Shown here: positions 1 through 64,000 of the stretch, piece after piece | How the letters are laid out: each line of letters opens with the position of its first letter | Numbering within the stretch: the stretch's first letter is position 1 | NCBI GenBank assembly: GCA_030374765.1 | Contig: JARGXX010000111.1 | Location: forward strand, 930,001-994,000 | DNA: 64,000 nucleotides | Direction of reading: 5' to 3' | Origin: Agarophyton chilense | Taxonomy: Eukaryota > Rhodophyta > Florideophyceae > Gracilariales > Gracilariaceae | Position numbers and translations under genes: made by a program | Notes under the pieces: generated by a model | Told to the model about the DNA's origin: nothing | The model's input: only the letters and a program-made list of their open reading frames with translations | Databases searched by the model: none

Positions 1-348
1 CAAAGCTGAGAATTGGAGGTTTGAGTGTTGTGCACACTTGCTGTCTTGGAGCAGACTCGCAGAGCGCAGTTAGAGCGCAAGATCAGGCTCGACGAGAAAA
101 TCGTGACAGTTTATGTGAAAAACAGTTAGTGATTTCAGATTGCTGTTTAAACAATCGGCGTCATACTTCATTGAAGGCTACGAGATGTTGTGTTGGGGAA
201 AAAGACAGCAATTTCAGTTCCCAGGGAAGAATTAGGGTTCTAAGTGTGGGGAAATAGAATCAATTTTAAAGAATCTATCCCGCAATTGGACACAATGATA
301 GCGTGCACCGTAGATGACACGCCAAACGCAACAGTACGCGGTGGGAAA
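1..348. other. Upstream region without recognisable gene
   Basis: Short open frames occur here on both strands, but none has recognisable motifs and none is supported as a gene. The stretch is moderately AT-rich and leads into the GC-rich block upstream of the RSH gene. Confidence 0.4.
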
Positions 349-421
349 GCGGCGCGCCGCGGTCCGCGGTCCGCAATCTGCGGCGTACAGCGGTCCGCGG
401 ACGCGGCGCGGCCCGCGGGCC
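349..421. repeat. GC-rich palindromic block upstream of RSH
   Basis: The stretch repeats the self-complementary core CGGTCCGCGG several times among other GC-only words, ending about 175 bp before the RSH start codon. It could be promoter or 5' UTR sequence; no transcription-factor site is recognised with confidence. Confidence 0.4.
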
Positions 422-594
422 ATGCTGTGCACTGAGCTCGCAACCCTAGGGCGCACCGCAGTACGCCCGCACCGCTACTGCCGCGCGCACGCGCGTTTCA
501 TCGTCGCCACCGTCGTCACTGTTGTCAACGCGAGACTTTTCTTTTCGCCTCGCGCCTTTCTTCTTCGTTGTCGTTCACCGTTGACCGCGCCGAC

Positions 595-764
595 ATGAAG
601 AGGGAGAGTCCGGCATTCTCGCCCGTTTGCGCGCCGCGTCTGCCGCATACGACGCGTCGCGCCCAGCGTGAGCACGCTCGTCGCGGCGCGCCCCGAAGCG
701 CGCCCCGTCGTGCGCGTCCGCTTGCGCTTGCGTCTTCGTCTGACGAGCCGCCAGATATTGCTTT

Positions 765-797
<33 letters not shown>

Positions 798-3654
798 CAC
801 CTGGTATCCGCCTTCTTTGCCTTCGCCGCCGACTGCGCCATCATCATCGTCGTCTTTGTCGCCGCCTTCGCCCCCACCGTCTCCGTCGCCGCCTGCGCCG
901 CCGCCGCTGTCGTCGCTTCCACTGCGCTTGCGGGGCCGCGAGCCGCTGCCGTCCGTGGCAAGCCTCATGCGCTACATGAGCGACCTTCGTCCAAAGCTGG
1001 ACTATCTGTCGCCGCGCGCGCGCGAGCGCGTCTTATGCGCGCTGGAAGTGGCCACTGTCGCTCATCGCGGGCAACTGCGCAAGTCTGGCGAGCCCTTCAT
1101 CGTGCACCCCATCGCCGTCGCCGCCATTCTGGCCGACCTGCGCATGGACCGCGATTGCATCATCGCCGGTCTTCTGCACGACACTGTGGAGGACACCCCC
1201 GTCACCCTCGATGAGCTCGAGGCGCTCTTCGGCCGCGATGTGCGCCGCATCGTCGAGGGCGAGACTAAGCTTAGCAAGCTCGCAAAGAACGTGCGTTGCG
1301 ACCACCACCCCGTCTCTCAAACCCCCCCCGCCTGGCAGCACCACCGCCAGAAGCGCCAGGAGGAGCAGCAGAAGCAGGCAGACAACCTCCGCGCTATGTT
1401 CATGGCCATGACCGAGGACGTGCGCGTCATCATCGTCAAACTGGCCGATCGTCTGCATAATATGCGCACCCTGGCCCACATGAGCGTCGCCAAGCAGAAG
1501 AAGATATCCAAGGAAACCCTTGAGTTCTTCGCTCCGCTGGCCCACCGCCTCGGTATGCGCCGCATCAAGTCCGAGCTCGAGGAGCTTTCGTTTAAGTTTC
1601 TGCACCCGGAGCAGTACCACCACCTCAAGTACGAGGTGCAAACCATGCTGGCGCGCTCCAACTTCCACCAGGCCCTCAGCAGCGCCGAGGCCACCGTCAA
1701 AAACGTCTTGGAGCACGACCGCATCCTGTACAATATGATTCGCTCTGTGCGTGTCATCGGCTCCACCAAGGAACTGTACTCCATCTACCGCCGCATGCAG
1801 GCCGGCGAAAACCTCTCCTCCATGATGGACATTGCCACCATGCGCGTCGTCGTCGACCTCGACCCGGGCGTCGACTCCAACCAGGCGTGCTATCATGTGC
1901 TCGGCCGCATCCACCATATGTGGCAGCCCATTCCGAAGCGCCTGAAGGACTACATCGCCTTTCCCAAACCCAACGGCTACCAGAGTCTACACACCACCGT
2001 TTTGCTTGGACAAAAGTACGCCTTCCTCAGCATGGAGATTCAGATCCGCACCGCTGAAATGCACCGCATTGCCGAGGAGGGAATTGCAGCCGAGCTGTTC
2101 ATCTCGGAGCGCGGGCCCAGTGCGTTCAACCTAAACCAGGATCTGCAAAATGAAGACGAGGCGGCAGCGGCCACCGAGCCCAGCTCAGACCTCGAGTGGC
2201 GAAGAAGAACAAAAGGCTGGCTCATCAGTATTCGTGAGTACATTGAAGAGTTTTCTTCGTCCAGAGACCTGGTGGATGCCGTGCGCAAGGACCTGTTGGG
2301 CAATCGCGTATTCGTGTTCACGCCCAAGGGGCGCATCATCGAGCTGCCAAAGGATTCAACGCCGGTGGATGTTGCGTACCAGATCCACTCCGACGTGGGC
2401 GACCGCATGATTGGCGCAAAGGTGAACGGCAGGGCGATCAAGTTTGACTACAAGCTTCAAAATGCCGACGTTGTGCGAATCATCAGCTCGCCGTCGTCAC
2501 CTGGTCCTTCGTCCGAGTGGATTGGCTACGCAAAGTCCAGGACAGCACGGCAGAAGATTCGACAGTTTCTGCGCGCCAAGGACCGCGGAAACATGCTGGA
2601 CCGCGGGCGACGGATTCTGGAAGATGAAGCGCGACGACTGTATGAACCCATCCCGTCGGAAGCAGGCCTGGCCGAAGTTATGCCCAGGCTGGCGGCAGTG
2701 GTGTCGGCGAGCTGCGGTGTGAAGGCGGTGACCACGGTGGAGGATTTGTACATTATGATTGCAAAGCAAAGTCGTGAGCAAGCTCAGCAGTTCCCGCTGG
2801 AGCGCACGGTGCTGAGCGTGTTGCGAGACCGGCGGCACTCGACGTTGTCACGGTGGGTGCCGCGCGTCGGACGCAAGCAAGGCGTGGAACAAGGAGAAGA
2901 AGGAGAAGGAGAACTAGTAGGGGAGGAAGGGCACTCAGACGAGTCTGAAGTGGAGTACATCCTTTCGCCTTGCTGTCATCCCATTCGCGGTGACGAGGTG
3001 AAGGGTGTGCGCCTCAGCGGGGCGTGTAACAAGGCGGTGTTGGTGCATCGCGTGCGCTGCAATCACATGGTGCGCGCGCTGCAGCGCGATGGCGGCGGAG
3101 ACGGTGACGGGGAGGTCGTCGGCCTGCGGTGGGCCGTTAAGCCTCGCGAAGGTGGCGGCGGCGGCGGAGGAGGTAACATCAACGCCAGCGGAGGCGAAGT
3201 TGGCGGCCATGTTGTCGTTGGCAATGATGACGCCGTGCGCGACTCACAGGCGCAGGATGTCTCGCGCGCGTGGCAGCCCGTGCGCATGGTGGCGGTGGCG
3301 CGCGATTGCAACGGGCTGCTTTCTTATGTGTCCGGCGTGCTGTCGAGCATGGGCACGTCCATCCGGCGGTCGGCCACCATCACGGACGCGCAGACGCTCA
3401 TGGCCACGCTTGCGTTCGAGCTCATGGTTCGCGACTCGTATCACCTGCGGCGCGTCATTGAGCGCATCGAGGAGTGTGACGAGGTGGAGCTCACGCGCCG
3501 ACTGGCGCCCAATGAGGGCGGCGATCTGTTTCCCGATGCCTTTGGTGGCGGGGAACAACGCGAGGAGGCTGCTTGGGTGCGAATGCTACGTAGCGGGCAG
3601 AGCTTGCCGGCGTCCGAACTGGAGATGGAGGATGCACACGGGGGCGCCGGCTGA
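595..3654 (+). CDS. RSH: RelA/SpoT homologue, bifunctional (p)ppGpp synthetase/hydrolase, probably plastid-targeted
   Basis: Single-exon protein of 1,019 residues from the first in-frame ATG; the nine upstream codons would need a TTG start. Order: an Arg/Pro/Ser-rich leader of about 115 residues (likely plastid transit peptide plus low complexity), HD hydrolase domain, synthetase domain, TGS domain (about 567-632), a Gly/Glu-rich linker and a C-terminal ACT domain (about 896-960). Hydrolase residues are all visible: H157, H171, the HD pair H195-D196 followed by TVEDT, and D285/N289 in LADRLHN. Synthetase residues D412 (MDIATMR), the KRLKDYIA segment and E481 (EIQIRT) are present, so both activities are predicted. 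In plastids RSH enzymes set (p)ppGpp levels that restrain transcription, translation and nucleotide synthesis. It converges on the CFIm25 gene with a 115-bp gap. Family assignment is firm; targeting is inferred. Confidence 0.95.
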
Positions 3655-3769
3655 GGTACGCGTTGTGCAGAACTTGATAGTTGATATGTGTGTACATTGT
3701 ATAGTAGCAGTTAACAGCAGAAAAGGCAACTTTGGGGCAACTTTTATGTTATTTAAAGGTGCGCAGTGG

Positions 3770-5082
3770 CTAGCAATAGTTAAAGTGGTACTTTGAGAGT
3801 ACGGAGGGAATGGCGCTGATGACGTCGCCGTAAGTGGCGGCATTGTTGAACAGCTCGAAGATGGGCACGGCCAGCAGCTGCAGGTTGTTCGGCACGGCGA
3901 ACGTGAAGGAGCTCGGCAGCGATACGGCGTAAATGTGCAGCTCTTCCTTGGGCTTTGTGACGTGCGCCGGTACGTACGGTAGGTAGCGGCGGTCAAAGTC
4001 GATGGCATACCAGCTACACACTAGTCATACACACAAAACACAAACACAAGCTGGTCAGCACGCAACGGGGCGTTGTTACTCAACTTTACGCAAGAAAGGG
4101 TAATCGTACATTTCTCACCCACGTCCAGCCGCGCGGCGGCGTGCGCATGATGCGCGTGGCGCGACTCGGACTCGTCGGGTGTCTCGGACGCGTCAGGCGT
4201 GATCTTTGAGGCAAGCTTGCGCTGCAAACCGTCTTCATAGCTCTCGCCAGGACGCAAACGACCGCCAGGTAGCACAAATTCACCACGCCCATCGCGACGT
4301 TGTAGCAGAAGCACGTGCGGGAAGCGGTGGTCATGCACGAGCATGACGGCGGCAACTGCGCGACGCAATCCGCGCGCGGCGTACGTCTTGCGTAGATGGT
4401 CGGCGAGCTCACGGGGCGACGCGGCTTGTAGTAGCTTGCTTTGCGTTTGTGCGCGCTTTATGCCAAAGGTGTACTTGCTCACGTCGAAGAGGTCCATTGT
4501 GCAGAGCACGTCTAGCGCGCCGAAGGCGTCGTCACCCGACGAGCTACTGGCTGGCGATGAGGCGCGCGGCGACTGTGGACGAGGGGTGGAGCGCGCGCTC
4601 GAGGCGGGCGAGGCGGGCGACCGTTCTTCCGCTGCGCTGTGTGGCGCCTCGGCACGCTGCTCTTCCACAAGTGCCTCGCCGTTTCCGTTTCCATTGCCAG
4701 TTCCGTTGCCGCTGGAACTGCCGATGGCATCGCCGCTCACATGACGGTCATTATCGCCGCCACCATCGCCGCCACCATCGCCGCCACCATCGCCTCTTTC
4801 GTCGCCATCAGCGGCGGGCGGCGACATCTCGCGCGGCGACAAAGGGCGCGGCGAGCGCTCGCCATTGGCAGCAGTCGCGTCTGGCGAAGCGGGGGCGTCT
4901 GGCGAAGCAGCGGCGTCTGGCGAAGCAGCGGCGTCTGGCGAAGCAGCGGCGTCTGGCAAAGCAGGCGGAAGCGCGTCGGCGCCACCGGCGGAGCCACGCT
5001 CCGCCACGGCGTCGACGCCTTGCTCCATGGCGGCGGCGGCGGCAGTGGTGACGTCGGAGGCAACAGCGGCGACGTCAGTCAT
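3770..5082 (-). CDS. CFIm25/NUDT21-like pre-mRNA cleavage factor subunit, two exons
   Basis: Predicted join of exon 1 (5,082-4,119) and exon 2 (4,020-3,770), 404 residues. Exon 2 carries the diagnostic C-terminal part of the small subunit of cleavage factor Im (YVPAHVTKPKE, FAVPNN, LLAVPIFELFNNA, ending in FNYC). Exon 1 carries SKYTFG, the LRRAV and HDHRFPHVLLLQ strands and a Nudix loop LPGGRLRPGES. The REXXEE glutamates of catalytic Nudix enzymes are missing, as in known CFIm25, which binds UGUA in pre-mRNA and helps choose poly(A) sites in the nucleus. The first 200 or so residues are unusual: low-complexity Ala/Ser/Pro/Asp with hexapeptide (AASPDA) and GGGD repeats. The known family is about 200-230 residues. 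The start is the first ATG; an upstream GTG extends the frame by 19 codons. Confidence 0.9.
4021..4118 (-). other. 98-bp GT-AG intron in CFIm25 gene
   Basis: On the minus strand the donor is G|GTGAGA (GT at 4,118-4,117) and the acceptor is GACTAG (AG at 4,022-4,021). Removing it joins phase 1 to phase 1, making a Val codon and linking LDV to the CSWYAIDFD segment, which continues the family alignment. Reading through without splicing ends at a stop within about 100 bp. It is the only well-supported intron in the window. Confidence 0.85.
4756..4960. repeat. In-frame coding microrepeats of CFIm25 N-terminus
   Basis: A 12-bp unit encoding GGGD (about 4,756-4,800) and an 18-bp unit encoding AASPDA, four copies (about 4,885-4,960), lie inside exon 1. 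Both preserve reading frame. Length variation between individuals is likely. Confidence 0.7.
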
Positions 5083-5198
5083 AGCGCAGCGTGCGCGACG
5101 ACGAGGCGGCGCGATGGTCGCACGCACTGCTGCGCTCACCCGTCGCCCGCTTTTCGCATTTGTTCGCTCTGCAGCTGCGCGCCGGATGCCAAGCGGTG

Positions 5199-5215
5199 CC
5201 CCCCCCCCCCCCCCC
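5199..5215. repeat. 17-bp poly-C tract
   Basis: A run of about 17 cytosines lies between the CFIm25 start codon and the 3' end of the secreted-protein gene. The exact length may be affected by sequencing error. Confidence 0.7.
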
Positions 5216-5317
5216 GCGTGGCCACGTGCGCACCGTGGCCGCGTGGCAATCTGTGAGAGAGCTCACTGCAAGTCGTTGGTCACGTGCAATGCTTGTGCCG
5301 GCCACCCACTTCTGAGC

Positions 5318-5941
5318 TCAGCCTTGTCGCACGGTGGACGGCCGCAATAGCGCCACCAGCACCGATGCGATGAGCGCGGTCGCGATGAGCGCCGACGCCG
5401 CTGCCACGCCGCCTGCGTCGATGCCGCCCCCGTCGTCGTCTTCGTCGTCGTCGTCGTCGTCGTCGACGTCTGCGTCCGCGTTCGTAGCCGCGCTCCCGCT
5501 CCCGTCCGTCGCCGCGCTCTCCGGCGCGCCCCCTTCTTCAGTAGTTGCTGTCTGGGATGGCTCTGCCAACGCCTCTGCCAACGGCTCCGCCGACGCCTCG
5601 GCCGAGACCTCCGGCGATGGCTCGCTTGAGACCTCCGGCGATGGCTCGCTTGAAAGCTCCGGCGACGGCTCGCTTGAAAGCTCCGGCGACGGCTCGCTTG
5701 AAAGCTCCGGCGACGGCTCGGCCGACAGCTGAGCCGAAAGTGGCAACCCAAGCGAGGCCAATGCCGCCTTGCCGTCGGCAAGCAGCGGCGCGTCCGTCGG
5801 CTGCGGTAGCGGCAGAGGAAGCGGCCCGACAACGGCGCGCCGCTCGCGCAACAAGCGCGCCGCGCCACCATGCTGGCATAACGCTAGCGTTAGCGTCAAC
5901 GCCAGCAGCAGCAGCGTCCAGCTGCGTGCTACCAAGCCCAT
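5318..5941 (-). CDS. Small secreted/membrane-anchored Ser-Pro-Glu repeat protein
   Basis: Predicted 207 residues from the ATG at 5,941. It begins with a clear signal peptide (MGLVARSW then a Leu/Ala-rich core ending ALC-QHGG). The centre holds five or so repeats of an eight-residue unit like SSEPSPEL, followed by an Ala/Glu-rich part and a run of Asp/Glu (about residues 150-165). A hydrophobic helix (ASALIATALIASVLVALL) lies close to the C-terminus with a short basic tail. This is the layout of a type I membrane protein or, less likely, a GPI-anchored cell-surface protein; a cell-wall or extracellular-matrix role is only a guess. No family is recognised. It is transcribed in the same direction as CFIm25, about 235 bp upstream of that gene's start. 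Codon use is GC-rich like its neighbours. Confidence 0.7.
   Translation of the reverse strand: MGLVARSWTLLLLALTLTLALCQHGGAARLLRERRAVVGPLPLPLPQPTDAPLLADGKAALASLGLPLSAQLSAEPSPELSSEPSPELSSEPSPELSSEPSPEVSSEPSPEVSAEASAEPLAEALAEPSQTATTEEGGAPESAATDGSGSAATNADADVDDDDDDDEDDDGGGIDAGGVAAASALIATALIASVLVALLRPSTVRQG
5605..5725. repeat. 24-bp tandem coding repeat
   Basis: About five copies of a 24-bp unit (variants of GCTTGAAAGCTCCGGCGACG plus four bases) encode the SSEPSPEL/V repeats of the secreted protein. Copies near the middle are almost identical, which suggests recent expansion or homogenisation. Confidence 0.8.
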
Positions 5942-5957
5942 GCTCAAATGTCACAGA

Positions 5958-5997
5958 AACGTCGCCGCAACGTCGCCGCAACGTCGCCGCAACGTCG
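5958..5997. repeat. 11-bp tandem repeat just upstream of secreted-protein start
   Basis: The unit AACGTCGCCGC occurs about three and a half times, ending 17 bp upstream (on the minus strand) of the ATG at 5,941. It would lie in the 5' UTR or core promoter. Confidence 0.7.
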
Positions 5998-6462
5998 AAA
6001 CGCGATGAGGCCGCGCGTGTATCTTTTTACTCTTAGGTGGGTGCGTGGGCTTTCGACCAAGTTGGGAGGCGGCCTGCATTACTGTATGCCGCGCCAATCG
6101 TGATTGCGGAGATTGCGCGGGCTGGCGACCTGTGCTGCGCAGGTGTCGCCCGCCTTCTCTCCCCCCCCGCCCTCTTCCTTCGCATCCTTCGGGGGAGATA
6201 CACTGCACAAGGGGTGCCATGTTTCTTCGTCACCACCCCAACTGTCAAGTTGAGCTGGCCGCTCTCCACCGCACCAGTGCCGGCGAAAGCGCCGCCCCGC
6301 CTTGCCTTACGCTGTCAAGTACAGCGGAGGTACCACACAGCTGCCTCGCACGGCTTGACAACAAACTTCCCCTGATGTATCAAGTACCTGACCATGCAGT
6401 AAGCGTTTATACGCTTGTAGGATTACGTACGCACAAACCACCGCGCAGATATTACCCTCACG
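5998..6462. other. Intergenic region between two minus-strand genes
   Basis: This stretch holds the promoter side of the secreted-protein gene and the 3' side of the glycosyltransferase gene. Several short open frames are present, none with motifs. No terminator or RNA gene is recognised. Confidence 0.4.
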
Positions 6463-7920
6463 TTATTTGGTGGCCTCATTCTTGCACTGAACTTTCCATC
6501 GACTGATTACCTTCTCTTCAGCCAGCGTGCGAACCCTCATCTCTTTGAAGCGCCGATGCTCTTCGCAGCGCGCCCTGGCGCCAATTCCGAGCAGCGGGCA
6601 CACCTGTGGCTCAAACATTATCGTGTTCCTGTCGTTATGCGCGCCCATCCACGCAGCCAGCCGCGAAAAGCCCGAGTTCAACGCTACCAAACCCTGCGCC
6701 CTCGCCATCAGCCCCAAGTCCACAAACGCTCTTTCATACGCTTCGTAGCTCTCATTTGTTCCCTCGCTCCCGCGCAGCGTGGACGTGTGCACTACAGGGC
6801 CCTCGATCGTTGCAACCAATGCTCTTGCGTGCTCCGTGCGTACCCCTTCTGCGATCCACTTGAGCGCCATTTGCGTATCTGTCGCCACTAACACGTTGTT
6901 CAGCCCTATATGCTTGGCCACTAGCCCTACTATACGACCGAAGCAGGTCGACACGCTACGAATGGTCTGTCCCTCCTTCGTAAAATTGAAGCGCGACTGT
7001 GTTTCCCCCAACCCTTGTCCAAGTCGCGCGTGCGATGCGAGAAAAGGCTGCCCCGGAAATGCATCCTTCTCCCTTATCGTTCTTAGCAGCGACGGGGAGG
7101 TCTCAAACAGAGCCTGGAGTAAAAAGGGCGCCACGACGCTGTGCTCGATTTCGAATTTGTCCAGACCGCCCTTCTTCAATTGCTGTGAGAAAGGCAGATG
7201 TGGATAATACTCAGGGATTCTCAAAAAGTGCTTCACGTACAGTCTTGTCAGACTTGTCTCGAAAACAACGCGCGACGATTTCAGATACATGCCGAGGTCC
7301 TGAAACTTGCTATCGCCTCTAACCACACTTTCTTCTTCCGGTTCCGAGGAGAACACAGTCGCGTCGTACGTAAAGTTGCTGAGAACTGGGTTTCTCAGCA
7401 TTTTGTATAGCGGAAGCGCTTTTGGCATATCGATCAGGAAGAACCGTCCGGAGGCAACCGCCTTGAGGTAGCTATGGAGCAGGCCTCGAAAGTGATCACC
7501 GAGACCATAGTTCACGTTACTTCCTCGAAACACCAGCAGCCGCAGCGATCGTGCATGGGATCGGTTCGTGTCGCACAGGTTCCTTTGCTTCCTGTGCCAG
7601 CCGTTGTAGTCTGCCACGACAATGTCCAAAAATCGCTTCAGCTTGATACCAAAGGCAGGAGAGTCAGAAAATCTTGAAGCCATGTCGGCTATGTTGACGG
7701 ATTCGAATGGAAGCTTGGTGTGGTTTCTGAGGCGATATGAAGAATCTAGACTCCATGGTGTAGGCGGTGTGGTATGCCGACTAGACTGAACAGACAAAAG
7801 CCACAGAGAGAACAAAGAAAAGCCTGTGAGAAACCAAACGAGTTTTGGACGTACCCCAGGCCGTTTCAGGATGACAGCTCTCATCCGAGGGTTCCAAACC
7901 GAATACAAAAAAGAGTACAT
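6463..7920 (-). CDS. Golgi-type glycosyltransferase, fucosyltransferase-like fold
   Basis: Single-exon protein of 485 residues. It has a short basic N-terminus and one transmembrane segment (about residues 27-46, KLVWFLTGFSLFSLWLLSV), the classical type II topology of Golgi glycosyltransferases. The luminal part contains NYGLGDHFRGLLHSYLKA, resembling the GxGN(R)xxxL start of GT37/GT65-like fucosyltransferases, then a SHARLGQG segment at the place of the HxRxGD sugar-nucleotide motif. A C-terminal DLGLMARAQGLVALNSGFSRLA block resembles the conserved last motif of this superfamily. Several N-x-S/T sequons fit luminal exposure. I infer a role in cell-wall polysaccharide or glycoprotein synthesis; donor and acceptor are unknown. 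A start at Met13 is also possible. It is the last gene of the GC-rich cluster. Family placement is by motif only. Confidence 0.65.
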   Translation of the reverse strand: MYSFLYSVWNPRMRAVILKRPGVRPKLVWFLTGFSLFSLWLLSVQSSRHTTPPTPWSLDSSYRLRNHTKLPFESVNIADMASRFSDSPAFGIKLKRFLDIVVADYNGWHRKQRNLCDTNRSHARSLRLLVFRGSNVNYGLGDHFRGLLHSYLKAVASGRFFLIDMPKALPLYKMLRNPVLSNFTYDATVFSSEPEEESVVRGDSKFQDLGMYLKSSRVVFETSLTRLYVKHFLRIPEYYPHLPFSQQLKKGGLDKFEIEHSVVAPFLLQALFETSPSLLRTIREKDAFPGQPFLASHARLGQGLGETQSRFNFTKEGQTIRSVSTCFGRIVGLVAKHIGLNNVLVATDTQMALKWIAEGVRTEHARALVATIEGPVVHTSTLRGSEGTNESYEAYERAFVDLGLMARAQGLVALNSGFSRLAAWMGAHNDRNTIMFEPQVCPLLGIGARARCEEHRRFKEMRVRTLAEEKVISRWKVQCKNEATK

Positions 7921-9884
7921 CGCCGTTCAAGGCCTTCAAGTTCACCAAAGCTGCCCAACTTTCAGCACCCAATTTAGGATCGCACTCACTTTTTCGTTTG
8001 CGATATCACATGAAGAAGCTTTGCCGACGGTCGGCAGTTCTTGCAAAACGCTATGCAAAGACAACAGGCATACAGAGACGAAAGAATGACAACAGATATC
8101 GGAGATATGCGAAAGGCGAAAAGGGGCTCTGGCTGAGTCTTCAACCAGGCACACTGCTTCGCGACCCACAACTTGCGCAGAAGATGGGCTGGTGTGTTGT
8201 AAGTGAGAAACAAAATTCGTTGCAGACAAAGACCGCATACGTCTGAGCTTTCCTCTGTCGAGCTGCTTGCGCCCATGAGAAATGCTCGCGATTCAAGGGC
8301 GAAGAGCAAAACATGTTTGAATTAGGCAGCCTTTCCAGTTGCGTGCTTTCGGCCACCGTCGGACGAAACCTGCTATAAACAATAACCGTTGTCTCGACGC
8401 CCCGGAGAAAGAGGGCGATATATTGTGCATCGAAAGAAATGAAGAACGGTAATGAACGAACTGCTAGTGGACCGAGTCCCATGTCATTGGCGGTGTTGGT
8501 GTTTTGGGCTAGGGGTAAAAAATACACGGCGTATTCGACGTATATATACAAGATGAAAACTACGGGGCTCAGCTACAAATGCTGGAGTCCATTAAGTTGT
8601 ACTAACAAGCGTGCATGAACATGTGTATGATTGCGTTACGCTCTCCAATTGGCTGGAGGGAACATTTCTTAAACTGGACCTGTACGGATTCCCACGGGTC
8701 CTTACTGTAAGGAATTCTGACCCGAAAAATGACCGAGAAATGATGTATCATTGATTAAAATTCTGGACCGTCTGATTCCCCAACATAAGAGTCCAAATCT
8801 ATTCCACCTAACGGCGCTTGAAAACGCACTGCCTATATTCCAAGCCTTCCACCCTTCTTTCCAGCTCTTCTTATTACGTTCGCCATGGCAAAGTTTTCCT
8901 CCCCTGCGTCCTCTATGTTCCTGGTCATTTACCCACAGCATCTAGCCAACCCAATTTACAACAAGAACCCAAAGAAGAATTCTTTGCCAACCTGCGAGTG
9001 TAAAATTTTTGAAAAGGCGATACAAAATTTTGCAACCATGAAAACTTGTCGAAGAAAATACATTTATAAACTTGTAAACAAAATACCTTTTACAATGGAC
9101 AGAACCATTATCTCATCAAAGCCCTCGAAAACATCAATCTAAGTCAAACAATGAAACACACAACGTCAGACTCGAACTTTTGACTACAGAAAAAGCGATT
9201 TATTTCGTGTATGAAATCTATACTGATGAAGACACATAAACGAAAAAAAAACTCCTCTTTTCTGGAATAAACAAAACTGACTAAATTATATACGTATTTC
9301 ATTTTGTGTACTGTTACTACGATGAAAAAAATCAACAAAAAGTTTCAGTTATTAAACGAGTCAAAGATTGCATAGAGAAAGAACTTTTGACTAGGATACT
9401 TTTATTATTGACGCCAAATAGATTATATATAAGTCTTTTTGAAGCTTTGTAGAGGTTTATGAAGCTTAATAGGCGTTCAAATACTGACAAAAATGTGTCG
9501 CTGAAATTGCTGGTAAATGCAGCAATTTACCGAGTGTAAGTATAAAGCAGATAAAAGGCATAATACCAAGCGAAACGCAGATGTTTGAGATCTGTTCTTC
9601 TGTGTCTAGCAAATCAACGGAGGTCTCCAATAATTAGCGATAAATTCGAGGTATAAGGCAATGGAAAACGGTCAGGAAAAATGTAAAGAGTGAATAGTAA
9701 AGTGTGGGTCTCACAAAATTGGTTTCAGACAGAAGGCAGCAACGAGACTGGAAGAAAAAAGCGGCGTCTTCTCGTATCTCTCACGATAAGTTGGGAACAG
9801 AAGACAAGAAAACGTATTACATACCCCTTTAAAAAGGCGAAAACACGAAAAAGTAATAAATAAAATGTTCCAAGGGTAACAGTC
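7921..9884. other. AT-rich intergenic tract, no gene recognised
   Basis: Composition changes here from GC-rich to AT-rich. The first few hundred bases should hold the glycosyltransferase promoter. Open frames up to about 136 codons exist on both strands, but none shows a domain, repeat or homology to other parts of the window. The tract could include decayed repeats. Confidence 0.4.
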
Positions 9885-10770
9885 GTGTGGTGTTCCACTA
9901 TAAACTGTAAGATACTTCATAACAAGTAGATTTTTACAGAAAACCCACTGGAAAGCGGTAAACGCCTTGCTCGAGACTTTTTCTTGAAGAAAATGGGTAA
10001 CAGAGAATGATCAGAGAAGCCTAATGAGAGAAACACAACGCTGAAACACGATATAATACTCTAGGTACAGCGATACGTTCGACACACGAGATTTGCTCGA
10101 CAACTACATATTGTGCACTCCCAAAATACTAGCAACACAAAACAAACGAAACAAAAAACAAACATTAAAGAAGTGATTAATAGAGAAGAAGAAAGGATAT
10201 CCTCGTAACGAAAAAACTAAAGATCTCGCTACGAGGAAAGGATATCCTCTTAACCAAAAAGCTAAAGATCTCGTTACGAGGAAAGGATATCCTCGTAACC
10301 AAAAAGCTAAAGATCTCGTTACGAGGAAAGGATATCCTCGTAACGAGATCTTCAGCTTTTATGTCATCAGTAAAAAGAATATATATGCGTTTTTGTTGAT
10401 TGAGACTTTAGCGATCCTAGCTAACACCAGAGTGTAGTAGGTTGGTTGGCCTTTGCCTTCTTTACTCTGGTTGAAGGCCTTTTATTGTTCCAGAAGACAG
10501 AAGCGCTACAGTAATGTTATATATACACCGTGGGTTGTCACACGATAATTATTCTAAAATCAACGAACAAAACCTTTGGTGGCCACACCTTATACGTGTA
10601 CAATCGTTCAATGCCACTATAGTAATCCTATATTTGAATCTTCACATGAATTAATTATCTCATAATATCTCGTTCCCGAGTGCAGTACCGAGAATAGATT
10701 ACGAATGCAGAACACAAAAATTCCATGATTTCGATCATTCGATTTAACGTGCATTCCAAATGCTACACCT
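9885..10770 (+). repeat. Dispersed repeat R1, copy A
   Basis: This copy aligns by eye over most of its length with copy C (about 27,930-28,680) and with split, inverted copy B. Shared landmarks in order are a GACACACGAG block, an A-rich stretch, GACTTTAG followed by a GTTGGTTGGCCT box, CTTTTATTGTKCC, an ATTATTCTAAAAT box, TCGTTNCCGAGTGCAGT, and a CAAATGCTACA end. A TG...CA outline would fit a solo LTR. Internal tandem repeats near 10,193 are specific to this copy. Borders are approximate. Confidence 0.6.
10193..10372. repeat. 45-bp tandem repeat ending in a long palindrome
   Basis: AAGGATATCCTCGTAAC recurs at 10,193, 10,238, 10,283 and 10,328, an exact 45-bp period. The last copy is followed by the reverse complement of the unit's second half (CGAGATCTTCAGCTTTT), so the final 60 bp or so form a near-perfect inverted repeat centred on AAGGATA. 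It lies inside R1 copy A. Confidence 0.9.
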
Positions 10771-10984
10771 ATCTTCCGTTAAGCTCGAAGCACCCGCAAC
10801 GCATAAACGTAAAAACGTATCGACAGCGTGGTTCACTCCGGCTTGCCAGTATCAATAAACGTTCTAACGTTGCATCTCAACACGATCGCTCTTCAATTCT
10901 TCTTTTACAACCTGAGACAATCACGATGAGCATTCCCTCCTATTTGGTGAACCCACCAACGTCATAAAACGACCTGAATGACCC

Positions 10985-11376
10985 AGTGTAGTATTCGGCA
11001 TGCAAATAAAATTGAATGATCAAAACGCATCAAAGTCGATATACATCACTCATAAGCTATTTTTGGTAATGTACTGGGTAACAATATATTACAAGAAGAA
11101 TACTCCAGAGAAAATTTGGAAATTATGATTAGTATAATAGCACTGTACTACTGTACACTTGCATGATGTGACCATAAAATAATTAATTCTTCTATTTTAG
11201 AATAATTACTTGGTGGCACACCACAGTGTAGACATTACAGTACATTAGCTTCATTGGCTCCTCGCACAATAAAAAGCCCTTGGCCTCGAGTGAGAAAAGC
11301 AGAGGCCAACCAACTTATTTCCATCTGGTGTTCGCTAGAAATCCTAAAGTCGCCATAGACTAAGGAGCACCTTCCG
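10985..11376 (-). repeat. Dispersed repeat R1, copy B, distal segment
   Basis: Reading the minus strand, this segment gives the same ordered boxes as R1 copies A and C (CTAAGGAGCAC..., GACTTTAGGATTTCTAGC, GTTGGTTGGCCTCTGC, TTTTTATTGTGCG, AATTATTCTAAAAT, ending near ATACTACA). It lies in inverted orientation to copy A with a spacer of only about 215 bp. The rest of copy B lies beyond two insertions, at 12,017-12,231 and 19,946-20,115. Confidence 0.6.
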
Positions 11377-12016
11377 CCTTGTCGTACAATCACCTCTGGG
11401 GTATGCTATTGTCTTGTCTCGGGAGCGTAGTGACGCTCAACCGTTGGGAGCGTGTTGACGCTCAACCTTAGAAGGTAGACGTAGTAAACCTTGATGGTAA
11501 CAGGGCACCGTGAAAACCCGCAGGGGCAAACGGCGGGGCGACTAGCCTATACCTTGTAGGTAGACGATGGTAGGCGTCGACGCGCAGGAAAGCCTGTGTG
11601 GTAGTTGAGAAACAATAAACCAAAAGGTATAGTCGTGACCCAAGTTATGCCTGTCTTTATCAGATTAGGATGGGGGAGGTGCAGTTCCCTATGTGCAGTG
11701 GACTGCACTCTCCAGATCACCCGAGAGGTGCCAGCAAGGCACGGTCTCTGACCCAGTGTCAGAGACCTGGCCAACACTGGCTACAGTTCCAGGTGGCCAC
11801 TCAACTACTGTACTAAGATACACATAATTACAATTACTATCACTAACAATTACTCAACCAGAAAGTCCATGTCAACACTACACGTGGCTGACAACACCTA
11901 GATGGTAGCTCGCCCGGAGCTACGTGGCCGATGATTCCTGGCACCCATCACCTACAAGGTCAGCGTAGTGTATCGGACACTTCAAAGGATAGCCCATCCG
12001 CCACTATACGACAAGC
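11377..12016. mobile_element. 640-bp TIR element rich in hairpins (non-autonomous, R2)
   Basis: The stretch is absent from the equivalent place in R1 copy C, so it is an insertion within R1 copy B. Its ends carry a 9-bp perfect inverted repeat, CTTGTCGTA (11,378-11,386) and TACGACAAG (12,007-12,015). Inside are several perfect stem-loops: two tandem GAGCGT/ACGCTC hairpins (11,421-11,470), GTGCAGT/ACTGCAC (11,693-11,708), a 10-bp stem GGTCTCTGAC/GTCAGAGACC (11,743-11,767) and GTAGCTC/GAGCTAC (11,905-11,923). No convincing coding frame is seen. A MITE or foldback element fits; a clear target duplication was not identified. Confidence 0.5.
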
Positions 12017-12231
12017 CTCTGTTCTAATCGTATTGGAGCTATAGCTCTTGTTCCGATAATATCCTTCCCGTTTGTGCTGTTTACTGCCTTCTTTATTGAT
12101 TGTTTTGTGAGTTGTTGTTGTTATTTTGTTAATTTGTTGGCCTTTTCTGTGAGTGCACAAGGGTTGTCGCGCCGATCTCGTGTGTCTTACGTACCGCCGT
12201 TCTTGGAACATTTTCTCTTGTAGTCGCCCAT
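12017..12231 (-). repeat. Dispersed repeat R1, copy B, middle segment
   Basis: On the minus strand this matches R1 copy C around 28,100-28,260 (GACACACGAGATCGG, then an A-rich part, GGATATYC, and CAAGAGCTATAG). It ends exactly at the target duplication CCCAT of gypsy element 1 and continues at 19,946 on the other side of that insertion. Confidence 0.65.
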
Positions 12232-13145
12232 TGCGGAGCAAAACCCGGCGACGGGAAGTGCTCTCAAGGTGTTCGAAGCCTTGCTCCCTGGGGGAGGCAG
12301 ACTCAGAGACAGAGCCCTCCGTTCCACCCGTAGTGTGGGGTGTAACTCCCACGGGGGATTCCGGCAGTACCGACGGAGGTGAGGGGTAGAAACCGTTGGA
12401 TCGGGAATGGGTATGGGTATCCCAAAGAATGGGGGAAAATCCGGCGAAGAGGAAAAACGGGGCGAGGGTCGGGCACTAACAGGCACCGGACCCGAGAACC
12501 AGAAAAGGGGCGAAACAACAAAAGAAACCCAATACAGGGGCGAAAACCTGTCCTCGAAAGGAAACACAAAAAGCACGCAACAAGTAAGCAGAACCCCCAC
12601 GGGGTATCGTGCACGCAGGTCGTCTGAGCGGTCCCAAGGGGGTGGTTGCACGGAACCCAAACGTGGGCACTCTCCAAGTGGAGTCGTGTCCCTACGCAGG
12701 CGTTGCTAACCAGAGCCCGTTCCGGGTTGTAAGGCCGAAACGATGGCGACGAAGAACCTCTAAAGGTATCGAAGACCAACCTTGGTTGTCATTTACTCTG
12801 AGCTTCGGACTGTCAGATCTCATCTCCCTAAGTAGGGCCCACTAACTAAACTCTACAGTAGTCCACACCTGCTCAGGGCCATACACGTGGAGATCCAACT
12901 GTCAGGGCCCAAAAGTCCAACGTTCTACAAATATCCGAAAATCGGTGCCAAAATTAAGCCACGTGTATCACGGGGCCAATCCAACCATGGGCCATCCGAA
13001 TTGTCCCTTATAGGCGAAATATAACCAGAAAACAGTGCCACCTCAGCACACCATAGAGGGGATCATAATCATAACCCTCGGAGGGTTCAGTCCTCATTCT
13101 ATGAGTTGCATCTTCAAGTATCCCCTAACTGGGCGTTGCTCTACA
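12232..13145 (-). repeat. Element 1, 3' LTR
   Basis: 914 bp, matching 19,032-19,945 at a constant 6,800-bp offset without indels. Ends are TGCGGAGC and GCTCTACA on the plus strand, a TG...CA pair with near-perfect 8-bp inverted termini (the other copy has TGTGGAGC). Long open frames on both strands of this LTR are not supported as genes. Confidence 0.97.
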
Positions 13146-13158
13146 TCTCCCCCTCCTT
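13146..13158 (-). other. Element 1 polypurine tract
   Basis: On the minus strand AAGGAGGGGGAGA directly precedes the TGTAGAGC start of the 3' LTR. The same purine tract precedes the 3' LTR of element 2. Confidence 0.9.
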
Positions 13159-13226
13159 AAGACGAGGAAGAACATTCCGAGCCGCGGGTGTCTAACTTTC
13201 CGATCACTATACATACTTCTTTCCCA

Positions 13227-13700
13227 ATGGGGTCCTTCACCACTTCTGAGGATCGCCACAAAACCGGCACATCGGTACAACTCTCTTCTACTCCTTCGAC
13301 TTTCGGCGATAAGCAACTTCTCGCAACAGCGGTCTCGACTAGCCCTCTCAAGGGAATGAACGCATACGTCATCAACCCACTCTCGGGGCCATCGGCCTCC
13401 GCGCCGGCGGACAACGAAGCTCCCCAGCAGGGTGGATATTTCTCCGGTTTGGATGCGGCTCCGTCAGGTACCGAACCTTCTGCATCGGCGGGCAACAGAC
13501 ATCCTCAGGAGGATTTGGACATCAACGCGGTGGCGTGGAACTCCGCTCATGCGATGCCCTTGGTAGCAAACTCCAGAGGTTGGATCTCAAACGAATCCTT
13601 TCGAAGGTGGAGTCCCCTTACCGATCCGGTGATATATTCCCGTGTCAGAAATGACAAGCAGATACCGATGACCTTGGGGCGTTCTGATAAACTCCCCTAG
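13227..13700 (+). pseudogene. Antisense accessory gene aORF of element 1 (truncated)
   Basis: Open frame of 157 codons from the first ATG, on the strand opposite to gag-pol and starting about 80 bp inside the 3' LTR. Residues about 100-130 contain WNSAHAMPL and GWISNESF, which match WNSPQAML and GWISSES of the antisense gene in element 2. N-terminal parts also align (FP...MG; LKGMNAY versus PTGMNPF). After about 13,640 the frame reads the opposite strand of the integrase, because an internal deletion fused the two; the last 20 or so codons are therefore fortuitous and most of the protein is lost. It is rich in Ser/Pro/Thr/Gly and has no recognised domain. An antisense promoter in or near the LTR would be needed for expression; none is identified. 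Confidence 0.6.
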
Positions 13701-16700
13701 GATGTCTATGGCCACGAATTCGAGTGGAGCCCGTGCCGGGAACAGCATCAACTTCTTAGAGTGCTTCCGAAGTTTGACGTCATTCTTGGCGCAATTGGCG
13801 CAGGCCCGTCTGACGGCGTAACAATCGAATGCCATTGCCGGCCAGTAAAAGTCCTTTCTCAACGTGAGGTACAGTTTTCTTCCCCCGGGGTGGGCGCCAA
13901 CCTTCAAATAGGGAGTGAGGTGTAATACCCTCTGTTGTAGGGTATGCGGCACCACTATCCTCGGGCGAGGTCCAGCGGTCCTGATTATGTAACCCTGATC
14001 GTCGTCCTCGAAAGGTAACTGAAATCCTCCGTTGAGGCGAGCCCGAATCCGTGTACAGAATGGGTCGAGCTGTTGCTCGCGTATCATCTCCTCTGGAGAG
14101 ATAGGTATAAAAGAGCCGGTCGGCGAATCCAGACTCTCGTTGACGAGTATATCGTCACAAACATCATCCGTCAGCGGTTGAGCTCCTCCCTCGAGGTCCG
14201 ATACCATAAAGCATGGGATGTCATCGTCCTCGTAGGGTTCCGTTTCCGCTGTTGTTCCCAAGCGGGATAGTGCATCAGCCTGAGTGTTCAGCTTCCCTTT
14301 CTTGTACAGGATCTCAAAGTCGAATTCCGACAGTCGGAGACGCCAGCGCATAAGGCGGCCCGAGGGTTCGGAGATCTCCAGGAGCCAACGCAAGCATGCG
14401 TGGTCCGTATGGACTTTGAAACGAGTACCCATCAGATAGGGGCGAAGTGTATCTAAGGCCCACACAACGGCTAAACATTCTTTCTCGGAGACCGAGTAGT
14501 TCCTTTCATGGACATTCAGGGAACGTGACCAGTACCCAATAGGGTGACGTTCACCATCCTCAGAGGATTGGAACAGTGCACACCCTACTTGGTTTGCACT
14601 AGCATCGGTGTCCACTTCGTAAGGGAGCCCAGGATTGGGTAGAGCCAAGATTGGCGGTGATGTTACGGCATTCACCAGTGCCGTGAAGGCAGACGCTTCC
14701 GCGTCGCCAAAAGATTCCAGTTCAACTGGTTGTCCCTTCGTCAGGAGCCTGTTGAGGGGGGTGGCAATATCCGCAAAGTTCGGGACGAATCGGCGATACA
14801 CGTTACACAGACCTAAGAAGGATCGCAACTCCGTTTGAGTTTTCGGGTGTTTTGCTTCCTTCAAGGATTTCACTCGTACTTCATCGATTGAAAGCTGTCC
14901 GGGACGGATGATATGACCCAGATATTTAACCGAATCGGTGAAAAACTCGCACTTCTTGAGTTTCAAGGTGATTCCCGCGTCGCGGAGTATCTTCATTACG
15001 TCCCTGACGTATTCGAGGTGATCATCCAGGTTGTTGGAGAAGACAATAATGTCGTCTAAATACACTAGACACGTCCTCCACTTGAAGGGAGCCAACAGAA
15101 TGTCTATCGCCCGTTGAAACGTTGCGGGGGTATTTGTCAACACAAAAGGCATCCTCCGGAATCGGAAAAGTCCTTGATGACACACGAAGGCCGTTTTGTC
15201 TCGATCTTCCTCCCTAATAGGGACTTGCCAGTAGCCCGAATTGGCGTCGAGGGTAGAGAAAACAGTAGCGCTCCCAAGGGAGTCGATGTGTTCGTCCATC
15301 CGAGGGATCGGGTACACATCCTTAATGGTTACCTCGTTCAGGCGTCTGTAATCGATGCAGAAACGCCACGATCCATCCGGTTTCGGAACTAACACCACTG
15401 GTGAGGCCCAAGCGGACTGGGCAGGTTCAATTACGCCCACTTTAAGCATCTTCTCTACCTGAGATTTCTCCTCTTCCCGAGCTTTCGGTCCAGCCCTGTA
15501 AGGGTGTTGGGCAATAGGCCGAGTGTTCGGTAACAAGTCGATGCGGTGTTCTGTAATCCCAATAGTTCCAAGGGAACCATCCCACATGGGGGTAAATTCA
15601 CGAAGCATGTGCCTCAGCTTCTCCCGATGAGATGCGGGTACATGGTTGAGATCCCATTTCTCCAATTCCTGAACAGGATCCGTCTGGTCTGCTCCTGTGA
15701 TAGGGGCCGTAACCTCCTGAGGTTTAAAGTGTTCAGCGTGTGGAGCTGCAGTCGTACGCTCACCGTCTTCCGCGATTTCGGCAGTGTCCTCCCCCTCCTT
15801 AGGGTCTGCCACACCAAGGACCTCTGCGATAGAGATCTTTGTAGGTACGACCGCATGCGGGTGTGGAAGAACAGAACCCAGGATCTGGTGTTTGACCAAA
15901 TGCTGCGTTGTCTTTCCAAAGTTGGCTACCAAAACCTTGAAAGGTTTATCCGGTTCCACGGAGACAACCCCATTCGCAAGGGCTAGTTGACGCCGCGTAT
16001 ACAGAGACGGGTTCGGTTGTACCACATGCACACCAATTTGCTTGGTAACAACTGTGACCCAAACCTGGGTTTCTGGCGGGATAGCCACTGACTTCGCAAC
16101 TTTTACCCGTGTAGACACCGGGTCCTTCTTCACAGATTCCTGCGCGACGGGGAGAGGAACGCGTGTTCGCGCTGCTCCCTGTAAGGGTTTACGAACGATT
16201 GGGATCGTAGACCCGTCTTCGAGTTCCACAGTTCTATTCCGAGGACGGATGGCTTCCACGAAGCGGTCGCAAAAGTCACAACCCAGTATGACTGGTGCTG
16301 CAAGTGACTTGCATACAATAAACTCCAGTTGGACGAGATAGGAGCCTAACCTCACCATGAGGGAAATTGTACCCAGTGTCCGTAGCGGGTTGTTGTTCGC
16401 ATCGGCGATATCCAAACGTGGACCGGTACGAACTTGGACCCGGAGCAGCGGGGGTAACAATTCCACATGAATTAAGTTAGGAGCGGCTCCTGTATCCAGG
16501 ACAGATATTTGACGAACCATAAACTGGTTGGACAGGCCGAAGTCGGCGAATACTTTATAATTCCGCTTGGCCATTACCATAACTCGATCCGGAATACGGA
16601 GATTACGGGACCGTATCCACGGGCGACGGAGGACACTAAGGTATCCCGAGTTAACGTCGGTGTCAGCCGTTTTCCTTGAAAGGATAGTCACAGCTGGGGA

Positions 16701-16772
16701 GCGAAGCTGGAGCGCCTCGGGCGTCTTCAACTCCGGCTTAGAAGACGCCCCTCCCGCAGGGGAGACTCCCAA
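13587..16772 (-). CDS. pol: Element 1 Pol: protease, RT, RNase H, truncated integrase
   Basis: About 1,061 residues read in the -1 frame after gag. Domains in order: aspartic protease (VLDTGAAPN, then VILGCDF), reverse transcriptase (WRFCIDYRRLN, STLDANSGYWQ, YLDDIIVFS with the catalytic YxDD), RNase H (DTDASANQVGC, HTDHACLRW, ADALSRLG) and the HHCC zinc module of integrase (AHPGG...FYWPAM...CANCAK). The catalytic core starts with the first aspartate (FVAIDILGEF) but runs out after LLVISDT into foreign frame (GIYHRIG...) and stops. The second Asp and the Glu of integrase, the GPY module and the chromodomain are absent because of an internal deletion joining at about 13,640. RT is otherwise open throughout. 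The TTG at 16,772 is not a true start; the product is presumably a Gag-Pol fusion. Confidence 0.93.
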   Translation of the reverse strand: MGVSPAGGASSKPELKTPEALQLRSPAVTILSRKTADTDVNSGYLSVLRRPWIRSRNLRIPDRVMVMAKRNYKVFADFGLSNQFMVRQISVLDTGAAPNLIHVELLPPLLRVQVRTGPRLDIADANNNPLRTLGTISLMVRLGSYLVQLEFIVCKSLAAPVILGCDFCDRFVEAIRPRNRTVELEDGSTIPIVRKPLQGAARTRVPLPVAQESVKKDPVSTRVKVAKSVAIPPETQVWVTVVTKQIGVHVVQPNPSLYTRRQLALANGVVSVEPDKPFKVLVANFGKTTQHLVKHQILGSVLPHPHAVVPTKISIAEVLGVADPKEGEDTAEIAEDGERTTAAPHAEHFKPQEVTAPITGADQTDPVQELEKWDLNHVPASHREKLRHMLREFTPMWDGSLGTIGITEHRIDLLPNTRPIAQHPYRAGPKAREEEKSQVEKMLKVGVIEPAQSAWASPVVLVPKPDGSWRFCIDYRRLNEVTIKDVYPIPRMDEHIDSLGSATVFSTLDANSGYWQVPIREEDRDKTAFVCHQGLFRFRRMPFVLTNTPATFQRAIDILLAPFKWRTCLVYLDDIIVFSNNLDDHLEYVRDVMKILRDAGITLKLKKCEFFTDSVKYLGHIIRPGQLSIDEVRVKSLKEAKHPKTQTELRSFLGLCNVYRRFVPNFADIATPLNRLLTKGQPVELESFGDAEASAFTALVNAVTSPPILALPNPGLPYEVDTDASANQVGCALFQSSEDGERHPIGYWSRSLNVHERNYSVSEKECLAVVWALDTLRPYLMGTRFKVHTDHACLRWLLEISEPSGRLMRWRLRLSEFDFEILYKKGKLNTQADALSRLGTTAETEPYEDDDIPCFMVSDLEGGAQPLTDDVCDDILVNESLDSPTGSFIPISPEEMIREQQLDPFCTRIRARLNGGFQLPFEDDDQGYIIRTAGPRPRIVVPHTLQQRVLHLTPYLKVGAHPGGRKLYLTLRKDFYWPAMAFDCYAVRRACANCAKNDVKLRKHSKKLMLFPARAPLEFVAIDILGEFIRTPQGHRYLLVISDTGIYHRIGKGTPPSKGFV

Positions 16773-16774
16773 GT

Positions 16775-18805
16775 TTAGTTTTTCGAAGCGGACCCCACCG
16801 AATTCGGTGCAGCTGCCTCGAAGGGGACTGGTTGTTCCCCGTTCGCGGGTACAAGTTCTGTATCCCTGTCAGCAAGGTGAGCTCGGAGTATCCTTTGTTC
16901 CTCATAGGACTTACTCGGGACTCGAGCTTTCTCCTCAGGGGTCAGAGCCTCGTACTGAGCGATTATTCGTGAACCCTCCCGCAGGGGAAATGTGCAGTCT
17001 GGTGCTTTGTGACCACGGAGGTAACACAAATAGCAAATCAGCTCTGCCGGGTTCGGTTGTGGACGTGAATCCACGCGACGTGGTGCTGTATCCCTCCATC
17101 CGGGGCGAGAGAACCGAGCAGCGGTATTCGCAAAAGGTAGCGATGCGGCTGGCACCCTCCGTCCGTGGGTATAGAGCGCAGGGTCTTCATCCGTAGTCGG
17201 AGCGGATGTCGACGGCAACTCAGACGTACCCATAGATTCGGGGTTACTTCCCATGAAATGAATGTTATCATTGACCCCCACAGGGGCCGGGCCTCCTGCG
17301 AGTGACAAAGACGAGTTACCCCCATCGGCGAGGAGTGCACTTGTCGGCCGACTCTTTCGGTTCTGCCGGGCACGGAGAGTATCCCCCTCAGCCTGGGCGT
17401 ACTGAACCAATTCCAAGTAGGTCAGCTTGCGCTTCTCTTCCCGATGTCGGGCAACCAATGCCCTTATCGAGGGGTCCAAACCATCCACAAACATGGAGCA
17501 TCTCTCGTAGGCGGGGAATACATTCCCGCATCGGTGAAACGCTTTATTCAAGCGAGTTGAATACACCGTTTCGGTTTCCATCGGCTTCTGCCGCGTATCC
17601 CTTAATGCAAGGATTGCTTCCTGAATCGCATTTCCAGTAGCGTATGACCTCAAGAGGTACTGCATCGCTTCGGGCCAGCAATTGAATCCCCCTTCCGAGG
17701 CTCGGGATGATCCACGGACGGAGTTGAACTGGTCTTCAGCCATCCCCTTTAAGAAATAGGGTAATGCAAGATACGCTTGCGCTTCACTCATACCGAGGAT
17801 GTCAGCCTCCTCGACGAACCTCGCAAGGAAATCGAGCACCAGAATTGGGTCTGTTCCTGTGAACTCCCTCTTCTGTAGGGTGATGCTCAGCCTTTTGATG
17901 TAGTCCTTGACCTTACCCGTTCCGCGGGATGTTCGATCTCCCGAAGGGTTATCCAACCGGTAATAGCGGTACAATAGCAGCTTCCGATAGAGAGGATTCG
18001 TCGGCTTCAGCTCCCTTAATCCAAGGTGTTTCCTACCCTTCTTCCGGGTACAGATTGCCCCTTGAGAGGTGTAAGTAGCCTTCCACCGAGTCGCCCGGGA
18101 TGACCGGCGTCCATCTTCACTATCCGAAGATTCGGAGGACGAACTCGATGACGAGCGATTGGGATCGGAATCCGATAAATCCTCTTGGAGGTGAACGCTC
18201 TTCTTTGACTTGCGGCGGTCCCGTTTAGCGGAGCGGTGTTCTTCGTCTTCCGAAACGTCGGGTTTATCCTTCGAGGCTTCTGTGTCTCCGTCCATACGGA
18301 TAATGGCCTCGAGGGTGTCCAGCCGAGCTCGGAAGCGTTCCGCTTGCACGCGGTGTTCCTCCACGAGGCTCCGGTACTCCTGGATAAAGACCCCAGGGGT
18401 ACCAAAGCTTTCCAAAAGGGAGTTCACATCCCTCCTCAGGGTACGAAGGTCATCGGCGACTCCCCGCACCTGGGCGTCCTCCACCCTGAGGCGGAGGGTA
18501 GTAACCTCCTGAAGGAGCTCGATATGAGCCGCGTTGGCGATATCAATTTGAGTCTCCATGCGCTGTAATTCAGGGTCGGCCCGACTTCGGGGTGCTTCTG
18601 AGGGGGTCTCCACCACTGGAGCTGGGCCCACAGCCACGACCTCTCGAGGACCTGAAACCACTGAGGGTGCTCTCCGAGTGTCCGGACCGATACCGGAATC
18701 GTTCTGATCTTCGGGAATTGAGCTCCTCGACCTAGGCGGGGCCGGGGGCACTGAATCCGCTTGACGGTTCGATCCAGTCCTGGAACCACGGGTAGGCGGC
18801 GTCAT
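16775..18805 (-). CDS. gag: Element 1 Gag
   Basis: 676 residues from an ATG about 226 bp inside the 5' LTR. The order is a Pro/Arg/Ser-rich N-terminus, a coiled-coil-like stretch (about 90-170), a charged segment with a Ser run (SSSSSSSESSDSED), the capsid-like helical region with FLARFVEEADILGMSEAQAY and MFVDGLDPSIRALVARHREE, and a C-terminal CCHC zinc knuckle CYLCYLRGHKAPDC (C-x2-C-x4-H-x4-C). This is a retrotransposon capsid/nucleocapsid precursor acting in cytoplasmic particles. The stop TAA at 16,777-16,775 overlaps GAAAAACTAA, and pol continues in the -1 frame without a stop between, so a -1 ribosomal shift is likely. The frame is fully open, in keeping with the young LTRs. Confidence 0.93.
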   Translation of the reverse strand: MTPPTRGSRTGSNRQADSVPPAPPRSRSSIPEDQNDSGIGPDTRRAPSVVSGPREVVAVGPAPVVETPSEAPRSRADPELQRMETQIDIANAAHIELLQEVTTLRLRVEDAQVRGVADDLRTLRRDVNSLLESFGTPGVFIQEYRSLVEEHRVQAERFRARLDTLEAIIRMDGDTEASKDKPDVSEDEEHRSAKRDRRKSKKSVHLQEDLSDSDPNRSSSSSSSESSDSEDGRRSSRATRWKATYTSQGAICTRKKGRKHLGLRELKPTNPLYRKLLLYRYYRLDNPSGDRTSRGTGKVKDYIKRLSITLQKREFTGTDPILVLDFLARFVEEADILGMSEAQAYLALPYFLKGMAEDQFNSVRGSSRASEGGFNCWPEAMQYLLRSYATGNAIQEAILALRDTRQKPMETETVYSTRLNKAFHRCGNVFPAYERCSMFVDGLDPSIRALVARHREEKRKLTYLELVQYAQAEGDTLRARQNRKSRPTSALLADGGNSSLSLAGGPAPVGVNDNIHFMGSNPESMGTSELPSTSAPTTDEDPALYTHGRRVPAASLPFANTAARFSRPGWRDTAPRRVDSRPQPNPAELICYLCYLRGHKAPDCTFPLREGSRIIAQYEALTPEEKARVPSKSYEEQRILRAHLADRDTELVPANGEQPVPFEAAAPNSVGSASKN

Positions 18806-19011
18806 GCTTCAGACACGACACCGACGATTCGGGGTAACGATGAAATTCGATCACGAGATTCCCGGACAACGGATGAAGTAACACAAAACAAAAATAAAAA
18901 CAATTCCACCCTTTCCAAAGGGGACCACTACAACAAATCTTCACGACGGTGCTTCCTCTTCCAAGATATATTCCAACACGTGGATGACCAACCCAAAAGT
19001 CCGAGAACGGC

Positions 19012-19029
19012 TTCTAAGTCGGGAGACCA
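19012..19029 (-). other. Element 1 primer-binding site
   Basis: On the minus strand TGGTCTCCCGACTTAGAAG begins two bases after the 5' LTR. Element 2 has the same site with one C-to-T change at the same two-base spacing. It would pair with a tRNA ending GGAGACCA; the tRNA is not identified here. Confidence 0.8.
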
Positions 19030-19031
19030 CT

Positions 19032-19945
19032 TGTGGAGCAAAACCCGGCGACGGGAAGTGCTCTCAAGGTGTTCGAAGCCTTGCTCCCTGGGGGAGGCAG
19101 ACTCAGAGACAGAGCCCTCCGTTCCACCCGTAGTGTGGGATGTAACTCCCACGGGGGATTCCGGCAGTACTGACGGAGGTGAGGGGTAGAAACCGTTGGA
19201 TCGGGAATGGGTATGGGTATCCCAAAGAATGGGGGATAATCCGGCGAAGAGGAAAAACGGGGCGAGGGTCGGGCACTAACAGGCACCGGACCCGAGAACC
19301 AGAAAAGGGGCGAAACAACAAAAGAAACCCAATACAGGGGCGAAAACCTGTCCTCGAAAGGAAACACAAAAAGCACGCAACAAGTAAGCAGAACCCCCAC
19401 GGGGTATCGTGCACGCAGGTCACCTGAGCGGTCCCAAGGGGGTGGTTGCACGGAACCCAAACGTGGGCACTCTCCAAGTGGAGTCGTGTCCCTACGCAGG
19501 CGTTGCTAACCAGAGCCCGTTCCGGGTTGTAAGGCCGAAACGATGGCGACGAAGAACCTCTAAAGGTATCGAAGACCAACCTTGGTTGTCATTTACTCTG
19601 AGCTTCGGACTGTCAGATCTCATCTCCCTAAGTAGAGCCCACTAACTAAACTCTACAGTAGTCCACACCTGCTCAGGGCCATACACGTGGAGATCCAACT
19701 GTCAGGGCCCAAAAGTCCAACGTTCTACAAATATCCGAAAATCGGTGCCAAAATTAAGCCACGTGTATCACGGGGCCAATCCAACCATGGGCCATCCGAA
19801 TTTGCCCTTATAGGCGAAATATAACCAGAAAACAGTGCCACCTCAGCACACCATAGAGGGGATCATAATCATAACCCTCGGAGGGTTCAATCCTCATTCT
19901 ATGAGTTGCATCTTCAAGTATCCCCTAACTGGGCGATGCTCTACA
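19032..19945 (-). repeat. Element 1, 5' LTR
   Basis: 914 bp with ends TGTGGAGC and GCTCTACA, followed by target duplication CCCAT at 19,946-19,950. About eleven substitutions separate it from the 3' LTR. As the 5' LTR it should carry the promoter for gag-pol on the minus strand. Confidence 0.97.
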
Positions 19946-20115
19946 CCCATCTTTTCTTTCTTCAGGCTCCCCTAACCATTCTCCTTCATACACCTTCTTT
20001 ATTCTTTTATGAACAATCGCTTGCAAGGCGACGCCCGATTCATGCATTGTTTTCTGTGTACATCCCCCCGCTACCGAGAAACTTACCGACTCTCGTGGAA
20101 AACCACACCCAGTAA
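19946..20115 (-). repeat. Dispersed repeat R1, copy B, proximal segment (probable 3' LTR start of element 3)
   Basis: On the minus strand this continues the R1 alignment interrupted at 12,231: GGCGTCGCCTTGCAAGCGATTG and AAGAAGGTGTATGAAGG match copy C near 28,003-28,050. In minus orientation it directly follows the antisense-gene end of decayed element 3, the position a 3' LTR would take. The outer border is approximate. Confidence 0.55.
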
Positions 20116-20129
20116 ATCATCAACCACTA

Positions 20130-21728
20130 CCTCAACGGGTGATCCCGCTCCGATATCTCGAACAGCGCCGCTTCCAGCATGTTCCTAAGGTACTCGCCCA
20201 GCATATCTTTCTTCCACAGCAGCCATTCTGCATCCGCCGCGATCCAGAACTTCCCTCAGTATGCGGAGTTCGTCGGGCCGAATCAGATGCAGAACACTGC
20301 ACTCCTCGCTCGTGCTCCCTGGTTTTACCCTGCTGCTGTTCGCTACGAAGATCTCCATGGTCAATAAATAGTCTTGTCGACTTTCTGATGATACTCTGTG
20401 GTATGCGCTTCTCACGATTGACTGGCTGAACTACTGTGCGATTCTAAACAACGCGGTAAGCAGCTTTGGCACCGAAAGCGTTGCAGAAGCCCGCGAAAAG
20501 TTCACTCGGCTATTGTACCCGTGGATGCGCCACGTGATTCGGACCGTTACGTTAAATGACGATTGCATCTTCGACACCTGTATCGTTCGAACAAACGGAG
20601 AAGCTTACTTGTATGTCGAAAATCGTGCGTATTTGGATGTCCACCTGTGCCGCAACGTACGTGCAGTATACAACGTGGCTCTCTATTTCGATAGTCTTCA
20701 GATAGCAGCAAAGTTGCACTATCTACGCAAGCGCAAAAGTCCCTACTAGAATTCTATCGATAGAAAAGACGTACTATATCACGACTAGGATACTTGGTCC
20801 CGTCCCAAATGCTGGAGATCTACCGAATTCGGTATAACTAGCGCATCGGGCGCTACGCTCCTATCTCCTGTTTTCGACATGAAATAGAGAGTCTTCGTGG
20901 TTTACCCGTGGAGCTGCCTCAACTTATTACCTATGCGGGTTTCCACCTTGCATATTATTTATTCTCCGCTTATTGGGTAGTCGTCTAGAGTCCATTCATC
21001 GCTAAGATGGACGTGTTTGTTATTGAAATGTTCATGACATCTATCGTCTGTGGTACGTGAGCTCAATGGCTCCACAACTTTCGAGACAGCTCGATCTTTT
21101 CTCAGTTTTTGGATGACGTGCGAATCACGAAGAGTTTCAGCAACTACTGAGTGTCACGAACCCGATTGACTGGACACTGAATCCTAGAAAACAGAACGCT
21201 ACAGGTAGACCTCGTCGTGATCATTCCCCTGAAAGAACGGCGCCTGGAGACGATTTTGTACGGTATGATCTATGGAACAAACAACACACCGATGGCGATC
21301 ACTCCAAGAGCCTACGGGAAATCCCGAGAGAGACGCCTTCATTGCATCCAACCAGCTATCAATTTGAGCCGGTGCTTCTAAATGCTGACTAAATCGAGCA
21401 CGAGCTTCAAGAAATTGATTACGATGAAGAACCCGAAGATGCGGGCCCCAAAATCACCGTTCCAACGGAACACAACTGCATTGAGCCGATTGCTCCTGCT
21501 GAAACGCAGACGGATGGCCATGAGCAAATAGTGACAGTGGAGATGCAGAGTGCTGCGTACGAACCCGAACAGCCGATGGTGTCGACGCTCAATGTGGAAC
21601 TCGGCAGTCTGAGACTGCTCCTCGAAGAAGCTGGTAATCCTCCCAATGACATTCAAAGCGAACATCAGCAGATTCCGAGTATCTTGCGCTCCTCGATTAG
21701 CAACCACTGTGGCGCTCCAAACCCGTGA
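20130..21728 (+). pseudogene. Antisense accessory gene aORF of element 3 (decayed)
   Basis: Plus-strand frames, broken by stops and shifts, align with the antisense gene of element 2. Near 20,890-20,980 the segment RGLPVELPQLITYAGFHLA with nearby SAYW matches RGFYAELPPCLTYIGSRLL and SGYWNLV. Near 21,240-21,370 PGDDFVRYDLWN, REIPRETPSLHPTSY matches GAGDFVYYDPWE and TRGIPARHPTGF. The C-terminal stretch (21,387-21,728) is acidic, includes STLNVELGSLRLLLEEAG, and ends just before the chromodomain on the other strand, as in element 2. A longer open piece (20,377-20,749, containing RHVIRTVTLNDDCIF) has no clear partner. Function is unknown; homology and position are the evidence. Confidence 0.6.
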
Positions 21729-21898
21729 GTTCGCTCCTCATTCGAACTGTATTATACCGTCTAGTGGTATAACCTTGAGATAAACTCTTTTACTTCTGCT
21801 TCCAGATACTTTTCTCTCTTTTCTTCTACTACTCCGTGGTTATCCACTTCTTTCTTCATATTCACGATACTTCATGTTACTTCTTGTCTCCTCGGAAA

Positions 21899-22234
21899 TC
21901 AGATTGTATCAGGCCTTCTTGACATCATCAAACCGACGAGAGCATCATCACTATTAATGAAGATATCCGAGTTAGCTCTTCTAATGTATGACAACACGTG
22001 AGATCGTGGTAAGTGATGTATGGAACTCCATGTACAGCCTTCGAATGGATACCCATACCATCGTACTCTTAACAGTAAACTGTTATCTTTAGCCTGCCAT
22101 CCATGGCTTAGAATTCGTTCAAAAACGTACTCATCTCCTTCGTTGAGCAGCGCTGAGGTCAGGAGAGCGCTCCTGAGATAAAGTAATGCCGTATGTAATT
22201 CATGTACAGTTGAATGAGCGAGCTCAATGTTCAA
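21899..22234 (-). pseudogene. Element 3 Pol C-terminus: chromodomain
   Basis: Minus-strand open frame with a chromodomain core: YVFERILSHG, LLLRVRWYGYPFEGCTWSSI and the following HLPRSHVLSYIRR helix, closely matching YQIRWYGYNPVEDTWEP...ISYHRR of element 2. Such domains guide integrase to marked chromatin in chromoviruses. It follows the decayed integrase and precedes the antisense gene. Confidence 0.8.
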
Positions 22235-22270
22235 TTGCTCTCTTGAAGCGTTTAGGGTCGCGGTACCGCG

Positions 22271-22567
22271 TTAATCAGCTTTGCTCAATTCTGGGTGTCT
22301 CTGACTCAGTTTTCTAAATTCCCGTAATCCTCCCAATTTGGCCGGAACCTCAAACTCAACATTCGGTTTACCCGATTCTTTCGACGATAACGCGACGTAT
22401 CTTCTCGCTGTACGCCTCTCTTCTGCCTTTGAAGACATTTTCCATCCTCTGCTAGTATTAGCGGTGAGAGTGACGCGTATTCTCTGTGGCGGGGCGTCCT
22501 TCGACAAGGGGATAGCCGATACAATCTTGTGGCTCAACTGTGACCTTTCCACCTCAATTCTCCTCAA
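22271..22567 (-). pseudogene. Element 3 Pol linker before chromodomain
   Basis: 98-codon open frame on the minus strand, upstream of the chromodomain. SHKIVSAIPLSKDAPPQRIRV resembles the segment at 41,560-41,640 of element 2. The rest (to 23,260) is decayed integrase tail without a continuous frame. Confidence 0.45.
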
Positions 22568-23259
22568 GATTGGGATCCTTTTTCTTCTTTGTTATAATCC
22601 TTCTGCTTTCCAGTGACATCTTTGTCTCTCCATTCGAGCAGGGGAACATTACTGCTTACATCAGCTTTCTCATTGTTGTAGGTTACTGTGGGCGGCTGTC
22701 CTGTTGATTGTTCCACGAAGCGAGGTGCGCGACGATCTTCAAATGAAGCTTTGTTCTAATTTTTTCTCTCCGACCTTATCGGTATTTTTCACTTTAACGT
22801 GACCTAGTGGGGGAGCTGCAACTCGCTGCGTGTTCACGGAACTTATCGCCCATTTCGTTCCCATCTTACCTGGCAGGTACCAAATCTCCCCCATTGATGC
22901 GCCGTGTGGCGGCAGCCCGCTTAATGACGTCATGTGCTCGTTCTCCGAATCGTGCCAGCCACTTGGTAATATTTTTGATTTATTTTTGTTTCTTGGTAGC
23001 AGGTCCTTGAGCGCCTCTACTGTAGGGCTCTGCAATGGTCTTCGCACCTCAGTTGGCACGCGTGTCAGACCTCTCTGCTACACACCAGCTTGAGGACTCG
23101 GCACGACGCCAGCGACACATAAACTTCGTGAAATCATCACCCTATCGTTTGAAATGCGCCCAACATCTTTATCTCTTCGGATAACAAAAGTGTGCTGGTC
23201 GGGATCCACAACTTAATGCGTTCCAGTCGCGATTGGTGGTAATTTGTGACGGCATTTCC

Positions 23260-24170
23260 ATTCCTTTTATTCTCCGGTGTTTCGGTTATCCTTCGTTTCT
23301 ATTTTCACGAAGACCTGTCCTCCAACTCTGATGTCCGAGAGTGCCCGCCGTACCCACACGTCATAATTATGCTTGTAGCGTGCTTGGGCCTTTCCGCATT
23401 TTCGGTTCTGTCCGAACGAATCTCGATTGTCAAAGCCAGTGGGTAGCGTGATACTACCAGCTGGAATGGCGCTAACATAGTAGTCGAATGAACCTTCGTA
23501 CGTTACGTCTAACACAGCATGTCTGTATACAGATCCCTGTTCTTGGGGTGTTCAGCGATGTAATTCCGCGGTGCGGCAAGTAGAATACAGTTGTACTGTT
23601 CCACATTTCCATTACATTGCGGATGATATGTCGTAGTGAACACGTTGCTTTTTTACAGTATCTTTCATACATCCTAAAAGAAGCGTGAAATGAATTGCTT
23701 ACCATTATCTGAGAGCAGAGTATCCGGCGGTCTTTATTGATAAACCCAATGGTGGATAAACGATCGTGCTATCATGGCACCGGTGATACTTTTCAGCGGA
23801 ACAGTCTTGGCCAGCTTAGAGAAGCGATCAGTAAACACCAGAAGGTATCCGTTTCCTCGCTTCGAGCCAATCAATTCTGGAGTAGATCGATACTAACAAA
23901 ATGTAAAGGCGCTTACATTGGGAATGACTTCATTGGCTTTTTCTTCTTTAACAACTTAGCTTTACATCATGCGCATGTTGCGCACAACTTTGACTTCCCA
24001 TGACAATCCATTGCCACAGTAGGCCAATAAAAATCCCCTCTTAGGGTCAGATATAACTTCAATCCTCCTGAATGACCAGACAATTTTTAGTAGCGAGACC
24101 AATGCAGTACTCTTCTCTTCAAAACGTATCGTATCACGACTTGATAATGGGCTTCGACACATCGAACAAG
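23260..24170 (-). pseudogene. Element 3 integrase, frameshifted
   Basis: Across several minus-strand frames the HHCC part (LRGDFYWPT...LCATCA), the core with VSIDLL, GNGYLLVFTDRFSKLAKTV, LLSDNGKQF and TTYHPQCNGNVEQYN, and the tail AQARYKHNYD...VGGQVFVKIETKD can be read. All three catalytic acids (D, D, E) are visible, but the frames are interrupted by stops. Order and identity follow element 2. Confidence 0.8.
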
Positions 24171-24329
24171 AAATCCTTAATCACCGAAACGAAAAGATAG
24201 CTTCTCACCCCAGATGTGTCAATTCTACATATAAAAATACTTCAATATTAACTGGTGCAGTCTTTCATTGAGTTCTACAGGAACATGTTCCATCTTCACG
24301 CCCTAAAGGTCTTTTTCTTTCTATTCCTC

Positions 24330-25190
24330 AGAGACTTTTTTCCTCCATCATGATCTCCATGCCCTGTTCTGCTTCTGTCGGTGTCGATTGCGGTTCGCCT
24401 TTAGGCGTGATTCCTAAGACATATGCCATCATTTTATTTGGCAATATCATAACCGAAGGGTGCCGCAAAGCGCGATCCCAAAAACCTGATTTTTGTACAG
24501 GCAGCGCTTTTCTCAGCCAAATTTGCTCACGAAAAACTTGAAGGGTGTCTTCTGTTTTGCCTGTGCGATGCCATTGGCGACAAGAAATTCACAATTGTTA
24601 TAAACACAGAATTGGGCTGTATGAAAGTGAGTCCATGCTTCTAAGTAACAACTCATATCCACGCCTGAAATTTCGGCGATGTTATCGTCTGCGCACAAAC
24701 CCAAATACTAAGCCAAGTTCTGCCCAGTAGGGCTTCATATTCCAGTGACTGTGGGAACTGTACTTCTGAAGCAGGGCGCCGCAGCGGTTTGCGCAGAGTA
24801 GGTACCATTGTTCTGTCATCCAGTTCCACTTTCAGAGTATTCGGACGAATCCATTCGATGAATCTGCCGCAAAAGTCAAATCCCAGAACAACTGATGCTG
24901 CTAATGTTTAACACGCGATAATCAATTACATGACAAAATGATTTTCTAACCGAACGACAAGTCATACAGTTCCCGCAGACATCATCGCTCTCTTGTTTGA
25001 ATCCCGAATATCCGATAGCTGTGCCATTTTTACTCGATCTCACTCTTCGGTTCGCAGTCTAGGCAATCTGGAAAAGTTCGGAACGGCTCCGTATCCAAGA
25101 CAGCGAGTCTGCGTGACAACAGTGGTTAAAGCAATCCGACACCGGCTTAAACCTTATCATATCTACGGGCCATGACCATAAAAAACTCAG
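24330..25190 (-). pseudogene. Element 3 protease and linker
   Basis: Minus-strand reading gives AVLDTEPF, where element 1 has VLDTGAAPN, so the protease glycine is lost. It then gives VVLGFDFCGRFIEWIRP, matching VILGCDFCDRFVEAIRP, and finally a linker like EVLGVADPKEG. RT does not follow; the next recognisable sequence is the end of Pol before the integrase zinc module. Confidence 0.7.
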
Positions 25191-25599
25191 TCCTTCTTGT
25201 TGGACACACATATCGTTTCCAAAAACGCTCTAAAGTACAGTCTAGCTGTACTCGTTAGATGACTTCCAAAGATTTACATGGCCTTAGAAGGACGTATTGC
25301 TTAATTTCCCGGAAACTAAGCCTGTCAGTTTCCCGGTCAGCGTTATGGTGTCGATCCCAATCGACTCTGTGAGAAGTTTCTCAATTAGTTCCCCGAACGA
25401 GCGGCATTCTCCTCCTTCATCTCGGCGTTACTTCCATCTCGAAAGGCAGCGATTTGCAAGGCTTCATTGTTCTGAATCCCAGTGGGATCTGTTCGGGAAT
25501 GATCCAAATTACCCGAAGCTTCAGCTTTCCAGTACGACACACCTGATAAACGGGTGCGCTCTACCTCTGAAAGGGCTTCTTAATTCAAAACAACTCTAT

Positions 25600-27520
25600 A
25601 TTACTCCCTGACGGACTGGGTACACTCTGATGACAGATGGTGTCTTCCGTAGCAACTGTAGCATACCAGACCATCTTTGTTAAATCTCAGTTGAGCCTGA
25701 TTCTGCTCACGAATACCCACCCATCCTAGCTTCTTTGAAGTTAATCCTCACGCAGGCCAGACCATCGCATTCCCTCTTTAATGGTATCGGCGCTTCTCCA
25801 TTGCGATCATTTTATTCTCCTTTAGATATTCAAAAGACGGCAGTTCCGTAGTAATTACAGAACTTTCTGGGCCGTTCAGATAATGAAGTGCGTTCTCCCT
25901 GGAATGGCTTACATATGGGTCGTTGGCGTTAAGACGCCCAAGTCTTCTGGTGATTCCAGATGCGATAACTTGCTTCTCGTCAAAGCTTGTTTGGGATCTC
26001 CATTTGTGAGGGGGTACGATCCGAAGTGGCGTGTACCAACGCGACGAGCGCGAACGGCTTTACCTTCAGCCTTTGCATACTGCACTAATTCCAAAAATCG
26101 GACACAAGCACGATTCTCTCGATGACGAGCTACTATTGACCTTATAGTCTGATTCAAGCCATCGACGAATAGCGTCATCTTACCATCTGTAGAATGAACA
26201 TTTGCACAACGAGTGGCTGCATTGTTCTATCTTGAACTGTATTCAACTTCTTTCTCATTAGACTTCTGATAAAAATACCTGAGATTCAGGATAGCTTCTT
26301 GATTTGAGTTCGACGTGGCATAACTAAGCTAGAGTTATTGCACAGCTTCTGCCCGAGTGGTGACTTTACATTCATCAACCTTATGTGAACCACTCACAGC
26401 GCGGTATTGATTTAGAGACCATCAAGTTAGGAAATGTGGAACAGCCACGACTTATTGAGCCTCACGCATTCCTAAAGTGTCGGCATCGGCTACACATCGA
26501 CTAAAAAACTCGAACACGAGTATAGAATCCTTCCTAGCAAAAGTAAGACCATTGCGTCGAATCTTCAGACGCTTGATGTGATCTTTCAGTTTCGCCGTTT
26601 TGCGACCAGATCTCATGCTGTCTCGACCTTGTAAACGATACATGTGGTAGTTCATAATCTTTTGATAGAGCGGATTGGTGCATGGAATTATCTCAAGGCG
26701 TCTGTAAGCCGGTTCTTTCTTGCTACGTGACGGTGGATGACCACTCTTTTTTCTTCTCGCTCTACGAGTGTCAGCCTCGCTCGAAATATCTTTTTCTGAT
26801 GAGCACTTCTCTTCGGAGTCGTCCGAGTTACATCAACGCTCCTCCGAACTATCGGAGTCTACTTTTCTGTTACTGTTCCTGTAAAATTCTTTGATTTCAA
26901 ACCTTACGAATAAATCATCTACCCAACGGCTTATGCTTGCGATACTACTCGTTGGAACCAATAAAATGTGCATCCTGAACTTCCGGATGCGGAATTTACA
27001 ACGGTGCATTCACCACTGTTTCTGATCGTTCTAATCGATGGTATACACGTGATAAGACCTCCTCAACAGTGACCAGTGACTGGCAATGCTGGTAAAGCCC
27101 CAGTGGCCTTTCACTGCTCTTCTAGCAAATGCTTCAGATCTTCTCGGATTGCCCGAACTGTATGAGCCATCCCATTTGTATCTTTGTTCGGTTCTTCAGA
27201 GCAACATGCTCCCTTTTTAATATTCCCAAAGACGATCTTAACAAGATAACTTGACTTTCCAATTCCTCCAGACATAACTTCTGCATCACAGATTTCGCAC
27301 CGAATCGCTGCAATTCGGCTGTAAAGGTTGCACCTTCCGTCAGATCACGTATAGATGAGTGAGAATTTTCTTGAGCAACCGTCGTCGGTACCTCCGAAGA
27401 AGCGCCCGCGCCTCCTTTTGATCTCTATTTACTTCTCGCCTGACGGTTTAATTGGTTTCTAGCCTCTGTAAGGGTGGCTAAGCGGGGTGCCGCTGAATCA
27501 GCCTTATCCTGTCTCGAGCG
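25600..27520 (-). pseudogene. gag: Element 3 gag, decayed
   Basis: Minus-strand fragments match element 1 Gag in order: RNQLNRQARSK near 27,440, a Ser/Glu-rich segment near 26,800, KLKDHIKRLKI and LGMREAQ (26,455-26,655), LFVDGLNQTIRSIVARHRE (26,178-26,100), and a still intact CCHC knuckle C-YS-C-YGRH-H-LSSE-C near 25,620-25,670. Stops and small indels break it. Confidence 0.8.
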
Positions 27521-27929
27521 GAATCTTCTTGGAATCGTAACCCGATACTAATTGGTAGTCTAGACCACAAAAAGAAAATACGTAATACAATTTCAAACAA
27601 TGAAAAAAATAGATATCGCAATCGATAGCACCATAATCGATAGTGATAAGCAAACTTATATTAAATAGAATAACAAACGAAAACTCACAAATATCCACAA
27701 ATACATTTCAGGTTGGCCTGTGAACTCAGCGAACGGTTAGATCAAGTTTCGAATTCTTACTCCCAAAACAGATTATGTTATGGCAGTTCAAGCTTCGGTT
27801 CGCTGATCGAAGTATCTCGTACAGTAATTCAACTAGGATCCAATGACGCGCGAAACACAAAAGCTCCAGTACAGGCGACAAATTCTTACACAAAAGTGTT
27901 CTTCTTTCTAAGGCAGGAGCCCAGTTTAT

Positions 27930-28680
27930 GTAGTATTTCACTAGAGACTGTAGTGTACTCGACAGCAGTAGGATGTCCAGACGAAAAACCCTGGGAAGCA
28001 GGCGTCGCCTTGCAAGCGATTGTCCTTTAAAGAAGGTGTGTGAAAGGAGATGATCAGGGGAACCTAATGAAAGGAACGATAGGTGTAATAATGAGATAAA
28101 GCTCAAATTACGCCGGTACATAAGACACACGAGATCGGCTCAAGAATCCTTCTAAACACACAAAAGAACAACAACAGAAGAAAAAACACATAAAATAAAC
28201 AATATCGAAACTGGAAACAGCGCAACAGGAAGGATATCCCAGGAACAAGAGCTATAGAATTAATGCGATCACGACAGAGACTATAGGTGCTTCTTAGTCG
28301 ATAGTGACTTTGGGAATATTAGCCAAAGCCAAAATGGTGGGAAGTTGGTTGTTGGTTGGCCTCTGCCTTCCTCATCCGGTGCCAAGTGCTCTTTATTGTG
28401 CCAGGAGGAAAAAGAGTTACGGTACTGAAATGTCTACACTGTTGTGTGATACAATATAAATATTCTAAAATGAACGAATAAAAAGTTTGATGGTCACACC
28501 ACACTAGTATGCAGTAGCACAGTGCTACCAAATTGATCCTTATTTCTAATCTTTTCATGAATTATTCTTCTCATAATACTTCGTTACCGAGTGCAGTTCA
28601 AAGAATATCTTAAGAATTCCGTATATAGACTTCAATACTTTTCAAGCATTCGATTCAAAGTGCATCTCAAATGCTACAAT
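27930..28680 (+). repeat. Dispersed repeat R1, copy C
   Basis: Aligns with R1 copy A over the boxes listed there (for example GGCGTCGCCTTGCAAGCGAT, GACACACGAGATCGG, GTTGGTTGGCCTCTGCC, CTTTATTGTGCC, CGTTACCGAGTGCAGT, CAAATGCTACA). It lies just outside the 5' side of element 3 but in the orientation opposite to copy B. Confidence 0.6.
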
Positions 28681-28689
28681 TCTTTCTTG

Positions 28690-30470
28690 TGCAAGGTCAA
28701 GGTGGGTTAGTCTACCATAACAAATGAGAGCTAACCTCCATGGAGAGTAGTAGCACGCGAAAGCGGAAGATCCATTTAGCCACAAAATTTGGTTGGAGAA
28801 TATCTACTGAGCGACAAGGTACAGTCGCCGAGCCACTAATTAAATCTTAGAAAAATATAGTACACTCCTTACCTTCATAAGAATAATTCAGAAAAAATAT
28901 GCCAACTAAGCACCGATGCTTGAAGAACACTTCTACGCCTCAGGAGCGCGACCAGCTCTTTGGGAGATGAAGCTCCGCTGGTTGAGGAAAGATTCATAAG
29001 CTGGCAAGCGTTAAACCCCCTAACACCCTGAAGCGCTTTAGTCCCTAAAACCCCTAAACCCCTTCAAAAAATCATCACGTACTACGTAGAACGAAGTTAC
29101 TCCTGCAGAGACAGAAAAGCCCAAGTATGGCACTTGAAAATGTCCCACGGTGGGTTTATAAGTCGAGAATCAAGTGTGTTTTTCAAACCGGAAACAGTGA
29201 AGCAAGATCTTTCATCAGTATATTGTAAAGCCTGGCTTTCGAGCATCAGCGCGAAACTCTCAACATTTGAAGAACTAGAAGCTAGAGTGGTTTCCAAGGG
29301 TAGCCCGCAAATGCTTATATTTTAGTCAAGAATTGCGTTTGCGACAAAACTTTGTAGGGATGGCTCTATTTTTCGGCTCAAATCTCGTCTGGTGGCCAAG
29401 AGATGTCCACAAGGGCTCGTACCACATGGTTATGTGGCGGGAGGAAACCTTGAAAGCGGTAGAATTCTTCTGTTTCTGGCCCAGGGTAGAGGCTACGAAG
29501 TTGAGTATCTGTACTTAATGTTAGCATTTTTGAAAGAGACGATTGATGATAAGGAATATTTGTGCATATAATCACTATGGAGATTGAATTTCGCGCTTGG
29601 CCAGAAAGAAGCTCTAAAGGAGAAGCGGTAATTATACGGTGTGAAACTGTTGAGCTATACCATGGGCAAACTTCACTGTTTTCAGCTATTGTCTGTTGAA
29701 TTCGTACGTCTCTTGGCTGATGAATGGTTCATCCAGATTTAAAATGGAATATCTAACCTTCTTGTGGTTCTTTTTGTTGACAGTATTCTTATTATAGGGG
29801 TTGTTTATGCATCTTTGAGCAAACCATATAAGAATTTCAATGATTTCCGTCACATAAAGACAAGGAATGATGCTAATAGCATTATTAGGGCCCGCATGGA
29901 GGTTTAAAAAGAAAGCATACGGCCGCACCAACCCGCTCTCGCCAAAAGAAGCTCGACCAGGGGTTTTAGTGCCCTGCAAAACTTGCTACTATGTCGAGTT
30001 GAGGTTTTTACTAAAGGTTTTTCACGGCACAAAGATGTGTAATAAAGGCTAGCTCTCTTCCAAACCGAGAGAGAGAAAGAATTCAGCCGTGAATCTACAA
30101 CTTCATGAGAAATCAGTGCTCGTTGCAATCAGACGAGATGCCTTACAACTTGTAAGAACCATATCATAATACTGGCGCAAAGTTTGAAACATTAACGATA
30201 GCCGAAGGCCTTCAATATTTCGAAAAACCTGTGACCATTACATAGAAGAAAGTGGATATTTGGGCGGTCTTAAAAGGGCAGTCTTATCTACAAACAGTGA
30301 AGACCTGGTATCCATGAAGAGCTGAAGAACCTTTAAACACGACCTCCAGCTCCCTTTCTGGAAGAAGGTGGCGACCAAATTTTGCAACAACTCGTAGCGA
30401 TTCTGATAAAACATTACCGGGACGTTTTCGCTCAGTAGATACTGACCGTAGATCTCATTGGATTTCTTTC
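28690..30470. other. AT-rich tract without recognised gene
   Basis: Short frames only. It includes a telomere-like CCCTAAA patch (see separate entry). The right part (29,690-30,470, minus) could be the decayed gag side of another Copia copy, because it follows a repeat of that element's 5' region; this is weak. Confidence 0.35.
29022..29064. repeat. Short telomere-like patch
   Basis: The stretch contains CCCTAAAACCCCTAAACCCC preceded by TAAACCCCCTAACACCC, a degenerate CCCTAAA-like run of about five units. It is interstitial and imperfect. Confidence 0.4.
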
Positions 30471-30590
30471 GGTATTCATGTACACGGCTCAGTAAAATAT
30501 GTGAGAGGAAAAATCTCGCAGACCTGTACTTAGATCTCATTTTTGTTTGAATAAAATACTGTCTATTTTTACTGCAATGTTTGACATTTG
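30470..30590 (-). repeat. Repeat flanking Copia element, left copy
   Basis: About 100-120 bp resembles 34,543-34,642: both share TACTGTCTATT...ACTG.AATGTTTGA and a CTCTCACA...GAGCC box on the minus strand. The right copy sits where the 5' LTR end and PBS of the Copia element should be, so this may be the LTR end of the same or an adjacent Copia copy. Confidence 0.5.
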
Positions 30591-31262
30591 AAAATATGTC
30601 GCAGCGAAGCTTCTTATCATGAGGATGTTTGACCGTCCCCGGTTGCTGCCGCGCATTTTGTTTGGAGTTTAGGTTGTACTTGAAGAAGTTCTCTCAATCG
30701 TTGAACGCGGCCTCGGTAAAGTGGTTTCGTGAATATGGCAGCAGTCATTTGATCCCTGGAAACTCTATGCAAGTTGAGTGCTTTTTGCGATATGTGATGT
30801 TGTAATTAGTGGTGTTGCATTTCAACGTATATCCTCCGTTTCTTAGGTGCTTTGATTACGGCTATGAGAATTGCGGATCGGTTGTCAATGAAGTGGGATG
30901 TGGATTTGCTCGTAGTTAATCGTTTTGTTTCGAAACGTTTACGAAGCCATTGCGTATGTTTTGTGGTACTTGTTTCCGAAATGTACTTTGCTTCCGTCGT
31001 AGACAGGGATAAAATGTTTCGTTTCTTGGATATCCATAAAAAATCGGAGAGCTGTTTATGCTATTAAAATTGCCTGTGATTGGATTTTTTTGTTTCTTTT
31101 GTGTGGGAAAATAGCATTCCGTACGTCTTCGTGCCTTGTAGAATTCGCAAAAAGGTTTTCCGAGAGTTTCTGTAATATTTCTATGGTTCGGGCATATGCT
31201 GAGCTAAGCTATTGGTTGCGTAAATAATATCTGGCTTTGTTCTGTTTGTGACATATCAGATG

Positions 31263-32332
31263 TCACCTAGTATGTTTCTGTATCTGTTGAATTCCTTGGG
31301 TGACAGTGTGGTCGTATGGTTTTGTTGATCTAACAGTTTTAGGTTGTTGAAGAGAGGGGCTGTTGGATTGCAGCCGTTTATGTGGTTCTGTTAAATTATG
31401 ACCTCTGTTCCACCCGGTTGCGCCATGTTCAAGGATCCATCCATGGCGTGAGCTAAAGTCTAGTTCAGAAAACGGGTTGGAGTTCCCAAATTTTTGATCT
31501 TGTATTTGGTAAGGTGTCAGCAATGCAAAGTGTCCTTCAAGTGTTGATCCGTTTCTAGCACAAGGAAAACATCTATTTTTGTACAGAATACTGGTGTGCT
31601 TTCTTTTGGATGTCTGACGTAGAGGCATGGTTCTTGGTCTGATATCTCAAATATGGGATGTGTAACGACTGTTTTCAGCCCAAGGTTGTAGTAATTTGCT
31701 CCATGTGGCGATCGGTAGAGGTTCCCTATAAGTGCGTAATATTTTCCTCCGTGTGTATACTAACCTTCGAACTTCGGCGTTTGTTTCACATAGACTGGCT
31801 TTTCGTGTCGCTATTTTTCGTGTGAGTCTGCAGACTTTATGTTAAAGTGCTCTCTTTCCATTTGATACATGGAATGCAGTGCAAAAAGTAACCTTTGCGT
31901 TGTACGATCTGCTGTGTATGCCGTGCTGTGTTTTGGGTTATAGTGAGCTCCAGGTTTTATCATGTCACCTCTGAGGTTTCATCGCGCTTTTCATAGAACG
32001 ATGTTTCCTTCGGCTGATATTTGATATCTGTAGAGCATCATGAGGGGTATAATTGCTTCGATAGGTGGCGTGTATTTCTCTGGTAATAATTTGATGCTAT
32101 TGCGCTGGTTGAGGTTGTCAAGTTCGTTGTCATGCGCTTTTTGCCAGTCTTCCGCGTCGGAGTATCTGCGTGCCTGTGTCAGATGGGCAGGAGGAGGGGT
32201 TATAATCTGGATCTCGTGAGAAATATGTTGCGTTTGTTGTCCTCTAGCTTTAAATGCGTTAGTAGTTATGGCTGTTGGATTTGTGGTGGTGTGATAGTCT
32301 TGGATTTGTATTCCTTGGCTTAATCTGTTCAA
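31263..32332 (-). pseudogene. Copia (minus) RT/RNase H remnant
   Basis: The first open part (32,332-31,991) is the N-terminal Copia RT module, with DAEDWQKAHDNELDNLNQRN and IIPLMMLYRYQISAEGN. Further on, KARCCVRGDMIKPGAHYNP and STAYTADRTTQRLLFAL can be read across frames. The YxDD box is not seen intact. The last open part (31,628-31,263) has RT C-terminal character only. Confidence 0.65.
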
Positions 32333-32379
32333 AAATCCGTTAGCAGACGTTGCATACGTTGCTTAATATAGTGTAGAGT

Positions 32380-33322
32380 GCTATAAATATGTTTGGGCAT
32401 GTCTTTGCGATCTTTCACGAAGTGTGCCATGGTGAACCGGCTTATGGCTTATATAATAAGAAGCATATGGTTATTTGCCAATGTTAAAGTGGAAATGACC
32501 GGGCCGTGTGTGTCGGCGCTCATATAGACTCCACGGGATACCAGTGGGGTTTAGGGTTGGGGTGGGGTTGGGGAGAGTGGGGCGTGAAGAAATGCACTAC
32601 ATGTCCGTTTGATATATTTGGATAGTGGTTTTGGCGTGGTGTGTATGAATCTTCTATTGGTGGCGAGAGATATTTGGCATGGTGGGCGTGGCATAGCTTT
32701 ATGTACCGGTTGGGAAGCAATATTTGTGTGCTGGATTGTGCTTGAAGTATACTGGAATCTGATAGTCTTTGACGAGTATGAGTGGTGTTGGTTTTGGGCG
32801 GTGAGATGACGATCGAAGGGGCGGCATTGGTGCTTGGTGTATGGCTTTTCCTTTTTCTGTTGGTGCTTCGCTAAGCATTTAATGATTGTGCTATGGTTTG
32901 TTGTGGCGCCGGTTTTAGTGTTGATCGTTCTTTGTAAGCTATTGTTCGCGATGTGTGTGCATTGGTTTGATATATATATGTAGGCTTTAAAATCGGTAAT
33001 GGCCTTGGTCTCATGGGGCTTGCGCAATTATTCTTGCCAGTTTACGGTGCGTGTGGATGACAAATCCTGTTGATGGTGTGAAGAACATGAGACCGTATCT
33101 TTAAGCAAGGTCATGTACTGAAACCAGATTGTTCTTGACATTGTAATTTTTCACGGCTGTTGTTTGTATGATACGGTAACCCTTTAGTGGGTTGATTTTG
33201 AGCATTTCATGGGTGTATATGGCGTTTGGTTTTTTATCAGTGTTGGGTAGAGTGGGTCGGGTTGCTTTGATCATGGATTTTGTGGGGAATGTCATGCGTG
33301 CGGGGTGTGCTCCGCTCTCCAA
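32380..33322 (-). pseudogene. Copia (minus) protease and integrase remnant
   Basis: The open frame 33,322-33,101 carries the protease motif ESGAHPARM (catalytic Asp replaced by Glu in this reading) and the pre-integrase YNVKNNLVSVHDLA motif. After a region broken by stops, the integrase core start SADTHGPVIS and RFTMAHFVKDRKDMP are readable. Confidence 0.65.
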
Positions 33323-33571
33323 TATGAACGTACCAATTTTATCATTATCTTCTTCGGTTCTGTAATCTTCAGGTGGTAGATGATTAGGTAAAGATCGTGC
33401 CCGTGGAGCTTTAGTTTACATTTTGGAATGGGTATTGATATAGGGGGTTGGTTGTGTACCATTTGAGCTTATGTCTTGACCAGATATTTGGGGTGTTCTC
33501 GGTTCCGGTATTCTTCGTCTATGTGCAGTGATGGGATTCCTGGTGACGTATGAAATCAACGTGGGATAACT

Positions 33572-34434
33572 TCAGGTGGTATGCGACGTTGATTGTAGTT
33601 GCCGCGTCGATAGGGGTCTTTTCTTCCTCTGAATTGCCCTTGTCCTCACGGTATGTAGTCTTGGGTAACCGGTTGAACAGAATAGTCTTAAATTAGACTC
33701 GTAGAGGCAAAGGAATAGGGATATGGGTCCATGTACTGGTTGGTAAAGAGCGTACAGTTCTTTGAAACTTTTGACCAGTTCTTTGATAGTTTTCGGGTTT
33801 TGTAATAAAAAGTATAGGATCCAGAATTGAAATAAGTATCGCGTTTTTCTTGAGATCGTTGAGTATGAATTCGATTGTAGTTTCATCTTGTTTTATGATA
33901 GAATAACGAGCCGTGATCATTTTATGGCGTAAATAAGTGTGAGACTTGATGTAGCTGTCATTGTTGGTGGCTCTGTCATTTGGATCGTTTTCTGCTTCTC
34001 TTTTTAAGGACTCGTGATTGTCCTCGGTCGCTTGATTGATACGGGCTATAATGTCTGCTCCCAGCTCATGCGGTATAGAACGGTTGCCCGGTACCGGTGA
34101 GATACAGATTTTTCAGATGGGACACTACTGAGCATAGCTGATAGAAGTTTTGATGATCGTTTTATGTCATTTTCGAGTTTTATGGGTTTGTGGGTGTATC
34201 TGGGTTGCTGAAAGGAGGTTCTTTGGTGTTGAATGTAATAGAGTAAATTTTGAGCGCGAGATACAATGGGTCATAGTTCAATCTATCTAGTTTTAGTAAT
34301 CGGGGTTGTCTGTCTATGGTTTTGTTGCGGTGTTGTGAGTTGTCTTGCGGGTGATGTGTCTCATTTACGATGGTGATGGCGTTTTGTATAGCTTTTGCGT
34401 GATTGTTGTGATGTTTTTGATTTTTTGCTGTCAT
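33572..34434 (-). pseudogene. Copia (minus) gag remnant
   Basis: Two minus-strand frames: 34,434-34,180 begins the gag and contains KLDRLNYDPLYLALKIYSI; 33,920-33,572 contains SIIKQDETTIEFILNDLKK, a typical UBN2-like Copia gag segment. The intervening DNA is broken by stops. Confidence 0.6.
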
Positions 34435-34542
34435 GGGCGAAGGGAGGGGCGTGCGTTTGTACTCTTCATTGTGAGGTGTTTGTGTGTCTGTGGGTGGGAT
34501 GGAAGAAGGGATGGGCTCCGTTTCTCGTTGTCAGGCAGCGTA

Positions 34543-34642
34543 AGGCTCATAACCTGTGAGAGAAAAATTCTAGATGTCCTTTACGTTGAGCTCATTTTCG
34601 TCTGACTTAAGTACTGTCTATTCCTACTGTAATGTTTGAAAT
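34543..34642 (-). repeat. Repeat flanking Copia element, right copy (putative 5' LTR end/PBS)
   Basis: This is the counterpart of 30,470-30,590. On the minus strand it ends with GGTTATGAGCCTTAC and is followed within about 110 bp by the gag start. Confidence 0.5.
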
Positions 34643-34649
34643 GATACAC

Positions 34650-35640
34650 AAATAATGATAAAAGAGGTATCAGCCCGTTAAATATGATTCTTCAGTTTTC
34701 AAAAGTACTATATTCTACAGCATCTTTGTTTTTCGAAAAAGATGTTTTGGCAAATAATCGGATCAATCATGAAATCACAAAACACAAACCAGAATTTTTA
34801 ATGGAGCAGTTGCACTCAGTGTAATAATTTGGTTCTCTATTTCTCTGTTGCTAGGAGTATTCTGGTTCAGAATTGAAATGTCGAAAATAGACATGGAGAG
34901 TGGGGATTGGGTCATCTCTTTGCTTCGGTCTTCTAAACAGCTTTCCTTTGTTTTCAAGGGTTTACACTTTTCTACAAAGTTTAAGCTTTCAAGTTTTTTG
35001 TTGCTGTTTTCTATTTCTGAATATTTTGAATTTTCAAAAAACTTGAGAACAATTTGGGCGATTCCAAGCCCTTAAAAAACGTTCTAAGCTATATTTACTG
35101 TTTATCCATGCTGCACGGCTTTGTTTAATGGTTTTTACTTATTGAAATTGCTTTGAAGAAAGTCTTATATCAATCAAAACGATGAGTGTTTTCGGCAAAC
35201 ATTTTTGTCATATTTGTGCTGTTAGTCTAATAAAAGTTGCACTGCATGATGTGCTACCCTGAACAAATGTTGTGTGGTAGTAAATATGAACGGAGTAAGA
35301 AAATAGGTTTCAATACTCACTCTTTTTGGTAGTTATAAAAGTGTGGGTTTCTAAATAAGAATGATGTTCCGGGAATAAATATGACTGGCTGGCCAACTTT
35401 TTAGGGATTTCGACAAATTAAACTACTGCATTGTGCATAGAATCCGAATATTATATTTAGGATTGTTTATTGAAATAAAGCCTGTACTTTTTAACCAGCT
35501 TCGATTATTATTTCTGTCGCAATAACTTTGTAATAGCTTTTCTGGATGACTTGTTAATCACTTTTACACCTCATGCTTACATTTTCAAATAAAGCGATTA
35601 ATGTTAGCTGCATCTCGAACACACAGTTCCACAAAACTTT
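34650..35640. other. AT-rich intergenic tract
   Basis: No coding frame of note and no repeat recognised. It holds the 3' flank of the fucosyltransferase-like gene. Confidence 0.4.
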
Positions 35641-35645
35641 TATTT

Positions 35646-36581
35646 TTATATTTTTTTCCATCCTGTCGGATAAATATCGTTTTGACTTTTAACTCTAGAT
35701 CCAAACCACTTCCTTGGAGCAATTACAATTTTTCTCGCATTCTTCCCGAGAAAAGCAGCCCACCAACTAAAAGTACTGTTCGCAATGATAAAATGGTCCG
35801 TAAATGACATCAGCAGAAGGGAAATTAGCGGATCACTTTCGAAAACTATTTTCCAGTTCTGTATGCCTTTTTCTTCGAATATATGAGTAATATGGGTTTC
35901 AATCCATTTTGTATCATCTGAAAATACAAGGAATGCAGAATTACTTGGAAACACAGAAAGTGCGTTTTTATAATACTGCATAGAAAGTGGCTCCAAGAAG
36001 TTTTTGTTAAATTTTTTAGTATAGTCACCTCTTCGAATATGTAGTGACACAACATTAAAACTTGTAGAAAAGTTTTTTGTAACCTCCAAATATTTTTCTT
36101 GAGCTGTTCTAAAGGATTGATCGGACTCTAGAACCTTTCTGACAAAACCAACACTTCTTTCTGCAATATTGGGGCATTGAAAAAGCCCTTTCATTATAAT
36201 GCATTTTTTCTTTTCTTTCAAATACGTTATGGAACAGTTCATTCGCTCTTGATTGTACCCCAAGACATTTTTCTCTTCACAAACTTCTTTAACGTTATCA
36301 ACATGTTTTAGGTTTTTGAAAATAGTTCCAGAAAAGTCTGTTTCGGAAGAGTACTTGTTTTTTATAAAGCAGAAGTTCGTGGAACCAAAAAAGTCAAAGA
36401 AATACTTCGCGGCGGCCACTTGAAACAACTGGTTCCCTAACCTTCCTGAAAAGGGCACAATCACATAGTTAGTCTGATTCAGAGATTTGAAAGTTTTTGT
36501 GCAAAGAGCTAAAAGAACGACAGAGAAAATTAATACATAATGCCTTGCTCTCGGATACAAAATTTTCGGCCAGGCTTTCAT
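35646..36581 (-). CDS. GT11 alpha-1,2-fucosyltransferase-like protein
   Basis: Intact single-exon frame of 311 residues. The N-terminus is a short cytoplasmic tail plus one membrane helix (about residues 15-30, YVLIFSVVLLALCTK), giving type II Golgi topology. The GT11 motifs are all present: FSGRLGNQLFQVAAAKYF (about 44-61), HIRRGDY (donor-binding motif, about 201-207), FLVFSDD and ANSTFSWWAAFLG near the end. GT11 enzymes transfer fucose from GDP-fucose to a sugar 2-OH on glycans. Length fits the family (about 290-330). The gene is distinctly AT-rich compared with the cluster at 1-7,920 and stands alone between repeat tracts. It has no stop or frameshift, so selection is likely. Transfer from bacteria or a virus is possible but untested; acceptor is unknown. 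Confidence 0.9.
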   Translation of the reverse strand: MKAWPKILYPRARHYVLIFSVVLLALCTKTFKSLNQTNYVIVPFSGRLGNQLFQVAAAKYFFDFFGSTNFCFIKNKYSSETDFSGTIFKNLKHVDNVKEVCEEKNVLGYNQERMNCSITYLKEKKKCIIMKGLFQCPNIAERSVGFVRKVLESDQSFRTAQEKYLEVTKNFSTSFNVVSLHIRRGDYTKKFNKNFLEPLSMQYYKNALSVFPSNSAFLVFSDDTKWIETHITHIFEEKGIQNWKIVFESDPLISLLLMSFTDHFIIANSTFSWWAAFLGKNARKIVIAPRKWFGSRVKSQNDIYPTGWKKI

Positions 36582-39565
36582 CGGGATGGAGTTAGATTTC
36601 GAATTACAAAGCTAATATTCTGATACAGAAAATGATAACATCTTTAAATTTATAGGCTTTATTGATAGAAAAGGAATCCATGTGCTTCGTATTCTTCACA
36701 ATCTCCGAAATTCTTCCAACAAAAGAATCTCGAAAATCATAATTCGACTTCGCTCTTGGCTTCCAGCTACGTGTTATTTTTCCAAGGTATACAAGGTTAA
36801 GATATATTTATTTAAACCAATACTGCATAAGTTTTAGTTAAAAGTAATATTTAAAGAAATATTGGTTTTTAACCACGCGGATTTATAATGCTTTCCAACA
36901 CTTACTAGAACAGGATACGATGCTGGCACTGACCAAAGGAGCATTGCTATTAGCCTTTCAAAACGTTCGAAATGTGTAGAAATGATGGCGCAGACTAAGG
37001 TTTACAAAAAAAGAACATGAAACAAAGCGTCTGTATAATATTCAATTTTTGATCTTTTATTTTAAAGTTGCTCCTTTATCTAAACTGCACGCGTCTGAAT
37101 ACACCAGTGTACGCGGGTGACGCTCCTCGGTAAATGGAGAGCGGACACGTGGTTCCGCGGCCATCTGAGCTTCCCCATGATAACGGGGAGGCGGGGGCGT
37201 GGGAGTTGCGTTGCAGTCACTGTGCCGTTACCTCCTCCCCCCGCCCTCCCCCCCAGCTTGTCTATGACTGTGGTCGCTATGAAATTCTCCTCAACATCAG
37301 CGGCGGCGAAAGGTTCGAAGTATCTGACCCAGAATGCCAAGGTAGAAATGGGTGACAATAAACACAAAGTAGTACGTTGAACTTGGCATAAAGACGGCCG
37401 ATTCGGGCGTGATCGTGCGCAACGTCTCGGTGACAGCAAAACACAAGCGATGAAAAGATGCTGTCGCAGTTACCGAATGTAACTCTGCTAATTCGTTTGG
37501 GGAAGGTATTGTCTTTCAAAAATGTTTAAATGTGCCCATCACGCACATGGGTGACTTCATGCCGCCTCAACACGCGTTTTTTGTCAATCCGGTTTTGGAA
37601 CCAACGATCAATAGAAAAAGTGACAATCTCTCAAAGTAGACATCTTTTGGACGCGACGTTGCCTATCATCATTGGAAATGGGTAGGAACCACTAAATTCT
37701 GATAGAAAATTCGACGAGAGGACTGCTCCCTGAAAATTCTCTCAGAGCGATGTTTGAGGTGTTTCCTGTCCACGTACATTATTTTCGGGACATCAGAAAA
37801 CCAGGTATAGAGGTCCCAAGACTTATGTCCTTTCAAGTCGAATGAGGAGATGATGCTGTGTCATCAGAATCATATCGTTCAGAGAAATTTTCTTTTATCT
37901 CCGAGATGGAGGTAGGAGACCCGTTGACGCTTGCTCAGGTTTCATTCAAGCGTGTCTCGAGACACAACGCTGCAAGCGCTGGAAGTGGCAGCCCGGCAGG
38001 AGCCACCGCGGATCAGTGATGGGAACAAGAGAAAAGGGGGTTTCCAAAGCATGTATTAGTGCGACCGCTGTCGAAGAATACAACTATGAGAGTCGGCAAC
38101 TACCGCTCAGCGCTAGCATGCAGTGATGACGTGCTCCGGGCTGTGGGGTTCATCGTCTTGAATACGTCAACAATAACATTTACGGGTGGAGTGATACTTG
38201 AAGAGATCTTACAGTGCGAAGGGGATACCGCATTCCAGGCGGAGTATTGTCGGCACTTTCGTGTGAAGGGAGAGTACGAGAAGGTGAACGCCAGGTATGG
38301 GGAAATAAGAAGTGAAGGAGGGTAGCAATATTTCGTCGGATATCGCTATATGGCAGGGAAAGAACAAGAATAGTGTGAACGTCATATACGTTAAAGTAGA
38401 AAAAGAACACATCGTTAGTATTTATAACCCAATGGGACACAAGAAGTGGATATGCTCTGGAGAGTACCACCCTTTAATAGGACAACGAAAAGAAGTCAAA
38501 GGAAACCAACAGAAAGAAAAAGTGTAATAGGTAGAGAGTGCGAATGATAAAGAGATCAAAAATGTGTGGTATGTAGAGACAAAAGCATAAAAATGTGACG
38601 TACTAAAACGAAATGTGTAGAGACCTATACCGAGATAGGGAGACTTATGGGAAGCAGTCGTATGCAGAGCGGGAGGGCTGTTGGTCTGGTGTCTAGTATG
38701 CACTCGCAGAGCGCGGTGGAACCGAGGAAGGTGGAACGGGCATAAGGTGTCCCCTCTTGCTCCTCTGTCCCCAGTGTCTCGGGGTGGAGCAAGAGTGAGG
38801 TTAATTTGCAGCGCTGGCGGCATTGTGCCAGGTGGCAATCGTGTATTGCACAAGACTATATGTATATATCGCAATATCTCTTGAAAATAATGTTGTTCTT
38901 TCTGACACCGGCTCGAAGAGAACAATTTTTTTGGAACTCAGAGATTGTGAGCTTTGGAAAACTTGATGTCGCTTACACGCCACCAGACGTCATTGTCTTT
39001 GTAATAAGCTCGCCCTAAGGCGTTTTGATGCTTACGGCCGTCTTGGGGAACCTACAATCGGCGCTGGCTCTGCCTTTTTCGTTGCAGACGGTACAGCGCT
39101 ACTAGAAGAACTTACGAGGTGGAGAACGTCAGAGACGTTTCTCGGGTTTAGAAACAACACGAAACATGTGCCGGGCGAGAGTGGTCGGGAGAAAGTGAAA
39201 AGTCGGTGCTAGATGTTTTTCCTTGGTGACGCTGAAGGTTGTCACTTTGGAATCGGAGCCACGCACAGTTGAGTATTCGCTAGATGATATCGCAGACATT
39301 TCCAATGTATGCAAGACAGATAGAAGTCATCATTTGCACACAATACCAAAAGAGCACTGTGAGTCACTTTTTCATGGACGATTGCCTAATGAGCGCAGAT
39401 TGTGAGCCCTACGCCGAACCATGCGGTCGTGAATAAAAACAGGGGCTGCTTTAGGGTTCGAAATGAGTCACGGGTTTGCAAAAAAATAGGCTCAGCCGCT
39501 GTGGACAGCAGATCCGATCCAAAAGTGAGGAAGGAAAGAGGCGAAAGGTTGATGAAAAAAGGGGA
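36582..39565. other. Unassigned tract between fucosyltransferase-like gene and element 2
   Basis: The first 300 bp should hold the promoter of the GT11 gene. A GC-rich island at 37,080-37,400 has open frames on both strands (up to 119 codons), none recognised; 37,540-37,650 and 39,020-39,210 (containing RRFDAYGRLGEPTIGAGSAF on the plus strand) also read coding-like for a short distance. No complete gene, RNA or repeat could be supported. Confidence 0.35.
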
Positions 39566-39570
39566 ATAAA

Positions 39571-40387
39571 TGTAGAGCAACACCTGCGCGTAGAACCGGC
39601 CAGGGCACCATTCATATGGCGTCCAATATATCGTGGACCACGTTCGTGATTTTAAAAGTAATAATAGTTTTTAGTATTTCAGACATCTTAGAAGGTATGT
39701 TAGTGAAGTCTTTACAGTAGAACTGTAGTTGACGGATGGACGTCCAGGGCTGGGGTTACACGCATGATACGTGTATGGACCCGGATTGGTTTGCACCACT
39801 ATAATCTACACGGGTACTTCACTGTCTAGAATAGACTTAAGCGATGGCTTCACTGCCATCCCTACCACCAAATAAATGGTAGCCGAGTGCTTGGCTCTAG
39901 ATTATGTCTCCTACGCGAGTCTCTATCTCTTAACGGGAGGAACCGCGACCGGTTTGGCTAATCTATCCTCTCGGGAAGCTCAGGCGTCACTGTATCATCG
40001 TTATTGGTGTGTTTCTTTCTTTTGTTGGTTTTCCTGTGTTGCGGTCAGTATACCGCCCCTGTATAGGATTGTTTTTACCCGTCTTTATTTCGCTTATCCA
40101 GTGTGGATGCCCCTTTCATAGGTCTGTACGCTTGGTCGTGCGTCCTATTTCGCCGTACATTTTCGCCCTACACTTTGCCGTTGTCCGCGGAATATCCTTG
40201 TCCTTGGATTCACCTTTGAGTCTTCCCCCTTTTCCTGGGTTCATCACGTTCGTAGGTATTTCCTGAACCACCGTGGTCTTACACTCACGCATCGGTGGCA
40301 CGAAGGCTCGTTTGCTGAGTTACCTCTCTTCACGAGAGCGGGACTCGAACACCCGAGAGGTATTTCCCCATCTGGGATTTCTCTACG
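39571..40387 (+). repeat. Element 2, 5' LTR
   Basis: 817 bp starting TGTAGAGC and ending CTACG, where the 3' LTR has CTACA. It matches 45,407-46,221 throughout with scattered substitutions and small indels. Confidence 0.95.
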
Positions 40388-40389
40388 TC

Positions 40390-40408
40390 TGGTCTCCTGA
40401 CTTAGAAG
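40390..40408 (+). other. Element 2 primer-binding site
   Basis: TGGTCTCCTGACTTAGAAG starts two bases after the 5' LTR and differs from the element 1 site by one base. Confidence 0.8.
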
Positions 40409-40548
40409 GGAAGAAGCTGACAGGTGTTGAATATTTGAAGATCGGATCCCGTTTGCTACGGATATTCATTGCTACTTTTCTATTACTCTTGAAGACCTTC
40501 GACTTGGTTTAATTTGTATTTCGAAGTGATGGGTTCACTGTTTACAGT

Positions 40549-41417
40549 ATGTCACAGCCTGCCTCCACGTCAAGGAAGGGCTTTGCACGAGTGCCCTTGG
40601 AATTCGTGGCTATCGACTTTCTAGGTGAAGTAATCAGGACTCCTCGAGGAAATCGATATCTGTTGGTGATGACCGACCGCTTTTCAAAGATCGTCAGGAC
40701 AGTACCGCTTAAACGGATTACAGCTTATACTGTTGTGGAAGCCTTTTTAACTCACTGGATCTTCGTCTACGGCCCACCCGTACATCTGAGCTCAGATAAT
40801 AGCTAACCGTTTACGTCAAAGTTCTTAGAAGACGTGTGTTGAATACTGGAAATAAGAAACCTGTTTACTTTAGCCTACCATCCACAAACGAATGGTCAGG
40901 TAGAACGGTTTAACCGTACATTTCTGAACGCGTTACGAGCCCATGTAGCGTATCACCCCAACCAATGGGATTTGTACGTCGACTCATTAACCTATGCCTA
41001 TAACACCCAAGTGCATCGGGTTACTTCACTGTCACCATTTGAGTTGGTATTATCACGCACCCCACCACCAGTGGCTATTCAGGCTCAACCGACGCTCTCT
41101 GCGTTCCCCTCACCGAAGTTATATCGGGAATGCTGGAAGGAATGGTTGAAAACAATGGTTCCAATTGCCCAGAAAGCAATGGACGAGGCCCAAGCTGCTT
41201 ATAAGCGTAATTTCGATGATCGAATACGCAAGCCTCTACCGCAGATAGCGGTTAAAGATTTCGTATTCGTACGTAAAAAATACTACGATCGCGAAAAGGA
41301 TAGACGGCACTAACTCTCACAGATGGCTGACGGACCTTACCGAGTCATCTCAATCGATGAGACCACAGTGGTATTGGAAGTTGACAAACGGCGCGAACGG
41401 TTTCCCTTGATAGAGTG
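40549..41417 (+). pseudogene. Element 2 integrase core and GPY module
   Basis: One reading frame with in-frame stops at 40,804-40,806, 40,840-40,842 and 41,311-41,313. It shows the first Asp (EFVAIDFLGE), the DRFSKIVRTVPL strand, the second Asp (LSSDNS), the Glu (YHPQTNGQVERFN), then AYNTQVHRVTSLSPFELV and, after the third stop, MADGPYRVISIDETTVVLE, the GPY module. All three catalytic acids survive. Integrase inserts the cDNA copy into host chromatin. The first ten residues (MSQPASTSRK) do not belong to integrase and may be the gag start joined by deletion. Confidence 0.9.
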
Positions 41418-42492
41418 ACCAGAGCCCCACCGTTAACAACGGAAGTCGTACTACAACCTACTAACTTCCCCGGTTATGAGCAATCCTCAACGGATAGTTC
41501 GCCTTCGCGATCAGAGATTCTCCCGCACATAACCCGCGGCTTGTCTGACCTACCAAAGCGTTCGGAAACTATCATAACAGGCTCTTCGGCATCAGCGAAA
41601 GGATTTCGGATAACCCCGACAATTGTCACTAGGCTGACCCTACGTACTCAGGTACTCACGACTCTCGTGAACCCGCCTAAGGAAGGGGGGATACAGAAGA
41701 AGGTGCTGCAGATAAATGCCCGGCGATTCCCGGGAGTTCCACGGATGGAGATACAATTACTCGCAAGTTGGCGATGACTGACCACTCCATAGATAGAAAA
41801 CCTGCTCATGAACGGAATCGCAGAAGCGTAGAAGAGAAGAGGATTGCCATTGCGAAGAGCGATGAAGGAAGTTCATGAATCGAACCAGGTTGGTACTGCT
41901 GCAGAGATGAGATCACAGGTACTGTACAGCACAACGCTGCGAAACAACGGCGCACTGCACAGTACCACGTCGAGACGTTATGCCACATACACGTACGCCG
42001 CAAAAAGTCATCAAACGGGTCTCTGACTTGACAGTGCAGAAAAGAAACCCTGGATGGTACTGTACCCTACAACCTCGCTAATACACAGTGTCGTAACAAG
42101 GGGAATATTTATGCCAAGGTAATGAGAGTGACTATGACACTCTGGGTGTTCCGCCGCCATGCACAGGGAGTTTGAAGCACGAGAATCCCCGCCATGACGG
42201 ATTTGTCAATCGCAAACGACACTCCGCTGATTTGCGGAAGACACCGCTCATCGGTTAGAAGTCCAATTCCCGCGGACTTATTATGGATTAGCTCGAATTT
42301 ACGAGAGCTTCACGAAGAACCAGGAGGTGTGCGACTTGGTCGCTTAAAGCGAAAGTTACAATTACGCCGTCACCACGGTTCTCGACGAAGTCGCGAGTGA
42401 TCCGAACACGTTCCGAAGTTGAAATCCCTCACTTGAGGCTCGCTCCGAAACCCTTTTGAGCCCTACAAAGGATCCCTAGACCCGAATACGTC
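41415..42492 (+). pseudogene. Element 2 linker between integrase and chromodomain
   Basis: The open stretch 41,415-41,777 (120 codons, Ser/Thr/Pro-rich) resembles the equivalent linker in element 3 around KRSETIITGSSASAKGFRI. A later piece (42,194-42,400) contains PADLLWISSNLRELHEEPGG. Between 41,778 and 42,190 no useful frame is seen. Confidence 0.45.
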
Positions 42493-42726
42493 ATGAAGAC
42501 GGAAATATCCAATGTATACCGACAAGAGTTTGTGGTGGATCACGTTGTTCGTCACGAAATTACTCCAACTGGAGACTGCCGTTATCAAATCCGATGGTAT
42601 GGATATAATCCTGTCGAGGACACTTGGGAACCTGGCGCTCAGCTACCAAGGCCCAAAACTATATCCTATCACCGAAGAACCGGGACATCGTTACCTTCAA
42701 AGTTGGATTGTGCCCAAGTTGGGTAA
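42493..42726 (+). pseudogene. Element 2 chromodomain
   Basis: 77-codon open frame with EFVVDHVVRHEI, CRYQIRWYGYNPVEDTWEP and LPRPKTISYHRR, a chromodomain with its aromatic W-YGY core, as in chromovirus integrases. It is the last recognisable part of Pol and is followed by a minisatellite. Confidence 0.88.
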
Positions 42727-42890
42727 ACCGAAACGGCAAAGAAGTCAAAAAGTCAAGAACTCGAAGAATTCGAGAAGTCGAGAAGTCGAGGAATTCGAGA
42801 GGTCGAGAACTCAAAGAAGTCGAGGAATTTGAGAAGTCGAAGAAGTCGAGGAATTTGAGAAGTCCAAGAAGTCGAGAAGCACAGAAGTTG
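42727..42890. repeat. AAGTCGAGA-type minisatellite
   Basis: Irregular repeats of 9-12 bp built from GAAGTC, GAGAAG and GAATTYGAGA words run directly on from the chromodomain frame. Translated, they give Lys/Arg/Glu/Ser-rich sequence. Copy number probably varies. Confidence 0.8.
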
Positions 42891-42968
42891 TTATGACAAG
42901 AGGATGTTTACAACTACTCAAGTCACCTATCCACTAGATGTAGGGGAGTCTATCTCCCTTTGGGACAA

Positions 42969-44677
42969 CTACGCCCCAGTCGAAGGACCAGCCCCACCAC
43001 TATGGGAGACACCAGAATTTGGTTGATAGCTCTGCGCCGCAATGGCTAGAAGCTCTCCCATATCAACTATGTTGAGAAGGACTTCCACAACAATGGATTG
43101 GAGATGAAGGCACATCTCTGCAACCTGCGGATCAACCGTACTCGGTGCGAGCGTCGTAAATCTCCAACCCGCCGGAGCATCCATATCGCCACCCGGACCG
43201 GCTACTCCCATAGGAACGGTCCCTTCAGAGGCGAAGACATCCTCGTCGTCCACGTTTGGATCATCGTTATCGATGGTAACCGGAGCGGTGTCAGAGTATA
43301 CAAATCCTGTTGGATGTCTTGCTGGGATGCCCCGAGTCAGTTGACGCGACGCCCCTGCATGGGCAGCGGTTGTCATCACACCCTCCCATGGGTCGTAATA
43401 CACAAAGTCACCAGCACCTGGAGGCAGGCGTCCCGGAGACTGATCATACGGAGAAGCTTGTCCGCGAGAGCAGTTCGAAGGAGGGACAGTATCACAATCG
43501 ACACTGTCGATGACACTCAGTAGGTAATGAGTTTCACGACAATTCTCGTCAGAGCCCAACGCTGGGTAGAGATTAAGTGCTCGAATGGTTGACTGAAGAG
43601 CAATTAAAAGATACCACGATCGGTTCTGATCATAGGCCTCCCAAAGAATGAATGCCGCAACGCGGGTCGCCCATTCGGCCAGGACCAAGTTCCAGTATCC
43701 GGAGTGCTCATCGGCTAACAACCGTGAACCTATGTAGGTAAGGCACGGAGGAAGTTCTGCGTAAAACCCACGGGGTACTTCGACCTGATTCCACCATCTG
43801 GGAAAGGGTACGTTTTTCCCTCGAAGAAAACGCGGATGAAGGCGTTCAACCTCAATGCTTGGATACGGTACGAAACACCCGAATCGGGAACGAGCTTTTT
43901 GGTCGAAGCGGATCATCTGACAAAAGGATCTCTGAGATTGCCTCTATACATATGGAAATTCCGCTCGGAGAATCGGTCTGCTCCAACACGTCATGTGTGG
44001 AGAAAGCTTTTGAACACCAGGACCATGGTACTCGGCTTTCGGATAGGCAGCTAGGTTATCCCCATAGGATATTTCACCGCGAGTTTGGTAGGATGGAACA
44101 TCAGAGTCAACCGCGATGAAGGTCCTCCAATGGAAGGAACAGAAAATTTGAGCCGTAGGTTCACCCGGAAGGTACTCATCCTCCACATAGGAGTCGATAG
44201 AACCATAGTGGGATGGAACCAGGGGGCTCTGGAATAGAGGAGATTGTCCTAAAAAGGATCTCCCACCACCAACGATTCGCTCGATATCCAACCAGATTCA
44301 TTCTCCGAGACGAGCATCGCTTGAGGCGAATTCCATACGGAAGCGTCGATGAGGTTGTTCACGCAAGGTCGCGAAGTATTTTGAGGAAGCGGGGTTGATA
44401 GGGAACCACTGTGGTGTTTGGATCCCGCGGAGCTCGGCGCACCGGTAGGGACTTGATCGTTGTTGTTCGAAAAGGGATTCATTCCGGTTGGAAACGGTTA
44501 GGTAGGCTGCAATTTAGCAGAAGAGGAGATGTTAGACATATTCGGGCTGAGAGAGTCAGACGAGAGTTTCTTACGAGGAACCGGAACATCGGTGACACCC
44601 ATGATGGAAGTGTAGTATTCTACTATGTCAGGGAATCCGATGGGTTGGTGTTTCGCAAAGTCGCGGTCGGAACTCAT
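42969..44677 (-). pseudogene. Antisense accessory gene aORF of element 2 (most complete copy)
   Basis: On the strand opposite to Pol, about 560 codons can be followed from an ATG at 44,677 to a stop at 42,969. The frame is interrupted by a stop at 44,500-44,498, one frameshift between about 44,300 and 44,249, and a stop at 43,946-43,944. The last open part alone is 315 codons. Landmarks: FPDIVEYY near the start, WNSPQAML and GWISSES (shared with element 1), YIGSRLLADEHSGYWNLV and GAGDFVYYDPWE (shared with element 3), an Asp-rich stretch (DDPNVDDEDVF), and a hydrophobic helix-like segment before a Ser/Gly-rich tail. No known domain, signal peptide or membrane segment is recognised. It ends about 240 bp past the chromodomain, tail to tail. 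Antisense genes downstream of pol are known from some plant gypsy elements; homology to those is not claimed. Confidence 0.7.
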
Positions 44678-45392
44678 AAGTGAGTGTTATCATCAGCATT
44701 GTGATATGAAACGGCATCCTGCATAGGATGCCTAGAGGCAGAATGTTTTAGTGGAACACGTGGCGTCATGGGTCGAGTGGCTTACCACGGCGCGCGCATA
44801 GTTGCGACCCTTCCTAGGGGAATGTCATATTGGCAACGGCGCATGTAGTGGCGATCCACGTGGAGGCCTTTACTACCCTTTGTAGCTAGACGTCCATTAG
44901 GGACCATACCCATACAGTGATTTGGCTAAGTGGCTGACCACTGGGTATTATTTATATATTTATTTGGGCACTCACCCTGGTACACAGTATATAGTGTACC
45001 AGAGGTGAGCGCCGACTCCAAGTAAAGGAGACAACATGGGCATCATGACTATTCTGTTCCTCGCTTAGGATTCCTTAACCGGAGATCCGGACGAGCTATA
45101 ATAGATAGTCAGCCCCCAACCACTTCACGAGCCGTCTCGTACCTACGTTCCACCAACGTTTTACAGTTGCACTGTTCACCGTCGTTGGCGAGTAGTGGCC
45201 TTACACCCCACTTCCAGCTCGCTGGTGTTGTAGCTCTACCACCCCTTTTCCTTCGCCGCAAGCGACCCATCGGCAGTGCGAACGCTGTCGCAGGTGTCTG
45301 CTCTCTCCGTTAGAGCGGATACTACAGGAAGGACTGTTTTTACGCTGTTCGTAAGTCGCTTCGGATTGCGATGTTTCCCCCGTATCCAACTT
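44678..45392. other. Element 2 region between antisense gene and polypurine tract
   Basis: About 700 bp without a supported frame. It would hold the promoter and 5' UTR of the antisense gene. A GTACACAGTATATAGTGTACC palindrome lies near 44,980-45,000. In element 1 the equivalent distance is only about 80 bp. Confidence 0.45.
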
Positions 45393-45406
45393 TAAGGAGG
45401 GGGAGA
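45393..45406 (+). other. Element 2 polypurine tract
   Basis: AAGGAGGGGGAGA directly precedes the TGTGGAGC start of the 3' LTR; it is the same tract as in element 1. Confidence 0.9.
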
Positions 45407-46221
45407 TGTGGAGCAACGCGTGCGCGTATAACCGGTTGGGGCACCATTCATATGGCGTCCGATATATCGTGGACCACGTTCGTGATTTTATGAGTAATAT
45501 TTGTTTTTAGTATTTTAGACACCTTCGAAGGTATGTTAGTTAAGTCTCTACAGTAGAACCGTAGTGGACAGATGGACGTCCAAGGCTGGGGTTACACGCA
45601 TGATACGTGTATGGACCCGATTGGTTTGCACCACTATAAGCTACACGTGTACTTCACTGTCTAGAATAGACTTAAGCGATGGCTTCACCGCCATCCCTAC
45701 CACCAAATAAATGGTAGCCGAGTGCTTGGCTCTAGATTATGTCGCCTACGCGAGTCTCTATCTCTTAACGGGAGGAACCGCGACCGGTTTGGCTAATCTA
45801 TCCTCTTGGGAAGCTCAGGTGTCATTGTATCATTGTTATTGGTGTGTTTCTTTCTTTTTTGGTTTTCCTGTGTTTCGGTCAGTATATCGACTCTGTATAG
45901 GATTATTGTTACCCGTCTTTATTTCGCTTATCCAATGTGGATGCCCCTTTCATAGGTCTGTACGCTTGGTCGTGCGTCCTATTTCGCCGTACATTTTCGC
46001 CCTACACTTTGCCGTTGTCCGCGGAATATCCTTGTCCTTGGATTCCCCTTTGAGTCTTCCTCCTTTTCCTGGGTTCATCCCGTTCGTAGGCATTGTCAGA
46101 ACCACCGTGGTCTTACACCCACGCATTGGTGGCACGAAGGCTCGTTTGCTGAGTTACCCCTCTTCACGAGAGCGGGACTCGAACACCCAAGAGGCATTTC
46201 CCCATATGGGATTGCTCTACA
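45407..46221 (+). repeat. Element 2, 3' LTR
   Basis: 815 bp, TGTGGAGC...GCTCTACA, followed by target duplication ATAAA at 46,222-46,226. Confidence 0.95.
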
Positions 46222-46226
46222 ATAAA

Positions 46227-47150
46227 CTGTGCTTACAAATGATTTTGTAGCCAAGCAAAGAGAGTTTCGAGCCATTTTCATCAAGCTTAAGTGATCTGAT
46301 AAGATTTCAGCCGAACGATGTCGACCTTGTATAAACATTTTTCAGCAGGCTGGAGCGAGAATGCGTCTGGTTTCGGTTCCGGTACCGGCCAGTTCGTCTC
46401 TAACTGCAAGTCGTTTTCGACGCAGAATTCATTTGATTTTTAAATTAAAGTTTTGGTGCTCAGGTGCCGGCCTGAATTTGCGTTATCATCTCAGTGGTCT
46501 GGCGTTTTTCTAAATGAAAGCAGTCCACCAATGAAATCATAAGATTGTCTAGCTGCTCTCAATTTAATTTGACTCTTAATTACACCCGCCCTACCGTTTA
46601 CTACTGAATCTAAGTACTCATTTCATCCGTTCCACAATGCCCTGCCAAGCCTATATTTTTGTACTACTTTTGCGCTTACGACCCGTCAACGGTTCGCTTT
46701 GTTGAGGCCAGCAAAATATCAATTGACTCACAAAAATTCACGGTCGCCCCCGATTCGGGCGACCCTATGGTGTCAGAGCTGCAGGTGGCCGCGATTGGGG
46801 AGGCCGAAATGATGCTGCGCGCTGTGGAACATGGCCAACATGTCCCGACTGTGGACATGGAGGAGGATTTAGTGCATGTGCTGTGGCCGTATTTCTTTGA
46901 ACTTCTAGATGGAATGCCTTTCTTGGTAAGTGCACATGACGTCGACCACTTTATAGTGTATGGTATTCTTAATTTGAATTTTTTGGCACTTGAATTCATA
47001 TGTGCATACGGCTTTATTGATAAAATAAAATGTTTCTTATATGCTTTCATTGTTTTTCATTTTCCTTGTTGTGATTTGTTTGGGTTTTTCTTTTTTGTTG
47101 TGAGGTGACCTTTATAAGTATGCACGTCACAGATTGCAAGAGACATTTTT
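46227..47150. other. Unassigned tract with one GC-rich coding-like stretch
   Basis: Mostly AT-rich without features, but 46,735-46,925 (plus) is GC-rich and reads openly (SGDPMVSELQVAAIGEAEMM, then VDMEEDLVHVLWPYFFELLDG), ending at a donor-like TTG|GTAAGT at 46,926. No partner exon was found, and the family is not recognised. It may be an exon fragment or captured DNA. Confidence 0.35.
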
Positions 47151-48110
47151 GAGTCAAGTTCATGCGGCATAGCAAGCGATTGCCGAGGTGAATTGTGAAG
47201 ATAGAAATTTCGACGTCATTTGTCCTCAAGATAAAGAAGAGGGACACCCTCGTGTCATGGGACATCAAGATTAACCATCGCCATTTTTGCTTGCAGGCAC
47301 GTATGTGCGATTAGTTCCTCTTCAGATACGCTGGCCTGTTTCATCTTTGCACGACAATCCTCTTTGAATGGATGCGATCGATTCTCTGGATTACCAAGCT
47401 ACTTCGCACCATTGTTGAGTAAACGATGGAGCTGGTGGGATACCGCGTGCTGCTGTACATTGACGACTCCTTAGTCACTCCCTGACTAAGAGTTAAAGCT
47501 TAAACCGAGAATGACTCTTAGTAAGCGGATTGAATATTGGAGTCACTATGCTGTCGGCTTGCAAGTACCAGATATCCATTGAAATATGCATGGAAGAAAA
47601 GAAAAGCTGAACTGTTGAGGTTTTCACTTCGACAAGGATCGCCTAAAGGTGTACATTACGTAGACGAAGCTAATCAAGATGCCCTACATTGCCTGGCAGC
47701 TTCTCCTCCTGTTCCGAGGCAGTCACCGTTGGACATCGTCGTAGAAGGTGCAACACTTTTATGGTACGGCGGTCTCTCTCCCTCGTACTACACATCGGCC
47801 TCACTCTCTTTTCCAAGCGCTATTTGTTCTTCGGCTTGTTTCTTTCGGAGCATGAGAAAAGAGGGAACTCTCCGCAGCGAATTTCCGCAGAAAGAGCCCT
47901 CGACGATCTGTACAGGACAGGCGTCGAAAAAGCGCTCATTAAGAGCCATATCGGTGGCGTGCAGAACTTCACCACTGGATGCAGAGCAGTACAATCGCGG
48001 TCTGAAAAGTGGTCTCCCTCGCGATCCACGCGGCCTCAACACCCGTCTTACGCTTCTCGCGCAATTGCCGGTAACCAGGCCGCGGATATGTTGGGCTTCT
48101 GCTAAGTTAG
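47150..48110 (+). pseudogene. Decayed reverse transcriptase of an unclassified retroelement (DIRS-like RT type)
   Basis: Across shifting plus-strand frames an RT core is readable: RDTLVSWDIKINHRHFCL (47,230-47,290), FRYAGLFHLCTTI (47,322-47,360), WITKLLRTIVE (47,390-47,420), and LVGYRVLLYIDDSLVTP with a YxDD box (47,430-47,480). Downstream, LLLFRGSHRW and FYGTAVSL continue as the connection towards RNase H. Stops and frameshifts are frequent. The DIPF-type spacing resembles DIRS-like or related elements rather than Ty3 or Copia, but no tyrosine recombinase was found, so the class is open. LTRs were not identified. Confidence 0.55.
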
Positions 48111-50640
48111 GTTGTTTTCCCAGACTTTGAAACTAGCATTTTGGTCTTTATTGGCGAGAGGAGAGAGCCACGACCTATTGGAGCTCTCGCCATATATAAC
48201 CATGAGGAGAGACACGGCTGGGATTTGTCACAATGAGAAGTCTGGATTCGAAGAGGACAGAAGGTCATTGGGATTGTGGAAGCGTCGGGGTTTCTTTGCT
48301 GCAGAGACTAGAGCCACGATTATCATGATGCGTGAGCGAATGGAAGAACTGGTTTTCTTGCAGTGGGACTTTCCTGAATACATTTCCGAGCCTAAAGTTC
48401 CCTGCTTCCTCCTGTTTTAGATCCGTCATGTGGTAGATTAAGGTCTGAAAGCTGTTGAATCGAGATCGCGACTTATGATGGCAAAGATATGAAATGAAAG
48501 GCCTATAATAGAACTGTTGACCATAAAGGCTGGGTGAAGGCTCTGCACGGTGAATTATTCTGCCAGCGAACTGTCCTGGACGTCGGACTTGGTCAAAACA
48601 TGAGCTACGGAGAGGTCATGGCACAGAATGTGCCTTGGGTACCATCTGGACAACTTCGCATTTGGAGATCAACCAGTGGAGGAAACGCTGGTTGCTTAGA
48701 AAATGTACCTCTTAATTCAGAGGGAAGAGAACTGGAGCAATCGAAGAAAGTGGCTCTGCAACAAATCTTAAGACCTTTCATTGGAGCTGTGGACGATCGA
48801 CTATCGAAAGGTAGTAAGATCGTTGTGTATTGTTAGTTCCGTACTCGCCAGAGCAACCATGATTCATGCACTTGCTCAGCATGCAGTCGCTCTTTTATTT
48901 CCTCCGCTTAACTTATTACAGTCCGCTGCAGCTACAATAATTGCGTCCATGGAACGCTGCTTAGGAAGGGGCCTTTAGCATGATCGCCGAGTGCTGCTAT
49001 GGGCGAGTGGTATTCGAAACGCTATGATGGCATGGACTGGGATAGTGGAAATTACGGAGGGTTCGGAGGCGGCTACAGAGTTCTTTCTGGAACACAAATG
49101 AGCTGCGCAGACGGAGGAAAACAGAAGTAGCCTATTGAACTAAGTTCGGCTTTTCTGAGGCTATAATGTGTGCCACCCGCTTCTGTTCACAGATTGTGGT
49201 GGACAGGGTCACCTTGGCTACCTACAACTCGAGGGCGGGATTGGACTGAACTCTGTAAGACAGTATTGAGCGCCGCGGGCCAGGGTCCTGAAGCAGAAGG
49301 TGTCACTGCTCCAACACGTACCTCTCTCATATCCTCAATAATTGCTGTCTCCATCCACCGCATTAATCAAGGTTAACCCATCGTCCAGAGACATCTGGGT
49401 CTGAATGGTCAAATTATGCGTATGATTACGATTGCAAGTCTGGCAGCGGACCGGATGCCTGACATCAATATGTGCATGGCCTCCCTCTTTGTGTACATCT
49501 TGTAATTCAGCCCAGTATCTCCTGTTTATGTGAGAAACTTTATCGGGAGTATAGCGGTTATACAAATGACCATTATAATCGAACATCGTAAGGAAAAGTC
49601 CAAGCGCAGCCAATTGAGGTTTTCATAATCACAGAGTCTCTCATGGGCCGTTCCTTTTGGATTTGATGCGGAAATGGTAGTCTAAGCGCCACAATAGCTG
49701 TAAATTTAGGCGCTCGAACAAGGGGAGTACTTGTTCCACTTATCAACCATCTATGTGGCCGATGGCTTCATATGAGGCCAATTTTCATTGTTTTGTACTT
49801 CCGCAATAGATAAGATCTACAAGCTTTGAAAGACTTTTACATATTTGTGAAGCATATGACTTTGATAGCATCTGCTTTCGATATATGCAATACTAGATGG
49901 TTTAACGAGATGAAAACTCTCGACATGTTTTTCCAGATCGGTTTGAAACCAAAAATACTTCGTTAATTTTTTATTTGCCCCTAGCTAGAGCAAAACCTCC
50001 GGTGTGTTATATAAAATTTCGAAATGTATAGACTGAAATAGATTGGATTTCATTTCTATATGTATTGGCATTCTAACGAGGGAGATCTCTTTTTTATATC
50101 TCCTAGACTCACTCACAGGCTCGCTCTCAGCGGTAGCCAATCGTCTGATATGCGACCATAATTAACGCCAAAGTATGAGCAGAATGATTTCAACCAGGGA
50201 ACTGGCATATCTTTTCCTCACAACACAATCACCTCGTATTCCTCATTGCCAAAAAATCCCGTGTGTTTGTCTCTTTTTCCACAGACACAAAATGACCATG
50301 AGTGAGGGTTCGGACGAAGAGGCTGCCTCGATAATTTTCTTAAAAAATCGCGCAGCTACGTTTTTGTCAACACTTGGCGCTTTCATCAGCATCGAAAGAA
50401 CTTATGTTCTTATAGGGAGACCAAAAGAAACTCGCAACATTTACCGAAGAGAAAGTAATTCGACATCATTCTGTCTTGGAGACGATTCGGTTCATCCCTT
50501 ACGTACGTTTCTCAGAAGAGTTTCTGTTCTTTTGGCCCTGTTTCTAAAGCTCCGGAATGGTATTTGTTCCAAAGTTCCACAATTATGGACTTCAGTAAAG
50601 GATGTTGCTCGTAATGCAGGGATAAGTATTGATTATAAGT
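48111..50640. other. Unassigned tract, possible retroelement debris
   Basis: Several open frames of 60-180 codons occur (for example plus 48,112-48,420, plus 50,175-50,708 and minus 49,335-49,613, the latter with CQTCNRNH). None could be assigned. The right end (50,283-50,640) lies just upstream of the Copia zinc knuckle and may be part of that gag. Confidence 0.35.
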
Positions 50641-50680
50641 GTGTAAGGTCATGTGTGGAAGGTTTCGAAAACGGATGCGC
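50641..50680 (+). repeat. 40-bp direct repeat bracketing the Copia element, left copy
   Basis: GTGTAAGGTCATGTGTGGAA plus about 20 more bases recurs at 54,538-54,577 with four or so mismatches. The left copy lies in the presumed gag, the right copy just after RNase H. Confidence 0.85.
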
Positions 50681-50716
50681 AATTGGCAGAGAAGAACAGA
50701 AGAACTAAATGCAACA

Positions 50717-51085
50717 AATGTGGGAAGTTCGGACACTGGGCTGGCGATCACAGAGAAGATGGCTCTCTCAAGGCAGGATTCAAATCTTAGGATGCTGCGC
50801 CAACGCAAGTGACAGAACAGAAGAATTTCCTGTTTTTTCAACACGGTGACTCTAGGAAACGAGTCGCATCCCTATCACAATTTCATTGAACCACTTCTTG
50901 ATGACAGAGCCCCCTACAGTGGCATTGGCATGAAAGAGCTGCATGTCATCAAGGACATGGTATGTCCTGACTGGAATGTGAAGTTGGACCCGATCTCTGA
51001 CACAATTGCCGATCGTTCAAACTGGCAGTACGGAAGTGGCAACAAGAAGAGTGAGCCTCGTCGCATACTTAGCTCTATTGTTTGA
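50717..51085 (+). pseudogene. Copia (plus) zinc knuckle and protease remnant
   Basis: CNKCGKFGHWAGDH has the spacing of a CCHC knuckle, with the last Cys replaced by His. The frame 50,846-51,085 has LLDDRAPYSGIGMKEL, which resembles a protease start with the active-site triad altered. Confidence 0.5.
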
Positions 51086-51133
51086 AGCGCTCGTTCTAAT
51101 GCAGGCAACATTGTCAATGTCAGGAATGTCGTT

Positions 51134-52282
51134 GTGGAAGGATCTACGCCGTGGGTGATTGGAAGGAATGTGACGCAGTACTGCAACATAATGCACTTGC
51201 ACGGGAACGTCTTGCAACTACCCACCACTGCTGGATGTATCACGACAGACATTATCTCACTGACGATCAGGGATATGCACTCCTATGTCCCGCATACTGT
51301 GTTCACGCATCCATCTGACCACATGACGCCCCTGAACCAGAAGGCGTTGTTCTCTGGAACGACCAAGCTGGATGAGGACGCAGCCAACCGACCATGGACG
51401 GAAGTGAAGAAGATAGTAGACAAAGTCCACCATCACGTGTGTGGTCACTCCCCCCACTCAGACATAAGAATTCTGCTCGAGCGCAACGGTTTATGGAGCG
51501 ACCATGTAGCTGACTATCTTCAGCAGAAACTGGAGAGGTGTATAGTATGTCCGACGACGGCAAGACCACAGCCGACCAGGAAAGTCTCCCTTCCGAACAT
51601 GACCAGATCCTTTCACGAACTAGTGTGTGTCGACCACTTGTACCTTGATGAGCATTGTTTTATGCACATCATGGATGCCTAAACACAGTACTCTGCAGGA
51701 GCAATCGTAGAAGCCACGACGATGAATGCAGCCATTTCTGTAATGGATGCACATTGGATCTTTCCCTTTTGGACACCCCAAGCTGTCCTGTTCGACCCAG
51801 CCTTTGACAGCGAGATCTTTCGTAGCTACCTTAAAAAGCTAGATTCAGAAGCGAGATCCATCCCGCCTCGAAGACATAACAAAAACGTGTTGGAGTCGAA
51901 AAACAGAATTATTTGCGACATCTTTTTAAGGTTGAAGGAGCCCGATCCTGCAGGCACCACGAATCGAGCTCCATTGCTAGTACAGCAGTCGTTGAGAGTT
52001 GCGAACGACCTCTACGGAAACGATGTAATGTCAGCTCACGAATTGGCGAAGGGGTATACTAGACTAATTGAACAAGGGTCTGAGCCGAGTATCATCCCCG
52101 AAAACCTCCTAGAGACGCACCACCAGCTACTCGCCAAGCGCAAGCTGACTTTGATTCTGCGATCGAAGGCGGTGCAAGAATTTCCTGTCGCAGTAGGAAG
52201 CACCGTCCAGATCTTCATCAAGCACCAGAACGAGAAGAGGGGAAGATGGTCTCAACCCAAGCCTGTCTGTCGTATGATATAG
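51134..52282 (+). pseudogene. Copia (plus) integrase
   Basis: A single frame, interrupted by one stop at 51,680-51,682. The zinc module reads VHHHVCGH...CIVC, followed by FHELVCVDHLYLD (first Asp), LFDPAFDSEIF (second Asp) and RRHNKNVLESKNRI (Glu). The zinc, catalytic and C-terminal parts cover about 380 codons. The frame runs on to 52,282 but overlaps the next frame from 52,246, marking a frameshift. Confidence 0.75.
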
Positions 52283-53960
52283 CAAGCCGGACTGTAACCG
52301 TACCTGGCAAGAATGGCAGAAAGTTAAGAGCCGCAATTGAAGATGTAAGGCCTGCAATGCAGAATAACGAGCTAGCAGCCGCTGTACAGGATGCAGTTGA
52401 CGACCGGGACAGAAGCTTATCAGAGGTGATGGACAATGTTTGTGAAGGCTCAGAGACCACAGTCCCGCGTTCTGCATCTCATGGCAGTCCACCAAGAAGC
52501 ACTCAGCGCTTTGACGCTGACTTTGGTCCTCCTGAACACAACCTCTCAGCATCTCAAGTTCAAGGCGACTTCCCAGACCTACAGCAAAGCACGTCTGACG
52601 ATTATGTAGCTACTAGTATGCCGATTGTTGGAGATATGATCCAATTCTACTGGCCAACCGACAACAAGTTTTACGGAGGTACTGTAGCGCAGCAGAACCA
52701 GAGGACTGGGAAGTATTCCATCAACTACCTTGACGGAGACAAAGAAGCATTTAAGTTGGAAGCCGAGAAGTGGAAGTTTATGGAAGCAGATTCGACAGTG
52801 GAAGAAGAAGAAAGTGACGGATCGAATGAACACGAAGCTACTGTACTCGAAGGCCATGAAACGCAACTGTCCCCCGGACAAAAACTGGAAAGCGTTAAGC
52901 GAAGCACTATTGAGACGTACCACAAGGCTCTTGGAACGAACGATTTTATGTTACACCAAGCTCAACGGATGCCACCCTTTGTAACCCAGAATGCTTATGA
53001 TAGAGAAGAAAACTCTTTCAAACGAACTGTTAGAGAAACAACAGTTCCAGAAGTACCCCAGAACGCGAACGTGATCACAAGCCACGTGTTCTACAAAGTG
53101 AAAAAGTGCGATGACAGAAGTCTCACAATGAAGGCCAGAATTGCAGTGCATGGAAACAAAGACAGTAAGAAGCACACGTTGAAGACAGACTCCCCAACCT
53201 GTCCCCGTGTTGGAACTCGCTATCTGTGTTCCCTCGCCACCACTTATAAGTGGACAATCTCTGAGATAGATTTCAAGAGCGCTTTTTTGCAGAAGGGGGC
53301 TCAAAGAAAGGTGTATGTTATCCCGCCACGTGAGTGCACTACGAGAACAATACACTATTGGCTACTCCTTTCAGCTGCATATGGTTTAGTGAATGCCGGA
53401 GCGAAATGGCAGGAAATCACTGACACCTTTCTACTTGATATTGGGTTTCTACAGTTGTTGTATGTACCCTAGCTGTTTTATAGGGCGTCAAGCAGTGAAC
53501 TCCGGACCTTAGCTCTCAAGCTAGTCGATGACATACTGTTTGCAGAACCATGCCATAGAATCACGCAAGTTATTAACAGGGTGAAGAATGACTACAAGCT
53601 TGGATCTGTGGTGTATGGACCTGGTAGTATTCAGTTCTACGGTCTGGAAGTCACTCAGAAAGAAGAGTTTGGCATCAAGATACACGGAGAGGACAAGTTG
53701 CAGTGCTTCGAACTTCCAGTAATCAGTCGAGTGAGGCGTAAGGAGCCAGAAGGCACACCTACAACCATTGAACTAGAAAGGTTCAGCTCCCTCAACAGCT
53801 CTATTGGATGGCTTGGCATTGCGGCTTCGCCATTTTGTGCACATGATGCCAGTTTTCTACAGCAGGAGGGACCATTACCCTATATCAAGGATCGTTTGAC
53901 ACAGGTAAATGTCTTGAAAGGTCTAAAGAAGAGAGGCACAACAGTTAGCTACTGTAGACC
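52246..53960 (+). pseudogene. Copia (plus) Tudor-like domain and reverse transcriptase
   Basis: A 408-codon open frame (52,246-53,472), then RT continues to about 53,960 in another frame. The acidic linker contains VGDMIQFYWPTDNKFYGGTV...YSINYLDGDKEAFKLEAEKW, which has the YWP/D-x-WY-G/YxDGD/E-x-W pattern of Tudor-like domains in PDS5/EMSY-type chromatin proteins. RT follows: TSHVFYKVKKC, MKARIAVHGNKD, SEIDFKSAFLQ, then LVDDILFAEPCHRI (a YxDD box with Leu for Tyr) at 53,520-53,560. RT copies RNA into cDNA. The Tudor-like module may bind modified histones; that role is inferred. Confidence 0.75.
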
Positions 53961-53989
53961 CCTTCAACTGAAGCAATGTGCGCATCACT

Positions 53990-54470
53990 CGTTGTGTTTT
54001 CAGATGCAAGCCGCGCATCGGACTATGGGCAACTGAGATTTGTATCTGGACTGTTGCTAGGTGAACTCCGCGAAGACTCCGTCTTTCATGTTATTTCATA
54101 GAGTTTGCACAAGTCACGCCATCCAGTCAAATCAATTGGTTTAGCTGAGACTTTGGCGGCTGGTAAAGACATTGACGGTGGTATGGTCTTGACAGAAGCG
54201 TACAAGATGGTACTAGGGATACATGTCAGCCTCTGGATCGAAGTTGATTCCAAAGATCTCTATGCCACTTTATCTTATTGCCGTCACGCTACCGATCGAT
54301 CGATTCGCGCCACGTTAGCGTCATAAGGTATGAGTTCGAGACTAAGAAGATCGTTCGCATGTTGTGGATACCTGAAAACTGTAACTAAGCCGATCCACTG
54401 ACGAACTTGGATAGACCAGTGGCCACACCATTGGAACTAGTGAGATTAAATGGAAAGATATCTATGGATT
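53990..54470 (+). pseudogene. Copia (plus) RNase H
   Basis: VVFSDASRASDYGQL gives the first catalytic Asp, GGMVLTEAYKMV the Glu, and EVDSKDLYATLSYCR the next Asp. After a shift, FETKKIVRMLWIPEN and ADPLTN are the typical end of Copia RNase H. One in-frame stop and one frameshift are present. Confidence 0.7.
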
Positions 54471-54537
54471 TGTCTAAGGCGATGTTCACTATCTCGGACA
54501 AATCTACCGGTTGATGAATCTACAAAAGGGAATCGGT

Positions 54538-54577
54538 GTGTAAGGTCATGTGTGGAAAGTTTCGAAAACCGATGCAC
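54538..54577 (+). repeat. 40-bp direct repeat bracketing the Copia element, right copy
   Basis: Counterpart of 50,641-50,680, located about 60 bp after the end of RNase H. Confidence 0.85.
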
Positions 54578-54586
54578 ATCCTTTAT

Positions 54587-54658
54587 GGTATAATATACTT
54601 TATCGGTAATGCATCTTCAACGGTACAATACACTGTATCGATAATGATCGAATGCAAC
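54587..54658. repeat. 35-bp tandem duplication
   Basis: GGTATAATATACTTTATCGG and 15 more bases are followed by a second diverged copy starting GGTACAATACACTGTATCG. Two units only. Confidence 0.7.
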
Positions 54659-54839
54659 CCGAATAGCCTACACGCCGGATAGATCTGTTGTGTAGCGTTT
54701 CACAGATGTTGCCGTAGTTAGATTTGCCTGGGTATTGGCGGTTTTCATTCTATTTAAGTCGTATGGTCTGCAAGCACCGCAGCGAAAAGAAGCCAGGGCA
54801 GCCGACAACTACCGCTGCGTAGAAAATTTGTTGCTTGTA

Positions 54840-55590
54840 GCACCGCCGAGTGTTGTTTGTCTTACACCTTTTATTATAAGATTTTTTGGTGCTTGTGTGT
54901 ACCGGAGAACGTTCGTTCTTGTAATGAAATGGATTCTGCTGCCTGATTCACTTACTAGGCATTATGAAAATATTTTAATCTTTTCCAGAAATGTATTCGC
55001 TGCATTTATGTCGACAACTTTTTGAATCATTACCTCGGCCGCGAATCACTTGATTCGATCGCTGAGCGTTACGGCAAGACCAGTTTTCGTGGTTGCATTG
55101 GCTGTATTGATGGTTGTAAATTGCTTTGGAACAACTGGCCGTCCACAATCCAGAGCCAGTACTACAACATAAAGAACAGCAAGCTCGCAACTATCGTTTT
55201 CAAAGAATGGAGTGATAAAGATCTATCCATATGGAATTGGTTTTCTGGGCGTTGTGGCACGAAAAATGGCAGAACTATCGATGCATTATCGTCATCGTTT
55301 TATTCAATTTTGAATGGTTTCTACTCTATTGATCTACGTAGTACATACAAAGCTCATCTAGATGCAGATCATCAAAAAAATGGATTCTTTCTTGCTGATT
55401 GGATATATCCTCACTGGTCTTTTTTTAATGCTCTTACTCGTGATCCCGGTAGCGAAGGCGATATATACATATACAGGTTCAAGAATGGTTGCGGAAAGAT
55501 ATAGAGAGAGAATATGGTCTGCTTCTGTCTTGCTTGTATATTCTAGGAAGAGAGTAATTCTTGCGGAGAAAAATAGATGCCTCAGTAAAT
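54840..55590 (+). pseudogene. PIF/Harbinger-type DDE transposase pseudogene
   Basis: The open frame 55,022-55,504 carries the Harbinger core: TSFRGCIGCIDGCKL (first Asp in CIDG), KNSKLATIVFKEW, LSIWNWFSGRCGTKNGRTID (second Asp) and GFFLADWIYPHW. The third motif, WLRKDIEREYGLLLSCL (catalytic Glu in DIERE), is read in a different frame after about 55,450, so one frameshift separates it. N-terminal sequence before 55,022 is decayed (for example SLTRHYENILIFSRN). The related protein cuts and pastes DNA with short TIRs and 3-bp duplications; ends were not found here. Confidence 0.85.
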
Positions 55591-55599
55591 GAGAAATGG

Positions 55600-58185
55600 G
55601 CCATATTGCCCAATATTTTGGTGCGAATGAAACAAGAAAACGCCTTTGAAACAGAGTGTGATGGCGATTTAGAAACGATCAGTATTGTGACAGAGCTGTA
55701 CGATGAATAATGTTGACTGAAAGCCCAGAGAAGCCTGGAACATAACCAACAGGAGACATCAAACGTCGCTGAGCTTCATCCAGACAGTCTATTCGATCAT
55801 GAAACTTTTCAGGGTCAGAAAGAAACTCTTAAATATGTAGTTGGCTTCCAGACCTTCGTGCATGATCTCGTTATAACTAAAAGAGAGCAGCAATGAAGAA
55901 TATAAGGGCAAGGGTTATAGTGATTATTAAGATTGGTTGAGCAAAAAGAATTCTTTTCTGGGAGTAAGGTCGGGAAGTTCCATACACCATTATCACTCGT
56001 TTTTAAGAGATATTTGTTGTTACTCAATTTTCACAGACGATCTTGGTACTTTTCTGTACCAAACTCGATCATAGTTTTGCACAATTTTCACATTTCTTCA
56101 TTTTCATTTTCATCAAGATCTCTTATTGAAGACCGAAGTGCCGATGGTTTACAAGCAATAGTGGATACTCGACACATACTTCTTCGTTGAAAAACGTCTT
56201 CAAGCAAATACATTTACTCTGTAGAGTTTTTAGCTAGGAGTCGGAGGAGCTCTATGTCATTTCTTTCTTGTAAACTATTTTTTTTATGTTTTCGTTCCTT
56301 TTGATAATAGCATTACTTTCATCCATGATCTTGTTCATCTCCTGTAGAGTCACTGCTTGATTTTTATCATAGCGATCTTTCTTCTATTCTAGTTTCTCCA
56401 TTTTATTTTCAGTAGACAAGGGATCTCATCTTCACTGTAGACATTTGAGGCGCACTTCAACATAATTCTAAGTCGAGTCAAAGCTTTACCTGTGCTTGAT
56501 TCATTGTTTTGATGACTAGATTTCCCAACAAAGGGTCTTGGACATTCACCTGGTGTTGAAATCGCATTGCACTTTCTACATTCCTCCAAAACCTCTTCCG
56601 ATTTTCGTAAGCAGACAGCAGTAGATGATCATTTGAATGACTGAGGGTATTGAAAACATCAGTTCTTTCCTTCGTGGCCTGCTCGTTGTAGTTACTGTTC
56701 TTGAGTGACTTCGGCAAGAATTTCTTCACTAGCCCCAGAGATCTTCATTTGACAAATCTTCATACGTGAAGCAATTAAATATTGAAATTCCCCTTCGGCA
56801 CGATGCAACGTGTGTTGTAGGTACGATACGCTTCAGTTCATACAATGTTTGTCGCGTTATAAGCGCACAGTTCGTCTCCAAAGTGTGAGCAAATTTTGTT
56901 GCATACCCTACTTAACTGTTCTATTAATGATTTAGCCAGTTATTACCTCTCATTCGAAGTGAAAGCCTTGCCACTTCCCTTTTACACTTCCATAGTAGCT
57001 TCGGAAGCAGTTGCATATATTTGCGGAATATGTGGGGATAGTGCATGATGCGCACTTGTAGCAACGGGTGTTAGAGTGTGTGAATCTATGCGAATTGAAG
57101 CAGTAGCAACAGGAGGAGGAGGTGATATCAAACTCTTGTTCATTACATCTGGCGTATTCCACTATCTACTGCAGATGGGGAGCGTACATACTTGCTGTCC
57201 ATCGCAGTGTCTTCATAGCACATTCAGGAGACAAGCAGCAAGGTTTTTCGTCAATGTTACATCGTACAGTCGCACGACATAGCCAAATCGGATTCGAGCA
57301 TTTCTCGGTAACAAAGTCGCAAGCCGTACAGCACCAGCGCTGCAGCAGATCAAGAGCGCCGATAGAATAGTTGGTGTAGAGGAATGAAATGCGCGCCGAA
57401 CGCAACTCTCTTCAGAAGAGGTAAACGGGTGCGTATTAGTTCGGGACCGAAGCTGTGCGGAGCGGGTGGTACGCACAATTTTGGGGCAGGAGTGGGAGAT
57501 GCAGACGGTTGCTTGCTTGTAAGCACGCAAAAAGAAGAGACGGCTACGTAGTATGTTCTGTAATTTACCTTGTAGTTTATGCGCTTCGGCAGATCGGTCC
57601 ATCTAGCCTAAGGCGATTGTGAGCTCTAGAGAAATCAGAAAGGATGCAAATATCTGAAAAGAAGATGCAGTGTTGCTGCCGTTTGAGATCCAAGAACGGT
57701 TGGATATAGAGAATTTAGAGCCAAGAATCGTTTACTTCGCCATGAGATACTGGTCTCTGATTGGTTTACAACCTGTAAAAGTTCAGTTAGTTAGCTGAGG
57801 ATCATTTTTGTATTCTGTATCTATGCAGCACAGTTTTTGAAGGGGTAGTAGAGATGTGGCCAAATGTTTTAAATGAAATATGGAAGTATGATCCCCGATG
57901 ACATTTGTTTTTTTTTATTATATCAAAAAATAGACAAATGGCACTCCCGTTCTCTTACTCTTAAGTTTGGGACATTATAAATTATTTATTTTAAAGAAGA
58001 AGCTTAAAGCTATGTTTGGCCAGGTTTCTGAGCCTCTTCGTCAATGATAAGGATGAATGGCTTTTAATTCTGTTAAAGACTTCCAGGCTTCGTTATCGCG
58101 CTAAATACGAAAATGAAAATCTGGATAGACTTCAGTTACTTTTTAAGAGACATTTTGGCTTCACATGAGGTCACGTTGGAATCAT
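55600..58185. other. AT-rich tract without recognised gene
   Basis: Frames of 60-130 codons exist (for example minus 57,213-57,602) but none shows recognisable motifs. Part of it may be flanking sequence of the Harbinger element. Confidence 0.35.
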
Positions 58186-58189
58186 GTAG

Positions 58190-58963
58190 CTATTTTTCGG
58201 ACACATAGACACTAGAAAAGGAAGTGGCATCTGCTTTGCAAACGGTTTCCGGGTTTCTTTTTCTACATTCATATTCGCTGTTCTTCAATAGACACCGCGT
58301 AAAGAGTCGAATGGCTTCGTTGAATAACTCACCTACACCGATAAAGTTGTTTCTTCGTGCCAGTGGTGGATCGTACTTGATATTTTGATGAGTACAAAGG
58401 GGGTCAATTTCTTTTGCATTGAATTCCGATTCGCTGGACGTTTTCTCGGGTGGTCTGTGTACCATCATTCAATGTGTCATGAATACTTTCATCTCTTCTG
58501 CTATTGGCCTGGAATAGTAAAGTGCGGCAGAAGAGAGACAGATAGAGATATTCTTCATATGTAAAACGAGAAAATCTTCAAGTTCCGATATGAACCTGAA
58601 ATCAACATGCACGTAAGCCTTGAAATCCTTTAGGAAATGGAAAAATGAAAGCTTCTTGGAATGAAAAGGTAGTCCTCCCACGTCAAAATTGGTGCAGATC
58701 TTATATGCTTCTTTGAAAAGAAACTAAAGCAATTTTGTTGAAAGAAGGGCTCGTCTTGACATGAGATTCATCTTTTTCAGACGAAGATAACTGTACAATT
58801 GGAACATTTTTGCAAAAAGGCTTTCGTTGTTAAGGCTCCTTCGAAGAGTAGTGCTTTGATGGGACAGAAACGAATCAATCGGCTTTTGGCTCGTTTCGAC
58901 AAGGAGAAGTCGGGCTCTTCTAGAGAGTTCTTTGCCAGTTTCGAGTCCTGAGAGTTTCTGCAC
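58190..58963 (-). pseudogene. Unrecognised decayed coding sequence
   Basis: Three consecutive open segments on the minus strand (58,963-58,724, 58,681-58,469, 58,468-58,190) share one reading frame and are separated only by stop codons (TAG at 58,726-58,724 and TGA at 58,471-58,469). Together they cover about 258 codons. This is unlikely in AT-rich noncoding DNA and suggests an old gene. Composition is Lys/Leu/Ser/Phe-rich; no family is recognised. It ends next to an LTR-like sequence, so it may belong to a transposon. Confidence 0.4.
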
Positions 58964-59025
58964 CAGTTGGCTTACCGATTGTTTCTTTCGATATTCAGAT
59001 CAGATTGCTTTCCGAGCATTGCATA

Positions 59026-59702
59026 TGTAGCAGTGACATCGGTACCGGAGACTTCAATATATACCACGGAAGTAGGGATAGAAACGAGAATGAAGTGTAC
59101 GATAGAAATGCCCGTTACGCTTGGAATAGGGGAAATAAAGGAATGAATAAAGGGGGAAACTCCAACGGAGTAGTAGAAATAACAAGAAACCAAGAAACAA
59201 CCCAATACTGGGGCGGAGAAGAAACCTGTAACACAAAGTAAAATATAGGAATAAAAGAAACAAGAAAACACAAAAAGTGTAGTAAGGATCACTCCTTAAG
59301 AGATACCGGTGAGCCCATGGCAATGCGAAAACCCTCCGAAGTGCGTAGTAATCCTGCAAAGGCAGTCACAATTAGAGCCGAACACACGGTACCCATTTAC
59401 TTGGTGATGGCGACGGCGAGACCGGCGGAGCCGAAGTACTGTTCCACTGGGGCCATTAGACTAATTAATTAAAACAAATAAACTAATCAAATTCCACTTA
59501 TTATATTACTACATTTCTAATTAATGTTCTTCTCATGTGGGGACCCATTATAGCGGGGATCCCTGCCTTCTAAATATACCACGCTACCATAGCGCCAAAA
59601 TCCTACAACTTTCCTCTCATAAGTAAAGCATTCGCCACAGGAGTGTCAATATTAACTTATGAGCATCTGACACCGAAATATCGCCCAAGAAGTTGCGTTA
59701 CA
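59026..59702 (-). repeat. Diverged LTR related to element 1
   Basis: In the orientation of the element 1 LTR, shared landmarks appear in order: GGGATAGAAAC (element 1 GGGGTAGAAAC), GGAATAGGGGAAAT, CCCAATACTGGGGCG (element 1 CCCAATACAGGGGCG), AACACAAAAAGTG, and an end TTGCGTTACA (element 1 TTGCTCTACA). Start TGTAGCAG is a guess from the TG...CA rule. Confidence 0.5.
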
Positions 59703-60010
59703 GGCGGAAATGATAATGTTTGATAAGACTGGAAACTAGGAAGCGGCCAGGGAACTCCAAGAAGAGCATGACGATTTGAGAAGCGAGTCAATGAAATATA
59801 AGCTTCCCAAGTCGGCAATACTTCGAAAAGAGTTTAAAAAAGATTAGTCAGCCTTCAGTAATCAGGAAGACGAAAACAAATATTAAGAACAATGACAATA
59901 TCAACAAAAATTTTGAATTCGATGGCCATGTGGAATGTGCTTCCTATTACAGGGACGTTCGATAGATAGGACGGCAATATAAAGAAAGAAAGCGCACAAA
60001 AACGACAAAA

Positions 60011-60540
60011 GTGGAGACGCAAGAAGAAAACCCAAAAACATACTTGAGCGACTTCGAAGTGAGGTTACTTGATTATATGCCGAGCATTTCAACCTCTCTC
60101 TACTGGTACAGGACAGAAACGCTTTCTAAAAGGCCTGGCGAGAAATATTTTCCAATGAATCGGGAAGGACTTATATCGCCGGAATCATTTTGTTACTGAG
60201 AGGTCTGTAAGAGAGGTTGATCCTATTGTCGAATATATTGAACCCATCGATGGGTCTTTCTGCATCTAGATCTATTATCATTTCCTATTTCCGGAAAATG
60301 TTGTGGCTGTCTCTGATGGTATTATCTCATTACCACTAAGAGATATGCAGCTATAATATATGAAAAAATATATTCGAAGTGACAAAGAGATTGAGAGAAC
60401 AAAGAAGCATTTTTCCGGATGAAGAGGAGGAGGATATCTGATTCCTATTAATGAGTTGATTGGAGGCGGGTTGGAAGAAAAAGAACTCGCCTAGCCGATC
60501 AGGAAATATAATGCCGAGATCGTTAAAAAAATGATTTAAG
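60011..60540 (+). pseudogene. Antisense accessory gene fragment, fourth copy
   Basis: The plus-strand open frame 60,011-60,199 ends with MNREGLISPESFCY, which aligns with NSRGWISNESF of element 1 and NESGWISSES of element 2. It lies about 300 bp to the right of the LTR at 59,026-59,702, the same arrangement as the antisense gene next to the 3' LTR of element 1. Further frames to 60,540 (with stops) may continue it (VEYIEP...VVAVSDG). The alignment is short, so the call is tentative. Confidence 0.4.
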
Positions 60541-61189
60541 AATATAAGGGCTACCTTCAATTTTATGAATTTTATAAAAATTTAGCATTTTATTCACAAC
60601 CTAATATCTGGCATTCAAAGCGATTATATCAGTGCACTTACATTTTTAAATCATGCCGTTGCAAGATTGGACAGCGTTTTTAGATCATCATGTAGAGAAT
60701 TAAGCCAGAAATCGTTTAAGTCAGTTTTTGAGACCAAAATGGCAAAAGTCTGACACTCGGAATAAGTTTTTTGAAAACATCGTCAATACAGAAAACTCTT
60801 CTTAGAATATCAACGTAGAGCTTTTAACCTATGTCAGAAGTAAGAAGTTCAGTTGGGAGTATAGTAGTGGACCTGGTTGTGGGAGTATAAATGGGTTTTT
60901 GGTCTAAGATTTGGTTTTGGGGTGTGGAGTGAGCTGGCTGAGACTTAATTATTATTTTGTTAAGTCACTCGGATGCTATCTCATGGTAGATTAAACCATT
61001 ATAGCATCGTATAAAAAATTGAAATGTTTTTGTCAGGAATTATTTTTTACCTTGTCAATATTAGTTAAAATGCGAAGCGTTTTAGTACGACCGTAGCGAG
61101 CTGTCACTGTGGTCAATGAGAGAAAAAGATTTATCGGTTCAATCTTGAGCGAATAGACAGCCCGCCAAACAATTCCCACACGACGAACA
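60541..61189. other. AT-rich tract between element fragments
   Basis: No supported gene. A short open stretch (YKGYLQFYEFYKNLAFYSQ) directly follows the putative antisense-gene fragment and could be its decayed continuation. Confidence 0.3.
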
Positions 61190-61261
61190 GAAACGAAGTG
61201 TCAGTATTGGAGAAAAAGTTCGAAATTACGTCTCCGTATGTCAGAATAAGGACAACCCTTA

Positions 61262-61830
61262 GTGTGTCGTATTTGTCGAATCTCTCCCAGAAGAGCGCAA
61301 AGGCTGAGGCAAAGCAAGGCCAGAAATCTAGCAGCGGTTGTCGGTCGTCCACTGGATACTTTCTACCGTGCACGAATCGAAAAGGATCCGTTTCCGGACC
61401 CGTCCTTGTTGGATCCTATTGGAATGGAGCAGCATGCCACGATCTCATTTGAGATCCCGAACCTCAAGGACTCTCTCCACAACGGTGGTGTATCAGAATC
61501 AGAGGAGAGAAAAATTGTCTTCAAAAAATTCGAGAAACTCATTGAGGAATTTGCCGACGTGTTTCGCATATCATTTTCGACTGGTCCACCGGCGGAACTT
61601 CGCCCCTTGAAGATCACCTAACCCCGGACGCCAGGCCCATCAAAGTCTGACTTTGGAAGTACTCCCAAGAACAGAAAGAATTCTTTGCGGACATGGTCAA
61701 AAAATTGACGCAACATGGTACGGTTTTCTCTAATCTGACATCGGCATGGGCTTGTGCCCCACTTCTCGTCCTGAAGGCAGGACCAGCACGTTTCCGGTTT
61801 ACGGTTTATCAGATGAAATAGCTACAGCAC
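61262..61830 (+). pseudogene. Element 4 Pol linker and RT N-terminus
   Basis: The open frame 61,262-61,621 contains RIEKDPFPDPSLLDPI and FEKLIEEFADVFRISFSTGPP, the usual lead-in to gypsy RT. After a stop the alignment continues in another frame with FFADMVKKLTQHGTVFSNLTS, APLLVLKAGPARFRFTV and then breaks before the catalytic palm. Confidence 0.7.
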
Positions 61831-62179
61831 AAGCCTCTTCCGATTCGAAACGTACAGAAGAGCTCACTTCCGAAGAGGGTCTTTGGCGCAACGACCTTCG
61901 CGCTTTCTAGATCTCCGATGCGGCTGATGACATACAGTTACGGTCATGTATCATCTCTCACCGTAGGCCCGCTCGACACCGTGGTCAGGATTCGACTTAA
62001 CGCGTATTAAGAAAGTATTTTTTTTGGTCTACCCAAACGTCCGACATTCGGTCCTTTGTTCGCGCCTGCATCCATTGTCTATCGACAATGGGAGGGGGGA
62101 AGGTTCCGCGAACGTTCGGACTTGCTCTCTCTGGAACAACGCCAAAGGCCCTTCTCCAGTTTGACTAAATCGAGATTGG

Positions 62180-62750
62180 TCCTTCTTCGGGAAATGAGAA
62201 ATACGTTTTCATGTTTCGTGATGACCACAGTGAGTGCGGTTGGGTTTTCCCTTCTGATGAAACGCAGGCTGAAAACGCAGCCCTCTCTATCATCTATTGG
62301 TGTGCCGCTTTCAGAGTCCCATTGGGGTTGATGTCTGATGGACCTACCCATTTTAGGAATGAGACCCTCCGGCTCGTTGCCCACCCAATGTCTCCTTGTC
62401 CCGCATCATTTTACTCTCCCTTATGTTCCTTGGAGTATTGGCGCGGTGGAACGACTGGGAGAGGAATTGACTAAAGTTCTGAGAGCCGTGACCTCGGAGT
62501 TAGAGCTGCTCTTTAAGGAATGGGCGGATCTCCTGCACATTGTGCAGAATTCGCTAAACAACGCACCATCGCTCCAAAGGGAAAACATATCTTCTATCAC
62601 GAGTTTCTTGGGACGCCAACCATCGCGGCCTATTGCAACCTTTCTCTGTAGTCGGATAAGCAAACCCATCACTATAGATGATTCCAAGATGCAACGCCTC
62701 ATCAACATTAAGACACTCAAAAAACCACTGCGGATTTGACGCCTTTCATT
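62180..62750 (+). pseudogene. Element 4 integrase core
   Basis: Frame-shifted core with RDDHSECGWVFPSDETQAEN, GLMSDGPTHFRNETLRLV (second Asp), then HHFTLPYVPWSIGAVERLGEE (Glu), LLHIVQNSLNNAPSLQREN and ITSFLGRQPSRPIATFL. The first catalytic Asp could not be seen and seems lost. Confidence 0.8.
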
Positions 62751-62951
62751 CAGGAACACCTTCAAAGAAATCGAGAAAAGCACAGGGACCGCCCCAGAAG
62801 CCTGGTAAATTTTGTCAAAGGTGACTACGTTCTGGTGGTACCCGAGGACTTCTTCAAAGGTGAGAACCATGAACTACGCTGACGTGGATCGCGACACATT
62901 ATACACGCAGTTAACGACTTTACCTATGAGGTTGAAGATTTAAGAACCGGA

Positions 62952-63271
62952 ATGACGGAAGAGCTTGACGATACAAGGCAAAACTGTTATCGGGACATTT
63001 CCTTGAATAAGGAGGCTATCATGAGCCACGTAATTCATTTTGAAACGGGTATGGTCATGCGGCGCCTGAGGGGTTTTAAAGAAACCGCAGACGGTGTGTA
63101 CGTCATCCTCCACTGGAAAGGATTGGCGATTTCGGAAGATAGTCTTGAGTCTCTAGAAATAACTACGAAGATGTCCCAGAGATGCTTCTCCGTCTCCTGG
63201 CTCGCAAGAACACCCTTTCCGTCTTACCAGATCCTGTTCGAGATGTTCTTTCCGTTTAAGAGGGGAGTGTA
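62952..63271 (+). pseudogene. Element 4 chromodomain
   Basis: 106-codon open frame: SLNKEAIMSHVIHFETGMVM, then RLRGFKETADGVYVILHWKGL and SEDSLESLEI, a chromodomain with the HWKG core. It ends Pol; the frame closes at 63,269-63,271. Confidence 0.75.
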
Positions 63272-64000
63272 ACTGATCCTTGGTATTCCATTTTCGGTTC
63301 TATCGAAGCATTTGCGCACCTAGTCGATATCCGACCCGTAGGGAATTTCTACGATAGTCTGCAGTATTCGGCGCTCACGAACGCCGGCGGAAACCTACAA
63401 AAGGATGAACCCATACCCTCAATAAACAGCAGAAGAGAAAAACGAAACAGCCTACGTTTGTTACAATTGTGTCTCTTTCTTAGTGTTTCTGACATGAACC
63501 CTCGGGCGAAAACGTATCCATAATTGTGTTTCGTCACATTTCAAAGCGTATGCGTACAGTGTGGATTTGCTATCGATAACACCTGCACTCGCCTTTTTCT
63601 GATTGAGATCAAAAGAAGAGGTGTAGTGTGGGCAAAGCCTCACACGATAGTGATCGATTGTATTGCTAGTCAAAACTGTCTTGTTGGTAATGCCAATGTA
63701 CTAAGGAAAAATGCCTACCACGACTTGAAATGTCCAAGTTTCTGAATCAGGATTGGTATGCAGTCGGCAAGCGACTGTACTCCAGAGGGATTTTCTTACA
63801 CCGGTTCTACGACAAACAGATTATGTTCGGCGGCATTTCTGTAAGGTTTTTTGTTCAGCTTTTAAATTACGTTGATCTGCACTTCTGTTGGAATCAGGCT
63901 GGTTGTGGTGATGGCTGAATCACTGGTCTGAACGGAGGGATCATTAGAGAAGATTTAAGACATAACACATATGAAGTTGGGAGCTATGAAAGATGCCACT
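63272..64000. other. Right edge, possible LTR or flank of element 4
   Basis: No recognised gene. Short frames (plus 63,524-63,745 and 63,730-63,918) have no known motif. The 3' LTR of element 4 is expected near here but cannot be defined without a second copy. Confidence 0.35.

What the first reader, a model, noticed from the sequence alone, without database searches (positions are those of the whole stretch)
42969..44677. Conserved antisense gene (aORF) in a family of red-algal-type gypsy elements
Seen: on the strand opposite to Pol, between chromodomain and 3' LTR, about 560 codons are traceable in element 2. Homologous segments occur in the same place and orientation in element 1 (GWISNESF, WNSAHAMPL) and element 3 (RGLPVELPQLITYAG; PGDDFVRYDLWN...HPTSY), probably also at 60.0-60.5 kb. 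Known: a few plant gypsy lineages carry antisense genes downstream of pol. Inferred: protein-level similarity between copies whose LTRs and coding parts have diverged widely implies selection on a protein used by the elements, perhaps to regulate transposition or counter silencing. I recognise no domain, so this is the best candidate for an undescribed system.
Basis: partly seen in the sequence, partly recalled or inferred. Interest (0 to 1): 0.88.

Follow-up and report, generated by a model that had tools for sequence, protein, structure and literature searches.

The report
Conserved antisense gene in algal retrotransposons
Jumping elements of a red alga carry an extra gene of about 600 codons on the strand opposite to their own replication genes, kept as a working protein across several old element families and matching no known protein family we searched, although similar backward genes of unknown function are already known from plant and fungal elements.

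Summary
The antisense gene is real. The window's copy (element 2, 42969-44610, minus) is a broken member; a solo LTR of another family sits at 44611-45326, so the finding's last 67 bases are not gene. The genome, a red alga's, holds many relatives. I separated six element families (A = window, B-F). Single copies of B-F show open antisense frames of 591-652 codons, 31-51% identical in amino acids between families, with pS 0.69-0.77 (near saturation) and pN 0.35-0.51; no sense-strand frame is open throughout. The gene lies downstream of pol and convergent with it (32 of 33 B-family pol ends with a listed aORF nearby). In B-F its first ATG lies 22-78 bp from the complement of the polypurine tract, so transcription probably starts in the 3' LTR. 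No Pfam, PDB-sequence or fold match was found, but both structure models are poor (mean pLDDT 50 and 56). One relative is a hypothetical protein of Gracilariopsis chorda. Antisense genes at this position are known in plant Retand/Grande and fungal Boty elements; this is a new variant of that kind with a protein that does not match Retand's. Most likely it is an accessory protein; its step is unknown. The copy suggested at 60.0-60.5 kb was not found.

The parts
39570..40386 (+). 5' LTR of element 2 (93.6% identical to its 3' LTR)
40585..41400 (+). integrase remnant of element 2; no gag or RT match was found in this copy
   Evidence: tblastn with pol frames of families B, D, E, F; weak rve_3 Pfam match
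42514..42723 (+). chromodomain-like end of pol, 53% identical to the family-F stretch that matches Pfam Chromo
42739..42879 (.). short tandem repeats between pol and the antisense gene
   Evidence: TRF
42969..44610 (-). antisense gene (aORF) of element 2, family A, broken: open part 42972-43943; protein homology to family B 42975-44198 in one frame and 44201-44491 in another; DNA homology to other family-A copies up to 44610
44611..45326 (+). solo LTR of a family-D element, TSD GGAAG; in 16 of the 26 other family-A loci L002-L027 the two sides of this site are contiguous
45406..46220 (+). 3' LTR of element 2
12228..13145 (-). 3' LTR of element 1 (family B; 98.7% identical to its 5' LTR)
13227..13642 (+). 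N-terminal remnant of the aORF of element 1; the rest is lost at a deletion junction with pol
13587..16868 (-). open frame holding pol of element 1 (RT, RNase H, integrase zinc domain; rest deleted); its last bases are aORF remnant read on the other strand
16775..18808 (-). gag-position frame of element 1, no Pfam match, no significant BLASTP similarity to aORF protein P0003
19027..19945 (-). 5' LTR of element 1
20245..21701 (+). degraded aORF of element 3, family-D-like
23084..25254 (-). degraded pol of element 3

Best explanation
It is an accessory gene of a lineage of red-algal Ty3/gypsy (chromovirus-like) elements, coded on the strand opposite to gag-pol, between pol and the 3' LTR. SHOWN: a frame of about 600 codons under purifying selection on the protein, at the same place in five families and diverging along with pol. 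The protein has a variable Ser/Pro-rich N-terminus, a conserved core of about 350 residues, a tail that is acidic in most members, and a conserved C-terminal stretch predicted to form short helices (low-confidence models). The first ATG of the frame sits next to the polypurine tract. INFERRED: the mRNA starts from an antisense promoter inside the 3' LTR, because only 22-78 bp separate that ATG from the PPT. The protein then acts on the element, most likely in the nucleus on its DNA or chromatin (keeping the element expressed, or helping integration), as proposed for the antisense proteins of plant Grande and Retand. The nuclear step is the weakest link. I put the gene and selection part at about 0.95, the LTR-promoter part at about 0.6, and the nuclear accessory role at about 0.35.
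For: Open frames of 618, 591, 611, 652 and 639 codons in one copy each of B, C, D, E, F (B and C counted from the first ATG, the others from stop to stop), against a longest frame of 269-351 among 200 base shuffles per family. Amino-acid identity 31-51% in the 10 pairs of B-F, with third codon positions at 28-40% and first and second at 47-67%; pS 0.69-0.77, pN 0.35-0.51; the aORF frame has the highest identity of the six frames in 15 of 15 pairs, window copy included. Each of the five other frames holds stops in 5 of 5 families. Intact copies: of the 123 scored matches, 72 of 96 family-B rows and 4 of 27 rows of A or near A have no stop in the matched part, and 42 of the 96 B rows have an open frame of 600 or more without such a stop (my hand counts; best-scoring rows only, which favours intact copies). 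aORF and sense genes are convergent in 9 of 9 fetched long loci; in 8 the sense gene seen is pol, in the ninth (L031) gag with pol mostly missing. 32 of 33 B-family pol ends with a listed aORF within 5 kb are convergent. Pol and aORF divergences are correlated (Spearman 0.86, 10 non-independent pairs). First ATG 22-78 bp from the complement of the PPT in 5 of 5 families B-F (four B loci, one each of C-F). Within family B its omega (0.42-0.87, 10 pairs) is like pol's (0.43-0.90, 6 pairs).
Against: Within families, changes shared by two or more copies show no clearly stronger constraint than singletons (ratios 0.59 and 0.64, Fisher p 0.71), so the within-family data alone do not prove selection. 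A first pol/aORF divergence comparison gave no correlation (Spearman 0.08; see Tried and rejected). No transcript was seen. No domain, fold or localisation evidence supports a nuclear role; the core is not strongly basic (net charge -5 to +4 in families B-F; +13 in partial P0007). I did not test for a nuclear localisation signal. That the first ATG is the start codon is assumed.
Confidence: 0.5

Rival explanations
1. The protein works in the cytoplasm or inside the particle (packaging, capsid function, or spread, env-like), not on chromatin.
For: Low-complexity tail and a conserved C-terminal stretch could be an interaction tail; some plant aORFs are env-like, but those are in sense orientation (PMC7264820, passages read).
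Against: No significant BLASTP similarity of P0003 to the gag-position protein of element 1; no Pfam family. I made no transmembrane prediction.
Confidence: 0.25
2. A captured host gene carried as a passenger.
For: Antisense orientation with its own start; elements do capture genes.
Against: Present in several diverged families at the same place, with divergence tracking pol; three protein searches (two of them scoring only the best 8000 candidates) found 7 relatives, of which only one carries a name, 'hypothetical protein'. Host copies outside elements were not searched for systematically.
Confidence: 0.07
3. The antisense RNA, not a protein, is the product (self-silencing or copy control through double-stranded RNA).
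For: Convergent arrangement would give overlap with the sense transcript if transcribed.
Against: The constraint is on codons in the antisense frame. RNA may be an additional effect, not the sole one.
Confidence: 0.05
4. The antisense frame is a shadow of a sense-strand gene.
For: The sense frame sharing third codon positions shows 26-43% identity between families, and sense open frames of 180-411 codons occur opposite the aORF.
Against: That sense frame holds 19-29 stops in 5 of 5 families; the long sense frames lie in another frame, which has 16-30% identity.
Confidence: 0.02

Closest known systems
Antisense ORFs of plant Retand elements (TRP28 / Transposase_28, PF04195)
   Same: Ty3/gypsy element, antisense gene between pol and 3' LTR, conserved over families, function unknown, often tandem repeats in that region (PMC11963269, abstract and passages read)
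   Different: Retand is a non-chromovirus lineage of plants; none of 13 aORF proteins (red-algal genome and database relatives) matches PF04195 in Pfam at E<=10; here the gene starts next to the PPT (not compared with Retand)
gene23 of maize Grande and aORF of rice RIRE2
   Same: antisense gene between pol and 3' LTR; Grande's is transcribed antisense and nuclear (PMC7264820, passages read)
   Different: Grande's promoter is described as upstream of gene23; no sequence comparison was made here
brtn of fungal Boty (Botrytis)
   Same: additional antisense gene in a Boty/gypsy element (PMC7264820 and PMC8365987, passages read; the original report seen only as a cited reference)
   Different: fungal host; no sequence comparison was made here
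HBZ of HTLV-1 (antisense gene; HTLV has an antisense promoter in its 3' LTR)
   Same: at most works like it: antisense gene read from the 3' LTR side (named in PMC11963269, promoter in PMC7264820, passages read)
   Different: no homology claimed; the LTR promoter is only inferred here

Membership tests
Ty3/gypsy chromovirus | RT, RNase H and integrase in the order RT-RH-INT | tested here: met
   family B L033: RVT_1, RT_RNaseH, Integrase_H2C2, rve in order; family E, RH-INT part. Not met in the one family-C copy read, which lacks an integrase match
Ty3/gypsy chromovirus | chromodomain at the end of integrase | tested here: met
   above Pfam cut-off in family F only (1.3e-6); below cut-off in C (5e-4); no match in the pol-end frames scanned of B and D, nor in the main frame of E, whose last frame was not scanned; window stretch 42514-42723 is 53% identical to F's
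Antisense accessory ORF between pol and 3' LTR (aORF-3R) | conserved frame, opposite strand, between pol and 3' LTR | tested here: met
   3' LTR mapped by repeat only for A and B
Retand TRP28 antisense protein | TRP28 domain PF04195 | tested here: not met
   no match in 13 of 13 proteins at E<=10, speed filters on; distant structural relation not excluded
Retand lineage | non-chromovirus RT phylogeny | not tested
   no RT tree with plant lineages was made
HBZ-like LTR-driven antisense gene | transcript starting in the 3' LTR | not testable with these tools
   only the closeness of the first ATG to the PPT is shown
any known protein fold | structural match to a solved or viral protein | tested here: inconclusive
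   models of mean pLDDT 50.3 and 55.9; no match at E<=0.001

The most novel reading that the evidence does not exclude
Red-algal retrotransposons carry an LTR-driven antisense gene, evolved independently of those of plants and fungi, whose product is a new DNA- or chromatin-acting protein that protects its own element family from silencing: a two-way LTR element with a dedicated regulator.
Probability: 0.22. Interest if true: 0.82.

Novelty: new variant of a known kind. Interest (0 to 1): 0.56.

Why it matters
Antisense genes between pol and the 3' LTR recur in plants, fungi and now a red alga, and the red-algal protein does not match the plant TRP28 domain. That recurrence suggests a shared need that gag-pol does not cover. 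The red-algal case offers several diverged families with many open copies in one 80-Mb genome, and a first ATG that points to an LTR antisense promoter, so transcription, localisation and binding can be tested directly. LTR elements make up a large part of such genomes (17% in Gracilariopsis lemaneiformis, PMC5970526, passages read).

Tried and rejected

Considered and rejected: shadow of a sense gene; a further copy at 60.0-60.5 kb; the long sense frames of 180-411 codons opposite the aORF as genes (poorly conserved frame). A first pol/aORF divergence comparison on a global alignment showed no correlation (Spearman 0.08). It was dropped because the pol frames cover different parts and the family-C copy lacks an integrase match. 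With local pairwise identities the correlation is 0.86 (values); there I left out three local matches of the separate family-D integrase frame (66% to B, 53% to E, 49% to F). In one search the script dropped pol pairs with under 150 shared codons or under 85% identity: 6 of 15 possible pairs remain. In one search only family-A loci with a near full-length match entered (15 of 27).

Literature: the ten searches listed no paper on antisense genes in red-algal elements that I recognised from titles and abstracts. Most subscription papers are not held, and the G. chorda genome paper (recalled) was not seen.

Full report
What is in the window. Element 2 (plus strand) has LTRs at 39570-40386 and 45406-46220, 93.6% identical. 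Its interior keeps an integrase remnant (40585-41400) and a chromodomain-like end (42514-42723); no gag or RT match was found in it. On the minus strand, 42972-43943 is open for 324 codons. Protein homology to family B runs to 44198 in that frame and over 44201-44491 in another. This copy is broken: in-frame stop, frame change, a gap of 41 codons against family B that 6 of 7 other family-A copies tested do not have (the seventh alignment does not reach it), and a 716-bp solo LTR of family D at 44611-45326 with a 5-bp target duplication. In 16 of the 26 other family-A or near-A loci (L002-L027) the two sides of that insertion are contiguous; the rest are not clear in that search. The finding's end at 44677 therefore runs 67 bases into the solo LTR.

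Element 1 (minus strand, LTRs 12228-13145 and 19027-19945, 98.7%) is a family-B element. Its internal deletion removed most of the integrase, the end of pol and most of the antisense gene, leaving 13227-13642. Element 3 is degraded: antisense gene 20245-21701 (+), pol 25254-23084 (-), closest to family D. No relative was found at 60.0-60.5 kb, at E<=1 with 11 query proteins or at E<=10 with the window's own copy.

The genome. The window lies in an 80-Mb assembly of 135 contigs. It has 13 matches to the phycobilisome linker domain. One of these proteins matches phycobilisome linker chains in the PDB (best hit a CpcN chain, E 3e-194; LRC2 of 5y6p, E 4e-114; that 5y6p is red-algal is recalled). 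One relative of the antisense protein is a hypothetical protein of Gracilariopsis chorda (P0004). So the host is very probably a red alga; the species was not determined.

Relatives of the antisense gene. A search of the genome with the window's 324 codons gave 123 scored matches of 1593 candidates: 27 of family A or near it (56-100% identity) and 96 of family B (44-47%) (the split is mine). Of these, 4 of 27 (the window's own among them) and 72 of 96 have no stop in the matched part; 42 of the 96 also have an open frame of at least 600 codons. These are hand counts on best-scoring rows, which favours intact copies. A second search with the metagenome protein P0001 gave 115 scored matches of 1645 candidates, many with open frames of 611-681 codons. 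Of these I read 25 loci: 15 returned by that search and 10 fetched later. Families C, D, E and F come from them, and a further family-C copy sits in L033.

Selection. Between one copy each of B, C, D, E, F, amino-acid identity is 31-51% over 544-617 codons. pS is 0.69-0.77 and pN 0.35-0.51. First and second codon positions agree in 47-67%, third in 28-40% (the 5 pairs with the open part of the window copy give 31-45% identity). In 15 of 15 pairs the aORF frame has the highest identity of the six frames, in some pairs by only 1 point over the sense frame that shares its third positions. In 5 of 5 families each of the five other frames contains stops (3 to 29), and the aORF frame none. This is strong evidence for a selected protein on the antisense strand. 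Within families the picture is weaker: median omega 0.56 (B, 6 copies), 0.59 (C, 5), 0.67 (D, 7), 0.74 (E, 4), 0.72 (A, 15). Shared changes are not clearly more constrained than singletons. Pol in family B gives 0.43-0.90 in 6 pairs and the aORF 0.42-0.87 in 10 pairs, so the antisense gene is no laxer than pol among young copies.

Place. In 9 of 9 long loci (five B, one each of C-F) the antisense gene is convergent with the sense genes. In 8 the sense gene seen is pol; in L031 it is gag, with pol mostly missing. The second aORF in L033 (family C) lies too near the end of the stretch to tell. Of 104 scored family-B pol ends, 33 have one of the 96 listed family-B aORFs within 5 kb, and 32 of those 33 are convergent and downstream, with a median gap of about 1.2 kb between the matched parts; the other 71 are not informative, because the aORF list is incomplete. 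In B, C, D, E and F the first ATG of the frame lies 22-78 bp from the complement of the polypurine tract (four B loci, one each of C-F; not examined in family A beyond the window copy, where the solo LTR intervenes). For B the 3' LTR edge lies there too; LTR ends of C-F were not mapped by pairs of repeats.

Co-inheritance. With local pairwise identities, pol (52-70%) and aORF (31-51%) divergences of the 10 pairs of B-F are correlated (Spearman 0.86; pairs are not independent, and three short integrase matches of family D were left out). An earlier global-alignment version gave 0.08 and was set aside for the reasons given under Tried and rejected. In these pairs the aORF is less conserved than pol.

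The protein. In families B-F: N-terminus of 117-159 residues, about 40% Ser/Pro/Thr/Gly; core of 351-354 residues; tail of 103-140 residues with net charge -12 to -19. Tails of the database relatives range from -18 to +5 (P0006). Predicted secondary structure of the core is mostly helical, but confidence is low. No family or fold match. Three searches of 5.8 billion proteins found 7 relatives in all (P0001-P0007); in the last two only about 8000 candidates were scored, so this is a lower bound.

How it may work. The closeness of the first ATG to the PPT leaves little room for a promoter inside the element, so I infer an antisense promoter in the 3' LTR. If so, the 5' LTR carries the same promoter and would read outward into flanking DNA. 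The product is most simply an accessory protein that the element needs over evolutionary time. By analogy with Grande gene23 (nuclear, transcribed antisense) and the suggested DNA binding of TRP28 (PMC7264820, PMC11963269; passages read), a nuclear role on element DNA or chromatin is my first guess at about 0.35. Nothing in the sequence data shows it.

Novelty. Antisense genes at this place are a known kind. Here the protein does not match PF04195 by sequence, at least one of the families has a clear chromodomain, and the host is a red alga. I saw no report of it in the searches listed, which do not cover most subscription journals.

Noticed in passing
L064:4710-8729 (family C): The 1340-codon pol-position frame has RT and RNase H, then a long hydrophilic low-complexity stretch where integrase should be, then a weak chromodomain match; this copy may depend on another element's integrase. 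One copy only was read.
   Followed up: partly
window 44611-45326: Solo LTR of a family-D element with TSD GGAAG, nested in element 2.
   Followed up: yes
window 436-3654 (+): RelA/SpoT homologue (HD, RelA_SpoT, TGS, ACT domains).
   Followed up: no
window 35646-36611 (-): Glycosyl transferase family 11 protein.
   Followed up: no
window 52084-53472 (+): Copia-type RT (RVT_2) with a PTM/DIR17-like Tudor match below cut-off upstream in the same frame.
   Followed up: no
family B loci, e.g. L033:5532-6137 (+): A second antisense frame of about 200 codons just beyond the end of pol in family-B copies; no Pfam match; conservation across families not tested.
   Followed up: no
L039 and L040 (C68:1137739-1138623 and C68:1141040-1141924): Two family-D aORF copies with the same score lie about 2.4 kb apart in opposite orientation.
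   Followed up: no
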